A DNA stretch of 51,383 bases from Bacteroidaceae bacterium (GTDB lineage Bacteria; Bacteroidota; Bacteroidia; Bacteroidales; Bacteroidaceae). The notes beneath the pieces are model-generated. The model searched no databases and was not told where the DNA came from. It was given only the letters and a program-made list of their open reading frames with translations. The position numbers and the translations under genes are program-made. Below are positions 1-51,383 of the stretch, piece by piece (position 1 is the first letter of the stretch; every line of letters begins with the position of its first letter). The stretch lies in the NCBI GenBank assembly GCA_017483665.1, contig JAFUVM010000057.1:1-51383 (forward strand), in the 5' to 3' direction.

Positions 1-2
1 CC

Positions 3-287
3 GAGCGCCGCGCCCAGGGCATGAGCATCCCCGATGCCGCCTTCGAGGCCTGCAAGGAGCGTCTGCGCCCCATCCTGATGACGGTGCTCACGATGATTAT
101 CGGCATGGTGCCCCTCGTCATCGAGGGCGGTGCCGGTGCCAACGGCAACCGTGCCCTGGCTCTCGGCGTCATTGGCGGCATGAGCATCGGCACCATTGCC
201 CTGCTCTTCGTCGTGCCTGCCTTCTTCATCGTGTTCCAGAATCTGCATGAGAAGTTCCAGGGAAAGGAAGTGAAGAGTGAGGAATAA
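3..287 (+). CDS. RND multidrug efflux transporter, C-terminal fragment (5' end outside window)
   Basis: This is the last ~95 codons of an inner-membrane RND pump of the AcrB/HAE-1 type, which exports drugs or other amphiphiles using the proton gradient. The reading frame is open from the window edge, so the gene starts upstream. What shows the family is the segment ERRAQGMSI, then RLRPILMTVLTMIIGMVPL, followed by a Gly/Ala-rich loop and the last membrane helix GGMSIGTIALLFVVPAFF, the usual end of AcrB-like proteins. It stops 45 bases before an outer-membrane factor gene, the normal efflux operon order (adaptor, pump, outer-membrane channel). The ATGs inside the fragment are internal methionines, not starts. 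Substrate cannot be told from this piece. Confidence 0.9.
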   Translation, partial: ERRAQGMSIPDAAFEACKERLRPILMTVLTMIIGMVPLVIEGGAGANGNRALALGVIGGMSIGTIALLFVVPAFFIVFQNLHEKFQGKEVKSEE

Positions 288-330
288 GGAATCGTTATAA
301 CTTAATAACGAAATACCGAAATAACGAAAG
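285..330 (+). repeat. Short tandem word TAACGAAAT in pump/channel spacer
   Basis: The 45-base spacer consists of AT-rich words related to AATAACGAAAT repeated about three times and begins at the stop codon of the pump gene. The same word fills the spacers near 14637-14683 and 40560-40580, so it is a dispersed short tandem repeat rather than a unique spacer. Confidence 0.6.
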
Positions 331-332
331 AC

Positions 333-1691
333 ATGAAAAAACAGAATATCATCATTGTCGCAGCCGTGAGCCTGATGCTCTCGGGCTGCGGCTTATACAA
401 GAAGTACGAACAGAAGACGGAAATCCCGTCCGACGTCACCGGCGTGCCGAACGCAGCAACTGTCGAGGCTCCGCTCTCGTGGCGCGAGTTCTTCACCGAT
501 CCGCTCTTGCAGCAGCTCATCGAGCAAGTGCTGGCCAACAATGCCGACCTCGGCTCTGCCCGCATTGCCGTGGAGAAGAGCGAGGCTTCGCTGAAGGCAG
601 CCAAGCTCGCATACCTGCCTTCGTTCCATATCGCCCCGCAGGGAACCATTTCAAGCTTCGACTACAGCCGTGCAGCCAAAGCCTATACCCTGCCGTTGCA
701 GATGGACTGGGAGGTGGAAGTCTTTGGCTCTATCACCAACAGAAAGCGTGCTGCAAAGGCCGTTATGCTGCAGAGTCAGTGCTACGAGGACGCGGTGTAC
801 TCCAATCTCGTCAGCACAGCCAGCCAGCAGTACAGCCTGCTGCAGGTGCTCGACCGTCAGCTGGAGATTCTCACCCAGACCGATGCGCTCTGGAACGCTT
901 CGCTCGAAACGCAAAAGGTGCTTTGGGAGAACGGCAAGTCTTACTCCACCGCTGTCAACCAGATGGAGTCGTCGTACCTGAACGTCAAGACGCAGATTGT
1001 CGACACAAAGCGCAATATCCAGAGCGTGGAGAATGCCATCTGCAGCCTGATTGGCGTTTCGCCCCGGCACATCGAGCGCAGCAAGTGGGGCAGCTACGCC
1101 TTGTCTCAGAAGTTGGTGAATGGCGTGTCGGCTCAGATGCTGGAGCGCCGTCCCGACGTCCGCATGGCAAACCATGTGATAGAGGAGTCCTTCTATAACA
1201 TGCAGGTTGCCCGTGCCGCCTTCTTCCCCACCATCACGTTGTCCGGACTGGTCGGTTGGACGAACAATGGCGGCGGAGCAGTCCTCAATCCCGGAAGCCT
1301 CCTGCTCAACGCCATGGGGCAGCTCGCACAGCCCATCTTCTCGCGGGGAACGCTGAGGGCAAACCTCAAGATTGCCAAGCTGACGATAGAAGACGTGAAG
1401 CGCGGCTATGTGCAGACGGTCATCGATGCCGGTAACGAAGTGAACGAAGCTCTGGCCGACTATCAGGCTGCAGTCGAGAAAAACAAGTACTACCAGCGCC
1501 AGATCGAGGTGCTCCACGAAGCCTATACCGGCACCCACGAGCTGATGGACAACGGCAAGGCCAATTATCTGGAGGTACTTACAGCCCAGGAGTCGCTGCT
1601 CAGCTCCCAGCTCAGCGAAGCCATGAACATGTACGACGGCTGCCAAGCCCTCATCGCCCTCTACATCGCCCTTGGCGGCGGCGGGAAATAA
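333..1691 (+). CDS. Outer-membrane efflux lipoprotein (TolC/NodT/OprM family)
   Basis: This is the outer-membrane channel partner of the RND pump just upstream; the trimer forms a beta-barrel and periplasmic alpha-tunnel through which the pump ejects substrate. The N-terminus is a lipoprotein signal ending LMLSGC, with the lipid cysteine at residue 19. Length (452 residues) fits OprM/CusC relatives. The two internal OEP repeats are visible: LLQQLIEQVLANNADL near residue 60 begins the first, and the second holds RPDVRMANHVIEES near residue 273 and AFFPTITLSG near 295, both family hallmarks. The start is the ATG preceding the signal peptide. It is probably co-transcribed with the pump, from which only 45 bases separate it. 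Confidence 0.93.
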   Translation: MKKQNIIIVAAVSLMLSGCGLYKKYEQKTEIPSDVTGVPNAATVEAPLSWREFFTDPLLQQLIEQVLANNADLGSARIAVEKSEASLKAAKLAYLPSFHIAPQGTISSFDYSRAAKAYTLPLQMDWEVEVFGSITNRKRAAKAVMLQSQCYEDAVYSNLVSTASQQYSLLQVLDRQLEILTQTDALWNASLETQKVLWENGKSYSTAVNQMESSYLNVKTQIVDTKRNIQSVENAICSLIGVSPRHIERSKWGSYALSQKLVNGVSAQMLERRPDVRMANHVIEESFYNMQVARAAFFPTITLSGLVGWTNNGGGAVLNPGSLLLNAMGQLAQPIFSRGTLRANLKIAKLTIEDVKRGYVQTVIDAGNEVNEALADYQAAVEKNKYYQRQIEVLHEAYTGTHELMDNGKANYLEVLTAQESLLSSQLSEAMNMYDGCQALIALYIALGGGGK

Positions 1692-1719
1692 TAAATAACA
1701 AAGATGTTCCAAAAACGAT

Positions 1720-1910
1720 GATGAAAACCCAGGCAAGGACAATTCTTTGGCAGAATAGGTTACAGGCAAGTGGATGCTCTTGGACTCCGACGGGCAGACT
1801 GTGATAACGGACAGGGTGTCAGTGCAGACTACAGTGCCGAGGACGTCATAGGCACATGGGACGGATACTACGCTTGCGACTCCCCTGGCGGCCACAACGA
1901 AAGAATTTAA
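1720..1910 (+). pseudogene. Decayed lipocalin-like lipoprotein remnant
   Basis: No intact gene lies here, but two overlapping frames carry protein-like text. One reads DENPGKDNSLAE, then an in-frame TAG, then VTGKWMLLDSDGQTVITD. The other continues QGVSADYSAEDVIGTWDGYY and ends at 1910. The phrases LAE(Q)VTGKWM and VIGTWDGYY resemble starts of lipocalin-like beta-barrel repeats of Bacteroidales lipoproteins. One stop plus one frameshift would explain the pattern. The signal peptide and the rest are missing. The last 30 bases resemble the sequence at 17176-17205. This is inference from translation only. Confidence 0.35.
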
Positions 1911-1946
1911 CTTTCAGAGACAAACGGATATTAAAAATCTGAGGGA

Positions 1947-1981
1947 TTTTGCGATAATCTCACAGAAAAGTTGTATCTTTG
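1947..1981 (+). promoter_or_regulatory. Bacteroidota-type promoter of the first TA pair
   Basis: A TATCTTTG box at 1974-1981 matches the -7 consensus TAnnTTTG, and TTTTG at 1947-1951 can serve as the -33 element, spaced 22 bases from it. It lies 28 bases before the antitoxin ATG at 2010, giving a very short leader. Confidence 0.55.
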
Positions 1982-2009
1982 CAACGTTAAACTCAATACG
2001 CAAGAAGAT

Positions 2010-2276
2010 ATGGCAACAACAACCGTAAGACGACACACTGCTCATCCCATGAGCTACTACCGCGAAATGGTGAAGGACATGGACGACAGTCAGAAGCTGG
2101 AGTTGGTGTCGATACTCATAGAGAGCGTCAAGCCCATACAGACCAGGACGCTGCCTGACATGCCATTCGAGGAGGACTTTCCCGACATGGACAAGGAACT
2201 GTATACACCCGAAGAGGCCTACGAACTGACGATGAAGGACATCAAGGCTATCTACGACAAGGAATATGCAGTATAA
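2010..2276 (+). CDS. Putative antitoxin of a ParE/RelE-like pair
   Basis: This is an 88-residue protein starting MATTTVRR. An upstream in-frame TTG at 1971 falls inside the promoter box, so the ATG at 2010 is chosen. I see no named antitoxin family. The N-terminus is basic (TVRRHTAHPMSYYREM), the middle helical (MDDSQKLELVSILIESVK) and the C-terminal half acidic (PFEEDFPDMDKELYTPEE), a layout seen in antitoxins that bind DNA with one end and toxin with the other. The role is inferred from its place: the next gene overlaps its end by 11 bases and resembles ParE/RelE toxins. Confidence 0.6.
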   Translation: MATTTVRRHTAHPMSYYREMVKDMDDSQKLELVSILIESVKPIQTRTLPDMPFEEDFPDMDKELYTPEEAYELTMKDIKAIYDKEYAV

Positions 2277-2562
2277 GTATTTCTACACCAAGCGTACGGC
2301 TGCCAAGATAAGAAGTTTCTATCGGAACGTGGCCATGAAGTACCAGCACACCTATTCCTACGAAGACATGGAGCGCAACGTGCGCGATGCCTTCTTCGCT
2401 ATCTACGCCATAGAGAGGACGCTGCCACGTCGTCGTCCCACCATCAGTCGATGGGCAGGCTACCATATGGCGAACACCGACAAGTGGTACTACGCTTACA
2501 CCGTCGAGGGCGACACCATTACGGTGGTCGATGCTTGCCATGCACAAAATATGCACGACTGA
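2266..2562 (+). CDS. ParE/RelE-like toxin
   Basis: This 98-residue basic protein has the features of the ParE/RelE fold: a start MQYKYFYTKRTAAKIRSFYR that forms strand and helix, a central helix with DAFFAIYAIERTL, and the late strands RWAGYHMANTDKWYYAYTVE and TITVVDACHAQNMHD. RelE members cleave mRNA on the ribosome and ParE members poison gyrase; which applies cannot be read from sequence. Its ATG lies within the last codons of the upstream gene (11-base overlap), implying translational coupling. The C-terminal DACHAQNMHD position matches where these toxins usually end. Confidence 0.68.
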   Translation: MQYKYFYTKRTAAKIRSFYRNVAMKYQHTYSYEDMERNVRDAFFAIYAIERTLPRRRPTISRWAGYHMANTDKWYYAYTVEGDTITVVDACHAQNMHD

Positions 2563-2802
2563 TTCCCCGACATCCCCCCTCAGAAAGGTACCCGCCGAGA
2601 TTCTCACAGACAAGAGAGTCTCGGCGGTTTGCATTTCCTGCGGCGGCATCCGTATTGTCTCAGGTACTGCCGGAAATCGAGGGAAAATACCATATCACGT
2701 AGTTTATGCGAAATAATCTGCAAATCTGCCAGGGAACATACAATCTTGTGTAAATGATACGCTTGCAATATGGCAGATGACATGGCAGATGCCACAGAGG
2801 AA

Positions 2803-2903
2803 GTTGACGAGTTGACAAGTTGACGAGTTGACAAGTTGACAAGTTGACGAGTTGACAAGTTAACGAGTTGACAAGTTGACAAGTTGACGAGTTGACGAGT
2901 TGA
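2803..2903 (+). repeat. 8-bp tandem array GTTGAC(A/G)A, about 12.6 copies
   Basis: The stretch is made of about twelve and a half head-to-tail copies of GTTGACAA or GTTGACGA, with one TTAACGA variant. Copies alternate irregularly between A and G at position 7. It lies in a gene-free stretch after the first TA pair; there is no spacer structure as in CRISPR. Function unknown. Confidence 0.9.
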
Positions 2904-2933
2904 GACAGGAATCGTTCCCTGGGCGTGGTAACT

Positions 2934-3110
2934 GTTAGGTCGACGAAGTCAACGATGGGTACGGCACGTGGGAACGATGGGTACGGCACGTGGGAAGCTT
3001 TAGCTCGACGAAGTCAACGATGGGTACGGCACGTGGGAAGCTTTAGCTCGACGAAATCAACCGTTAGCTCGACGAAGTCAGCCGTTAGGCGGCGAAGCCA
3101 ACAATGGGTC
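2934..3110 (+). repeat. Composite direct repeats with word CTCGACGAAGTCAAC
   Basis: Two near-identical 45-bp units (TCGACGAAGTCAACGATGGG, then TACGGCACGTGGGAAGCTTT) are preceded by a partial unit and followed by two shorter decayed ones. A nearly identical word, GCTCGACGAAAGTCAAC, is found in the in-frame insert of the MFS gene at 42307-42323, which ties this intergenic array to the gene-invading repeats. The open frames across it are simply translated repeat. Confidence 0.8.
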
Positions 3111-3321
3111 ATCAGTGGTACAAAAAAGGACGTAGGTTAATGGTTCAACTTTCAGAATTTGCAAAAAATGTTTTATAATCTACAAAAACATACTTGGCGG
3201 AGACTTTCTGGGCAAGAAGAATGGGGAATTTTTATTATCTTTGCACGTTAAATATCTCACCGACGGGTGACAAAGAAGACAAGACGACAGGTTTAATACA
3301 TGTTATTAACTGAAATTTCAG
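3111..3321 (+). promoter_or_regulatory. Promoter and long leader before the giant surface-protein gene
   Basis: A TATCTTTG -7 box at 3236-3243, followed by GCACGTTAAATAT, is a good Bacteroidota promoter. The predicted transcript would carry a leader of about 250 bases before the giant gene at 3505, containing a small open frame (3322-3486) and a hairpin-capable GCCGCTTTCAGCGGC at 3388-3402. Confidence 0.5.
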
Positions 3322-3486
3322 ATGTCAAGTAGATATATGAAGATAAAGGTTCCGCCAGCGCCTGAGGCGACAACCGAAGAAGATAGCCGCTTTCAGCGGC
3401 GGAAGATAGAGGACGACACAAAAAACTACCTAACAGGGATAAAAAGATGGGAAAAGCTGTGGAACTTTCGAAACTTAAATTATTAA
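3322..3486 (+). CDS. Possible 54-residue leader protein upstream of the giant gene
   Basis: The frame begins MSSRYMKIKVPPAPEATTEE and ends EKLWNFRNLNY, stopping 18 bases before the giant gene. It is strongly charged (many Lys, Arg, Asp, Glu) with one Pro-rich patch, and has no signal peptide. I recognise no family. It lies entirely within the predicted leader downstream of the 3236 promoter box and contains a GCCGC...GCGGC hairpin in its middle. It could be a real small protein, a regulatory leader peptide or chance; no clear ribosome-binding site precedes it. Confidence 0.35.
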   Translation: MSSRYMKIKVPPAPEATTEEDSRFQRRKIEDDTKNYLTGIKRWEKLWNFRNLNY

Positions 3487-3504
3487 TTATATAAGGATTA
3501 ACTT

Positions 3505-6500
3505 ATGACGAACAAATCAACAAACATCAGGCGAGGGCGGCTGTGGCTCCTGTTACCGGCGCTCTTCGCATGGCTGCTGCCAGAGCAGGCTGCGGCCCGC
3601 GTCACCTACGTGGAAGAACCAAGCAACTACACCGTAGCGCTGACGGGTTCCAATGTCATCACCATCTTTGCTCCCCTCTGCGACTTCGAGGGTACCGACA
3701 CCTGGGTCTCCAAAGGCAAGATATATTTCGAGGGAGAGGGAGTGGCGAAGACCGAGCTCCTGCACTTCTACTGCAAGGATGTGCCCTGGGACGGCTATAG
3801 CAATAGCTGGACGGAGATACCGGTCGTCTTCAGCACAGCTGCAGAGGGCTACCTCGACATCAAGCAGGGCAACTCATCCAACAGGTTCAGCCTGTACAAA
3901 TCCAATGGAGAAGTATCCAAGCAAATCAAGCGCGAGGGCGAAAACCTCTTCTCTTTTACTGCCGACTGGATTCTGCCCTATAATCTGCTGGGCAAGAACC
4001 TGACGCTCAGTTGGGAGATAGAGCGCAACATCTCCGGCGCCGCCGCCAGGGCGAATGTGACACCCAAGGCCGAGACAATCACCGTGCCCCAAGCCGCCGA
4101 GGTCGCTACGCCCATCGTCTCCCTCGCCACGCTGAACCCCAAGAGCAAGGGCGTGCTGGAGCTGCCATGGTTCCTGGGAGCCAAGGAGATTTCCTCTATC
4201 AGGTACGAATACACCGATGCCGGCGGCGTCCGCAAGGAAGTGCCCATGTCCAATACCGTGAACAGCAGCACCATCCAGCTCAATGCCGTTGAGCCTCACC
4301 GAGGCTTCCAGATCGTTGCCAGCTACTATCAGGAAGGAGCCAAGGGCAAATACCACATCGAGAACGTGAAGACCGAGGCCAAGAACGTTGCCTTGATTCA
4401 CGCTCCGACAAACCTGAAGGCACGCTCCCTGGGCGGTCAGAAGGGCAAGGTAGAGCTGTCGTGGACCGTGCCGTACCTCGACGATGACGATGTGGCCATC
4501 ACCGACTTCTTCGAGATTCAGCGCTCGCTGACCGGCAAGGAGGAAGACTTCATCGGCATTGGACAGGAAATCTTCAGCCAGACAGTCAAGGAAGGCACCT
4601 ATTCCTTCATCGACAGCACCCTGGTGGATGCCATTGCCGAGGGCATGCTCAAGAATGGCGGAACGCTGGAGAACCTGACCTACCGCGTGCGCCGCGCCAT
4701 CACCAAGGACTGGGGATGGGGCACGGACAACAACTGCGCCGCCAGCACAAAGTGTATGCTCGAGAACCTGCACCTGCTGCGCATTGCCGACTACTCGGCC
4801 AAGTGGGAGGACGAGCGGGCCTACACCGTGCGCGTCACGTGGAAGTATGCCGAAGAGAATGGAGGCGTATGGGACAACCGGGCCAAGATGAAGCTGCGCC
4901 TCATCATGAAGAACCGCGACGGAGAAGTCATCGACACTACCGAGTATCAAGTGAACCCCACTGAGCGCCAGCAGTGCTACAAAGTGGTGAGCTGCACACG
5001 CCCCTGCGTGAAGTACGACATCGAACTGTTTGTGGAGCGCGACCAGTCGCCCATCAACCATTTGGAGAATGTGCAGCCAGAGTTCTTCCCCATCCGCACG
5101 GTCAGCGACTGGGCGGCGTTCCGCGACATGGTAGCTGCTGCCAAGGGAGAGCGCGACGTGAATGCCCGCCTCTATGCCGACATCCCGGAGACCGACGTAT
5201 TCGTTGGCTGGAATTCGGACGCTGCCTACCGTGGCACGTTCGACGGCAACGGCCACACGCTGAACGTCAAGGCCCCCAACAACGAGCCTCTCATGGCTCC
5301 CTTCCGCTATGTAGGCAATGCCACCATCATGAACCTGCACACGGCAGGCACCATCCTAACCAACGAACGGTACATATCCGGTATCGCCGGAGAGGTGAAG
5401 GCTGGCTCGACGGTCACCATCGAGAACTGCCGCTCGTCGGTCACCATCAACAGTACCTTTAAGGGTTTCGGCTACGGCAGCACCTACAAGGGTGAGACAG
5501 ATAATGGCGGCCTGATTTCCCGCTTGGGCAACAACGCTGCGGTCGTCATACGTAACTGTAAGTTCGACGGCAGCTTCGAGGGTGAAGAAAGCCGCAATAA
5601 CGGCGGATTCATCGGCTATTGCCAGGACAAGAGCTCGGCAACCATCGACAACTGTCTTTTTGCGCCCGACCACATCGGTACCCGCATCGCAGGTTGCGAA
5701 ACGTGGGTACGCGGAAGTGACTTCACCCTGACACTCAAGAACAGCTATGCCACAACAGAGTATGGTGAGCCCAAAACCATAGACATCGACGGCAAAACCT
5801 TCATGGTACTGCGAAACAATGACGACTGGGGCAAGTTCCTGGACGCGCTGAAGACAAATTCTGCCACTAACGCCATCATGGATGCCGACTTCGGAATTGT
5901 CACCGCTGCGGATAACTTCTCCGGCATCTTCGACGGTAACGGCCATACGCTGAACGTCAATATCAATGGAGGTAGCACGGAGAGTATCGCCCTATTCAAG
6001 AATGGCAGAGACTTCACCATCAAGAACCTGCATCTTACCGGTTCCGTATCAGGAGCAAACCATGTGGCAGGCCTCGTGGGTATCAGCAACGTGTCCAACG
6101 ACGATAACCGCAACCACATCGACAACTGCCGCGTGTCGGCAACCATAAACTGCTCAAACTATATATTTGGCGGCTTTGTGGGTCGTGGAAATCGTGTTGA
6201 CATTCACAACTGTCTGTTCGACGGTCAACTGGTGTGTCCTTCCGCCGACCCTTGGGCCGGTGTGTTCATGGGCTTCGTCGATGGCGGCATAGCTATGGGA
6301 GTGGAGAACTGCCTGTCAAACGCAACATTTAACAACATCAACCATCGTGCGCTGAACATCTCCGGCAACCCCGACGGCCCCCCATATGGATGGGGTAATG
6401 GTTACAGTCAATGGGTCAAGAACAACTGGAGCTATGGCGACTTGGAAGGAGCCAGCAAGATTACAGGCGAATCATCGGAAACGATGGTGAAGTACCTGGG

Positions 6501-9500
6501 CAGTGAAAACTGGCAACTTGTCGATGGCAAAGTCGTTCCCAAGATGCGCGTCCTCCAGGTGATTAAGACAAGGCCCATCGGAGAGATAGAAGGCTATTTC
6601 ACCGACGGATGGAAAAAGGAGAACAACGTCCTTGTGCCTGTCACTACCACGACACCCGAACCAATCATGGCCGACATCAACACCAATCCCGACCTGCCCG
6701 ACTTCTACCACGCAAGCAACGGCAAAATTGAGAAGACGCTGATAACACAGACCCGGCAGAGCAGCGTACTGCTGACGTGGGACACCGACGGCAACCCCAT
6801 CGACTACTTCACCGTGCTGCGCCGCGTGAAGGGTGAGACAGCCGAGAGCGCCTGGAAGGAGATCGCCACCAACCTCGACCAGATGAGCTACGAGGACACC
6901 AGCGTGTCGCCACTGGAGACCTATGAATATAAGGTACGCGCGACCAACGACTGCGAAGGCGTCACCTTCACCGATACCGAGGTGAAGGTGGGCGAATGTA
7001 AGCATACGGGCCGCGTGGAAGGCTATGTGCGCTACAACGACGGCACCAGCGCCGCAGGCGTCGAAGTGGCTATCAAACTCGGCAACGAAACAGTCACAAG
7101 CACATTCACCGACGACAGCGGATACTTCGTGGCTGACGAGCTGTCCTACAACGGCAAGACTACCGTCACCTACGTGGTGACCCCCGTCGCTGCCAACAGC
7201 AAGGTACAGTTCGACGAGCCCTTCAGGGTCAACGTGACCTTCAATGCCAAAAGCAACAACGAGACGCTGCGCGAGTTCGTCATCAACAGCGGCAAGCTCT
7301 TCTCAGGCTTCGTCATGTACGACGGCACCAGCATCCCCGTGAAGGGCGCACACTTCAAGGTGAACGGACGCTATCTCTACAACAGAAGGGGCGACCTGCT
7401 GGAGACCGAATACGACGGCAGCTTCTCCTTCCGCGTCAATCCGGGCCGCGACACCATCCAGGTAGTGATGGACGGCCACACCTTCGTGGATGACGGCTAC
7501 TATAAGAGCAAGGCAGGCCATGACTTCACCTCCGATGTGGCACAGACCTACTTCTACGACGCCACGAAGGTGAAGCTGACGGGCCGCATCGTGGGTGGCG
7601 ACGACCAGGGCAAACTGCCGCTGGGCAACAACCTCTCGCGCAACAACCTGGGCGACAAACTCAAGATGGTGCTCACACTGGAAGGCGACAATACGTCATG
7701 GCTCGTCTATGACAACCTGAACCCCAACCGCACCGAGCGCGAAGCCACCTACCGGCATCCGCGTGGCAACGGCCACAAGACGACGGTGAAGACCACACGC
7801 AAACGCATAGAAGTCTCGCCCGACTCCATCACCGGCGAGTACGAGCTGATGCTGCCCCCCGTGCGCTGGAAAGTGCAGCAGGTATATTGCGAAGGCTACT
7901 CCACCCTGTTCCAGGAAGGACAGGTGAGCGAAGTCATCGACCTGACAGACTGCCTTGCCAGCAAGGACACCACCTACAGCGGCACCTACAAGGACGCTGA
8001 CACCATCACGGTTGCCAAACCCAAGCTGACGTACAACGCCATCTACAACCGCATCTATCACAGCCCGAAGGAAGTGACCTACAAGCAACTGGGCTACGAC
8101 GACTTCGACTACCTCGGCGACAAGACCTACACCGCCGCCGACCTGCTCGGCAACAAGACAGACGTACCGCTGGCCTATAAGAAGGACAAGGACTCAAGGC
8201 AGGCTGCCTATACCTTCGGCTATCCCGTATTCAGCCTGGAGCGCAAGTACTACATCCAGGTGCAGGTGGCAGAAAGCTATCCCTACAACAATAACAAGTC
8301 AAGCGGAAAGATTGACTACGTGAAGGTAGGCGGCGGCAAGGCCACCATGTACAACGGCATGAAGGCCGTCTCTGCTTTGGAATACAAAAAGGAAGCTGAC
8401 CTGGACAGCCTCGGACGAGCCATATTCGAGCTGACCGTGGACCAGACGCCACAACTGCTGACAAGGGAGAGCGCACTGAAGCGCGTGAACTTCAGTGTCA
8501 TGCAGGACGGCACCTTCTATGAGGCAGAACCCCTGTACGGCTATGTGCTCAACATGTTCGCCACTGGCGCAGGCAAGGAAATTCTGACCGACGGTCAGCC
8601 CCTGCTCTTCGACATCCTGCGCGACCCGCCAGGTGGCAGCAGCTCGAACTCACTGGCAAAGGGAACAACGCTGAACTACTCCTACTCGATGGACATGACA
8701 CTCATGGCCGGCCTGCTGCTGAACTTCACATTAGGCTCCAAGATGCAGAGCTTTGCAGGCACCGTGGCTGCACCCGCAGGTGTAGGTTCCACGATGGGCC
8801 TCATCAATTCATCGGACGCAGCCGACATGCTAGTCTCCGACCTCATCTTCACGATGGCTGGCAACAAGGGTTACTCCTACACGATGAACATAGGCCACAC
8901 CATCAGCACCAGCAGCGACCCGAGCATGGTGGGTGCCGATGCCGACCTCTATATCGGTGCGGTACAGAATGTCGTAGTGATGCCTATGTCCAGCATTCGC
9001 GCCATCTCCGACGAAATGTACAAGAACATTACCGCCAACCAGGGTCAGGGCCTTCCCGACAGTCCTACAAGCGAACTGGCAAAGCAGATTCAGTACGGTT
9101 CGCTGGTGCACATTGCCGAGGGCACCGATGCCGAGGGCAAGAAGTTCCACTTGGTGCGCGACCAGACGATTGGCTACGGCCCGAAGCTGCAGTCGCAGTT
9201 CATGTACTCGCAGAAGCAGATTCTCAAGCAGATCATTCCGCAACTGGCAAAGGAGATTCTCGACATGGTGTACGTAGGCACAGAGGCAGATGCCAAGAAG
9301 CTGGCCAACAGGACCCAGTTCCCCGTCTATCTGTCCCTGCGCGAGCCTAACGACTCGCTGTTCGGCGTAGTCAACACCAAGGTCATCCCCGACCATATCT
9401 ACAACACGACCATCAAGAAGGCAGAAGAAGGCGTCAACTACCTTGTAGTGCTGCCCGACGGCAAGAAGGAGACTGACTTCAACGACGAAATCGCAGCCAA

Positions 9501-12500
9501 GAGCAAAATCATCTACACATGGGCAAAGATGATTACCCGCAACGAGAGGGAGAAACTGGAAGCCACCAACCTGGTAGCCAACTACGACATAGCCGGCGCT
9601 GAGGCAGTGAATTACAGCGAGACCTTCGACAGCAACACATCGAACATGACGATGATGCACTTCCCCTTCGGCAAGCAGCCCGACTACTTCAACGCCGCAG
9701 GCAGCGGCATCGGTATGTCGGTTGCACAGTTAGCCACGGAAACTCTCGTCACCGCCATCCTGGCAGTCGTAGAATCAACGACGTACAGCTATCCGGGAAT
9801 CGGAATAGACCCGACGAAGTTTAACCAGGCAAGTGGTATGAAGTCGGAGGTGTCCTTCTCCGGAGGCCTCTTCGAATGGCTTGCCATTCCTATCATGTAC
9901 TCCCAGGTGACAGGTGCCGACGTATCGGCCAAGTCCTACAACCGTACGGAAAGCTTCACCATTGTCAACGGACCGAACAACCACCTGAACGTGGATGTCT
10001 ATCGTGTGAACAGAGCCGACAAAGACAGTAAGACGAAGGTCGACCCGAGAGACATCTATACGAACAACAACTACAACAGCTACACCAATCTGGTGAACAA
10101 GTTCCTGAACAAGGAAAGCAAGATGGAACTGAACGATGAAGGCGAGATACTGGAATTGGGCGGTTCGCGCAGCTTCGTGTTCCGCACCCGTGGCGGTGCC
10201 ACTGCCGACCCGTGGGAGGGTGAGCGCAAGACGCACTTCTACGAGGCAGGAACCGTTCTTGACGAGCGCACGCTGAAGATCGACAACCCGAAGATATGGC
10301 TCGACAAGCAGAGCGTGAGCGGTGTGTCCATCAACGACGCTGCCCGCTTCAAGGTCTTCATGGCCAACGAGAGCGAAAAGCCTGAGGCCACAGACGGCCT
10401 GACTGTCTATCAGCTGTTCACTATGGGTCCGTCGAATCCCAACGGTGCCAAGATATTCATCGACGGCGAGCCGCTCTCTTCCGGCGGTACCACCGTTACC
10501 GTCGTGCCCGGCGTAGTGACTCAGAAGACCATTGAGGTGCGTGCCGGAAACGGATTCGACTACGAGGGCCTGACCATCGGCATCATGTCGCCCAGCGATG
10601 CAGAGCATACTATGGCTACAACTTCGTTCGACGTACACTTCCTGCGCGAAGCCGGAGCGGTGACGATTGCCACGCCGGGCGACAAGTGGGTGCTGAACAC
10701 CAATGCGCAATCAGACAAGAAGCGCGGCTGGTACATTCCTGTCACCATCAACGGCTTCGACCGTCACCAGCATAACTTCGACCACATCGAGTTCCAGTAC
10801 AAGGAATCTCAGCGCGGCGATGACAGCTGGGTGAACCTTTGCTCCTACTATGCCGACTCTACGCTGATGGCGAATGCCAACGGCGTGTGTGAACTGCTGA
10901 AGCCCAACGCCAACATCGTCACCAACTTCTACGGTGAAGGCTTCGTGATGGAGAAGTCCTACGACCTGCGTGCCGTGCTCTTCTGCCGCAACGGCAATGA
11001 CTACCTGACCACGTCGTCGAAGATTGTCAGCGGCATCAAGGACACGCGTCGTCCGCAGCTGTTCGGTTCGCCCGAACCTAAGGGCGGACTGCTCTATCTG
11101 GGCAACGACATCATATTCAATTTCTCTGAAGACATCGAATACAACCACCTGAGCGCTATCACCAACTTCGAGGTAAGGGGCGAGGTGAACTCGGGCGACC
11201 TCTCCGAGACGGTGAGCATTCAGTTTAAGGACAAGGCCAGCGTGGAGAGCGAAGCCAAGCGCAACTTCAGCGGCAAGGACCTGACCATCGACCTCATGGT
11301 GAAGCCCGACTCCACAGGCCGCGAGATGCCGCTCTTCTCCCACGGCACCAACGGCCAGAAGCTGCAGCTGTGGCTGACTGCCGACTACAAGCTGAAGGCT
11401 GTTGTGGGCGACCAGACCTGCGTCAGCAACTCTGCCATTCTGAAGGGCACCTTCACGCAGGTGGCTGTCTCCATCAACCAGCAGGACAGCACGCTGACCT
11501 TCTTCAACGGTGGCGAGGAAATCGGACGCAACAAGCTGAAAGCCCTGTATAACGGTACGGGCACGCTCATCTTCGGTCGCACCAACGAGACGAACCGCAA
11601 CGAGAGCCAGTACTACGAGGGCCGCATGATGGAGGCCCGCCTCTGGTATGCCGCCATGGACGGCGGACTCATCGGCACGACCTACGGCAGCCGCCGACTG
11701 ACGGGCTACGAGAGGGACCTCGTTGATTACTACCCGATGAACGAAGGTTCGGGCAAATACGTCATCGACCATACGCAGGGAGCCAACGCCCGCCTGATGG
11801 GTGCAAGCTGGGCTATTCCGCGCGGCATGTCGCTGGGCCTGAAGAAGGAAGACAAGGGAGTGCTGCTGAAGCAGACAGCCCTGAACCGCACCAGCGACCA
11901 GGACTACACCATGATGTTCTGGTTCCGAACCGATGCCGACGGTCGCGGCACGCTGCTGAGCAACGGACGCGGCCTGAAGGAAGACGACGGAGCTGACAAC
12001 CAGTTCCACATCGGCTTCGAAGGCGACACGCTGACGTACCGCTCTAACGGCTTTGTCGCTAAGATACCGGGCAACTGGAGCGACAACAATTGGCATCACT
12101 ACGCCATGACGGTGAACCGCGGGCGCAACGTGGCTAACATCTATGTCGACAAGGAACTGCGCACGACCTTCGGTACCGACAGCTTAGGCGGCATCAGCGG
12201 CGGCTATCCGCTCATCGGTGCCAGCCGCTACATCCTCCCGGGCGCTTCGGAGCCCAAGGAAGGCGAAGCTCCGCTGAAGGGTAACATCGACGAACTGCTC
12301 TTCTTTGCACAGGCGCTGCCGCAGACGCTCATCAACACCTATGCCACCAAGAGTCCAAAGGGCGACGAGTACGGTCTGCTGACATACCTGAGCTTCGACC
12401 GCCAGGAGCGCCAGAAGAACAACGACATCGAGATGGTGCCCTACCTCTACAGCCGCAAGGTCTATCTGGATGACAAGCGCGAGGTGCGCTACGAACTCGA

Positions 12501-14475
12501 TCCGGAGACGCAGACGCCAACGAACATCCCCGTTCGCGACTACCTGTTCGTCGATACGCTCAACGTTGTCATGCCGCACATCGACCAGACGCAGGCCGCT
12601 CCCGTGGTGCCCTACGAGGAAATCCAGAATCTGAAGTTCTCCTTCATCGGGAAGGACAACCAGCTGCTGGTTGAGCTCGACGAGCCTGCCGCCAAGCTGC
12701 ACCACCGCAACATCTACGTGACGGTGCGTGACGTTGAGGACAAGAACGGCAACACGATGGCTTCGCCGCAGACAGCATGCTTCAACGTGAGCAACAACAG
12801 CCTGGAATGGCTGATGAACAGACTGGACTATACCATAAAGTATGGCAACAACGAACCGTTTGAACTGCCGTTCTTCAACAACGATGCCGTCAGCCACACC
12901 TACAAGATAGAGAACTGTCCGAAGTGGCTCACACTCGACCACTACAACGACGTGATAGCACCGCAGAATCTGAGGTCCTTCACGGTTACGGTCAGCAAGG
13001 ACCTGAACGTGGGTACGTACAACGAGATTCTGTATCTGACCGACGAGCAGGGCATCACCGAACCGTTCTACCTCAACCTGACCGTCGAGGGCGAGCAGCC
13101 CGACTGGGCAGAGAGCGTCAACGGCGACCTTCTGCGCTACTCGATGAGCATCAGCGGACAGGTCTACCTGTACGATGAGTTGGACACCGACTCCCGCGAC
13201 ATCGTGGGCGTCTTCGACGACGAGAACACCTGCCACGGCTTCGCCAACATCACCAGCTCGGAACAGACTGGCGAGACAGGTCTGTTCCTGACCGTCTACG
13301 ACAAGGAGCCCAGCGGCCGCGACCTGAACTTCCGCCTGTGGCAGTACAGCACAGGACGCGAGATTGTGCTGACGCCAAAGGATTCCATCAAGTTCGTCCA
13401 ATCGGCAGTTCTGGGCAGCGATACTCCCGTTCGCTTCGACGGCGGCGAGGCCTTCGTGCAGAACTTCAGCCTGAAGAAAGGTTGGAACTGGGTATCGTTC
13501 AACGTCAACAGCAAACAGCTGAGCGACGTGAACAAACTGCTCAGCAGCATGCGATGGAGCGACGGCGACATCCTGACCGAGCTTGACGGCAGCCTGACGC
13601 TGAACTACGAGAAAGCGAAGAACCGTTGGGTAGCATCCGGCAGCACTGAGAATGTCGTCATCTCGCCCCTGAAGTCGTATGCCATCAACGTGAAGGAAGA
13701 CTGCACCTTCCCCATTGGCGGCACCGTCATCAAGGAGAAGGCTGACCGCACCGTCACGCTGAAGCCGGGCTGGAACGGCATTGGCTACACGCCCATGACC
13801 AACCTGACCATAGAGACCGCACTGAGCGACTACTACGACCAGGCTGAGCAAGGCGACGTCATCAAGAGTCACACGGAGTTTGCCTACTTCACCAAGTCGG
13901 GCAACACCGGTCGCTGGCGCGGCAGTCTGCAGTACATGAAGCCAGGCGAGGGTTACATGATGCTCCGCAAAGGCAAGGCAGAAGCCTCGTTCGCCTATCC
14001 GTTCTACGAACTGAACAGCAACTTCCGCGAGGACTGGAGGCAGACGGCAAAGCGCAGCGCCCCGCAGTCGGTCAGCACGATGTCTGTCTCGGCAACCGTA
14101 GCCGGATTCGAGCCGGAGGAAGGCGACCGTCTGGTAGCTTACAGCAACGGCGAGACAGTGGGCGAAGCCCCTGTGCTCAGCGGTTCACCCGCTGAGACGA
14201 CGGAACCCCTCTACCTGAGCATCGCAGGCGACTCTCAGCAGAAGATATGGTTCGCCATCGAGCGCGACGGCGAGATAGTGGCTTCTTCCAGCGAGACCAT
14301 GACCTTCAATGCAAATGCCGTCATCGGCAACCCCGACGAACCGACGGTCATCAACTTCGTACACACCGACTACGAGGACGGCAAGTGGTACTCCATCAAC
14401 GGTATGCTGCTGCCAAAGAAACCGACGCAAAGAGGCCTGTATATCTTCAATGGCAAGAAGGTCGTGATTAAGTGA
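3505..14475 (+). CDS. Giant secreted modular surface protein (3656 residues)
   Basis: The N-terminus has a basic stretch and hydrophobic signal (RGRLWLLLPALFAWLLPEQAAA). Visible modules in order: fibronectin-III-like near 298-390 (APTNLKAR...VELSWTVPY); GLUG/beta-helix-like repeats near 535-990 with FDGNGHTLNV at about 578 and 809; a second fibronectin-III-like near 1080-1165; carboxypeptidase-regulatory-like beta-sandwiches near 1169-1350; a long Ala/Gly/Ser-rich middle with no recognised family; two LamG/concanavalin-like domains near 2590-2730 and 2790-2950; a BACON- or Ig-like domain near 3100-3200; GWNWVSFNV at about 3325; two copies of a module shared with the next gene (about 3232-3310 and 3540-3620). 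It ends WYSINGMLLPKK...GLYIFNGKKVVIK, like short type-IX-style C-terminal motifs. The likely role is surface adhesion or glycan binding; no catalytic motif was seen. The gene is intact and unusually long. Confidence 0.85.
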   Translation: MTNKSTNIRRGRLWLLLPALFAWLLPEQAAARVTYVEEPSNYTVALTGSNVITIFAPLCDFEGTDTWVSKGKIYFEGEGVAKTELLHFYCKDVPWDGYSNSWTEIPVVFSTAAEGYLDIKQGNSSNRFSLYKSNGEVSKQIKREGENLFSFTADWILPYNLLGKNLTLSWEIERNISGAAARANVTPKAETITVPQAAEVATPIVSLATLNPKSKGVLELPWFLGAKEISSIRYEYTDAGGVRKEVPMSNTVNSSTIQLNAVEPHRGFQIVASYYQEGAKGKYHIENVKTEAKNVALIHAPTNLKARSLGGQKGKVELSWTVPYLDDDDVAITDFFEIQRSLTGKEEDFIGIGQEIFSQTVKEGTYSFIDSTLVDAIAEGMLKNGGTLENLTYRVRRAITKDWGWGTDNNCAASTKCMLENLHLLRIADYSAKWEDERAYTVRVTWKYAEENGGVWDNRAKMKLRLIMKNRDGEVIDTTEYQVNPTERQQCYKVVSCTRPCVKYDIELFVERDQSPINHLENVQPEFFPIRTVSDWAAFRDMVAAAKGERDVNARLYADIPETDVFVGWNSDAAYRGTFDGNGHTLNVKAPNNEPLMAPFRYVGNATIMNLHTAGTILTNERYISGIAGEVKAGSTVTIENCRSSVTINSTFKGFGYGSTYKGETDNGGLISRLGNNAAVVIRNCKFDGSFEGEESRNNGGFIGYCQDKSSATIDNCLFAPDHIGTRIAGCETWVRGSDFTLTLKNSYATTEYGEPKTIDIDGKTFMVLRNNDDWGKFLDALKTNSATNAIMDADFGIVTAADNFSGIFDGNGHTLNVNINGGSTESIALFKNGRDFTIKNLHLTGSVSGANHVAGLVGISNVSNDDNRNHIDNCRVSATINCSNYIFGGFVGRGNRVDIHNCLFDGQLVCPSADPWAGVFMGFVDGGIAMGVENCLSNATFNNINHRALNISGNPDGPPYGWGNGYSQWVKNNWSYGDLEGASKITGESSETMVKYLGSENWQLVDGKVVPKMRVLQVIKTRPIGEIEGYFTDGWKKENNVLVPVTTTTPEPIMADINTNPDLPDFYHASNGKIEKTLITQTRQSSVLLTWDTDGNPIDYFTVLRRVKGETAESAWKEIATNLDQMSYEDTSVSPLETYEYKVRATNDCEGVTFTDTEVKVGECKHTGRVEGYVRYNDGTSAAGVEVAIKLGNETVTSTFTDDSGYFVADELSYNGKTTVTYVVTPVAANSKVQFDEPFRVNVTFNAKSNNETLREFVINSGKLFSGFVMYDGTSIPVKGAHFKVNGRYLYNRRGDLLETEYDGSFSFRVNPGRDTIQVVMDGHTFVDDGYYKSKAGHDFTSDVAQTYFYDATKVKLTGRIVGGDDQGKLPLGNNLSRNNLGDKLKMVLTLEGDNTSWLVYDNLNPNRTEREATYRHPRGNGHKTTVKTTRKRIEVSPDSITGEYELMLPPVRWKVQQVYCEGYSTLFQEGQVSEVIDLTDCLASKDTTYSGTYKDADTITVAKPKLTYNAIYNRIYHSPKEVTYKQLGYDDFDYLGDKTYTAADLLGNKTDVPLAYKKDKDSRQAAYTFGYPVFSLERKYYIQVQVAESYPYNNNKSSGKIDYVKVGGGKATMYNGMKAVSALEYKKEADLDSLGRAIFELTVDQTPQLLTRESALKRVNFSVMQDGTFYEAEPLYGYVLNMFATGAGKEILTDGQPLLFDILRDPPGGSSSNSLAKGTTLNYSYSMDMTLMAGLLLNFTLGSKMQSFAGTVAAPAGVGSTMGLINSSDAADMLVSDLIFTMAGNKGYSYTMNIGHTISTSSDPSMVGADADLYIGAVQNVVVMPMSSIRAISDEMYKNITANQGQGLPDSPTSELAKQIQYGSLVHIAEGTDAEGKKFHLVRDQTIGYGPKLQSQFMYSQKQILKQIIPQLAKEILDMVYVGTEADAKKLANRTQFPVYLSLREPNDSLFGVVNTKVIPDHIYNTTIKKAEEGVNYLVVLPDGKKETDFNDEIAAKSKIIYTWAKMITRNEREKLEATNLVANYDIAGAEAVNYSETFDSNTSNMTMMHFPFGKQPDYFNAAGSGIGMSVAQLATETLVTAILAVVESTTYSYPGIGIDPTKFNQASGMKSEVSFSGGLFEWLAIPIMYSQVTGADVSAKSYNRTESFTIVNGPNNHLNVDVYRVNRADKDSKTKVDPRDIYTNNNYNSYTNLVNKFLNKESKMELNDEGEILELGGSRSFVFRTRGGATADPWEGERKTHFYEAGTVLDERTLKIDNPKIWLDKQSVSGVSINDAARFKVFMANESEKPEATDGLTVYQLFTMGPSNPNGAKIFIDGEPLSSGGTTVTVVPGVVTQKTIEVRAGNGFDYEGLTIGIMSPSDAEHTMATTSFDVHFLREAGAVTIATPGDKWVLNTNAQSDKKRGWYIPVTINGFDRHQHNFDHIEFQYKESQRGDDSWVNLCSYYADSTLMANANGVCELLKPNANIVTNFYGEGFVMEKSYDLRAVLFCRNGNDYLTTSSKIVSGIKDTRRPQLFGSPEPKGGLLYLGNDIIFNFSEDIEYNHLSAITNFEVRGEVNSGDLSETVSIQFKDKASVESEAKRNFSGKDLTIDLMVKPDSTGREMPLFSHGTNGQKLQLWLTADYKLKAVVGDQTCVSNSAILKGTFTQVAVSINQQDSTLTFFNGGEEIGRNKLKALYNGTGTLIFGRTNETNRNESQYYEGRMMEARLWYAAMDGGLIGTTYGSRRLTGYERDLVDYYPMNEGSGKYVIDHTQGANARLMGASWAIPRGMSLGLKKEDKGVLLKQTALNRTSDQDYTMMFWFRTDADGRGTLLSNGRGLKEDDGADNQFHIGFEGDTLTYRSNGFVAKIPGNWSDNNWHHYAMTVNRGRNVANIYVDKELRTTFGTDSLGGISGGYPLIGASRYILPGASEPKEGEAPLKGNIDELLFFAQALPQTLINTYATKSPKGDEYGLLTYLSFDRQERQKNNDIEMVPYLYSRKVYLDDKREVRYELDPETQTPTNIPVRDYLFVDTLNVVMPHIDQTQAAPVVPYEEIQNLKFSFIGKDNQLLVELDEPAAKLHHRNIYVTVRDVEDKNGNTMASPQTACFNVSNNSLEWLMNRLDYTIKYGNNEPFELPFFNNDAVSHTYKIENCPKWLTLDHYNDVIAPQNLRSFTVTVSKDLNVGTYNEILYLTDEQGITEPFYLNLTVEGEQPDWAESVNGDLLRYSMSISGQVYLYDELDTDSRDIVGVFDDENTCHGFANITSSEQTGETGLFLTVYDKEPSGRDLNFRLWQYSTGREIVLTPKDSIKFVQSAVLGSDTPVRFDGGEAFVQNFSLKKGWNWVSFNVNSKQLSDVNKLLSSMRWSDGDILTELDGSLTLNYEKAKNRWVASGSTENVVISPLKSYAINVKEDCTFPIGGTVIKEKADRTVTLKPGWNGIGYTPMTNLTIETALSDYYDQAEQGDVIKSHTEFAYFTKSGNTGRWRGSLQYMKPGEGYMMLRKGKAEASFAYPFYELNSNFREDWRQTAKRSAPQSVSTMSVSATVAGFEPEEGDRLVAYSNGETVGEAPVLSGSPAETTEPLYLSIAGDSQQKIWFAIERDGEIVASSSETMTFNANAVIGNPDEPTVINFVHTDYEDGKWYSINGMLLPKKPTQRGLYIFNGKKVVIK

Positions 14476-14630
14476 GAGAAGAACCAGAGCTTGCTCGGGT
14501 TCTTCCGAACGGGAACGAGCTCGAGCAAAGCTCAAGGTCGTGATTAAGTGAGAGAAGAACCAGAGCTTGCTCGGGTTCTTCCGAACGGGAACGAGCTCGA
14601 GCAAAGCTCAAGGTCGTGATTAAGTAAGTC
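14457..14630 (+). repeat. 76-bp tandem duplication of the giant gene's 3' end
   Basis: The last five codons of the giant gene (GTCGTGATTAAGTGA) begin a 76-bp unit present twice and followed by a third partial copy ending AAGTAAG. Unit starts are at 14461, 14537 and 14613. Each unit can fold: GTTCTTCCGAAC is a small hairpin nested between GAGCTTGCTCG and CGAGCAAAGCTC, resembling a terminator arm, but no T-run follows. Confidence 0.9.
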
Positions 14631-14693
14631 TAATGAAATCTCGTAATAACGTAATAACGAGATAACGAAATAACGAATAAAAAGAAAAGAACA

Positions 14694-15467
14694 ATGAATA
14701 AATCGAAGATAATGTTCGCACTGCTGCTGGGCCTCGTACTGGGGGCTTGCAGCAGCAGCGACGATGACAACAACATCGACAACAGTACGAATGTTGCCTA
14801 CACGGAAACTTCACAGAGCGAGGCTCCCGTGTGGCAGGTGGACTGGACAAACAATCAGGAACGTCCAGACTGGACGGACCCGGATGTGTCCGCCTACGAG
14901 GGCTGGACTATCATGAAGGCGCGGATAGAGGAGGCTCTGCTTCCCTTTATCTCCAAGGACGACATGATGGCGCTCTTCGTGAACGGCGAGCTGCGCGGGC
15001 TGGCAAAGCCTGCCGTCACCCTGTCTGGCGAGCTTACAGGCTCGTTCCTGATGAAGATATACGGCAACGAAACAGAAATGGAAACGGTGAACATGACGCT
15101 GCAGTACTACAACCACACACTGAAGCACATCTTCACGCTGTCTGACCGCATCACTCTCGACTCTGACGTGACGATCGGCATCGACGAGGACTACGTCCCC
15201 GTGTTCACCAGCGGCTCTGCCAAATATCCCGCCCAGAAGACGGTGATTGTGGAGCCACTTCTTGCAAAGGCGGGTCTGACGCCCGTCAGCGGTAATCGGG
15301 TGGGGGCCTTCGTAGGCGACGAGTGCCGCGGCACGGCGTTGCTCTCTGCTTCCGGCAACACGTCGCTGGTCATCTTCGGTCGTATAGCCGGGGAGTCAGT
15401 GACGCTGAAGTACTACGACGCCGCAACAGGCAAGTTGTACACCATCCCCGATGTCGTGAAGATGTAG
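14694..15467 (+). CDS. Surface lipoprotein with two copies of an (E)CRG-type module
   Basis: The 257-residue protein has a lipoprotein signal ending VLGAC, lipid cysteine at 19, followed by SSSDDDNN, an acidic start typical of Bacteroidota surface lipoproteins. The rest is two related beta-rich modules: residues about 85-170 (DDMMALFVNGELRGLAKP ... LDSDVTIGIDEDYVPVF) and about 185-257 (NRVGAFVGDECRGTALL ... LKYYDAATGKLYTIP). The same pattern (D-x-hydrophobic-A-F/Y-x3-E-x-R-G, then a hydrophobic strand, then a polar closing strand) occurs twice at the C-terminus of the giant protein just upstream. That suggests the two work together at the surface, for instance by assembly or anchoring. I know no named family for it. 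Confidence 0.8.
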   Translation: MNKSKIMFALLLGLVLGACSSSDDDNNIDNSTNVAYTETSQSEAPVWQVDWTNNQERPDWTDPDVSAYEGWTIMKARIEEALLPFISKDDMMALFVNGELRGLAKPAVTLSGELTGSFLMKIYGNETEMETVNMTLQYYNHTLKHIFTLSDRITLDSDVTIGIDEDYVPVFTSGSAKYPAQKTVIVEPLLAKAGLTPVSGNRVGAFVGDECRGTALLSASGNTSLVIFGRIAGESVTLKYYDAATGKLYTIPDVVKM

Positions 15468-15521
15468 TGTCACTTGGGAAAAAGGAAAAAGAAAAAGGAT
15501 AAACAGCTTAAACGAACAATA

Positions 15522-17153
15522 ATGAAAAGACTGAATCAATGGGTGCTCGCCGTCACCCTCATTTGCGGCGCAGGCGTTTTTACATCCTGTTCGTCGAACG
15601 ATGATACTCCAACGGTCCCCAGCCAACAGGAGATGGAAAAGAGTCTCGTCGGTTTGTGGTACGAGGAATTTGACTGCGTGGACGTGACCGAGGACGGCAA
15701 GCCCTTCAACCGCGCCATGATTGCAGTGGAGACCAAAGCCGACCACACGGGCTACGTGGCGTTGGCAGTGTTCGACGACGAGTTCAACGAGCCACTCGAG
15801 GTTTACGGCGGTCCGAAGGATGCGCCGTTCACCTGGCAGGTGACAGCTGATGGGCATGTCGCCCTGACCGACCCGAATACGGGAACGACCATCAAGTCGG
15901 CCCCCACTCGCAGCGAGGGAAGTCACAGCACGTTTGTCGACATCAACCAGATCAACATGAACTGCTCGTCGGGGAACGTCAGCTTCAGCAATGCCTCACA
16001 CGAAGGGGCGCTTGCCAGGGCTGAAGGCAGCACCGGCAGCTTGATTCAGGACTGGATGGCGAAGTCAACCCTTCCCCGGGCCTGCATCACCGACAGCATT
16101 CCGGTGGAGATTTTTCCCGACTATATGAACTACGTGTTCAACTACCCTTCGGTCGACCCCTTCGGCAATCCGTGCACGCTGAGTGGTACCATCACGGTCG
16201 ACAAGACGCTGGTCAGGGACGGCAAGCCATTCAACGGCATCCTGCTCTACAACCACTTCACCATCTACGCCACCACTCAGGCACCTTCGCGCGGAGCCGT
16301 CGAGTTCCCGACAGGGGCCGCCATGACCAACTTCATCATCGTGGCTCCCGACTACTACGGCTTTGGTATCACCGAAAAGGAACCGCAGGCCTACTGCATC
16401 TCGCGGGCCAACGGGCGTGCCTCGCTCGATGCCTACCTCGCAGCCAAGCGTATGATAGAGGACCTGAAGGTGAAGAAGGGCAAGGACTTCGTCATTGCAG
16501 GCTACTCCGAGGGCGGGCAGACCACGATGGGTGTGCTGCGCGAGATTTCTGAACGCCATCCTGAGATAAAGGTGAAACGAGCCTTTGCCGGCGACGGACC
16601 CTACGACATCAACTCGATGTACGACGCCATTGCCAATGGCACCACCGAGATGCCCAGCACCGTCTGCAACGTGCTCTACGCCTACAACCACTTCTTCCGC
16701 CTGGGGTACGGCATCCACGACTATCTGAAGGACCCCGTAGCCAAGAACTTCGACAAGTGGTTCCTCAGCAAGCAGAACAAGCGTGTGGCCCTCGACGAAG
16801 AGCTTATCAAGACCAAGAGGACGAGCGACTTCTGCACAGAGGCTGTCCTCGATAACGGCAGCCCCCTGTCGCAACGGTTCAAAGCTGCGTTCAGTCAGGA
16901 TGCACTCACCAGCGGCTGGACGCCCCGCAGCGACCTCGACGTGATGCTCTTCCACGACACGAAGGACGATGTCGTGCCCGTCGAGAACTTCTATGCCATG
17001 AGAAAGTTCCTCAAGGACAACGGCATCAAGACAGAGGAGTTTGTCGGTGAGTACAGTTCCGAGGTGACAAAGGAGGTCGGTATCACCAACCACGAGGTTT
17101 CAGCCCTCACCTTCTTCCTCAAAATCATCCAGTGGATAACGAAAAACTATTGA
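15522..17153 (+). CDS. Lipase/esterase-like alpha/beta-hydrolase lipoprotein
   Basis: The start MKRLNQWVLAVTL at 15522 is preferred over an earlier in-frame start because it opens directly into a lipoprotein signal (GVFTSC, lipid cysteine 23). The first ~170 residues are a beta-rich region of unknown family. The C-terminal ~370 residues are an alpha/beta-hydrolase of the secretory-lipase type: DYYGFGITEKEPQAY, nucleophile elbow GYSEGG with Ser329, an Asp candidate in FHDTKDDVVP (about 479-483), and His524 in TNHEVSALTF. It would hydrolyse esters at the cell surface; substrate unknown. It follows the module lipoprotein by 54 bases, so both are probably in one transcript with the giant gene. 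Confidence 0.85.
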   Translation: MKRLNQWVLAVTLICGAGVFTSCSSNDDTPTVPSQQEMEKSLVGLWYEEFDCVDVTEDGKPFNRAMIAVETKADHTGYVALAVFDDEFNEPLEVYGGPKDAPFTWQVTADGHVALTDPNTGTTIKSAPTRSEGSHSTFVDINQINMNCSSGNVSFSNASHEGALARAEGSTGSLIQDWMAKSTLPRACITDSIPVEIFPDYMNYVFNYPSVDPFGNPCTLSGTITVDKTLVRDGKPFNGILLYNHFTIYATTQAPSRGAVEFPTGAAMTNFIIVAPDYYGFGITEKEPQAYCISRANGRASLDAYLAAKRMIEDLKVKKGKDFVIAGYSEGGQTTMGVLREISERHPEIKVKRAFAGDGPYDINSMYDAIANGTTEMPSTVCNVLYAYNHFFRLGYGIHDYLKDPVAKNFDKWFLSKQNKRVALDEELIKTKRTSDFCTEAVLDNGSPLSQRFKAAFSQDALTSGWTPRSDLDVMLFHDTKDDVVPVENFYAMRKFLKDNGIKTEEFVGEYSSEVTKEVGITNHEVSALTFFLKIIQWITKNY

Positions 17154-17163
17154 TCTCCGCACA

Positions 17164-17194
17164 GACCGTCGGGGGTGCGACTCCCCCGGCGGTC
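17164..17194 (+). terminator. 12-bp-stem hairpin after the lipase gene
   Basis: GACCGTCGGGGG (17164-17175) pairs with CCCCCGGCGGTC (17183-17194) with one G-U pair around the loop TGCGACT. It starts 11 bases after the lipase stop and is not followed by a T-run, so it may be a terminator, an RNA-stability element or an attenuator before the next gene. Its apex GTGCGACTCC recurs in the hairpin at 21166-21194. It resembles a tRNA T-arm but has no matching acceptor strand. Confidence 0.6.
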
Positions 17195-17261
17195 ACAACA
17201 AAAGAAGAATCGCCTAAAATTAGACAAACAAAACATTAATACCAAACAAAACATTAACAAC

Positions 17262-20200
17262 ATGCAAAGAAAGAAGTTTTTATTCATTCTTGCTCTGCTG
17301 TGCACAATTGCGCAGGGGGCATGGTCACAGAATGGTATTTGTTGTACGGCCAGCGATGTAGGCCGCGTGGTCTGCACCGACGGCAGTATCTACGACAACG
17401 TTTCAGCGGCTGAGGCAGCCGGCAAGAAAGCCGCTGCCAAGATTATGTGGGTTAACGAGTCAACCAAGAAGGGACTGGCCCTCGCATTGTATGATGAAGG
17501 TTTTCATAATTATCAGGGTGGAATCAATCGATGTGCAAGCAAGAACAATTCCTTTCCTGTCGCTGGCGGCACATGGAAATTAGCCACAAAGGACGAGTGG
17601 GACACCATGTTCAACGCTGCCGGTGGCGCAGGAAGTCTGCGCACAAGCTTCGGTAGTGTCGGTGGTTCAGACATGACTCAGCATCCTTATATCTCAAGCT
17701 CATTACATCCGAAAACTAACAGCCGATATTATTTTTACATGTTTAGTGGCTGGTATACAGGTTGGTCGACTGATAAAGTTGATTTGGCAGGTATTCTTCG
17801 TCCGTGTCTTTCATTCAACCTGCTCACCCTCTACACCATCGGAACCACTAACGAATGGAATGCATTTTGTGCCGCTGTGAACAATGGCGACACCTTCAGC
17901 GACAAGTATGTGAAGCTGACGGCAAACTGGATTAGCACGATGAATGCAATGGCGGGAACGGACGAAACGCACTCTTTCCAGGGTACCTTCGACGGTAACG
18001 GCTTTACTTTAACCAATAACCAAGGTACTGCTGACCCTATCAGCACAGACTATTTAGCCCCGTTCCGCCACGTCAAGAATGCCGTATTCAAGAATCTGAC
18101 CGTCAACGGCCAAATGTATGTCAACGCCAAGTTTGCTGCTGGCTTCGTAGGCGTGTCGTACGGTAATCTGACCATTGTCAACTGTTGTAGTTCTGTGGGC
18201 ATTCACGGCCGCAAGAGTGGCGATGGCACCCATGGCGGATTTGTTGCCTTACTGAGTGGAGCAGATAACACTATCGTCATTGACAATTGTATTTTCGACG
18301 GCGAATTTACCACCAAGAACAGCACCACAAACTGCGGCGGATTCATCGGCTGGCCCACGAACAACAAGCCCACCATCAAGAATTCGCTCATGAAGCCCAG
18401 CAATGTGTATGCAGGTATGCTGGACAATACCTTCGCCCGCTGGCATTCTGGCTACGAGCCCACCATCACCAACTGCTATTTCGTCAATCCCGGCAACCTG
18501 CCCACCAACCAGGGCACGCAGTTGCTTGCTGCCGTTCCCGACAATGCCATCTGCAAGAAGGTAACTGTTGCCGGCACCGAGTTGTACTCGCCTGTCAGCA
18601 CCGTCAGCGGTGTGGGAGCATCCTACGATCTCGGAAATGCTACCGAACCTGTCTACATCACGCCTACCGTGACCGATGCCTACGACAAGGTGCTCACCTT
18701 TGGCACTGACTTCACGGCTACGCTGAACGGACAGAACGTGACGTCGTTGCCCATTCGCCTCGTAGAAGCGGGCAATTTCACGCTCGTCATCACCGGTACG
18801 GGCGACTATTCCGGCTCGAAGACCTTCAGTTACACCGCGACGGGTGAAGTCCGCGGTGAGAAGGAGGGCTGTCCCATTCTCATCAGCAGTGCCAGCGATT
18901 GGGAAACATTTGCCAATAATGTCAATAACGGCACCAATGTTTACCAAGGCAAGTACTTTTATTTGAATGCAGACATTACCGTTTCTACGATGATGGGCAG
19001 CAGCTCCGCCAACTCGTTCCAGGGCCACTTCGACGGCGGCAACCATACGCTGACCTTCACGAACGGCTCGTCCGGGAGTGCCTTCGGTGAGGAAAATTGT
19101 GCTCCGTTCCGCTACACCAAAGGCGCTACTGTCAAGAACCTCAAAGTGGCAGGCGAGATATTTACTTCTAAGAAGTTTGCCGCCGGACTCATTGCTCGCA
19201 GTTACGACGCGACGACTATCACCAACTGCCATGCCAGCACCGTCATCCACAGCAGCGTCAGCGACGACGGCACCCACGGCGGCCTCGTAGCCATGCCGGA
19301 TAACTCGCTGACCATCGAGGGTTGCAGCTTTAGCGGTCGTCTGTTCACTACCAATGGTACTAATAAGTGCGGTGGCTTTGTGGGCTGGGGTGGCAATAAC
19401 CTAGTTACCGTCAGCAATTCGCTTTATGCCCCCGATACCGACATCGCGGCAGCTGCGGGCGAGACGCCCATTAACCATGCTAACACCTTCGTACGTGGCA
19501 TCAATCTGACAATAGACGCCAACAGCTGCTACTACACCGAGACGATGGGCGATGCACAGGGCATTCTGGTTTATACATCTGCTCCCGAAAACGAAATCTC
19601 GCAGAAAATGCAGATGGGTGGCGGGAAGTATTTTTACAAGCTTGGTACTACTGTCAGTGGAGTAGATAATTCTTACGAATTGAACAATACCGTCGAAGCA
19701 ACAATAACCAACAACAGCACCAGCACGAATCTCGCCTTTGACACCGACTTCACGGCAACGTTGAATGGCGTCCAAGTGGAAGAATGGCCTATCTACCTCA
19801 ACACGGCGGGCGACTACACGCTCACCCTCACCGGCACGGGCAACTATGCTGGCTCAAAGAGCTACAACTTCTATGTGGGTGAATATATGCCCATTACCGA
19901 ATCGTCAACTACGCTGGCAACAGGTTCTTATATGGTCTATAGGGACGTGACCATCAATGAGCGCATCACCATCAACGGCGATAACGATACCGGAACAATC
20001 CTGTATCTCGGCGCGGGCACCACGCTCCATGCCAAGAAGGGTATCGAGCTGGCTGAGAGCCATCGCCTGACCGTCTACGGCCCGGGTGCGCTCATCATCG
20101 ACGAGTGCGCTGACGGCAAGTCGGGCATCGGTGCCGCAAGTATGGGTACGCTCACCATCTATGGCGGTCGGTTAGACATCGCTGGAGCTACGGGTGCTGC

Positions 20201-21155
20201 CGGTATCGGCTCTGACGCAGGTTCAGAGGCCAGCGGTGCGCTGTCGCTCATCTGGACCCATGAAATAAACGATTACGTTACGTGCAGCAGCTACTCATTG
20301 GGTTATCCTATCCACTACAGCTCGTCCTTTGTTATAGAGGGTGAGACTACCGTCATTACCAGCAACGATAACATCGACGGCAAAAAGATTGTACCTTACC
20401 TCACTGAAGTTATGCTGAGCGACGGCACACCCTACGACCTTACGTCAGACCTCGGTTGCGCCTCTGCCACCTACACCAAGACGCTCGGCGAGGAGCGCGT
20501 GGGCAAGCATCAGGCATGGTTCGTACCCTTCGACTACACCATTACGGCTACCGATGCGGAGAAGTTCACATTCTACAAGATTAATATGATAGCCAACTCG
20601 CCCGACCCCGAGTCCGAGGCTACCGACGACATCTGGATGTTCGTGAAGAAGATGGCTGCGGGCGATGTACTGCACGCCAACATGCCATACCTCTATAAGC
20701 CGAAGGAGGCCGTGACTGACTATGCGTTCACTACCGAGAATGCTGTGCTGAAGGCAAAGGCTAATGACGCCCGCATCACCATGATGACCGCTGAGGAAAC
20801 CTACACCCTCTACGGCACCTACGGCCCCACGGCGGCCACCGCACAAGACCCGTTCTACTACATGAACATCGACGGCTCGCTGAGCCTCGGCAACAACGGC
20901 ACGGTGACCGTGGGCGCCTTCCGCTGGATTATGCGCGTGGAGAGCAAGTTCGGCGGCTCGACACCAGCCTACGTCCGCAAGATAGTCATCTTCGACGGGG
21001 AGGACGATGAGGCCACAGGCATCGCAGAAATTGCAAATAGTAAATCGTCAAATGGTAAATGTGATTGGTACACGCTCGACGGTCGTCGCCTCAACGGCAA
21101 GCCCTCACGCGCGGGCGTATATATATATAATGGTATAAAGACAATTATTAAGTAG
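17262..21155 (+). CDS. Secreted GLUG-like repeat protein (1297 residues)
   Basis: The start at 17262 is chosen because MQRKKFLFILALLCTIAQGAWSQ is a signal peptide; an earlier in-frame start would bury it. After it comes a region resembling paralogous 'WKLATKDEWDTM' domains (to about 180). Two duplicated blocks follow. Each has a GLUG/beta-helix part (FQGTFDGNGFTLTN, NCGGFIGWPTNN at about 200-415; FQGHFDGGNHTLTF, KCGGFVGWGGNN at about 545-755) and a sandwich part (TDFTATLNG...GTGDYSGSKTF near 453-526; TDFTATLNG...GTGNYAGSKSY near 803-873). A Gly-rich GIGAASMGTLTIYGG / GAAGIGSDAG segment lies near 950-985. The C-terminus WYTLDGRRL...GVYIYNGIKTIIK matches the giant protein's ending. Likely a surface-exposed adhesin or glycan-binding protein; no enzyme motif seen. 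Confidence 0.82.
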   Translation: MQRKKFLFILALLCTIAQGAWSQNGICCTASDVGRVVCTDGSIYDNVSAAEAAGKKAAAKIMWVNESTKKGLALALYDEGFHNYQGGINRCASKNNSFPVAGGTWKLATKDEWDTMFNAAGGAGSLRTSFGSVGGSDMTQHPYISSSLHPKTNSRYYFYMFSGWYTGWSTDKVDLAGILRPCLSFNLLTLYTIGTTNEWNAFCAAVNNGDTFSDKYVKLTANWISTMNAMAGTDETHSFQGTFDGNGFTLTNNQGTADPISTDYLAPFRHVKNAVFKNLTVNGQMYVNAKFAAGFVGVSYGNLTIVNCCSSVGIHGRKSGDGTHGGFVALLSGADNTIVIDNCIFDGEFTTKNSTTNCGGFIGWPTNNKPTIKNSLMKPSNVYAGMLDNTFARWHSGYEPTITNCYFVNPGNLPTNQGTQLLAAVPDNAICKKVTVAGTELYSPVSTVSGVGASYDLGNATEPVYITPTVTDAYDKVLTFGTDFTATLNGQNVTSLPIRLVEAGNFTLVITGTGDYSGSKTFSYTATGEVRGEKEGCPILISSASDWETFANNVNNGTNVYQGKYFYLNADITVSTMMGSSSANSFQGHFDGGNHTLTFTNGSSGSAFGEENCAPFRYTKGATVKNLKVAGEIFTSKKFAAGLIARSYDATTITNCHASTVIHSSVSDDGTHGGLVAMPDNSLTIEGCSFSGRLFTTNGTNKCGGFVGWGGNNLVTVSNSLYAPDTDIAAAAGETPINHANTFVRGINLTIDANSCYYTETMGDAQGILVYTSAPENEISQKMQMGGGKYFYKLGTTVSGVDNSYELNNTVEATITNNSTSTNLAFDTDFTATLNGVQVEEWPIYLNTAGDYTLTLTGTGNYAGSKSYNFYVGEYMPITESSTTLATGSYMVYRDVTINERITINGDNDTGTILYLGAGTTLHAKKGIELAESHRLTVYGPGALIIDECADGKSGIGAASMGTLTIYGGRLDIAGATGAAGIGSDAGSEASGALSLIWTHEINDYVTCSSYSLGYPIHYSSSFVIEGETTVITSNDNIDGKKIVPYLTEVMLSDGTPYDLTSDLGCASATYTKTLGEERVGKHQAWFVPFDYTITATDAEKFTFYKINMIANSPDPESEATDDIWMFVKKMAAGDVLHANMPYLYKPKEAVTDYAFTTENAVLKAKANDARITMMTAEETYTLYGTYGPTAATAQDPFYYMNIDGSLSLGNNGTVTVGAFRWIMRVESKFGGSTPAYVRKIVIFDGEDDEATGIAEIANSKSSNGKCDWYTLDGRRLNGKPSRAGVYIYNGIKTIIK

Positions 21156-21165
21156 TAAATCCTAA

Positions 21166-21194
21166 GGAGTAAGGGAGTGCGACTCCTTTACTCC
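21166..21194 (+). terminator. 12-bp-stem hairpin between the GLUG-like gene and the small peptide gene
   Basis: GGAGTAAGGGAG (21166-21177) pairs fully, with one G-U, with CTCCTTTACTCC (21183-21194) around loop TGCGA. It lies 11 bases after the stop of the upstream gene and 33 bases before the peptide ATG. There is no T-run, so it could pause or process the transcript rather than end it. Confidence 0.6.
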
Positions 21195-21227
21195 TCAACT
21201 ACTCCTCAGACAAAAAACAATAAAGCG

Positions 21228-21404
21228 ATGAAGAATTATAAGAAACCCACAACGCGTGTAGTGAAGATACAGCACTCGCAGATGCTCTGCACTAGTCAGG
21301 AAAAAAACTATGAAGTCATCGGCACCGGTGAGCCGAACACGCCTGCCGGAGCTCCAGTCTTCCATGGCCGCATCGAATGGGATGACTGGGACGACTGGGA
21401 CTAA
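21228..21404 (+). CDS. 58-residue peptide with acidic Trp-rich tail
   Basis: The peptide starts MKNYKKPTTRVVKIQHSQML and ends RIEWDDWDDWD. An earlier in-frame start would run through the hairpin, so 21228 is used. The pattern (basic MK-x-Y-x-K-P-T-T start, short hydrophobic/Leu-Cys stretch, then polar, low-complexity tail) matches uncharacterised short peptides I associate with Bacteroidales genomes; they have no established function to my knowledge. There is no signal peptide and one cysteine (Cys22, in QMLCTSQ). Its place right after two very large secreted proteins suggests a link, possibly a signalling, leader-containing or modified peptide, but this is inference. Confidence 0.6.
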   Translation: MKNYKKPTTRVVKIQHSQMLCTSQEKNYEVIGTGEPNTPAGAPVFHGRIEWDDWDDWD

Positions 21405-21449
21405 CAAGCCACCAACTCCGCACAGGAGAAAGGCCAAGATTTAAGAAAG

Positions 21450-21487
21450 AGAGAGTGTGTCATAACAAACGAACATACTCTCTTTTA
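21450..21487 (+). terminator. Rho-independent terminator after the small peptide gene
   Basis: AGAGAGTGTGT (21450-21460) pairs with ACATACTCTCT (21473-21483) with one G-U, and is followed at once by TTTTAT. This is the clearest intrinsic terminator of the plus-strand surface block and suggests the transcript ends here. Confidence 0.75.
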
Positions 21488-21491
21488 TAAT

Positions 21492-21544
21492 TTAACCACG
21501 AATTGCACGCTCAGGCGCAGGCGGAGCGTGCAATTCGTGGTTAA
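21492..21544. repeat. Perfect 21-bp inverted repeat (REP-like hairpin), AACCACGAATTGCACG family
   Basis: The arm TTAACCACGAATTGCACGCT plus C at 21492-21512 has an exact reverse complement at 21524-21544, around an 11-base loop AGGCGCAGGCG. It sits between convergent transcripts and directly after the terminator. A second element of the same family is at 49760-49846. The symmetry means it would fold in either strand's RNA. Confidence 0.85.
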
Positions 21545-21640
21545 AAGCTGATGGTTGAATTTTGACACGCCCTCTTTTCGTTGCAAGCGGTGGGGGAGGG
21601 GAAAGCGGAAGGCTCTTCCTGTTGAAGCGCCGTGCGGTGT

Positions 21641-22045
21641 CTACTGTTTCGGTATTTCCAGGATGCCGTCGGCTTCGTGCTCGACGAAGGGACCTTCCTT
21701 GCACTCCAGGAGCACGCTTGGCTCGAGGCACTCCAGGCCGTGCCAGACGTTCTTCGGGATGTCTGCGCCGTAGGTCCCGTTCTCGCGGCTGATGACGTAC
21801 GATTCCAGGACCTCTCCGTCGTCGTTGTAGGTCGTCACCCGGACTTTGCCCTTCAGCAGGACGATGGTCTCGGCTTTGGTGGGGTGGTGGTGTACGGGAA
21901 TCTGTGTGCCGGGCTCCAGGGCGTTGAGGAAGCGGTGGCACTTTTCGTCGAGGCTTTCGTGGAAGTTGTAGTTCTTCCGCAGCCTTGGCGAGGCCTTTGC
22001 CTGGGCTGCCACTTGGGCGAGCAGGTCTTCGTCTATTATCTTCAT
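21641..22045 (-). CDS. WbuC-like cupin-fold metalloprotein
   Basis: The 134-residue protein starts MKIIDEDLLAQV; longer in-frame extensions run back through the thioesterase gene and are rejected. The cupin motif is visible: IPVHHHPTKAETIVLLKGKV around residues 49-68 (His-rich metal site with the Glu), and WHGLE near 101-105 supplies a second-motif histidine. The family name comes from WbuC, found in O-antigen clusters, but biochemical function is not settled. It overlaps the upstream thioesterase by 4 bases (ATGA), so the two are translationally coupled. An rfb cluster lies 26 kb away, not next to it. Confidence 0.82.
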   Translation of the reverse strand: MKIIDEDLLAQVAAQAKASPRLRKNYNFHESLDEKCHRFLNALEPGTQIPVHHHPTKAETIVLLKGKVRVTTYNDDGEVLESYVISRENGTYGADIPKNVWHGLECLEPSVLLECKEGPFVEHEADGILEIPKQ

Positions 22046-22749
22046 TGTTCGGTAAATTCTATGATTGCACTCACGTCGTCTGCGATGGAAAGGGACACGA
22101 TGATGCCGTCTGCTGTCCGGTACACGGTCGGAATCAGTTCGTCGCCGAGCTTTGCCGCCACGCGGTATTCCACCCGCAGGCCGTTCACTCGGAATCCTTC
22201 GGGAAGCAGTTCCATGGCTATGCGGACATAGTTGGAGTTGTTCATGTGCTTGTTGTAGTCGATGTCGGCACGGAGGACTTTGACGGGGGCGAAGGTCTGT
22301 CCGGCTTCTTTGGGCAGGATAATCCTGCGGTCCTTGTAGTTCATCTCGAGCTGAGGCTCCAGGGGCATCGATGCAATCGTGGCGTCGTCCACCCGTTTCA
22401 GCTTGCCTGCCGACTTGTCCACGAAGGCTCCCATGCTCCAGGTCTTGTAGCATGGCAGTCCGTCGGCATCGTAGATAAACGTGTTGCGGAAGCCGAACAT
22501 GGGCTTCATGCCATAGACGGAGCTCGTCACGGTCAGTTCCTCTTTGTACTGCGGCACCCGGACGATCTCCACTTGGCGTGTGACTAACAGCTGTGCCATG
22601 TCCTGCTCGGCGAAGTAGCGCTTCACGCCGGGTTCCGAATCGATCCACATTTCCGAGCAGTCCTGCATCATCTGCAGGGCGGAGTAGAGCTTCAGCCGTC
22701 CCTCGCTGTCGCAGGTGCTTGTCGTTACTTGATACTTTAGGCTATACAT
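22042..22749 (-). CDS. Acyl-ACP thioesterase (FatA/FatB-type hotdog)
   Basis: This 235-residue enzyme would release free fatty acids from acyl-carrier protein in the cytoplasm. Two hotdog halves can be seen: the first starts MYSLKYQVTTSTCDSEGRL and includes WIDSEPG and LLVTRQVEIVR; the second holds ADIDYNKHMNNSNYVRIAME near residues 162-181, whose D-x-N-x-H-x-N-N catalytic stretch is the family signature. Length is normal for bacterial members. The stop overlaps the start of the cupin gene by 4 bases. The role in Bacteroidales may be phospholipid or lipid recycling; the acyl-chain length is not readable. Confidence 0.92.
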   Translation of the reverse strand: MYSLKYQVTTSTCDSEGRLKLYSALQMMQDCSEMWIDSEPGVKRYFAEQDMAQLLVTRQVEIVRVPQYKEELTVTSSVYGMKPMFGFRNTFIYDADGLPCYKTWSMGAFVDKSAGKLKRVDDATIASMPLEPQLEMNYKDRRIILPKEAGQTFAPVKVLRADIDYNKHMNNSNYVRIAMELLPEGFRVNGLRVEYRVAAKLGDELIPTVYRTADGIIVSLSIADDVSAIIEFTEQ

Positions 22750-22805
22750 GTATGAATGTTTGTTTTTGTAGAAATGTAGTTAGGTAGGGGAAAGTGTCGT
22801 TCGGC

Positions 22806-24059
22806 TTACTGGTGTTCTTCGATGAAGTCGCGCACGAGACGGAAGGTGGGTTCGTAGCTGTCGAACACGGCGTGCTTCCAGTTGTCGAAGATGGTGTGAT
22901 AATACTGATAGGCGTCGCCCTTCTCGTTCTCAAGGAAGATGCAGGGCACGTGGCGTACGGCGAACACGTAGTGGTCGCTGTTGGCAGCCAGGTCGCCGCG
23001 GTTGAGCGAGCGGAAGTAGTGCTTCTCGCCGTTTATCTTCTCGAAGAGGGGGAAGGCCTGCATGCCTTCGTCGCTCACCTCGCAGTACTCTACGGGGTTG
23101 TTGTCGCCAATCATGTCGATGTTGATGAGGTACTTGATCTTCTCGAGCGGGAAGGTGGGATGCTCGGCGAAGTACGTGGAGCCGCGCAGGTTGGCGTCCT
23201 CGCCGGAGAAGGCCAGGAAGTAGATGTCGAACTTGGGGCGGTGCTTGGCGTAGTATGCGGCCAGGGTGACGATGGCGGCCGAGCCGGAGGCATTGTCGTT
23301 GGCGCCCGCGTAGAAGATTTTGCTGCCCAGGTTGCCGATGTGGTCGTAGTGGGCCGTGAAGACGTAGCAGCTGTCGTGCCGTTCGCCCTCGACCTTAGAG
23401 ATGACGTTGAAGCACTCGTAGTCCTTCAGGAACTTAGCGTCGACGTCGAGACGGACGCGCGTCACGCCTTCGATGGCTTCGGGCGTCACCCAGACGATGG
23501 GCTTGTCGACCACGCGGTGACCGTAGGCCTTGAAGAATTTGATGGGCGAGGGCCAGGTGTAGATGAGCCCGGCGTTGGTGCAGCCGCCGTTCGTCTGCAG
23601 GCGCGAGAAGGCGTCGCGATGCTTGTAGGTGAACCAGAACTCGCAGACCACCAGGCAGTTCTTGTACTCGGGTTTCTCGAGGTCGGCAAACATGCGGCCG
23701 GCGTCGAAGTGGAGCGTGTCGACGTGGTAGACGGGGAACTCGCCCTTGACACCAGGGCTGTATTCGCGCATCGAGAAGTCCACGCCAGGCTGGAGGGGCT
23801 TCCCGTCCGCCTCCATTTCCATCTTGCCGGCGAAGGTCTGGATGTCGAGCGTAAAGGGTTGCAAGGTCACTTCGTCAACGCCAGCCTTCTTGTATTCCTT
23901 TTCGAGGAACTTGCCCGCTTTGTTAGCGCCGCCTTTGGCATAGCCGCGACCCTGATACTTCGCACTGGCCAGTTCCTTCACGACACGTTTGTAGTGCGCC
24001 ATGTCCTGCGCACCTGCCTGCACACAAATGGCAAGCATAATTAATAATAGTTTCTTCAT
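22806..24059 (-). CDS. Secreted M28-family zinc peptidase
   Basis: A cleavable signal MKKLLLIMLAICVQAGAQ exports this 417-residue enzyme. The M28 two-zinc site is complete: H in TAHYDHIG, bridging D in GANDNASG, catalytic E in SGEDANLRGS, D in DMIGDNN and the last H in YYHTIFDNW. M28 enzymes are aminopeptidases or related; a small inserted PA-like region is possible before the catalytic half. It lies 34 bases after the GH78 gene on the same strand, and may share its transcript. The likely job is releasing amino acids in the periplasm; an exact substrate cannot be set. Confidence 0.92.
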   Translation of the reverse strand: MKKLLLIMLAICVQAGAQDMAHYKRVVKELASAKYQGRGYAKGGANKAGKFLEKEYKKAGVDEVTLQPFTLDIQTFAGKMEMEADGKPLQPGVDFSMREYSPGVKGEFPVYHVDTLHFDAGRMFADLEKPEYKNCLVVCEFWFTYKHRDAFSRLQTNGGCTNAGLIYTWPSPIKFFKAYGHRVVDKPIVWVTPEAIEGVTRVRLDVDAKFLKDYECFNVISKVEGERHDSCYVFTAHYDHIGNLGSKIFYAGANDNASGSAAIVTLAAYYAKHRPKFDIYFLAFSGEDANLRGSTYFAEHPTFPLEKIKYLINIDMIGDNNPVEYCEVSDEGMQAFPLFEKINGEKHYFRSLNRGDLAANSDHYVFAVRHVPCIFLENEKGDAYQYYHTIFDNWKHAVFDSYEPTFRLVRDFIEEHQ

Positions 24060-24096
24060 AGTATAGTATCTTATTTTCTTATTTTCCTATTTTCTA
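24060..24096 (-). repeat. 8-bp tandem AT-rich word starting at the GH78 stop codon
   Basis: Read on the minus strand, the GH78 stop TAG is the first codon of TAGAAAATAGGAAAATAAG followed by AAAATAAG, an approximate 8-bp tandem. It fills the whole gap to the M28 gene. The pattern of a stop codon starting a short repeat recurs in this window. Confidence 0.65.
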
Positions 24097-26316
24097 ATTC
24101 CCCTTAACCTGATGCCAGCCTTGCTCCAATTTCTTCGTTTTTCCATTAGGGAAGACGACCTCCGCCGTACAGCCTTCAGGTATGAGGGTCGAGATTTCCA
24201 GCTGCTTCCCTTTCTTCTGGATGCTTACGGTAATTTTGCCGCTGACGCTCTCGATGGTGCAAGAAGCCTCTTTCAGATAACCCAGTTGGGGACGGATGCG
24301 GAAGGTCTTGAACCCGGGCGAAGTCGGCTCGATGCCACATACCTTCTGGCTCAAGATGGTCAGGGGACCGCCACTCCACCCATGATTGTACGTTCCCCAG
24401 CAAGAGTTGACCATCGGTTCGCCCGGCTTGGGCATTGTTCCCTCGGGCATCCAGTTTTCTGGTAATGTGGTCAGCCCAGGGAAATCCAGCATGGGCTTGT
24501 AGCGCTTGCGTATGCGGTCCAATCCTTGGCTGGCAGCATTCATCTGGAACAAGGCTTCCAGCACATATTTCTCCATATATGGACTGGCGTGGTATTCTTT
24601 CGTCAGGCATTCGGTCAGAGCTTTGTATTTATCTTCCGATGCCAATCCCGACACGACAGCAAGGGCATTTCCTCGGTCGTCGGTCTCGCCAGTATAGTCG
24701 GGGGAACGGTACACGCCATCCTTCCAAAACCGCTTGTCGAAGCTGTCTGCCATCCTTTTCAACATGCCTTCTATCTGAGCCACATCATTCGCTTTATCAA
24801 GAATCTTCGCGAGTTCAAGTTCACCCTTCAGAGCCAAATAATACCAGCAGTTCTGCAATAGAAGTTGGTCTATGTTATCCCCCCAGTCGCCCCAGAACCA
24901 GTCGCCCCGACGCAGGATGACAAGACCGTCGGCATCTGTCTGCCAAACATCATGCAGATAACGATGCAGACGAGCATAATGTGTCTTGGCAATTGAGAAA
25001 TCGCCCGCATAGAAGCATTGGGTATAGATGCCGTACCATCCGCAAGTGGCCAGAATCTGTGAGGGCAGTTCCTTGTTCCAGTTTCCAGCCGGAACGGGCG
25101 AGTACATGACGCCATCTGCTCGCTGCCAGTTGAATAGTTCATTCAGTCCCTTGAAGCCCATCTGTGCGCCCTCGGGACTCAGAGCGTAATAAGCCTCGCC
25201 CAACTCGTTCACAGCATCGCCCCACCATTGTCCTCGCTCGCGATCGGGACAGTCCATGAAGTTGTCCCTCATCGTGATGTAGAGGGTGCGTTGGGCACGA
25301 AGCCACAATTCGTTGAAGAACGGGTCGTTGCAACGGAAGGGTTCCACGAAGTCGCATCCATAACCCGTCTCGCGGAATTTCACTTCTTCCATCTCCACGC
25401 CCTTGGGCAGGATGTACCATACCTCGTGACCATTGAACCATCCGAAGTTCTCATACTCCTGCTCGCCTTTGCGGGTAATGTACTCGCATCTGGGAGTGGC
25501 TGAGCCGCCTATCATGTGAACGTCTGTCTGAATCTTGACGAGCAAGCCCTCGTCGGACGATTTCAGCCGCATATAAGGGGTGCATTGGCAGTTGTAGGGC
25601 AGACGACAAACCAGGGTGTCACCGCGTTGCTCCGTGCTTACGTATTCCCGGAGCCCAAGGTCTTTCCATTGTGGAATAGGCCGCTTCACCAGTTTTCCCA
25701 ACGCGCAATTCTCTACATCGATGGGCAGCACATCTTCCAGATTGTATGTGTAGCTGTTTTTGTACCATCCCTGTTCTTCCCTCCGTGCATCAAACCGGAT
25801 ATTGCTCTCGGAGATGCGATAGTTGGGCTTTGGCTCGTCAGTCTCGCCATAAGCGCCATAAACGGCCCCTCGCCACGATTTGTCGGAACAGATGTCCACC
25901 CCTTCTGCCCGTGCATCGAACAGCAGGCCAGCCGTTCCGCTGCTGACATGACTGAAACCATTCAGCCCGAAGTACCAGGTCAGCACGGCTATCAGGTTCT
26001 CGCCAGGCTTCAGATAGGGAGCTATTTCCACCTCGTCGTAATAACTGCTGTTGGGAGCCGGGCCGCGTTTCAGTCCGCCCTCGAAGACAACCAGCTGCTC
26101 GTTGATATAGAGCCAGTATTTCGAGTCCGTCGCTATCTTGGCCTTTACCGAGGCAGGCACTTTCTCGACGTTTGCTTTCTTGCGCCAAAGCATCCACGTG
26201 TTGGGTCGGCTCTGATGATGCTCCAACGTCAGATACTGTCCTTTCCATTCCTCGGCCTGTCCCAAAGTGGGAATCATGATGATAAATGCCAGTAAAAAAT
26301 GTCTCAAACGGGCCAT
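24094..26316 (-). CDS. GH78 alpha-L-rhamnosidase-like secreted glycosidase
   Basis: The 740-residue protein has a signal peptide (RHFLLAFIIMIPTLGQA). N-terminal beta-sandwich regions resemble rhamnosidase carbohydrate-binding parts (KYWLYINEQLVVFEGG; PGENLIAVLTWYFG). The (alpha/alpha)6 catalytic domain starts near residue 340. Its DNFMDCPDRERGQWWGD motif holds the acidic residues expected for GH78 retaining/inverting chemistry, followed by GWYGIYTQCFY, WFWGDWGDNID and late CWGTYNHGWSGGP. The C-terminal sandwich (GFKTFRIRPQLG) completes the GH78 layout. It should remove terminal alpha-L-rhamnose from plant or bacterial polysaccharides. Exact specificity is unknown, and a related six-hairpin activity is possible. 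Confidence 0.87.
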   Translation of the reverse strand: MARLRHFLLAFIIMIPTLGQAEEWKGQYLTLEHHQSRPNTWMLWRKKANVEKVPASVKAKIATDSKYWLYINEQLVVFEGGLKRGPAPNSSYYDEVEIAPYLKPGENLIAVLTWYFGLNGFSHVSSGTAGLLFDARAEGVDICSDKSWRGAVYGAYGETDEPKPNYRISESNIRFDARREEQGWYKNSYTYNLEDVLPIDVENCALGKLVKRPIPQWKDLGLREYVSTEQRGDTLVCRLPYNCQCTPYMRLKSSDEGLLVKIQTDVHMIGGSATPRCEYITRKGEQEYENFGWFNGHEVWYILPKGVEMEEVKFRETGYGCDFVEPFRCNDPFFNELWLRAQRTLYITMRDNFMDCPDRERGQWWGDAVNELGEAYYALSPEGAQMGFKGLNELFNWQRADGVMYSPVPAGNWNKELPSQILATCGWYGIYTQCFYAGDFSIAKTHYARLHRYLHDVWQTDADGLVILRRGDWFWGDWGDNIDQLLLQNCWYYLALKGELELAKILDKANDVAQIEGMLKRMADSFDKRFWKDGVYRSPDYTGETDDRGNALAVVSGLASEDKYKALTECLTKEYHASPYMEKYVLEALFQMNAASQGLDRIRKRYKPMLDFPGLTTLPENWMPEGTMPKPGEPMVNSCWGTYNHGWSGGPLTILSQKVCGIEPTSPGFKTFRIRPQLGYLKEASCTIESVSGKITVSIQKKGKQLEISTLIPEGCTAEVVFPNGKTKKLEQGWHQVKGN

Positions 26317-26345
26317 AGCCTATTGCGTAGTTGATATTTTGCATA

Positions 26346-26353
26346 CAAAGGTA
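26346..26353 (-). promoter_or_regulatory. -7 promoter box for GH78/M28
   Basis: On the minus strand this reads TACCTTTG, matching TAnnTTTG, 30 bases before the GH78 start. A divergent plus-strand box lies at 26440-26447, so the spacer likely holds back-to-back promoters. Confidence 0.5.
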
Positions 26354-26439
26354 CAAAAAGAATTAGGAATTACGAGTTAAGATTTAAGAATTAATTATTA
26401 ATTATGTATTATGAGCTGTGAATTATGAATTAAATGTGC

Positions 26440-26447
26440 TATCTTTG
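26440..26447 (+). promoter_or_regulatory. -7 promoter box for the Gfo/Idh/MocA gene
   Basis: TATCTTTG followed by TGG lies 55 bases before the ATG at 26502. It fits the Bacteroidota -7 consensus. Upstream, 26390-26437 is an AT-rich tandem-like stretch of ATTATGAATTA words. Confidence 0.55.
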
Positions 26448-26501
26448 TGGCACAAAACGGAAATAAAGAGAAATAAGTATCGAGTGACAAAAAACTTTAC
26501 C

Positions 26502-27668
26502 ATGACAGAAAGGAAACTCAGAATGGGCATGATTGGCGGCGGCGGGAACGCTATGATAGGCCCCATCCATCTGCGCGCAGCATTGATGGAGAACGACATC
26601 GAACTTGTATGCGGTTGCTTCAGCCGCAACTACCAGACGTCCCTCGCCACAGGACAGGCATGGCATGTTCCCGAAGAGCGCATCTATCATGACTATCGTG
26701 AGATGCTGGAGAAGGAAGCTTCCCTGCCGAAGGGAGAGCGCATGGACTTCGTGACCATCGTGACGCCCAATAAGGTGCATTACGAGCAGGCCGCCCTGGC
26801 GCTCGACCTTGGGTTCGACGTCGTGCTGGACAAGCCGATGACCTTCTCCCTGGAGGAAGCCTTGAAGCTGCAGGAGAAGGTGGAGCGGACAGGACTCACA
26901 CTCGCCCTTACCCACACCTATTCCGGCTATCCTGCCATCAAGGAGATGAAGACGCGCATTGCCGAGGGGCAGTTGGGCAAGTTGCGCCGCGTTTATGTAG
27001 AGTACACGCAAGGTTGGCTCTCTCAGCGCATCGAGTTGGAGGGCGGCAACAATGCCGGCTGGCGCACCGACCCCAACCAGTCGGGCAAAGGAGGCTGCAT
27101 CGGCGACATCGGCACCCATGCCTGGCACCTGTCGGAGTACGTGACGGGCGAGAAGGTTGTGGAGCTTTGTGCCGAACTCAACACGTTCGTCGATGGACGC
27201 CTCAACGACGACGATGCGGCAGCTTTCCTGCACTATACGAACGGCGTCAAGGGCGTGCTGCATGCCACTCAGATTGCCGCGGGCGAGGAGAACAGGCTCT
27301 CCATTCGTGTTTATGGCGAGAGGGGCGGCCTGGAGTGGCACCAGATGGAACCCAACACGCTGATAGCGCGCTGGGCCGACCGTCCCACGGAACTGATCCG
27401 AACGGGCAACGGCTATATGTGCGACCTGGCAAAGTGGAACACACGAACCCCAGGCGGGCATCCCGAAGGCTACATCGAAGCCTTTGCAAACATCTACCGC
27501 AACTTCGCGGCGACGGTTCGCGCCAAAGCAAAAGGAGAGACGCCTTCGCCGGAATGTCAGGATTTCCCTAATGTCTATGACGGCGTGCGCGGACTGCAGT
27601 TCATCGAGACGATGGTGGCGTCCGGCGGAAGCAAGGATAGCAAGTGGGTAAGTTGGATTAAGGATTAA
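26502..27668 (+). CDS. Gfo/Idh/MocA-family NAD(P)-dependent oxidoreductase
   Basis: The 388-residue protein starts MTERKLRMGMIGGGG; an earlier in-frame start lies inside the AT-rich repeat upstream of the promoter box and is rejected. The Rossmann fingerprint MGMIGGGGNAMIG occupies residues 8-20. Family hallmarks follow: TIVTPNKVHYEQA, then DKPMTFSLEEA (the EKP-like lysine), and THTYSGYPAI. The C-terminal part has GGCIGDIGTHAWHLSEYVTG, with the GTHAWHL histidines that serve as catalytic/metal-near residues in relatives. It probably oxidises or reduces a sugar or inositol-type alcohol. It is convergent with the CDF gene; a bidirectional stem contains both stops. No obvious operon partner. Confidence 0.9.
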   Translation: MTERKLRMGMIGGGGNAMIGPIHLRAALMENDIELVCGCFSRNYQTSLATGQAWHVPEERIYHDYREMLEKEASLPKGERMDFVTIVTPNKVHYEQAALALDLGFDVVLDKPMTFSLEEALKLQEKVERTGLTLALTHTYSGYPAIKEMKTRIAEGQLGKLRRVYVEYTQGWLSQRIELEGGNNAGWRTDPNQSGKGGCIGDIGTHAWHLSEYVTGEKVVELCAELNTFVDGRLNDDDAAAFLHYTNGVKGVLHATQIAAGEENRLSIRVYGERGGLEWHQMEPNTLIARWADRPTELIRTGNGYMCDLAKWNTRTPGGHPEGYIEAFANIYRNFAATVRAKAKGETPSPECQDFPNVYDGVRGLQFIETMVASGGSKDSKWVSWIKD

Positions 27669-27732
27669 AGATTATGGTTTGATACAAGATAACAGTCGCA
27701 AAGCAAATGACTTTAGTCTTTAATCCCTAATC
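27656..27732. terminator. Bidirectional terminator holding both stop codons
   Basis: GATTAAGGATTAAAGA (27656-27671) pairs with TCTTTAATCCCTAATC (27717-27732), with one mismatch. Both genes converging here end in a GAT codon and a stop (TAA for the oxidoreductase, TAG for the CDF gene) inside the arms. The 45-base loop contains no gene. Confidence 0.65.
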
Positions 27733-28614
27733 AGGAAGCGGTTCCACATGGACGATGACATGCGTCTCTTCGCCATAGTGTTTCTTCAGGAGATCCTCCA
27801 CTTCCGATGCTTTGTCGTGGGCTTGACGCAGGGATATGTCGGCATCCATGAGTATGTGCAGCTCGATGGCGTAGTGGCTTCCGATGCGACGTGTGCGCAG
27901 GTCGTGGGGCTCTTCCACGCCGGGGACGGATGCAGCCAGCCGGAGCATTTCCTGTTCCACCTCGTCGGGAAGGGACTGTTCCGTCAGGTCGCCGATGCCG
28001 CCTCGCAGCAGAACGACTGCCACCTTGACGATGAACAGGCCGACGATGACCGATGCCAGCGGGTCGAGCACCGCCCATCGCTGCCCCAGGAAGATGGCTC
28101 CGCCGATGCCAAGAGCCGTGCCAATCGAAGAGAGGGCATCGCTGCGATGGTGCCAGGCATTGGCCTCCACAGCCTGAGAGTCCAGTTGCTTCGCCTTCCG
28201 CATCGTGTAGTGGAAGACGCCTTCCTTCAGCACGATGGAGAGGAGAGCGGCCCACAGCGCCAGCATGCCCGGGGCTTTCAGCTGCTCGCCGTTCAGCCAT
28301 GTGGCAATCTTCGCCAGTCCGCCGTAGACGATGCCTACGCTGACGGCAAGTAGCATGAAGCCGATGAGGGTCTGGGCCAGCGTCTCGAACTTGCCGTGCC
28401 CGAATTCGTGCGACTTGTCTTCGGGCTTTCCGCTGATGTGGACAAAGACGAGCACCACCACATCCGTCACGAAGTCGCTGAGCGAATGGACAGCATCGGC
28501 CACCATTGCGGCGCTGTGCCCCATGATGCCTGCCACGAACTTGAAGGCCAGGAGCAGCACGTTCATCGCTCCGCCCCATAGTGTTACCTTATATATTTCC
28601 TTGCTTCTGTCCAT
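27727..28614 (-). CDS. CDF-family cation exporter (FieF/ZitB-type)
   Basis: The 295-residue inner-membrane protein exports divalent metals (Zn, Fe, Cd or Mn) in exchange for protons. The HxxxD metal site is seen as HSLSDFVTD in helix 2, with HEFGHGKFE following, and the second DxxxD/HxxxD half as HHRSDALSS in helix 5. The cytoplasmic C-terminal domain ends HVIVHVEPLPD. An upstream in-frame ATG at 28632 would lie about at the predicted transcription start (box 28637-28644), so 28614 (MDRSKEIYKV) is preferred, though either is possible. Metal specificity is not readable. Confidence 0.92.
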   Translation of the reverse strand: MDRSKEIYKVTLWGGAMNVLLLAFKFVAGIMGHSAAMVADAVHSLSDFVTDVVVLVFVHISGKPEDKSHEFGHGKFETLAQTLIGFMLLAVSVGIVYGGLAKIATWLNGEQLKAPGMLALWAALLSIVLKEGVFHYTMRKAKQLDSQAVEANAWHHRSDALSSIGTALGIGGAIFLGQRWAVLDPLASVIVGLFIVKVAVVLLRGGIGDLTEQSLPDEVEQEMLRLAASVPGVEEPHDLRTRRIGSHYAIELHILMDADISLRQAHDKASEVEDLLKKHYGEETHVIVHVEPLPD

Positions 28615-28636
28615 TGAGGAATGCTTATCCACGGCA

Positions 28637-28644
28637 CAAAGTTA
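28637..28644 (-). promoter_or_regulatory. -7 promoter box of the CDF gene
   Basis: On the minus strand this reads TAACTTTG, a match to TAnnTTTG, 22 bases before the chosen start codon. The leader would be very short. Confidence 0.5.
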
Positions 28645-28659
28645 CGAAGAATAATTAAT

Positions 28660-29163
28660 ATTGAGAAGAGAAAAGCGAAAAAACATTTCTTGCCGCATCT
28701 GACGTTTTGCTGCGAAAAACGCCGTTTCGCTTACTTTGCCGTTTGGGGCCGACCGCTCAGGAGCGCGTAAAATCCCCGCGCTGGCACTTTTGTCCACCCG
28801 AACCAAAAGACGCGCTTAAATCGAAAGAATCCCGTAACCACCTGACCCCCAAGTATCAATTTTTCATTTTTCATTGTTCATTTTTAATTTTTCATCGCCG
28901 TTTTGCCATCTCTACAAGGCAAAATGCGCACTTTTCCCCCGCTTTTCGGCATTTTCCGACGCGAAATTTCACCCGACACGACGCGGGGTATTTTCCGACA
29001 CGGCACGTCGTGATGCCCCTCACGGCACGTCGTGTTGAAATCCACCGCACGCCGTGCCGCCCGAAACGGCGTGTTTCTCCGCCTTTTTCGCCCCTGGGAA
29101 AACTGACAATATGAAAGCGTCGGGATGGTTTCTGTAACATCCTGCCCGCTCTGGCAGAAACGA
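28660..29163. other. Gene-free spacer with repeated CGGCACGTCGTG words
   Basis: About 500 bases carry no supported gene. Part is an AT-rich word array (ATTTTTCATTTTTCATTG, 28859-28893). The rest is GC-rich with ACGGCACGTCGTG twice (about 29001-29013 and 29022-29034), preceded by GACACGACGCGG, plus several GCCGT half-sites. An open frame at 28707-29114 reads like translated repeat (Arg/His/Pro-rich) and has no family features. The words can form short hairpins, but no single clear structure stands out. Confidence 0.55.
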
Positions 29164-29204
29164 AAAGAAGCGATGCGCCACACGAAATGGCACATCGCTT
29201 CTTT
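29164..29204. terminator. Strong hairpin terminator of the C1B peptidase gene
   Basis: AAAGAAGCGATG (29164-29175) pairs perfectly with CATCGCTTCTTT (29193-29204), extended inward by GCCA/TGGC, around the loop CACGAAA. On the minus strand the stem is followed by a T-rich run (TTTTCGTTTC). It lies 25 bases beyond the peptidase stop. Confidence 0.75.
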
Positions 29205-29228
29205 CACATTGTATTGATTCTCCCCAAA

Positions 29229-30449
29229 TCAGAAGCCGAGCTTCTTGCGGATGTCCTTGGGGACGGCGTTCTTGTTGATGACGATGTTCATGGTCTTGTA
29301 GGCTGCATAGGGCTGGCTGACGTACCAGAAGCCCTTGAACGGGCCGGTCTCGCCCCAGGAGTTCTTCATCATGAAGTACTCCTTGCCGAACTGATCCTTA
29401 GCGAGTCCGTAGATGAGCATGCCGTGGTCGTCGGTCGTCTGCCAGTTGTCGTAGCCTTCCTGACGCATCTCCTGCGTGATGGTCTTCTCGGCGTTGGCGC
29501 TGACGATGACTTCCTCGCGGGTGCTCTTCTCGCCGGTCCAGCGGGCCTGGTCGCTGCCCACTTCCTTGCCCTGGAACTTTGTGTCGGGCACCATAGCCAC
29601 GCTCTTGTTGACACCACCTCGGCGGCTGAAGCCGTCCTCGCTGACGTCGGCACCCCAAGCGAAGGTCCAGCCGTTCTTCACAGCCTCGTACATGACGCGC
29701 ATCAGCTCGTCGAGAGGCAGGTTGTAGCTGCTTGCCCAGCGCCAGTTGTCCTGTATCTCCAGGATGAAGCTGCTGTAGAAGGGGTGGTGAGTGTAGCTGG
29801 TCAGGCTCACGTAGTCGTTGGCGTCGAGCTTGAGATAGTCCTTGACGAAGCTCTGCGGCGTGTACTGCTTGCCCTTGTACTCAAATTCGGTGGGGCACTT
29901 GCCGAAGTAGCTGTCCAGCATAGCCTGATGGGCTTCCTTCCAAGCCTTCGGGTAGATCTTCTTGGCGTTGGACGTGGCGATGGACTTCAGGTAAGCCTCC
30001 ATCGGGGGGAAGAACTGGCCGAAGTTGAAGAGAGAGTCGCCGTAGCCGGTGATGGGGTAGGGCATCAGTCCCTCGGGGATGAGGCCGTAGTGCTCCATGC
30101 AGTAGAGAGCGTCCTCGAACGAACCGCCCTGGCTGAAGCTGGCGTCGCCGTGGGTGCGGACATGCTTGTCGGCGCGGTCGACGTAAGTCTTGCTGACGAG
30201 GAACGACTCGCAAAGGTCGATGTCGTCCTTCAGGGCCGGGTTCTTCTTGATGGCTTCACTCTCCAGGAAGGCCAGCGAAGAGTAGGCCCAGCAGGTACCG
30301 CTGCTGTTCTGGTTCTTGATACTGGTGACGGGTTGCTCGATGATAGTGGTGAAGGTGAGGGTGTCCTCGGTAGCCTTCTTCTCCTCGTCCTGTGCAAAGG
30401 CGGGTGCTGCGAGCAGAGTTGCAGCTGCAAGTGCGAAAAACTTTTTCAT
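29229..30449 (-). CDS. Secreted C1B (bleomycin hydrolase/PepC-like) cysteine peptidase
   Basis: The signal MKKFFALAAATLLAAPAFAQ shows export. The papain-like triad is present: catalytic Cys in QNSSGTCWAYSS (near residue 53), His in TTDDHGMLIYG, and Asn in MKNSWGETG. C1B family insertions (LCESFLVSKTYVDRADKHVR; GGSFEDALYCMEHYG) are recognisable. At 406 residues it is near family length. Family members are usually cytoplasmic aminopeptidases, so a signal peptide is a noteworthy feature that also occurs in the paralogue at 37253-38620. It lies downstream of the Xaa-Pro aminopeptidase gene on the same strand and may share its transcript. Confidence 0.88.
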   Translation of the reverse strand: MKKFFALAAATLLAAPAFAQDEEKKATEDTLTFTTIIEQPVTSIKNQNSSGTCWAYSSLAFLESEAIKKNPALKDDIDLCESFLVSKTYVDRADKHVRTHGDASFSQGGSFEDALYCMEHYGLIPEGLMPYPITGYGDSLFNFGQFFPPMEAYLKSIATSNAKKIYPKAWKEAHQAMLDSYFGKCPTEFEYKGKQYTPQSFVKDYLKLDANDYVSLTSYTHHPFYSSFILEIQDNWRWASSYNLPLDELMRVMYEAVKNGWTFAWGADVSEDGFSRRGGVNKSVAMVPDTKFQGKEVGSDQARWTGEKSTREEVIVSANAEKTITQEMRQEGYDNWQTTDDHGMLIYGLAKDQFGKEYFMMKNSWGETGPFKGFWYVSQPYAAYKTMNIVINKNAVPKDIRKKLGF

Positions 30450-30469
30450 ATTTTGAATGTTGTGTTTAT

Positions 30470-30531
30470 AGATTTTGAATTTTGAGTTTAATGTTTTTGA
30501 ATTTTGAATTTATTAATTTTGAATTCTATTA
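30470..30531 (-). repeat. AT-rich tandem word starting at the aminopeptidase P stop
   Basis: The spacer consists of TTGAATTT-like words (TTTTGAATTTTGAATTT) repeated several times. On the minus strand the aminopeptidase stop TAA leads straight into TAGAATTCAAAATTAATAA, then more AATTCAAAA words. No promoter box is clear within it. Confidence 0.65.
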
Positions 30532-31893
30532 ATATGGAATCCTCTCTTTCCCCAGGTATCGGCAGCCGTCGGCGGTGATGAGGATGTCGTCCTCGATGCG
30601 GATGCCGCCAAAGTCCTTGTAGGTCTCCAGCTTGTCGAAGTTGAGGAACTCGGCGCAGTGTCCCTTGGCACGCCATTCGTCGATGAGCGCCGGGATGAAG
30701 TAGATGCCCGGCTCGTCCGTTACGACAAAGCCCTCCTGCAGGCGGCGACCCATGCGCAGGCAGTTCGTGCCGAACTGTTCCAGATTGGGGCGCACCTCAT
30801 TGTCGAAGCCGACGTAGGTCTGCCCGAGGCCCTCCATGTCGTGGACATCCATGCCCATCATGTGACCCAGGCCGTGCGGCATGAACATGGCATGAGCGCC
30901 GGCACGGACAGCTTCCTCCGTATCGCCCTTCATCAGGCCAAGCTCCTTGAGGCGGTCCGTCATCATGCGGCAGACGCCGAAGTGTACGTCCCACCACTTC
31001 ACACCCGGTGCGGCAAGCGTCAAGGCGTAGTCGTGACAGTCCCGGACGATGCTGTATATCTCCTGCTGGCGCTGGGTGAACTGGCCGCTGATGGGTGTCG
31101 TGCGGGTATTGTCGCTGCAATAGTTCTCGTTGGTCTCGGCTCCGGCGTCGCACAGAAGCAAGCGTCCTGCTTCCAGAGGCCGCGGGCTGGGGTAGCCGTG
31201 CATGATTTCGCCGTGCATCGTGACGATGCTCGGGAAGCTGACCATGCAGCCGTAGCTGCTGGCAATGCCGCTTATCCTGCCTGCTATCTCCTGCTCCGTC
31301 ACACCCTCGCGGCACATCTTAATAGCCGTGGTGTGCATCTCGTAGCCGATGGCACAGGCACGCTCTATCTCGGCTATCTCGCCGGCGCTCTTCACGGCAC
31401 GCTGGTCGATGACAGCCTTGATGAGCTCCACGCTGGCTGCCTCCCTTTGCTGTGAGGGATGGATGCCCAGCATGTCCATGAGCTGAATCATGTGGTCGTG
31501 GCGGTAGGGCGGCAGGAAGTGGATGCGCTGGCCGCTGGCCTTGGCCTTCCCGAGGAAATCGGGAAGCGCACTCATGGGTATGGTCTCTGCTATGCCCGTC
31601 TCGGCTGCCATGTCTGCCACGCTGTCCACCGAGCCGAACCAGACACTGTCGTCGATGTCGATGTCGTCGCCCACGAGGTACTCGCGGTTGTTGTCAACGT
31701 CGATGATGCCGGCAAGTCCTTCGCGATGCAGCCCGTAGAAATACAGGAACGAGCTGTCCTGACGGAAACGGTAGACGTTGCTGGGATAGTTGGCGGGCGA
31801 GTCGTTGTTGCCCATGAGCAGGATGATGCCCGAGCCTATGCGCTCCTTGAGCAGCCGGCGGCGCTCGGCGTATGTGTTCTTGTCAAATAACAT
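30529..31893 (-). CDS. pepP: Xaa-Pro aminopeptidase (aminopeptidase P, M24B)
   Basis: The 454-residue cytoplasmic enzyme removes an N-terminal residue next to proline. The N-terminal non-catalytic domain starts MLFDKNTYAERRRLL. The pita-bread catalytic half shows all five metal ligands: D in LLLCDAGAE, D in SDNTRTTP, H in MPHGLGHMMG, E in TDEPGIYFIP and E in GGIRIEDDILI. There is no signal peptide. Only 3 bases separate it from the mannanase stop, so they are almost surely co-transcribed, although a functional link between mannan and dipeptide release is not obvious. Confidence 0.92.
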   Translation of the reverse strand: MLFDKNTYAERRRLLKERIGSGIILLMGNNDSPANYPSNVYRFRQDSSFLYFYGLHREGLAGIIDVDNNREYLVGDDIDIDDSVWFGSVDSVADMAAETGIAETIPMSALPDFLGKAKASGQRIHFLPPYRHDHMIQLMDMLGIHPSQQREAASVELIKAVIDQRAVKSAGEIAEIERACAIGYEMHTTAIKMCREGVTEQEIAGRISGIASSYGCMVSFPSIVTMHGEIMHGYPSPRPLEAGRLLLCDAGAETNENYCSDNTRTTPISGQFTQRQQEIYSIVRDCHDYALTLAAPGVKWWDVHFGVCRMMTDRLKELGLMKGDTEEAVRAGAHAMFMPHGLGHMMGMDVHDMEGLGQTYVGFDNEVRPNLEQFGTNCLRMGRRLQEGFVVTDEPGIYFIPALIDEWRAKGHCAEFLNFDKLETYKDFGGIRIEDDILITADGCRYLGKERIPY

Positions 31894-31896
31894 ATG

Positions 31897-33222
31897 TTAT
31901 TGTTTTAATTTTTCTGTAGCCTGACGAATGACTTCGAGGGTCGTTGTGTCGCTGGCAAAGACGGCATTGAGGCCTTGCTCCTCCTGTGCCGGGTCGCCTA
32001 CGTAGTCGTCCCAGCGCTGCCAGCGGACGTGCTCGGGCTGTGCGTAGCCGCCCCAAGCCCAGAAGCAACATGCCTGGAGCTTTCCTTCCTCCATCAGGCC
32101 GAAGACGTACTCGTAGTACATGTCGCGACCCTGTGTAGTCGAATTGAGCTCGATGCGATAGCCGTCGCGAGGATAGCCGAACTCTTCCAGGACAATCGGT
32201 TTGTTCAGGTCCTTCACATAGTTCCAGCAACGGTCCATGTAGATGTGAGTCTGGCGGGCAGCATAGGGTACGCTGTCCACAACGGAGCTTTCGCCGTTCT
32301 TCGCCAGACCAACCTCGAGGGGACCGCTGGCCGGGCCGAGCCAATGCCAGTTGTAGGGCCAGATGTGGATGCAGACGTAGTCAATCTCGGGGAAGGCATG
32401 AACCTGGCGGAACAGGTCGGGATCCTCTTCGCAGCCCTCGAGACCTTCGCTGCCGGTGGTGACGAGATGGTTCTGGTCGAGGCTCTTGATGAGCTTCGCC
32501 TGCTCCTCAACCCATTGGGCAAAGCAGGCTTTCGTCACAGAGTCGCGGGCAAAGGCACGCGGTTCGTTGGCAAGTTCCCATGCCATGATGGCGGGCGATT
32601 CGGCGTAGGGCTTGCCGGTGACGGTGTTGACGCGCGATACGATGTGGCGCACATGGTTTGCTGCCATCTCCTTGGCCTTGTCGTTCTTGACGAACTGGCA
32701 GTGATAGTTTTGCGCGATGGTCCAGTCCGACCAGTCGGGCACAGGGCCGCAGCCCGCCCATTCCAGGTAGGCGCCGTATCCGCCGCTCCACTCCCAAGCG
32801 TTGTTCAGGAAGAGGACTGCCGTCATCTGGCGCTTCTCGAGCTCGGCTATCAGGTAGTCCAGGCCTTCGAGGATGGTGTCGTTATATACACCGGGTTCCG
32901 GCTGCAGGACAGGCACGACGTGCGATGCCACCGTGTCCGGACCTTCGCCTGAAGCCAGGACACGCACATTCGTGATGCCCACCTCCTGCATCAGGTCGAG
33001 CTCCTTCTGCAGGCGTTCGCGGTCGCCGCCCTGACCTTCGCTGGCCAGCACTGCGCCATACCAGAAGTTCGCGCCGATGAACTTGTACTCAGTCTCGCCA
33101 CGATAGAACTTGCCGTCGCGGACCTGTACGAAATCTGAACACTCTACTGCCTTGTTGCTCTGCTGGCAGGCATACATACCTGCCAAGGCAATCACGGCAA
33201 GGAAATAAACGATACGCTTCAT
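31897..33222 (-). CDS. Endo-beta-1,4-mannanase lipoprotein (GH5)
   Basis: The lipoprotein signal ends AGMYAC with the lipid cysteine at 19. The mature part begins near the GH5 subfamily 7 motif FVQVRDGKFYRGETEYKFIG. The two catalytic Glu residues are visible: acid/base Glu220 in WELANEPR and the nucleophile in IVLEEFGYPR (346-347). CIHIWPYNWHW and WAWGG near the end are also typical of mannanases. It would cut beta-mannan or galactomannan at the cell surface or in the periplasm. An AraC regulator lies just upstream (33 bases), a likely local activator. No SusC/SusD pair is in the window, so how the oligosaccharides enter is not shown. Confidence 0.9.
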   Translation of the reverse strand: MKRIVYFLAVIALAGMYACQQSNKAVECSDFVQVRDGKFYRGETEYKFIGANFWYGAVLASEGQGGDRERLQKELDLMQEVGITNVRVLASGEGPDTVASHVVPVLQPEPGVYNDTILEGLDYLIAELEKRQMTAVLFLNNAWEWSGGYGAYLEWAGCGPVPDWSDWTIAQNYHCQFVKNDKAKEMAANHVRHIVSRVNTVTGKPYAESPAIMAWELANEPRAFARDSVTKACFAQWVEEQAKLIKSLDQNHLVTTGSEGLEGCEEDPDLFRQVHAFPEIDYVCIHIWPYNWHWLGPASGPLEVGLAKNGESSVVDSVPYAARQTHIYMDRCWNYVKDLNKPIVLEEFGYPRDGYRIELNSTTQGRDMYYEYVFGLMEEGKLQACCFWAWGGYAQPEHVRWQRWDDYVGDPAQEEQGLNAVFASDTTTLEVIRQATEKLKQ

Positions 33223-33224
33223 AT

Positions 33225-33260
33225 TAACTATGAACTATGAACTTTGAACTATGAACTAAA
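33225..33260. repeat. 8-bp tandem TATGAACT between AraC and mannanase genes
   Basis: About four copies of TATGAACT/TTTGAACT fill the 33-base spacer. On the minus strand the AraC stop TAG is the first codon of the array (TAGTTCATAGTTCAAAGTTC). Phasing of the repeat may affect expression of the mannanase. Confidence 0.75.
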
Positions 33261-34134
33261 TAATGATCTTGCTCTTGTGGTAGTTGTCGCGGAAGGCTGT
33301 GGGCGAACATCCCTTCTTCTTCTTGAAGATACGGTTGAAGTTGCTGATGTTGTTGAAGCCGCAGCTGTAGCATATCTCAGCCACGTTTGTGTTGGTGTCC
33401 ACCAGCTGGCGTGCCGCATAGCCCAGGCGGATGTCGATGATATAGTCGGAGACCGTCTTGCCGGTGCGGGTGCGGAAGAAACGGCTGAAGGCAGCGGGTG
33501 TCATGCCTGCGATGTCGGAAAGTGTCTTGAGGCGTATCTCCTGCTGGAAGTGCTGGTCGATGTATTCTTCCACGTTGCGGACGCGGCGGCTCTCGGGAGT
33601 GTTCTTCACGTTGGCAAACGTCTTGCTGGCCAGCAGGTGATAGTTGTCTTGGAGCGAAAGCTCGTAGAGTATCTCCAGCAGGGAGAGCATGCGGTAGAAG
33701 CCTGGCTGTGCCGCTGTGATGCCCGTTATCTTGCCGTAGAGCTCCATGATGGCCGGCAGTTCGAAGGCGATGCCGCGCTTTGCGTTCTCGAAGAGGACAC
33801 GCAGGCTGCTGAGCTGATTCTTCTGCAGGAACTGGTCGCCGAGCAGGTCGGGCGGGAATTGTATCGTTATCTCGTGGATGGAATGACTCTGGCAGTCGTA
33901 CTGATCCCATGTGTGCTCCAGTCCGCTGCCGACCAGCACCAGGTCGTACTTGCCGAGCACCTCGATGCTGTCGCCCACGATGCGGCGCGCCCCGTCGCAG
34001 TGTTCCACAAAGTTCAGCTCCATTTCCTCGTGCTTGTGAAGGGGATAGGTGAAGGCTTCCTTGTCGCGGTCCACCATCAGGAAACAGTCTTTCTCGCTAA
34101 GTGGTGTAACCTCGGTAATTACTTTGTCAGTCAT
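33256..34134 (-). CDS. AraC-family regulator with cupin-like sensor
   Basis: This 292-residue protein has an N-terminal cupin-like sensing domain (AFTYPLHKHEEMELNFVEHC, with the LHKHEEME metal/ligand pattern near residues 32-39) and a C-terminal pair of helix-turn-helix motifs. In the second, IRLGYAARQLVDTNTNVAEI is followed by CYSCGFNNISNFNRIFKKKK and GCSPTAFR, the AraC signature. Being immediately upstream of the mannanase, on the same strand and 33 bases away, it probably controls that gene in response to a sugar. A 6-bp inverted repeat GTGTAA-AG-TTACAC at 34166-34179, upstream, could be an autoregulatory operator or promoter part. Confidence 0.9.
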   Translation of the reverse strand: MTDKVITEVTPLSEKDCFLMVDRDKEAFTYPLHKHEEMELNFVEHCDGARRIVGDSIEVLGKYDLVLVGSGLEHTWDQYDCQSHSIHEITIQFPPDLLGDQFLQKNQLSSLRVLFENAKRGIAFELPAIMELYGKITGITAAQPGFYRMLSLLEILYELSLQDNYHLLASKTFANVKNTPESRRVRNVEEYIDQHFQQEIRLKTLSDIAGMTPAAFSRFFRTRTGKTVSDYIIDIRLGYAARQLVDTNTNVAEICYSCGFNNISNFNRIFKKKKGCSPTAFRDNYHKSKIII

Positions 34135-34165
34135 GGCAATGAAACATGAATTTCTTCTTTTTGCG

Positions 34166-34179
34166 GTGTAAAGTTACAC
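34166..34179. promoter_or_regulatory. Inverted repeat GTGTAA-AG-TTACAC upstream of the AraC gene
   Basis: A perfect 6-bp palindrome with a 2-base centre lies 32 bases before the AraC start. On the minus strand it contains TAACTTTA, one base off the TAnnTTTG box, so it may combine promoter and operator. Binding protein unknown. Confidence 0.4.
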
Positions 34180-34218
34180 TTTTTTGTTAAGAATTACAAG
34201 TTTAGCGACAAAGAAATG

Positions 34219-35454
34219 TCAGAAGAGGTGCATTACGCCGCTTGCGGGCCTTCCCGCGAGGAGTTCCTGCCGCATGTAGTCCATGTAGGGGGCCACGTGC
34301 TGGAAGAAGATGCGGTAGCCGGCACAGAGGTAGTTGAGGCCCGGTTCGCCGTCGGCCGTATGGAGGAAGCGCAGGCGGGGACATTCGCCGTGACAGGCCT
34401 TGAGCCACTCGCATTGGCGGCACTGGCGGGGAAGGGCTTCCTTCTTCAGTCGGGAGAAGCGGTTCTGCTTTGTGCCATAGAGCATCTGCGGCAGTCCGTG
34501 CGTGCGTATGTTACCTAATTTATATTGCGGGAAGACGAAGTGGTCGCAGCTGTAGACATCGCCGTTGTGCTCCATGACGGCTGCATGACCGCACTCCTCG
34601 GCGTAGACGCAGACACCGGGTTCCACGCCCATCCATCCGGCCAGGGTGGCATCGAAGAGCTGCACGAAGACTTCGCCCACATCGTGGCGCACCCATTCGT
34701 CGAAGATAGTGCACATGAAGTGTCCCCATTCCTCGGGACGGATGCTGAAGGGTGCGATGGGGCAGTCTTCGTCGAAGAGCTGGGCAAGATGGCGGCCGTC
34801 GCTGTGCTGCTTGATGCGTTCCACAACGGGACTTATCTGCAGGAACTTGCAATGCAGCTCGTCGCGGAAGAAGTGATAGAAGGCGAGCGGGTCCTGGGCG
34901 TTGAAGTGATTGGCTGTTGCCATCGCGTTCCATTCGACCCCGTACTCATTCAGCAGACGTATACCGTCCATCACCCTTTGCCAAGTGCCCCTGCCCTGGA
35001 CATCGTGTCGGTAGGCGTCGTGCTGCTCCTTTGTGCCGTCGATGCTGATGCCCACCAGCCAGCCTTCGTCGTGGAGGAACCTGCACCATTCGGGCGTGAG
35101 CAGAAGGCCGTTGGTCTGTATGCTGTTGCTGATGCGTTTGCCCCGGCCGTAGTATTGTTGCAGCCGCACAGCCTGCTTGTAGAAGCTGAGCGGCCTGAGC
35201 ATGGGCTCGCCTCCGTGCCAGGTGAAGAGCACGTCGGGCGTCTGTTGCAGCTGGATGTAGTCGCGGATGTATTGCTCCCAGACCCCCCCTAACTTCCCCT
35301 TAAAGGTGGAGGACTCCCCTCTCCCCGGAGAGGGGGCGGAGGTGAGGCTTTGCTTCTCCAGGTAGTAGCAATATTCGCAGCGCAGGTTGCACTTCGGTCC
35401 TGCCGGCTTTGCCATCACATAAAGCGGACGGGCGAAAGGATAGGCGGTACTCAT
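34219..35454 (-). CDS. SPASM radical SAM enzyme (anaerobic sulfatase-maturase-like)
   Basis: The 411-residue protein shows the radical SAM cluster CNLRCEYC at residues 22-29. The SPASM region near the end supplies auxiliary cluster cysteines (CVYAEECGH, CDHF, CRQC, CHGEC, CAGY). Such enzymes (anSME) turn a Cys or Ser of a sulfatase into formylglycine. No sulfatase is encoded in the window. The start at 35454 overlaps the permease stop by 4 bases (ATGA) and is thus strongly supported. Residues about 36-58 (SLTSAPSPGRGESSTFKGK region) look like a translated palindromic repeat inserted in frame at 35281-35349, between the cluster loop and the next helix. The enzyme could instead modify a peptide. 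Confidence 0.85.
   Translation of the reverse strand: MSTAYPFARPLYVMAKPAGPKCNLRCEYCYYLEKQSLTSAPSPGRGESSTFKGKLGGVWEQYIRDYIQLQQTPDVLFTWHGGEPMLRPLSFYKQAVRLQQYYGRGKRISNSIQTNGLLLTPEWCRFLHDEGWLVGISIDGTKEQHDAYRHDVQGRGTWQRVMDGIRLLNEYGVEWNAMATANHFNAQDPLAFYHFFRDELHCKFLQISPVVERIKQHSDGRHLAQLFDEDCPIAPFSIRPEEWGHFMCTIFDEWVRHDVGEVFVQLFDATLAGWMGVEPGVCVYAEECGHAAVMEHNGDVYSCDHFVFPQYKLGNIRTHGLPQMLYGTKQNRFSRLKKEALPRQCRQCEWLKACHGECPRLRFLHTADGEPGLNYLCAGYRIFFQHVAPYMDYMRQELLAGRPASGVMHLF
35281..35349. repeat. In-frame palindrome-family insert in the radical SAM gene
   Basis: GACCCCCCCTAACTTCCCCT followed by TAAAGGTGGAG makes one arm of the same family seen at 42260-42380 and 47147-47277. The other side holds CCCCTCTCC/GGAGAGGGG. 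The whole piece is translated without a stop and adds a Pro/Ser/Gly-rich loop near residues 36-58. Confidence 0.7.
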
Positions 35455-36677
35455 AGTATCTTCTTTGCGAGGTAGCGAACCGGGTACCATATTGCCAGCC
35501 AGCCGACGGCAAGGACGGTGACGAGGATGAGCAGGATGTCCGTGAGGTAGACGCTTACGGGATAGGTCTCTACGATGAAGCTGCCTTCGCTGTCGCCCAT
35601 GCTGACCAGCCCGTATTCCTGCTGAACCCAGCAGAGCACGGCGCCAAGGACGAGACCGAGCAGGGCACCGGCCAGGCTGATGATGTGCCCTTCGAGGCGG
35701 AAGATGGTGCAGATTTGGGAGTCGTTTGCCCCGAGGCTTCGAAGCGTCTGGATGTCCTGCCGCTTGTCTATCATGAGCATCGAGAGCGAGCCGATGATGT
35801 TGAAGCAGGCCACCAGCAGAATGAAGGAAAGGAAAAGATAGGAGATGAGCTTCTCGATGCGCATCACACGGAAGACATCGTCCTGCTGCTCATAGCGGTC
35901 CTCCACCTTGAAGCGCTCGCCCAGCTGTGCCTGCAGCTGCTGCTTGGCCTTCTCTACATCGGTGCCGGGCTTGAGCTTCAGTTCTATAGCCGACACTTTG
36001 CCCTGCCGGTCGAAGAGACGTTGGGCAAACTGCAGACTGGTGAGGATGTAGTTCCTGTCGTATTTTGCCTGTCGCACCATGAAGACCACTCCGGGACTTT
36101 GCAGCTCGTCGTGGTTGAAGGAGGACAGCGGATTGCCGATGTTCACACGTTCGCCTTGTTTGGGCGCATAGACCTGCAAGGGGTTCTCGAAGGAAGCGGA
36201 GAGCCCCAGCTCCTGTGCCAGCTGTATGCCCAGAACGCCGTACTCCAGCACGTCGGCATGGAGGCAGAAGGAGCCGTCGCCATAGAGGATGTCTTCGATG
36301 TGGCCTTGCTTTGTGATGTTGTCGGCCACACCCTTGATGGTCACTACATGCTGCCGTCCCTCCTGCACCACGAGAGCCTGCCCTTCGAGCACAGGGGTAA
36401 AGACTTCCACCATGCCTTCCTGTTTGAGCTGCAGCAAGGCGGTGTCCTTCAGGCTGACGGCCTGTCCGGTGAGGGGCGAGACGCGCAGTTCGGGGTCGAA
36501 GGCCGTGAAGAGGTCGGCCACAAGGTCCTGGAAGCCGTTGAAGACGCTCAGCGTAACCACCATCGCCATCGTTGCCACGGCAACGCCGAGCACCGAGATG
36601 CCACTGATGATGTTGATGGCATGGTGGCTCTTCTTGGCGAAGAGGTAGCGTCGGGCTATGAAGAGTTCATAATTCAT
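35451..36677 (-). CDS. LolC/LolE-like ABC transporter permease
   Basis: The 408-residue inner-membrane protein has the lipoprotein-release permease layout: an N-terminal helix after FIARRYLFAKKSHHAINIIS, the motif ISVLGVAVATMAMVVTLSVF, a long periplasmic MacB-like domain, and three C-terminal helices with SYLFLSFILLVACFNIIGSL and the FtsX motif MLMIDKRQDIQTLRSLGAND. It should pull lipoproteins out of the inner membrane together with a LolD ATPase not in this window. It lies downstream of rbfA, an order I know from other Bacteroidales, and its stop overlaps the radical SAM start. Confidence 0.9.
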   Translation of the reverse strand: MNYELFIARRYLFAKKSHHAINIISGISVLGVAVATMAMVVTLSVFNGFQDLVADLFTAFDPELRVSPLTGQAVSLKDTALLQLKQEGMVEVFTPVLEGQALVVQEGRQHVVTIKGVADNITKQGHIEDILYGDGSFCLHADVLEYGVLGIQLAQELGLSASFENPLQVYAPKQGERVNIGNPLSSFNHDELQSPGVVFMVRQAKYDRNYILTSLQFAQRLFDRQGKVSAIELKLKPGTDVEKAKQQLQAQLGERFKVEDRYEQQDDVFRVMRIEKLISYLFLSFILLVACFNIIGSLSMLMIDKRQDIQTLRSLGANDSQICTIFRLEGHIISLAGALLGLVLGAVLCWVQQEYGLVSMGDSEGSFIVETYPVSVYLTDILLILVTVLAVGWLAIWYPVRYLAKKIL

Positions 36678-36689
36678 ATGTTCTGGTGG

Positions 36690-36783
36690 TTGGAGGTTAG
36701 GGGTTAGGGGTTAGAGAAATGTTTGGGCTCCAGACAAGAGCCAAAGGTGTTCTCTAACCACTAACCTCTAACCACTAACCTCT
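36690..36783. repeat. GGTTAGGGGTTAGAG inverted repeat between rbfA and permease genes
   Basis: GAGGTTAGGGGTTAGGGGTT, continuing to TTAGAGAA, on the left faces TTCTCTAACCACTAACCTCT on the right, with GGCTC...GAGCC at the centre. It fills the spacer almost exactly. A relative lies at 49053-49148. The stem would form in the rbfA-permease transcript. Confidence 0.8.
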
Positions 36784-37119
36784 TTATTTATGAAGCAGCT
36801 CGTCTATATGTTCGACGTAATCCAACGAATCGTCCACAAAGAACTTGAGCTCGGGGATGATGCGCAGCTGCTTGCCCACGCGGGTGCCGAGCTCGTAGCG
36901 GACCTGCCTTTGGTTGGTGTTGATGTTCTGCACAATCTGCTCGGCCTTCTCGCTGGGGAAGACGCTGAGGTAGGCACGGCACACACTCAGGTCGGGACTG
37001 ATGCGGCAGGCGCTGACGCTGACCAGCACACCTCGCATGGCGCTGGTCTGTCGCTGGAAGATGTCGCTCAGTTCTTTCTGTATGAGGCGTGCTATCTTGT
37101 TCTGTCTGGTTGTTTCCAT
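36784..37119 (-). CDS. rbfA: Ribosome-binding factor A
   Basis: The 111-residue KH-fold protein assists 30S subunit maturation by acting near the 16S rRNA helix 1. Family features are METTRQNKIARLIQKELSDI, DLSVCRAYLSVFP and the end FVDDSLDYVEHIDELLHK. Length is normal. It lies next to the LolC/E-like gene and is followed by a repeat-filled spacer. The tight housekeeping role makes a confident call. Confidence 0.95.
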   Translation of the reverse strand: METTRQNKIARLIQKELSDIFQRQTSAMRGVLVSVSACRISPDLSVCRAYLSVFPSEKAEQIVQNINTNQRQVRYELGTRVGKQLRIIPELKFFVDDSLDYVEHIDELLHK

Positions 37120-37127
37120 TTAATTAA

Positions 37128-37266
37128 ATTAAGAATTAAGAATTAAGAATGAAGAATTTGCTACCGCCGTAATAATCTTTTTGCATTGACAAAGAATGAA
37201 GAATCTCTCCCGAGCTATTCCGCGCGGTAGCAAATTCTTCATTCTTCATTCTTCACTCTTCATTCT
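37128..37266. repeat. GAATGAAGAATTTGCTACCGC inverted repeat with GAATTAA arrays
   Basis: Arms at 37147-37167 and 37224-37244 are exact reverse complements of 21 bases, around a 56-base loop. The flanks carry GAATTAA tandem words on the left and TTCATTC tandem words on the right. The last codons and stop (minus strand AATGAAGAGTGAAG) of the upstream C1B peptidase gene are made of the same words. Confidence 0.85.
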
Positions 37267-38620
37267 GAAACATCGGGTCCCATGCCGGCAGGCGGACGGG
37301 CTTCTGCTTGAGCATGTCGAGCACGGAGGCGGGGCAGTACTTGCGGTTCGCTACTACGCGGAACATGTATTCGCGGAACCATTCGGCGGTCATGATGATG
37401 TAGCCGTTTGCGCCGCTGTCCGAGCCCCAGCTGTTCTCCACCTTCCATTTCTTGGCCTTGCCCTGGCTGTCCAGGTCGACGGCCATCAGGGTCATGGCGT
37501 GCGTGCTGCCGCTGTCGAAGGTCTGGATGCGCTGCTTCTTGTTCATGCCAAAGGTGGTGCCAAGCAAGCTGTCGTAGTCGAAGTTCTTAAGGTCGGCCAT
37601 GCCTGTGCTGCGGTCCAGGAACTTGCCTACGTCGCAGCTGAAGTACATCTGGCAGCTGTCTTTGAGCGAGGCGATGGCGATGCTTTCCAGTTCCTCGATG
37701 GGCAGGTTGACGTAGAGCCAGTTGTGTCCGTCGTAGACGTGGCGGTCGTAGTCTATCTCGTATACCTTATTATATGGTCGGCTCGGGTCGTTCATGAGCA
37801 TGACGTAGTCCTTGTTGAGGTCCTCGCCCTCGGCGATACAGTAGGCCTTGAAGAACTCCTGCGGTGTGTAGGTCTTTTCCTTCCATGTGAACTGTGTCGG
37901 CGGCACGCCGTAGGCCATGACGAGCATGCGGTAGACGGTCTGTAGCTGCTCCACCTTGAGCTGCTGCAGCTGCTTCTCGCTCATGCCTGCCTCGCTCTTC
38001 TCGCGCAGGGTGATGCCTGCCTCGCGGAGTTTCCGCTTCAGGTGACCGCAGAACTCGCTGGTGCTGTTGCTGACGTACGTCTCGGGCATCACGTCGGCAG
38101 GTACAACGCCGTACTTCGTGGCGAGGTCGGCCACGCCGGTGTATGTGCCGCCGTCGGAGAGCGGGTGCTGGAAGAGCCAGCGCACCATTTCGCTGTCGAT
38201 GGGCTGGTTGCGGGTATCGATGATGCCTTGCAGGAAGAGGTTGCTCTTCTCCAGCTGGTCGTAGAAGAACAGATAGCCCTGGCTGAGCACGAAGTTCTTT
38301 ATGCCGAGCTTCTTCATGGCGCGGCCGCGAAGCACATTCAGCCCCGTGAAGAGCCAGCAACGTCCGCTGCCCTTCTGGTCGGTGATGCCAGTGTTCTTCA
38401 CCTCGATGCTGAAGTCTGTGTCCTTTGCGCCGGCATTCTCCTGGTTGACAGCCATCTTCTGCAGGCCAACGTTGCTGATGGCGTTGCGGAGAGCCTTCTC
38501 GGCGGGCGTTCCGGTATAGCTGCCTTCAAGCTGCTTGAGCACCTCGGGTGTGATGCTTGTTTGAGCGCTTGTCTGGACACAGAAGGCCACGGTCAGCGCG
38601 TAAAGAATCGTTTTTTTCAT
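37253..38620 (-). CDS. Second secreted C1B (bleomycin hydrolase-like) cysteine peptidase
   Basis: The 455-residue protein starts MKKTILYALTVAFCVQTSAQ, a signal peptide; a longer in-frame opening lacks an ATG. The papain-like triad is complete: Cys in QKGSGRCWLFTG, His in SGSTHAMTLMAV, Asn in KVENSWGSDSG. It is a distant paralogue of 29229-30449 and closer to the PepC/bleomycin hydrolase norm in layout (LSQGYLFFYDQLEKSN; DGGTYTGVADLATKYG). The final NEE codons and the stop lie in the adjoining GAATGAA tandem repeat, so the natural end may have been altered by repeat insertion. It is divergent from manA. Confidence 0.88.
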   Translation of the reverse strand: MKKTILYALTVAFCVQTSAQTSITPEVLKQLEGSYTGTPAEKALRNAISNVGLQKMAVNQENAGAKDTDFSIEVKNTGITDQKGSGRCWLFTGLNVLRGRAMKKLGIKNFVLSQGYLFFYDQLEKSNLFLQGIIDTRNQPIDSEMVRWLFQHPLSDGGTYTGVADLATKYGVVPADVMPETYVSNSTSEFCGHLKRKLREAGITLREKSEAGMSEKQLQQLKVEQLQTVYRMLVMAYGVPPTQFTWKEKTYTPQEFFKAYCIAEGEDLNKDYVMLMNDPSRPYNKVYEIDYDRHVYDGHNWLYVNLPIEELESIAIASLKDSCQMYFSCDVGKFLDRSTGMADLKNFDYDSLLGTTFGMNKKQRIQTFDSGSTHAMTLMAVDLDSQGKAKKWKVENSWGSDSGANGYIIMTAEWFREYMFRVVANRKYCPASVLDMLKQKPVRLPAWDPMFQNEE

Positions 38621-38652
38621 GTCTTTCAGTGTTTTTTCTGTCAATATACGTG

Positions 38653-38680
38653 CAAAATTACAGGATTATTTGTAACTTTG
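38653..38680. promoter_or_regulatory. Divergent promoters of C1B peptidase and manA
   Basis: Minus-strand TAATTTTG (38653-38660) faces the peptidase gene, with 32 bases to its ATG. Plus-strand TAACTTTG (38673-38680) faces manA, with a 61-base leader. Both match TAnnTTTG, and their -33 regions overlap, so the two transcripts may compete. Confidence 0.55.
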
Positions 38681-38741
38681 CAAGGAAACAGACGATTTTT
38701 ATTCCCTAAACACAAAGAAGGGAATCTGCGGCAACGCAGTA

Positions 38742-40529
38742 ATGATGATAAATAATATGAGAAAAAGCAACTACGACAAGCAACCCAGTACGCACATCGA
38801 AGGCTCGATGGTATGTGGCTGGGACAACATTGTCCGCACACTCAGCGAGGCTTGGTCTGACGAACCTGTGTGGGCCATCGACCTCTATCCGGGCACTTAC
38901 GAAGAGGACTTCATCAAGGCCTTCGGGCAGACAGGACGCAAGATTATTGACACGCGCACGCTGATGCGGCCGGAAGAAGAAATCCGTCAGCTCACGGAAC
39001 GCTTCATGACCGACGACGTGCTCTTCGGATATATGTCGAACATAAGGCTGGAAGAATACTTTGACAATTCAAAATTAACAAATTCAAAATTCAAAATTGA
39101 AGAGCCCACTGCCATCATCGGCACAGGGGCTGCCTTCGCCGCAAAGAAATGGTCAATGGTCAATGGTCAATGTTCAATGGTCAATGGTCAATGTTCAATG
39201 TTCAATGGTCAATGTTCAATCGTCTACGCCGACATGGCCCGCTGGGAGATACAGCAGCGCTTCCGCCGGCACGAGGTGAAGGCCCTTGGCATAGACAACC
39301 ACGAGGACAGCCCTTCGGTGCAGTACAAGCGGGGCTACTTCAACGACTGGAACATCATCGACCGCTACAAGGACGAGCTCATGCAGAGCGGTTGCATTCA
39401 GTTCTGGATTGATTCGAACCGTCGCGACGAGCCAAAGATGATTACCGACACACAGGTGCGGCAGGGCCTGGAGCGCACGGTGCACAGTCCTTTCCGGGTC
39501 GTCCCCTTCTTCGACCCTGCGCCCTGGGGCGGCCAATGGATGAAGGAGGTTTGTGATTTGCCTCGCGAGGAAGTGAACTACGGCTGGTGCTTCGACTGTG
39601 TGCCCGAGGAGAACAGCCTTTACCTGGAGGCCGAGGGTGTGCTCTTCGAACTGCCTTCGCAGGATGTCGTCCTTGCCCACACCCGCGAACTGCTCGGCCA
39701 GCAGGTGTGGCATCGCTTCGGCAAGAGCTTCCCTATCCGTTTCGACTTCCTCGACACGATGCAGGGCGGCAACCTCAGCTTGCAGGTACACCCCACCAAT
39801 GAGTTCGCCCAAAAGGAGTTCGGTCTGCCTTACACACAGGACGAGAGCTACTATCTGCTTGATGCGGGCGAGGATGCGGTGGTCTATCTCGGCTTGAAGG
39901 AAGGCATCGACAAGGTGCAGATGATAGAAGACCTGCGTGCTGCCCAGCGGGGCGAGATACTGTTCGACGCAGAGAAGTACGTCAACAAGCTGCCTGCCAA
40001 GAAGCACGACCACTACCTCATCCCGGCAGGCACCATTCATTGCTCCGGGCACGACAGCATGGTGCTCGAGATAAGTTCTACGCCCAGCATCTTCACCTTC
40101 AAGCTGTGGGACTGGGCACGCCTCGGCTTGGACGGCAAACCAAGGCCCATCAACGTGGAGCGCGGCAAGTTCGTCATCCAATGGGAGCGCACCACGCCGT
40201 TCGTCAAGCGCGAGATAGCCAACCACTTCGAGGTGCTCCACGAGGAGGACGGCATCAAGGAGGAACGCACCGGCCTGCATCCCAACGAGTTCATCGAGAC
40301 GCGCAGGCACACCTTCAGCCGTCCTGTAGAGCACGACACCAAGGGCGGCGTGAACGTCCTCAACCTTGTGGACGGCGAGGCAGCCCTCGTAGAGAGTCCC
40401 GAAGGCAAATTCGCTCCCTTCGAGGTGCACTATGCCGAGACGTTCATCATCCCAGCCTGCATAGGCCGATACACCATTAAGCCCCTCGGCGGCGAGTGCA
40501 TGACCATCAAGGCCTCGGTGCGGACCTGA
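38742..40529 (+). CDS. manA: Class I mannose-6-phosphate isomerase with extra N-terminal domain
   Basis: The 595-residue protein interconverts mannose-6-phosphate and fructose-6-phosphate. The catalytic part (about residues 245-595) shows DPAPWGGQWMKEV, the zinc motif NLSLQVHPTNEFAQ, and HYLIPAGTIHCSG. The N-terminal ~240 residues form a separate domain (MVCGWDNIVRTLSEAW; IIGTGAAF; VYADMARWEIQQRF), which I know from long Bacteroidales isomerases. Residues about 106-118 and 135-160 are translated AT-rich and TCAATGG tandem repeats, inserted where relatives would go straight from IIGTGAA to YADMARWE. The gene heads an operon with a ROK kinase and MFS permease. Confidence 0.9.
   Translation: MMINNMRKSNYDKQPSTHIEGSMVCGWDNIVRTLSEAWSDEPVWAIDLYPGTYEEDFIKAFGQTGRKIIDTRTLMRPEEEIRQLTERFMTDDVLFGYMSNIRLEEYFDNSKLTNSKFKIEEPTAIIGTGAAFAAKKWSMVNGQCSMVNGQCSMFNGQCSIVYADMARWEIQQRFRRHEVKALGIDNHEDSPSVQYKRGYFNDWNIIDRYKDELMQSGCIQFWIDSNRRDEPKMITDTQVRQGLERTVHSPFRVVPFFDPAPWGGQWMKEVCDLPREEVNYGWCFDCVPEENSLYLEAEGVLFELPSQDVVLAHTRELLGQQVWHRFGKSFPIRFDFLDTMQGGNLSLQVHPTNEFAQKEFGLPYTQDESYYLLDAGEDAVVYLGLKEGIDKVQMIEDLRAAQRGEILFDAEKYVNKLPAKKHDHYLIPAGTIHCSGHDSMVLEISSTPSIFTFKLWDWARLGLDGKPRPINVERGKFVIQWERTTPFVKREIANHFEVLHEEDGIKEERTGLHPNEFIETRRHTFSRPVEHDTKGGVNVLNLVDGEAALVESPEGKFAPFEVHYAETFIIPACIGRYTIKPLGGECMTIKASVRT
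39059..39220. repeat. In-frame tandem repeats inside manA (7-bp TCAATGG/TCAATGT, ~10 copies)
   Basis: At 39151-39220 ten units of GGTCAAT or GTTCAAT lie head to tail, encoding MVNGQCSMVNGQC-like text. Just upstream (39063-39100) are AATTCAAAATTAACAAATTC words like those in the spacer at 30480. Both are translated without a stop. A unit of 7 means that gain or loss of one copy shifts the frame. Confidence 0.9.
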
Positions 40530-40599
40530 GTCCCCGACAAACAGCCGACATGACAAAATACCTTCATAACGAAATACTGAAAACTAAACCGAAACTATT

Positions 40600-41694
40600 A
40601 TGAGCAAAGACAAAAAAATCGTGTTGACGCTTGATGCAGGTGGAACAAACTTCGTGTTCTCTGCCATTTGCGACAACCAGGAGATCGTAGAACCCGTGCG
40701 CCTGAAGGCCGTAACCACCGATACGGAAGGCTGTCTGGCAACCCTTGTACAGGGTTTCACTACCGTCAAGGAGAAGCTCGGAACGGAGCCTGTCGCCATC
40801 AGCTTCGCTTTCCCCGGACCGGCCGACTATGCCCGCGGCGTGATAGGCGACCTGCCCAACTTCCCGTCCTTCCGCGGCGGCGTGGCGCTTGGCCCGTATC
40901 TGGAGAGCGTCTTCAAGATTCCCGTGTACGTGAACAACGACGGCAATCTGTTTGCCTACGGCGAGGCTTTGGCCGGTGCCCTGCCGCGTGTCAACAAGGC
41001 ACTCGAGGAGAGCGGCTGCCAGCGGCGCTACAAGAACCTCATCGGCATCACCCTCGGCACGGGCTTCGGCTGTGGCGTCGTGATAGACAAGGTCTTGCTG
41101 ACGGGCGACAACGGCTGCGGCGGCGACGTCTGGTGCATGCGCAACGGCATGTATCCCTTCGTCATAGCCGAGGAAAGCGTCAGCATCCGTGCCGTGCGCC
41201 GCGTGTATGCCGAGTTGTCGCGCGAAGAGATAGGCGACCTTACGCCCAAGGACATCGGCGAGATAGCCAACGGTATCCGTCCCGGCAACGCGAGGGCAGC
41301 CCAGGAAAGCTTCCGCCAGCTGGGGCAGGTCACGGCTGCCGCTTTGGTGAATGTGCTGAACATCGTGGACGGCATCGTCGTCATCGGCGGCGGATTGTCC
41401 TATAACTCCAAGTGGATTCTGCCCGGCATGATGGAGGAGTTCAACCGTCCCGTCGGAACCTTCACCGGCAGTCTGCTCCCCACGTTGCAGTCGGAAGTCT
41501 ACAACTTCGAGGACCCCGAGCAGCGCAAGGCCTTCCTCGTGGACAAGGATGTCTACGTCGACGTGCCCCATACGGACCAGAAGGTGCTCTACTGCGCACA
41601 GCGCAAGGTGGCCGTCCTCGTGTCCGAGCTGGGAGCCAGCAAAGCCATCAACCTGGGTGCATACAACTTTGCCCTGAATGAATTGAACAAGTGA
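40600..41694 (+). CDS. ROK-family sugar kinase (probable mannose/fructose or glucose kinase)
   Basis: The 364-residue protein phosphorylates a hexose with ATP in the cytosol. Family marks are the phosphate loop LTLDAGGTNFVF (residues 8-19), ISFAFPGPADYARG, VYVNNDGNLFAYGE (the conserved catalytic Asp), and LIGITLGTGFGCGVV. The usual ROK zinc signature C-x-C-G-x2-G-C-x-E is absent; the place reads NGCGGDVWCMRNGM. Placement between manA and a permease suggests mannose (or fructose) phosphorylation feeding the isomerase. Glucokinase activity is also possible, as for some Bacteroides members. Confidence 0.9.
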   Translation: MSKDKKIVLTLDAGGTNFVFSAICDNQEIVEPVRLKAVTTDTEGCLATLVQGFTTVKEKLGTEPVAISFAFPGPADYARGVIGDLPNFPSFRGGVALGPYLESVFKIPVYVNNDGNLFAYGEALAGALPRVNKALEESGCQRRYKNLIGITLGTGFGCGVVIDKVLLTGDNGCGGDVWCMRNGMYPFVIAEESVSIRAVRRVYAELSREEIGDLTPKDIGEIANGIRPGNARAAQESFRQLGQVTAAALVNVLNIVDGIVVIGGGLSYNSKWILPGMMEEFNRPVGTFTGSLLPTLQSEVYNFEDPEQRKAFLVDKDVYVDVPHTDQKVLYCAQRKVAVLVSELGASKAINLGAYNFALNELNK

Positions 41695-41708
41695 GGGAGG
41701 GCTACACT

Positions 41709-42932
41709 ATGAATTACAAGAAACTTCTCCCCGTCATGCTGTGCTTCTTCGCCATGGGATTCGTCGACATGGTGGGCATAGCCAGCAACTACGTGAAGGC
41801 CGACCTCGACCTTTCCGACTCGATGGCCAACACGCTGCCCTCGCTCGTGTTCCTCTGGTTCCTCATCTTCAGCATCCCCACCAGCTTGCTCATGAACAAG
41901 ATAGGCCGCAAGAACACGGTTCTGCTCAGCCTCGTCCTGACGCTCGCAGCGATGGTAGTGCCTGTCTTTACCCTCGACTTCACCATGCTCCTGCTCTCCT
42001 TCTCCCTCCTGGGAATAGGCAACGCCATCATGCAGACCTCGCTCAATCCGCTCGTGGACAGCGTGATGAAGGGCGGCGCCTCGGCCAGTACCCTGACCTT
42101 CGGGCAGTTCATCAAGAGCATCGCCTCGTTCCTGGCTCCCATCATCGCCTCTTGGGGAGCCACCACCAATGCCTTCGGCTTCGGTTGGCGTGCCATCTAT
42201 CCCATCTATCTGTGCATCGGCATCCTGACCACCCTGCTGCTCTTCGGCACAAAGATTGAAGACCCGAAGACCCTCTCTAACTCCCCCTTAAAGGGGGAGA
42301 AGCAAAGCTCGACGAAAGTCAACACTGCGCAGGAAGTCTCTCCTTTAAGGGGAGATTTAGAGGGGTCCTTTTTCGGGTCTTTTGCCCTGCTGCGCGACCC
42401 CTTCATCCTGCTCTGTTTCCTGGCAATCATCTGTCATGTCGGCATCGATGTGGGCACCAGTGTCACAGCCCCGAAGATTCTGATGGAACGTGCCCAAATG
42501 AGTCTCAACGAGGCAGCCATCATCGGCACCATCTACTTCGTGGCAAAGGCGGCAGGCAGCTTCAGCGGCAGTTTCATCATGGGCTACGTCAAGGACTGGA
42601 CCTTCCTGCTCCTGAGCGTCCTGATGATGGTGGTGTCTGCCTTTGGCCTCGTCTTCGGCGAGAGCGCCACGGTCATCTACGTCAGCGTGGCCCTCATGGG
42701 CTTCGGCAACGGCAATCCCTTCAGCATCGTCTTTGCCCGCGCCCTGCAAGCTGTGCCCGACAAGAAGAACGAAGTCTCCGGCCTGCTCATCATGGGCATC
42801 TTCGGCGGCACCGTGTTCCCGCTCCTCATGGGCTTTGCCAGCGACGCCTTCGGTCAGACGGGCGCCGTCGCAGTCATGTCCCTGGGCATCATTTATCTGT
42901 TGGCTTTCTACCTGCAGGGCAGGAAGGCTTAG
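41709..42932 (+). CDS. MFS sugar permease (FucP/GluP-like)
   Basis: The 407-residue protein starts MNYKKLLPVMLCFFAMGFVD, with GGGAGGG before the ATG; an in-frame GTG at 41691, overlapping the kinase stop, is less likely. Twelve-helix MFS layout is visible, with MGFVDMVGIASNYVKADL and the loop NKIGRKNTVLLSL. The FucP/GluP-like family imports hexoses by proton symport. Residues about 184-222 (ending at GSFALLRDPF) are a translated palindromic repeat inserted in frame in the central cytoplasmic loop, between KIEDPK and GSFALLRDP. The loop is the most tolerant position. It completes the isomerase-kinase-permease operon. Confidence 0.88.
   Translation: MNYKKLLPVMLCFFAMGFVDMVGIASNYVKADLDLSDSMANTLPSLVFLWFLIFSIPTSLLMNKIGRKNTVLLSLVLTLAAMVVPVFTLDFTMLLLSFSLLGIGNAIMQTSLNPLVDSVMKGGASASTLTFGQFIKSIASFLAPIIASWGATTNAFGFGWRAIYPIYLCIGILTTLLLFGTKIEDPKTLSNSPLKGEKQSSTKVNTAQEVSPLRGDLEGSFFGSFALLRDPFILLCFLAIICHVGIDVGTSVTAPKILMERAQMSLNEAAIIGTIYFVAKAAGSFSGSFIMGYVKDWTFLLLSVLMMVVSAFGLVFGESATVIYVSVALMGFGNGNPFSIVFARALQAVPDKKNEVSGLLIMGIFGGTVFPLLMGFASDAFGQTGAVAVMSLGIIYLLAFYLQGRKA
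42260..42380. repeat. In-frame palindromic element in the MFS gene
   Basis: Outer arms AGACCCGAA (42260-42268) and TTCGGGTCT (42372-42380) flank inner arms GACCCTCTCTAACTCCCCCT... (42269-42300) and ...GGAGATTTAGAGGGGTC (42337-42367). The 36-base centre holds GCTCGACGAAAGTCAAC (42307-42323), as in the array at 2934-3110. The segment 42269-42367 is 99 bases, exactly 33 codons. Confidence 0.85.
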
Positions 42933-42998
42933 TCCCTTCGGCACGTCAACAAGTTCTTCCCTTCCTGCCATGTTTTTCCTCAGCGCAGGAGATAAAGT

Positions 42999-43082
42999 TA
43001 TTTCCGTGGTTCTGAAATATATTTCAAAGCCACGGAAATATATTTTAGTGCCTCTGAAATATATTTCCAAGCCTTGGAAATA
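42999..43082. repeat. Two tandem 42-bp palindromes with GAAATATATTTC core
   Basis: 42999-43040 is nearly a perfect palindrome (TATTTCCGTGG...CCACGGAAATA with central GAAATATATTTC). 43041-43082 is a second, more degenerate unit of the same length and core. They lie 67 bases after the MFS stop, followed by GTTTTTAT, so the last palindrome may also be the operon terminator. Confidence 0.85.
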
Positions 43083-43257
43083 GTTTTTATCCGCGTGCTT
43101 CGGCATTTTTATCCCTTAGCCGAAGAAGTTTGTGGCTGGAGCTTCCGAAATTCCTCGCGTGTGCGTTGGGGCCTGCAAACATTGTCTATAATGTCTTCCT
43201 CAGGGGCTTGTCTGCCCGACACAAGCAGGCCTTTGGCACAACTTTTTCCCCTTTTTC
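43083..43257. other. Spacer without recognised gene
   Basis: Between the palindromes and the next promoter I find no gene and no clear structure, apart from a short T-rich CTTTTTCCCC tract near its end. Confidence 0.5.
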
Positions 43258-43288
43258 TTTGAAAAGAAGAAAGAAATCCTTAACTTTG
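43258..43288 (+). promoter_or_regulatory. Consensus Bacteroidota promoter before the second TA-like pair
   Basis: TTTG (43258-43261), a 19-base spacer and TAACTTTG (43281-43288) form the best match to TTTG-N19-TAnnTTTG in the window. A second TATCTTTG at 43326-43333 may be an alternative, closer box. The leader to 43405 has no other feature. Confidence 0.65.
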
Positions 43289-43404
43289 TCCCATGTTTTC
43301 CCCTGAAAGGGAAGGGAACACGATGTATCTTTGCCCAGACGAAGCCCGGATGAGGCGTTCGGGAAGGAGCTGGGCCGAACAGAAACGACTAAAGAGGACT
43401 GACC

Positions 43405-43725
43405 ATGGCAGCAACGGCGACAATACCATTGGAGGGCATCCTGACCTTCCTGGACACCATGAAACTCAGCGCCAGAAACAAGAGGTGGCTGGGCGAAAAA
43501 CTCATCGAGCAGGCCAAGGGAGAAGATCTTTTGGCAAAAAAAGCCTTGCACACAAGGCGTGTCCATAAAGTTGTGCGCAGGTCGGCAGGCTCGCCATCCG
43601 ACAATGAGTTGTCGGCACTTTTTGCGGGAAGAGATGTTCCCCAAATGCCTGACGACCCCGATTGGGACCAAGTGATAGATGCCAATACGGGCAAAACCAT
43701 CAAACCCATGGAAAAATGGCTGTAA
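43405..43725 (+). CDS. Putative antitoxin partner of the MazF-like toxin
   Basis: The 106-residue protein starts MAATATIPLEGILTFLDTMK. The first half is helical and basic (SARNKRWLGEKLIEQAKG; HTRRVHKVVRRSAG), suited to DNA binding or dimerisation. The C-terminal part is acidic (SDNELSALFAGRDVPQMPDD). I recognise no named antitoxin family. Its last codons overlap the toxin ATG by 10 bases, the same layout as the pair at 2010-2562. It is called antitoxin because of this position. Confidence 0.55.
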   Translation: MAATATIPLEGILTFLDTMKLSARNKRWLGEKLIEQAKGEDLLAKKALHTRRVHKVVRRSAGSPSDNELSALFAGRDVPQMPDDPDWDQVIDANTGKTIKPMEKWL

Positions 43726-44078
43726 GCAGGGTTTTGCAAAGGGAGATTGTGGAAGTTCCCTACCAGTTGCCCGACGGGACCATCAAGCCCCACATGGCTT
43801 TGGTACTTTCTACCGAGAAGCTTCTTCAGGCAGAGGACGGCATGTTCTATGCCGTGCTTATATCGTCGAAAAATATCAACCCCGAGTTCACGATGGAGAT
43901 TCGCAACGAATGGCTCAACAAGCCTCTCTCCAAACAGTCATTCTTTGTGACGCACATTGTGACGTACTACCGCACGGACGAGGTGATACAGTCGTTCAAT
44001 AACTTTGTGAAGAAGCAATACTTCGATGCAATCATGGACAAGATAATACTGAGCATGTTCGACATCGAATTGGCATAA
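43716..44078 (+). CDS. MazF/PemK-like toxin
   Basis: The 120-residue protein begins MAVSRVLQREIVEVPYQLPD; upstream in-frame starts lie within the previous gene. The PemK/MazF core is suggested by QREIVEVPYQL, KPHMALVLSTEKL and FYAVLISSKNI, like the strand-loop-strand start of MazF endoribonucleases, which cut mRNA at short sites. The C-terminal part is helical (DEVIQSFNNFVKKQYFDAIM). It is somewhat diverged, so a different PemK-like role is possible. Stop is followed at once by a nested hairpin. Confidence 0.65.
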   Translation: MAVSRVLQREIVEVPYQLPDGTIKPHMALVLSTEKLLQAEDGMFYAVLISSKNINPEFTMEIRNEWLNKPLSKQSFFVTHIVTYYRTDEVIQSFNNFVKKQYFDAIMDKIILSMFDIELA

Positions 44079-44152
44079 TACATTATTATATTATACGCGC
44101 ACGCGAGGGAGCTTGGCACAGGAACCTGCGCCAATATATATGTAATAATGTA
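44079..44152. terminator. Nested hairpin between the toxin and rsmD genes
   Basis: TACATTATTA (44079-44088) pairs with TAATAATGTA (44143-44152) and encloses TTGGCACAGG/CCTGCGCCAA (44113-44134). Symmetry and position between convergent genes suggest a bidirectional terminator. Confidence 0.6.
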
Positions 44153-44169
44153 CGGGGAATGCCCCCGGG

Positions 44170-44703
44170 CTACTGGAAGAACGAGAAGTTGACGCTGCCG
44201 TAGGCCCGGTGCTCGACGAAGCGCGGGTGCTGGGAGAAATCGTTCGTCTTGCCGTGCTCCAGGACGAAAAGGCCGTCCTCCTTGAGCAGGTTGCGGCTCA
44301 GGACGATGTCGGGCAGCTCGGGTATCTGCGGCAAGGCGTATGGCGGGTCGGCAAAGATGAAGTCGAACTGCTCGCGGCATTTTGCCACGAACTGAAGGGC
44401 GTCGCCGCGGACGGGCAGGGCTGTCGTGTCCTGCAGCTTGTCGAGGAACTGCTTGATGAGGCGGTGGTGGCGTACGTCGAGCTCCACGCTGACCACATGG
44501 CTGCAGCCGCGGCTGATGAGCTCGAGCGTGATGCTGCCCGTACCGGAGAAGAGGTCGAGGGCAGTCGGAGCGTCGCTGAAGTCGAGATAGCCTTGCAGGA
44601 CATTGAAGAGATTCTCCTTGGCGAAGTCCGTCGTGGGACGCGCCGAGAAGCTCCGCGGCACTTCGAAGTGCCTGCCTTTGTATTTGCCTGTAATGATGCG
44701 CAT
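44170..44703 (-). CDS. rsmD: 16S rRNA (guanine-966-N2) methyltransferase
   Basis: The 177-residue methyltransferase modifies G966 of 16S rRNA using SAM. Evidence: start MRIITGKYKGRHFEVP, the RPTTDFAKENLFNVL helix, SAM motif LDLFSGTGSITLELISRG and catalytic DPPY (FADPPYALPQ). Length fits the family. It is last in a three-gene block with DUF3822 (15 bases upstream) and the membrane-anchored protein. Confidence 0.94.
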   Translation of the reverse strand: MRIITGKYKGRHFEVPRSFSARPTTDFAKENLFNVLQGYLDFSDAPTALDLFSGTGSITLELISRGCSHVVSVELDVRHHRLIKQFLDKLQDTTALPVRGDALQFVAKCREQFDFIFADPPYALPQIPELPDIVLSRNLLKEDGLFVLEHGKTNDFSQHPRFVEHRAYGSVNFSFFQ

Positions 44704-44718
44704 GTGTTCTAACCGCTT

Positions 44719-45456
44719 CTAATCAATGTTCAGTATGTATTCCGCTAAAGTCTGTTGCAGCTCTTTCGATGCGGCTTCGAGATGGAGCGCGTCGCGTGTG
44801 GCATGCATGTCGAGCGCCTTCCAGATGCCGAGCAGCAGGAAGGTGCGGTCGTTGTCGTTGTCGGCAGGCTGGGAGGCTGCGTACTGCAAGGTGCCGCGCG
44901 AGAAGACAGCCACGAACAGCTGCCTTTCGCCGAAGCGGACATAGGCGTCGCGTTGCTGCGAATCGGCGGGGGCTGGCCGTCTCTCCTGCATGGCGGCAAA
45001 GTGCTCGAGCAGTTCGGCATCGCTGCAGCAGACCTTCACGTCGGGGTAGCATTCCTGCACGATGCGCAGGATGTCGCGGTCGAGCCGGAAGATCATGACG
45101 ACCTCCAGCGACGAGAGTATCTGGTACTGCATGTCGGAGACGCTGACTTGTCCGCCGGGAAAGCAGAGCCGATAGAAGGCCAGCATGTCGCCCTTGCTGA
45201 AGTGTTCCAAGGGGACGATGGTGGAAGGCGTGTCGCTGACGAGCTCCACAGCCTGGAAGCGGTAGTCCATCAGGTAGGGCTTATGCAGAGCCTGACGCAA
45301 CACTTCGCCTGCCTCCTGCGGTGCGGCTACGGGGAAACGGTCTGTCTGCACCGTGGAACCGTCGAGCGTGTTGCATACAGAAAAAGAAAATCCATCCGCA
45401 TCGGAGCGGATGGATAGTCTATAGCCGGTGAGCGTATTACTCCCAGTTGCCAGCAT
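44719..45456 (-). CDS. DUF3822-family protein
   Basis: The start at 45456 (MLATGSNTLTGYRLSI) is chosen; it overlaps the upstream gene by 20 bases, and a longer start is unsupported. The 245-residue protein looks like the conserved DUF3822 neighbour of rsmD in Bacteroidales. It has an actin-like/ASKHA flavour (GERQLFVAVFSRGTL; EHFSKGDMLAFYRLCF), but no catalytic motif I can vouch for. The role is unknown. Confidence 0.75.
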   Translation of the reverse strand: MLATGSNTLTGYRLSIRSDADGFSFSVCNTLDGSTVQTDRFPVAAPQEAGEVLRQALHKPYLMDYRFQAVELVSDTPSTIVPLEHFSKGDMLAFYRLCFPGGQVSVSDMQYQILSSLEVVMIFRLDRDILRIVQECYPDVKVCCSDAELLEHFAAMQERRPAPADSQQRDAYVRFGERQLFVAVFSRGTLQYAASQPADNDNDRTFLLLGIWKALDMHATRDALHLEAASKELQQTLAEYILNID

Positions 45457-46126
45457 TGTTGTTCCAGTTGTTGCCGGCGTCGCCAATCTTCAGGCCGGGG
45501 AATGCACCCTTAGCGTCAGCTTCTTCTGCACGGTTGTAGATGAGGCGCTGTCCGGCCTTGCCCATGCCTTTGAGGAAACTGCTGTCGGGAGCGTTGCACT
45601 CCATCACCTGGATGATGCTGCCGGAGCGTGTGGTGTTGGGACATGCTACGAGCTCGAAGGTGTCACCCTCGGAGAAGGGGATGTAGCGGAGGGAGTCGGC
45701 TACGAAGCCCTCGTAGTTGTAGAGAGAGTCCTGGAGCGAAACCCAGATGGTGTCGCGGCGGAAGTTCTGCAGTCCGCTGGCTGCGATGGCTGCCTGGTCG
45801 CCGCTGTTGACGATGACGGCTGCCTTCTCTTCTGTCAGGCCTTTCTCCATTTGTTCCTCGGTGAGCACGCCTTGCTTCATGATGACAGGCAGCTTGCCGT
45901 TCTTGACGAACTCGATGAGTACCGACCAGTCGGCGCAGTATTCACCGTTGTGCTGAGCCTTGTAAGCTTCCTCTGCATTGCGGATCTCAATGAGGCGAGC
46001 CTTCACTACGTTCTCTCGACTTGCTACTTCTGCGTCGAAATCCTCGGTATCGCGTATGCTTCGCCAGCAAATGAACAGCAAACCGACGGCGCAGAGGCCT
46101 AAAACGATATTAATTCCCTTTTTCAT
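45437..46126 (-). CDS. Membrane-anchored periplasmic protein of unknown function
   Basis: The 229-residue protein has one N-terminal anchor (KGINIVLGLCAVGLLFICW) followed by a coiled-coil-prone helix (ASRENVVKARLIEIRNAEEA) and a mostly polar periplasmic domain. Layout is like the pilin-type or divisome small anchored proteins, but no such motif is complete. The tail is Asn-rich (NNWNNNAGNWE). It heads the rsmD block, and a TACTTTTG box lies upstream. Confidence 0.7.
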   Translation of the reverse strand: MKKGINIVLGLCAVGLLFICWRSIRDTEDFDAEVASRENVVKARLIEIRNAEEAYKAQHNGEYCADWSVLIEFVKNGKLPVIMKQGVLTEEQMEKGLTEEKAAVIVNSGDQAAIAASGLQNFRRDTIWVSLQDSLYNYEGFVADSLRYIPFSEGDTFELVACPNTTRSGSIIQVMECNAPDSSFLKGMGKAGQRLIYNRAEEADAKGAFPGLKIGDAGNNWNNNAGNWE

Positions 46127-46162
46127 AACGTTATTTGTGTTTTATTTTGTAATTTCGCATCA

Positions 46163-46170
46163 CAAAAGTA
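46163..46170 (-). promoter_or_regulatory. -7 promoter box before the membrane-anchored protein
   Basis: On the minus strand this reads TACTTTTG, matching TAnnTTTG, with CAAA at 46194-46197 as possible -33 complement (spacing 23). It is 37 bases from the start at 46126. Confidence 0.45.
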
Positions 46171-46219
46171 GCAAAGTTTCTTCATATTTACGACAAAACA
46201 ACGTTTTTTTTATCAAAGA

Positions 46220-47758
46220 ATGACGATAAGTGACGATTTAGGGACTTTAATTAAGGGGAATTTCGCCCACAAACCGACAAAAGAGCAAGAAAATGCTATT
46301 TCTTTGCTCTCTGAATTCCTGCTCTCACGAAAGAGCGATTCGCTGTTCCTCCTGAAAGGGTATGCAGGCACGGGCAAGACGTCGCTGCTGGCCGCCCTGG
46401 TGCGCACCATGCAACAGCTGCAGCAGCGCGTCATGCTCCTGGCGCCGACGGGACGTGCCGCCAAGGTGCTCTCGTCGTTTGCCGGAGCGCCGGCCTACAC
46501 CATACATCGCAAGATATACCGGCAGAAGTCGCTCGTCGACATGGACAACTTCCAGAACGACGTGAACCTGCACAAGGACACACTCTTCATCGTGGACGAG
46601 GCCTCGATGATAGGCGGCGAGGGCGACGGCAGCACTATCTTCGGCTCGGGGCGCTTGCTCGACGACCTGATGCACTACGTCTACTCGTGCGAAGGGTGCC
46701 GGCTCCTGCTGGTGGGCGACACGGCTCAGCTTCCGCCTGTGGGCGAGGAAGTGGGTCCTGCCCTGGACCGCCTGGCCCTCGAGGGCTATGGCATGGAGGT
46801 GACGGAGTATTGTCTGACGGAAGTCGTGCGCCAGCTCGGGGAGTCGGGCATCCTGTGGAACGCTACGATGCTGCGCCGCCTCATTCAGGACGACGAGATG
46901 TACGCTTTCCCCAAACTCCGGACAAAGGGTTTCCCCGACGTATGCGTCGTGCCGGGTAACGAGCTCATCGATGCCCTGGACGACAGTTACCGACGCTATG
47001 GGACCGACGGAACCATTGTCGTGACGCGCAGCAACAAGCGTGCGGGTATCTTCAACGGCGGCATCCGCGCCCGCATCCTCGACTACGAGGATGAGCTCTC
47101 CAGCGGCGACCTCGTCATGGTGGCAAAGAATAATTACTATTGGATAGACCCCCCAACCCCCTTTAGGGGGAGCTCCAATTCGGCAAAGGGCGGTCAGGAA
47201 CTTCTGAAAGAGGATGAGGAAAGTCCCAATTCAGCAGGGGGCGGCCAAGAACTCCCCCTAAAGGGGGATGGGGGGTCTTCCTTCATTGCCAACGGCGACG
47301 TGGCGGTTGTCCGACGCATCCGCAACGAGCGCAGCTTCTATGGCTTCCGCTTTGCCGACGCCACGTTGCGCTTTCCCGACTACAACCAGACGGAGCTGGA
47401 CGTCACGGTCCTGCTCGACACCCTGCAAAGCGAAGCGCCCGCCCTGACACGACAGCAGCAGCAGGCGCTCTTCACGGCTGTCTGGGAGGACTATCCCGAG
47501 CTGACCAACAAACGCGACCGCATGAAGCGTCTGCGCCAGGACCCCTACTACAATGCCCTGCAGATCAAGTATGCCTATGCCGTCACCTGCCACAAGGCGC
47601 AGGGCGGACAATGGGAGCACGTCTACATCGACCAGGGCTACATCACCGAGGAGATGCTTTCGCCCGACTACTTCCGCTGGCTCTATACGGCCCTCACCCG
47701 TGCCACAGAGAAGGTTTTCCTCATCAATTGGCCCGAAAGTGCCCTGAGCGATGACTGA
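46220..47758 (+). CDS. RecD-like/UvrD-superfamily DNA helicase
   Basis: The 512-residue SF1B helicase shows all motifs: KPTKEQENAI (Q-motif), Walker A GYAGTGKTS near 48, Walker B FIVDEASM near 120, GDTAQLPPVG near 168, and late TCHKAQGGQWEHV and RWLYTALTRA. It resembles RecD2/Dda-type 5'-3' helicases that act in repair, without RecB/C partners. Residues about 310-353 (WIDPPTPF...GGSSF) are a translated palindromic element. Relatives would run from NNYYW to FIANGD directly. The insert is in a loop between motifs, so activity may survive. Confidence 0.9.
   Translation: MTISDDLGTLIKGNFAHKPTKEQENAISLLSEFLLSRKSDSLFLLKGYAGTGKTSLLAALVRTMQQLQQRVMLLAPTGRAAKVLSSFAGAPAYTIHRKIYRQKSLVDMDNFQNDVNLHKDTLFIVDEASMIGGEGDGSTIFGSGRLLDDLMHYVYSCEGCRLLLVGDTAQLPPVGEEVGPALDRLALEGYGMEVTEYCLTEVVRQLGESGILWNATMLRRLIQDDEMYAFPKLRTKGFPDVCVVPGNELIDALDDSYRRYGTDGTIVVTRSNKRAGIFNGGIRARILDYEDELSSGDLVMVAKNNYYWIDPPTPFRGSSNSAKGGQELLKEDEESPNSAGGGQELPLKGDGGSSFIANGDVAVVRRIRNERSFYGFRFADATLRFPDYNQTELDVTVLLDTLQSEAPALTRQQQQALFTAVWEDYPELTNKRDRMKRLRQDPYYNALQIKYAYAVTCHKAQGGQWEHVYIDQGYITEEMLSPDYFRWLYTALTRATEKVFLINWPESALSDD
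47147..47277. repeat. In-frame palindromic element in the helicase gene
   Basis: Arms of 26 bp, GACCCCCCAACCCCCTTTAG then GGGGAG (47147-47172) and its complement (47252-47277), with one mismatch, enclose an imperfect direct repeat (CCAATTC(G/A)GCA(A/G)(A/G)GGGCGG..AGGAACT). No stop occurs in the helicase frame. Confidence 0.9.
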
Positions 47759-47798
47759 CGGTCCGCTGCTATATTATTAAATATGTATAGGCTTCGGG

Positions 47799-47910
47799 AA
47801 AACACAGCGTGCTCTTCCGAAATAAGCGCAAGGCTCTTCCGAAATAAGCGCGAGGCTCTTCCTGAATAAGCGCGAGGCTCTTCCGGAATAAGCGCCGTGC
47901 TCTTCCGGAC
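47799..47910 (+). repeat. 22-bp tandem array GCTCTTCCGAAATAAGCGCGAG, ~4.5 copies
   Basis: Units start at 47811, 47833, 47855, 47877 and 47899 and differ at a few bases. A single similar block (GGCTCTTCCTGTTGAAGCGCC) is at about 21619-21639, next to the cupin gene. There is no spacer as in CRISPR. The rest of 47759-48047 holds no gene. Confidence 0.85.
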
Positions 47911-48047
47911 GGGGGCAAACGCCGTTGTCCCTGTCAAGGAAGCCCGTGTCCCGTCGCCTGACGCACCGTTTATTAACATTTTTTGTGTTCTCGCACCAAT
48001 AAGAGTAAAAATAATCCTAAAAATGTCGCTGTCTTATTAATTTTTCT

Positions 48048-48055
48048 TATCTTTG
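48048..48055 (+). promoter_or_regulatory. -7 promoter box of the rfb operon
   Basis: TATCTTTG lies 29 bases before the rfbD ATG at 48085, followed by GTGCCATAAACA. It matches TAnnTTTG. Confidence 0.55.
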
Positions 48056-48084
48056 TGCCATAAACATAACATTCAGACTGAATA

Positions 48085-49068
48085 ATGAACATTCTTGTCA
48101 CAGGAGCCAACGGACAGTTGGGCAACGAAATGCGCCTCGTAGCGAAAGGTTCCGCGGACAATTATATCTTCACCGACGTCAGTCAGCAGGAGGGGGCGGA
48201 GACCGTCTTCCTGGACATCACCGACCCCGAGGCTGTCCGTGCTATGGTGCAAGGCTGCAACGTGCAGGCCATCGTGAACTGTGCCGCCTGGACTAATGTC
48301 GACGCGGCAGAGGCTCCCGAGAACTACCCCTTGGTCGAGAAGCTGAACGCCACAGCCCCCGGCATCCTGGCCCAGGCCATGAAGGAAGTGGGCGGCTGGC
48401 TCATTCACATCTCCACCGACTACGTCTTCGGCAAAGAACCCTACAACACGCCCTGCCAGCCCGACCAGCAAGGCACGCCCACCGGCATCTACGGCAGGAC
48501 AAAGAAAATGGGAGAGGAGCGAATCCAAAAAGTATTTAATGAAAAATTAAAAATTAAAAGTGAAAAATTAATAGCAAGCGAGGCAGAAGGTTCAATGTTC
48601 AATGTTCAATGTTCAATGTTCAATGGCGGCTTCATCATCATCCGCACGGCGTGGCTCTACAGCGAGTTCGGCAAGAACTTCCTGGGGACGATGCTCAACC
48701 TCACTGCCACCAAGCCGCAGCTCCGCGTTGTCTTCGACCAATGCGGCACCCCGACGTACGCCCTCGACCTCGCCAAAGCTATTCAGGTCATCCTCCGGAA
48801 GCCCGTGCAGGGCATCTATCACTACTCCAACGAAGGCGTCTGCTCGTGGTACGACTTCACGCAGATGATAGCCCGCATCGCCGGACACAAGGACTGCGAC
48901 GTGCAGCCCTGCCGTTCCTCGGAGTTCCCCAGTCCCGTCGTGCGCCCCGCCTACTCCGTCCTCGACAAACGCAGCATTCGTGAGACGTTCGGCATCAAGG
49001 TGCCGTATTGGGTCGACTCACTGGAGGAGTGCATCGAAAACATTAAGAAAAAGGAGGTTAGTAGTTAG
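48085..49068 (+). CDS. rfbD: dTDP-4-dehydrorhamnose reductase (in-frame repeat insert)
   Basis: The 327-residue enzyme makes dTDP-L-rhamnose with NAD(P)H in the cytoplasm. Signs: Rossmann start MNILVTGANGQLGNEM, VDAAEAPENYPL, HISTDYVFG and YGRTKKMGEE (the YxxxK active-site pair), and FGKNFLGTMLNL. Residues about 148-181 are a foreign stretch (KIKSEKLIASEAEGSMFNVQ, then CSMFNG) made from AT-rich words and five GTTCAAT units. Relatives pass from the YxxxK helix directly to FIIIRTAWLY. The last codons and stop are in the GGTTAGGGG repeat. Confidence 0.92.
   Translation: MNILVTGANGQLGNEMRLVAKGSADNYIFTDVSQQEGAETVFLDITDPEAVRAMVQGCNVQAIVNCAAWTNVDAAEAPENYPLVEKLNATAPGILAQAMKEVGGWLIHISTDYVFGKEPYNTPCQPDQQGTPTGIYGRTKKMGEERIQKVFNEKLKIKSEKLIASEAEGSMFNVQCSMFNGGFIIIRTAWLYSEFGKNFLGTMLNLTATKPQLRVVFDQCGTPTYALDLAKAIQVILRKPVQGIYHYSNEGVCSWYDFTQMIARIAGHKDCDVQPCRSSEFPSPVVRPAYSVLDKRSIRETFGIKVPYWVDSLEECIENIKKKEVSS
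48590..48624 (+). repeat. Perfect five-copy GTTCAAT array inside rfbD
   Basis: Five exact 7-bp units in a row at 48590-48624 follow AAAATTAAAAATTAAAAGTG words at 48543-48570. Both are translated. The unit is the same word family as in manA. A seven-base unit shifts the frame if copy number changes. Confidence 0.9.
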
Positions 49069-49148
49069 TGGTTAGGGGTTAGAGAATACCCTTGGATGCC
49101 AAACAGACTGCCAAAAACATTTCTCTAACCCCAAACCTCTAACCCCAA
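49053..49148. repeat. GGTTAGGGGTTAGAG inverted repeat at the rfbD end
   Basis: GGAGGTTAGTAGTTAGTGGT, continuing to TTAGAGAA, faces TTCTCTAACCCCAAACCTCT followed by AACCCCA. It is a relative of 36690-36783. The rfbD stop TAG falls in the left arm. The loop carries CCAAACAGACTGCC. Confidence 0.8.
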
Positions 49149-49170
49149 GCCACTCATCAAAGAGAGAAAC

Positions 49171-49731
49171 ATGGAAGTAATCAAGACCGCCATCGAAGGC
49201 GTACTCATCATAAAGCCACGCATCTTCAAGGATACCCGCGGGTATTTCTTCGAATCCTTCTCGCAGAGGGAGTTCGAAGAGAAGGTCGGCCCCATCTGTT
49301 TCGTGCAGGACAACGAGAGCATGTCGCAGTACGGCGTCATGCGCGGCCTGCACTTCCAGCGCCCGCCCTTCACGCAGAGCAAACTCGTGCGCTGCGTCAA
49401 GGGAGCCGTCCTCGACGTGGCCGTAGACCTGCGCAAAGGCTCGCCCACCTACGGGCAGCACGTCGCCGTAGAGCTCAGCGAAGAGAACCATCTGCAGTTC
49501 TTCGTGCCCAAAGGCTTCGCCCACGGCTTCTCCGTCCTCACCGAGACAGCCGTCTTCCAGTACAAGTGCGACAACTTCTACGCCCCGCAAGCCGACGACG
49601 GCATCTCCATCCTGGACCAGAGCCTCGGCATCGACTGGCGCATCCCCACCGAGAAGGTCATCCTGAGCGAGAAGGACACCAAGCACCCCGACCTGAAGGA
49701 CTTTGAGAGTCCGTTCGGACCGTTAAACTAG
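49171..49731 (+). CDS. rfbC: dTDP-4-dehydrorhamnose 3,5-epimerase
   Basis: The 186-residue cupin-fold enzyme epimerises the 3 and 5 positions of the dTDP sugar. Signs: KPRIFKDTRGYFFESFSQ, the active-site stretch MRGLHFQRPPFTQSKLVRC (His of LHFQ) and GSPTYGQHVAVELSEEN, FVPKGFAHGFSVL. Length is normal. It starts 102 bases after rfbD across the repeat, so both are probably on one transcript. Confidence 0.95.
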   Translation: MEVIKTAIEGVLIIKPRIFKDTRGYFFESFSQREFEEKVGPICFVQDNESMSQYGVMRGLHFQRPPFTQSKLVRCVKGAVLDVAVDLRKGSPTYGQHVAVELSEENHLQFFVPKGFAHGFSVLTETAVFQYKCDNFYAPQADDGISILDQSLGIDWRIPTEKVILSEKDTKHPDLKDFESPFGPLN

Positions 49732-49759
49732 AATGCTTACACAATACAAAAATATATGA

Positions 49760-49846
49760 AACCACGAATTGCACGAATTACACGAATGGGCTACGCCCTC
49801 GACGAATGGCAAGGGGAAATTCGTGCAATTCGAGCAATTCGTGGTT
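49760..49846. repeat. AACCACGAATTGC inverted repeat upstream of rfbB
   Basis: AACCACGAATTGC (49760-49772) pairs with GCAATTCGTGGTT (49834-49846), with further ACGAATT/AATTCGT words within and a small GGGCTACGCCC hairpin at the centre. It shares its outer arm with 21492-21544. Confidence 0.8.
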
Positions 49847-49886
49847 AGAAAAGACAATAATTCAGTTTCAATAAAACAGGTAATCA

Positions 49887-51022
49887 TGAGTCATGCATTA
49901 GTTATCACAGGCGGAGCCGGCTTTATCGGCAGCCACGTCGTACGCCTCTTCGTCAATAAGTACCCGGAGTACAAGATCATCAACCTCGACAAGTTGACCT
50001 ATGCCGGCAACCTCGCCAACCTGAAGGACATCGAGGACAAGCCCAACTACAAGTTCGTCAAGATGGACATCTGCGACTTCGATGCCTTCCTGAAACTGAT
50101 GCAGGACGAGAAGGTGGACGGCATCATCCACCTCGCAGCAGAGAGCCACGTGGACCGCAGCATCAAGGACCCCTTCACATTCGCCCGCACGAACGTCATG
50201 GGAACGCTCTCCCTCCTCCAGGCCGCCAAGCTCTATTGGGAAAGCCTGCCCGAGAAGTACGAAGGCAAACGCTTCTATCACATCTCGACCGACGAGGTCT
50301 ACGGCGCTCTGGAAATGACGAATCCCGAAGGCATCAAGCCGCCTTTCACCACGACAGCCAGCAGTTCGGAGCATCACCTGGCATACGGCAAGGACTTCTT
50401 CTACGAGACGACGAAGTACCAGCCACACAGCCCGTACTCCGCCTCGAAAGCCTCCAGCGACCACTTCGTCCGTGCCTTCCACGACACATACGGCATGCCG
50501 ACCATCGTCACGAACTGCTCCAACAACTACGGACCCTATCAGTTCCCGGAGAAGCTCATCCCACTTTTCATCAACAACATACGCCACCGCAAGCCCCTCC
50601 CCGTTTATGGTAAGGGCGAGAACGTGCGCGACTGGCTCTACGTCGAGGACCACGCACGTGCCATCGACACGATTTTCCACCACGGAACCATCGCCGAGAC
50701 GTACAACATAGGCGGCTTCAACGAGTGGAAGAACATTGACATCATCAAGACAGTCATCAAGACAGTCGACCGACTTCTGGGCCGTCCCGAAGGAGCCGAC
50801 ATGGACCTCATCACCTACGTCACAGACCGTCTTGGCCACGACGCACGCTATGCCATCGACTCCACCAAGCTGCAGAAGGAGCTGGGCTGGGAGCCGTCGC
50901 TCCAGTTCGAAGAGGGCATCGAGAAGACCGTCAAGTGGTATCTCGAGAACGAGCAGTGGATGGACAACATCACAAGCGGCGACTACGAGAAATACTACGA
51001 CGATATGTACAAGAACAGATAG
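49887..51022 (+). CDS. rfbB: dTDP-glucose 4,6-dehydratase
   Basis: The 378-residue SDR enzyme makes dTDP-4-keto-6-deoxyglucose, the first committed step of dTDP-rhamnose. The ATG at 49887 (MSHALVITGGAGFIGSH) starts at the Rossmann Gly-rich loop; an earlier in-frame opening lies in the palindromic repeat. Other marks: HLAAESHVDRSI, STDEVYGAL, YSASKASSDHFV (YxxxK) and NCSNNYGPYQFPEKLIP. It forms the D-C-B cluster; rfbA (glucose-1-phosphate thymidylyltransferase) is not present in the window. Confidence 0.95.
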
Positions 51023-51031
51023 GCAGAACCG

Positions 51032-51383
51032 ATGTTCATCACTTCCCATTTCAATCCCAAAGGCCTGCGGCTGCAGCTGGTGTTGTTCCTGTTAGCACCT
51101 TTTGCCCTGTTTGCTCCCGCGTTTGGAAGCAGGAAGGACATCATTATCACCATCGCGGTGATAGGTGTCATGATTGCCATTGCCGCCTGCATCTGGGCTT
51201 TCCTGTTGAAGACAATCACCGTCATGGATCAGGAATTGGAAGTGAAACACACCTGTCTGCCCTTCCTGAAGCGCTACTATCGGCTGGCAGAGTTCGACTC
51301 TTATATTATAGAAGAAGAGGGAATCTACGAGACGTTCTGCCTGCTCATCCAAGGGAAACAGGCCGTCAAGCTGTCGTCAAAAA
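51032..51383 (+). CDS. Putative membrane protein, N-terminal part (3' end outside window)
   Basis: An open frame starts MFITSHFNPKGLRLQLVLFL and runs off the window edge, 9 bases after the rfbB stop. Two predicted hydrophobic helices (LRLQLVLFLLAPFALFAPAF; then IIITIAVIGVMIAIAACIWA) are followed by a beta-rich soluble part (TITVMDQELEVKHTCLPFLK ... YRLAEFDSYIIEEEG), like bacterial PH-type membrane proteins. Family is not certain. It is read through from the rfb operon. Confidence 0.6.
   Translation, partial: MFITSHFNPKGLRLQLVLFLLAPFALFAPAFGSRKDIIITIAVIGVMIAIAACIWAFLLKTITVMDQELEVKHTCLPFLKRYYRLAEFDSYIIEEEGIYETFCLLIQGKQAVKLSSK

Follow-up and report, generated by a model that had tools for sequence, protein, structure and literature searches.

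The gene for a RecD-like helicase in a Bacteroidaceae bacterium most probably carries, in frame and in a tolerant loop of the protein, a copy of a non-autonomous palindromic repeat that is dispersed in the genome; we put the probability of this reading at about 0.8. The unit of the repeat is a 26-nt REP-like arm, made up of a foot and a short hairpin, which occurs singly or as an inverted pair. Palindromes read in frame are best known from Rickettsia and Wolbachia, whose reduced genomes offer an easy excuse for them. Here, they are common in gut bacteria; dozens of species are available for comparison, and one loop has been repeatedly invaded by unlike repeats, which makes it testable how non-coding DNA enters genes without breaking them. 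The helicase loop is a good place to study how repeat DNA invades proteins, and the question at stake is whether insertion and selection account for this or whether the process itself has a preference for frame-compatible coding sites.

The window referred to below is the whole stretch of DNA that was analysed, 51,383 nucleotides of contig JAFUVM010000057.1. The source genome (G000), that of a rumen bacterium related to Prevotella, is a draft of 3.06 Mb, 78% complete, and the compared genomes are likewise incomplete drafts; its close relatives are draft assemblies from rumen and gut, labelled Prevotellaceae, Bacteroidaceae or Bacteroidales bacterium. The other G numbers denote related genomes, and L numbers denote fetched loci.

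The palindrome of the helicase gene

The helicase gene was matched in all 61 genomes searched (the source genome and 60 of the genus), and the solved structures returned by a PDB search are remote relatives only. Its frame runs without a stop over all 512 codons, the insert included (Table 1). The first-pass annotation had described 26-nt arms with one mismatch, lying in frame; the arms are indeed complementary at 25 of 26 positions, and a repeat search extends them to 30 nt at 93%. The same annotation had placed the insert at residues 310-353, which is right within one residue, and its inner direct repeat of about 28 bases was recovered as well, with 23 of 28 positions identical at an offset of 51. 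The helicase of G036 carries a related insert, shorter by 18 residues, in which the spacer is present once and the duplication is absent.

Table 1. Positions of the helicase gene, the parts of its insert and the other in-frame palindromes of the window
Feature	Position	Strand	Description	Basis or status
RecD-like helicase gene	46220..47758	+	512 aa, AAA_30 and UvrD_C_2	open frame, Pfam
Loop insert	47144..47281	+	46 residues (309-354), flanked by KNNYYW and FIANGD	relatives' loops
Left arm, family A	47147..47172	+	foot GACCCCCCAA, hairpin core, then AG; reads DPPTPFRGS	
Spacer	47173..47251	+	imperfect inner duplication (47175-47202 and 47226-47253)	
Right arm	47252..47277	+	inverted copy, one mismatch; reads LPLKGDGGS	
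Family D palindrome	42267..42367, ends approximate	+	in MFS permease gene 41691-42932 (KTLSNSPLKGE ... SPLRGDLEGS)	in frame
Hybrid palindrome	35279..35350, ends approximate	-	D-like arm and CCTCTCC-type arm in radical SAM/SPASM gene 34219-35490	in frame

A chance origin of the palindrome was ruled out by two kinds of shuffles. The core CCCCCTTTAGGGGGA (up to 3 mismatches) has 12 matches in the window against 1.0 expected, some of them the same place counted on both strands as the core is near-palindromic, and none of 100 shuffles reached 12. The insert stretch folds at -74 kcal/mol (z -5.45), and none of 200 shuffles was as low. A known structured RNA was also rejected, with no Rfam match at E <= 1 for positions 46900-47500.

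Dispersal and anatomy of family A

The absence of further copies of the arm in the genome had been named in advance as evidence against repeated insertion. Further copies are present: a search with the helicase insert (E up to 10) gave 109 match rows in the source genome, with 40 of 61 candidates scored. The insert of G036 as query gave 61 rows in the source genome, 24-52 rows in five relatives (G053, G036, G020, G027, G005) and 0-15 rows in the other 11 of the 17 genomes.

The family A site set comprises 43 clusters of the CCCCCTTTAGGGGGA core (up to 1 mismatch), taken from 37 fetched stretches and the window. The term 'genic' is used here for an open frame that runs through the element, not for an annotated gene. 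A long stop-to-stop frame reads through 20 of the 43 clusters, and 18 of 41 classifiable sites are genic when the frame must have a start codon and 30 codons to each side of the element; two places (L061 and L067:861) failed this stricter rule and were excluded, so that the comparison is between 18 genic and 23 non-genic sites. At 17 of the 18 genic sites the protein is identified by Pfam. The hosts include ValRS, HSP90, Rel/SpoT, a ketoacyl synthase, an AMP-ligase, a histidine-kinase-type ATPase domain, glycoside hydrolases and a TonB receptor.

The usual arm of family A consists of the foot GACCCCCCNN, the hairpin CCCCCTTTAGGGGG and then AG; arms are found singly or as inverted pairs, and 52 of 58 begin with GACC. 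This AG form leaves two of the three reading frames open in either direction. A second form, GACCCCCTAA followed by the hairpin and AA, has stops in two of the three frames, and it is split sharply between the two kinds of site. It makes up 0 of 25 genic arms and 20 of 33 non-genic arms (p=4.5e-7, the arm count omitting an overlapping second match at L068); counted by site, it occurs at 0 of 18 genic and 16 of 23 non-genic sites (p=2.6e-6). Under the looser stop-to-stop rule, none of 20 AA arms lies in frame, as against 30 of 37 AG arms. At four places (L076, L079, L084, L088), the foot appears to supply the stop codon of the preceding frame.

Carriage by known viruses was considered and set aside, as exact matches to one family A and one family B arm pattern numbered zero in viral contigs.

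Further palindrome families and their placement in genes

The permease and radical SAM inserts of the window had been assigned to the same family as the helicase insert. This assignment does not hold: both are absent among the 109 rows matched by the helicase query (E up to 10), and they represent instead a second family (D) and a hybrid of two arm types. The architecture is common to all three inserts, and a single family for them was rejected, their sequence families being unlike. There are at least three palindrome families in the source genome. The broader claim that several unrelated genes carry palindromes in frame was supported for families A, B and D.

Family B was searched with the insert found in the G053 loop, which spans about 100 bp including the spacer; this gave 39 rows in the source genome and 62 in G053. 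Of 18 source-genome sites taken from these matches, 15 lie in long stop-to-stop frames, with a Pfam match at 12 of the 15 (the frames at L102, L105 and L112 have none). Its hosts include MnmA, a DEAD-box helicase, MutS2 and FeoB; at L114 the element stands well before the Pfam domain and may be upstream of the true start. A rule that called 19 of 19 family B sites genic was dropped, as it merged distinct sites, scored the core alone and took in known non-genic places.

For family D, the permease insert as query gave 44 rows in the source genome, and 16 of 17 further sites lie in frames, of which the frame at L274 has no Pfam match and looks spurious. Since these samples of B (15/18) and D (16/17) had been drawn with genic queries, a context-blind census of the D core (up to 1 mismatch) was made, in which 40 rows were merged to 25 sites. 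By a rule requiring a start codon and 150 codons, 21 of the 25 are genic; a Pfam match is present at 18 of the 21 and absent at one, 19 having been scanned. In the fetched stretches, 82% of random positions (3293/4000) are genic, a share like that of the D sites, and a random insertion keeps the frame in 15% (517/3352); an earlier run of this baseline gave 86% and 17%. If all frame-keeping and all intergenic insertions survive, the expected genic share is at most 42%, and insertion with frame selection is therefore insufficient for D (p=1.8e-5), with the caveats that the baseline stretches were chosen around elements and that intergenic copies may decay faster or fall in subfamilies missed by the core pattern. 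Family A is without such a genic excess.

Turnover of the helicase loop among relatives

It had also been proposed that conservation of the insert across the helicase family would speak against insertion. Among 42 more distant relatives (L188-L227, L229, L231), the loop that separates KNNYYW from FIANGD is 8 residues long in 34 and 15 residues long in 3, one row being misread and four not read. In the clade around the window it has 16-59 residues (L009-L018, L031-L035, L154-L176, L178, L186) and is of varied types. The insert as a conserved feature of the helicase was thus rejected.

Typing of the loops was based on patterns, and types A, D and E are similar in their C-run and G-run cores. Family A is present in the source genome and G036, family B in G053, L164 and L175, a CCTCTCC type (C) in L013, L016, L017, L157 and L158, family D in L014, and the CTCCCCCTTTGGGGGAG type (E) in L160 and L178. 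GGGGCAA heptads in inverted arrangement fill the loops of L012, L015, L154, L163, L166 and L186, AATTCAA heptads those of L159 and L165, and L018 is mixed. Ten species have a 16-residue TEREQ-type loop without a repeat, or a near copy of it. Long loops (25-55 residues) without a recognised repeat make up 15 of 67 helicase rows, 12 of them from the same genus; the loop can therefore grow without palindromic elements. An inverted repeat that 60 shuffles (preserving letter counts only) failed to reach was found in 14 loops. Twelve of these bear repeats, with some species represented twice, and the remaining two are short loops scoring 7 and 8; no inverted arrangement is seen in the AATTCAA loops.

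On a helicase tree built without the loop, 18 type changes are needed to account for the 10 types among 36 rows. With shuffled labels the mean rises to 23.3 changes, and none of 200 shuffles needed as few as 18, so that the loop types are partly inherited. The tree covers 36 of the 67 rows, with 11 duplicates and the more distant rows left out, and 12 of its 33 inner branches are starred and 11 open.

G053 is the sister of the source genome on this tree. The family A loops of the source genome and G036 have in common a stretch of 49 nt, spacer and arm, at 96%; among the matches listed, other rows match that spacer at 79% or less. The loops of G053 and L164 are identical at 138 of 141 nt, letters outside the element included, as against 30/50 and 31/50 for the third codon positions next to it. 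Among the heptad loops of L154, L166 and L186, identity is 92-95%, compared with 80-85% in the flanks. In other pairs (E, N and C types), identity in the loop exceeds that in the flanks slightly or not at all. As the gap between loop and flank identity is seen in some pairs and not in others, these comparisons support an apparent exchange of loops between species by short tracts for some pairs only.

The same elements in other conserved genes

In ValRS, the source genome and G053 have the same family A element. It is absent from the 14 other loci; their loops are variable and, judged by eye, contain repeats of other kinds, among them an unrelated palindrome, GTATGTTGCGTTGCCAACGCAACATAC, in G027 (L133). 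In L059, a second ValRS insert with tandem repeats (TIDHSSLTIDHSSL) lies at residues ~640-685, where the alignment to the Thermus structure breaks off.

In Rel, a family A arm is found in the source genome, in G020 and, degenerate, in G005, and heptads in G053 and G013; nine more relatives have the ancestral or another sequence (three of the 17 loci lacked anchors). The length of the loop is nearly constant (33-37 residues). The ValRS and Rel loops show a turnover similar to that of the helicase loop. In HtpG of the source genome, two arms stand in place of host codons, flanking the host stretch DKLxxVFRSQA that is common to the relatives. The two arms are absent from the 13 relatives read (three of 17 loci were not read); twelve have the ancestral length and pattern, and in G053 an unrelated insert lies at the right-hand of the two sites. 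The GDE gene of the source genome likewise carries a family A arm, which is found in none of the 14 relatives read (one locus was not read).

For MnmA, the DEAD-box helicase and ValRS, the alignment to PDB homologues stops at the insert, which the homologues lack; that of Rel runs through the insert, with a poor stretch there. Synonymous changes in the arms number 15/41 in family A (0.30 expected), 14/46 in B (0.28) and 10/54 in D (0.26). Synonymous change being neither enriched nor depleted, no peptide-level selection was detected on the arms of A, B or D, and it was ruled out as an explanation. From this divergence, the translated peptide of the arms is probably just tolerated.

Mode of spread and alternative explanations

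The preferred explanation combines a palindromic element, a tolerant loop, spread in the manner of patches and some exchange of loops, and as a whole it is held almost as firmly as the reading of the helicase feature itself. The element would have entered a tolerant loop of a housekeeping helicase, where it is presumably read as a Pro/Gly/Ser-rich linker. Copies may have been pasted in as short single-strand patches by illegitimate repair resembling template switching, and mutants that lost the frame or were hit in the protein core would have been purged. Some loops would then have moved between species by short-tract recombination on conserved flanking codons. Patch-like repair or template switching is favoured over clean transposition because of the inverted arrangement, the near length-neutral replacement of codons and the heptads in the same loops; this pasting mechanism is put forward only tentatively. 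Short-patch illegitimate recombination is the basis of the idea, and a literature search for it returned no paper. On a brief look at the flanks of family A clusters, no target-site duplication was noticed, and the search for a parental element, which covered PF01797, did not link a mobilising enzyme to the repeat. Replacement is seen in two genes, Rel and HtpG, and could be insertion followed by trimming.

The genic excess of family D is larger than simple insertion with purifying selection predicts, and it counts against this preferred explanation too. Gene-dwelling subfamilies may instead spread mainly from gene to gene in a frame-compatible way, overwriting short stretches of tolerant loops, with cassettes traded between species via very short tracts. 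We regard this stronger version as unlikely; if it were true, palindromes resident in coding sequence would continually reshape protein loops throughout a whole genus.

The first-pass annotation had suggested repeated insertion of one family with selection for the open frame. Dispersal and placement in frame were borne out; the single family was not, and the D excess and the replacement of codons do not fit. Random insertion of one family followed by selection for the open frame alone would explain that genic copies are free of stops and that the stop-richer AA subfamily is absent from genes, and family A by itself agrees with it. Against this stand the share of D sites in genes, the presence of several families rather than one, and the arms of Rel and HtpG, which lie in place of host codons and speak against simple insertion. 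As a full account it is improbable. Still less probable is that the helicase loop is a hypervariable region under selection, for example as a target of phage inhibitors, with the repeats serving as raw material only. The frequent changes of loop type on the tree, the loops that look exchanged and the long loops without recognised repeats would all suit such selection; against it stand the similar turnover of the ValRS and Rel loops and the synonymous changes in the arms, which are neither too many nor too few.

REPINs are non-autonomous and extragenic, and consist of two inverted REPs with a spacer. The arms described here could accordingly be REPs and the inverted pairs REPINs, moved in trans by an IS200-like tyrosine transposase. 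The anatomy of foot and hairpin, in singles and inverted pairs, is REP-like, and some intergenic arms at gene ends seem to supply a stop codon, as REPs can (PMC3733652). The source genome also has a Y1-transposase gene (E 5.6e-6; L093:6949-7485). That gene, however, is flanked by a different palindrome of the GTCGGATTGCAAATCCGAC type and not by family A, and was rejected as the mover. A cognate RAYT flanked by the family A repeat was not found in the source genome, and G036, G020 and G005, which have 44, 39 and 24 family A rows, gave no Y1_Tnp match at E <= 1e-3, these genomes being 62-89% complete. Neither GTAG nor CGTC stands at either end of the 58 family A arms; GTAG or its complement lies inside 3 of them and CGTC or its complement inside 6, and in family B GTAG occurs only in the middle of the hairpin. 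The replaced host codons are not expected under such transposition either. The elements thus resemble REPINs in their inverted arm pair with a spacer, single arms being present as well, and differ in that they are often genic and that no cognate RAYT was found; an origin by REPIN/RAYT transposition is rather doubtful. The RAYT-like gene of L093, with the GTCGGATTGCAAATCCGAC and GGCGGATTTGCAATCCGCC palindromes around it (6700-7800), marks a separate REP-like family.

Comparison with known systems

The elements found here are the same kind of phenomenon as the RPEs, the WPEs and the intragenic REPs, now in Bacteroidota. Among the literature matches listed, in a search with most subscription journals outside its scope, there was no description of such elements in this phylum. 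RPEs of Rickettsia and WPEs of Wolbachia are palindromes of ~100-150 bp that lie in frame in unrelated genes, with solvent-exposed inserts, and orthologues in which RPEs of unlike groups lie close to one site are already in print (PMC3767692, PMC10969869). The likeness is in architecture and placement, that is, dispersed multi-copy palindromes in frame in several unrelated conserved genes; membership in those families by sequence is not claimed. The present elements differ in their phylum, in their hosts being rumen and gut bacteria, and in a unit arm of 26 nt that can stand alone. Further differences are the tandem heptads in the same loops, the apparent exchange between species and the split into genic and intergenic subfamilies.

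For intragenic GTAG/CGTC REPs of Opitutus terrae, Thauera, R. conorii and other bacteria, the published report describes singles and dimers in genes for repair proteins, RNA helicases and tRNA synthetases, and different REPs at about the same recB site in two Xanthomonas; GTAG REPs are also said there to supply stop codons (PMC3733652). Family A does not have their end tetranucleotide (0/58 arms). According to the same report, most REPs are intergenic (PMC3733652), whereas the sampled sites of families B and D are mostly genic. In nematomorph mitochondria, inverted repeats lie within translated genes, and their arms encode conserved protein regions (PMC6649704); here, by contrast, the arms encode variable loops and are dispersed.

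Other repeats in the window

Directly past the helicase gene, positions 47811-47920 hold 22-nt tandem repeats (GCTCTTCCGAAATAAGCGCGAG), to which a copy at 21603 is related. The frame of an RmlD gene (dTDP-4-dehydrorhamnose reductase-like, 48085-49068) contains AT-rich and TTCAATG heptad repeats at 48530-48630, a further class of repeat within a gene. A TCAATGG/TCAATGT heptad array occupies 39134-39236 in a 595-aa frame (38742-40529) without a Pfam match. An array of about a dozen 8-nt units (AGTTGACA/AGTTGACG) lies at 2802-2905, and a perfect 76-nt tandem duplication at 14458-14609 starts at the end of a 3656-aa frame (3505-14475).
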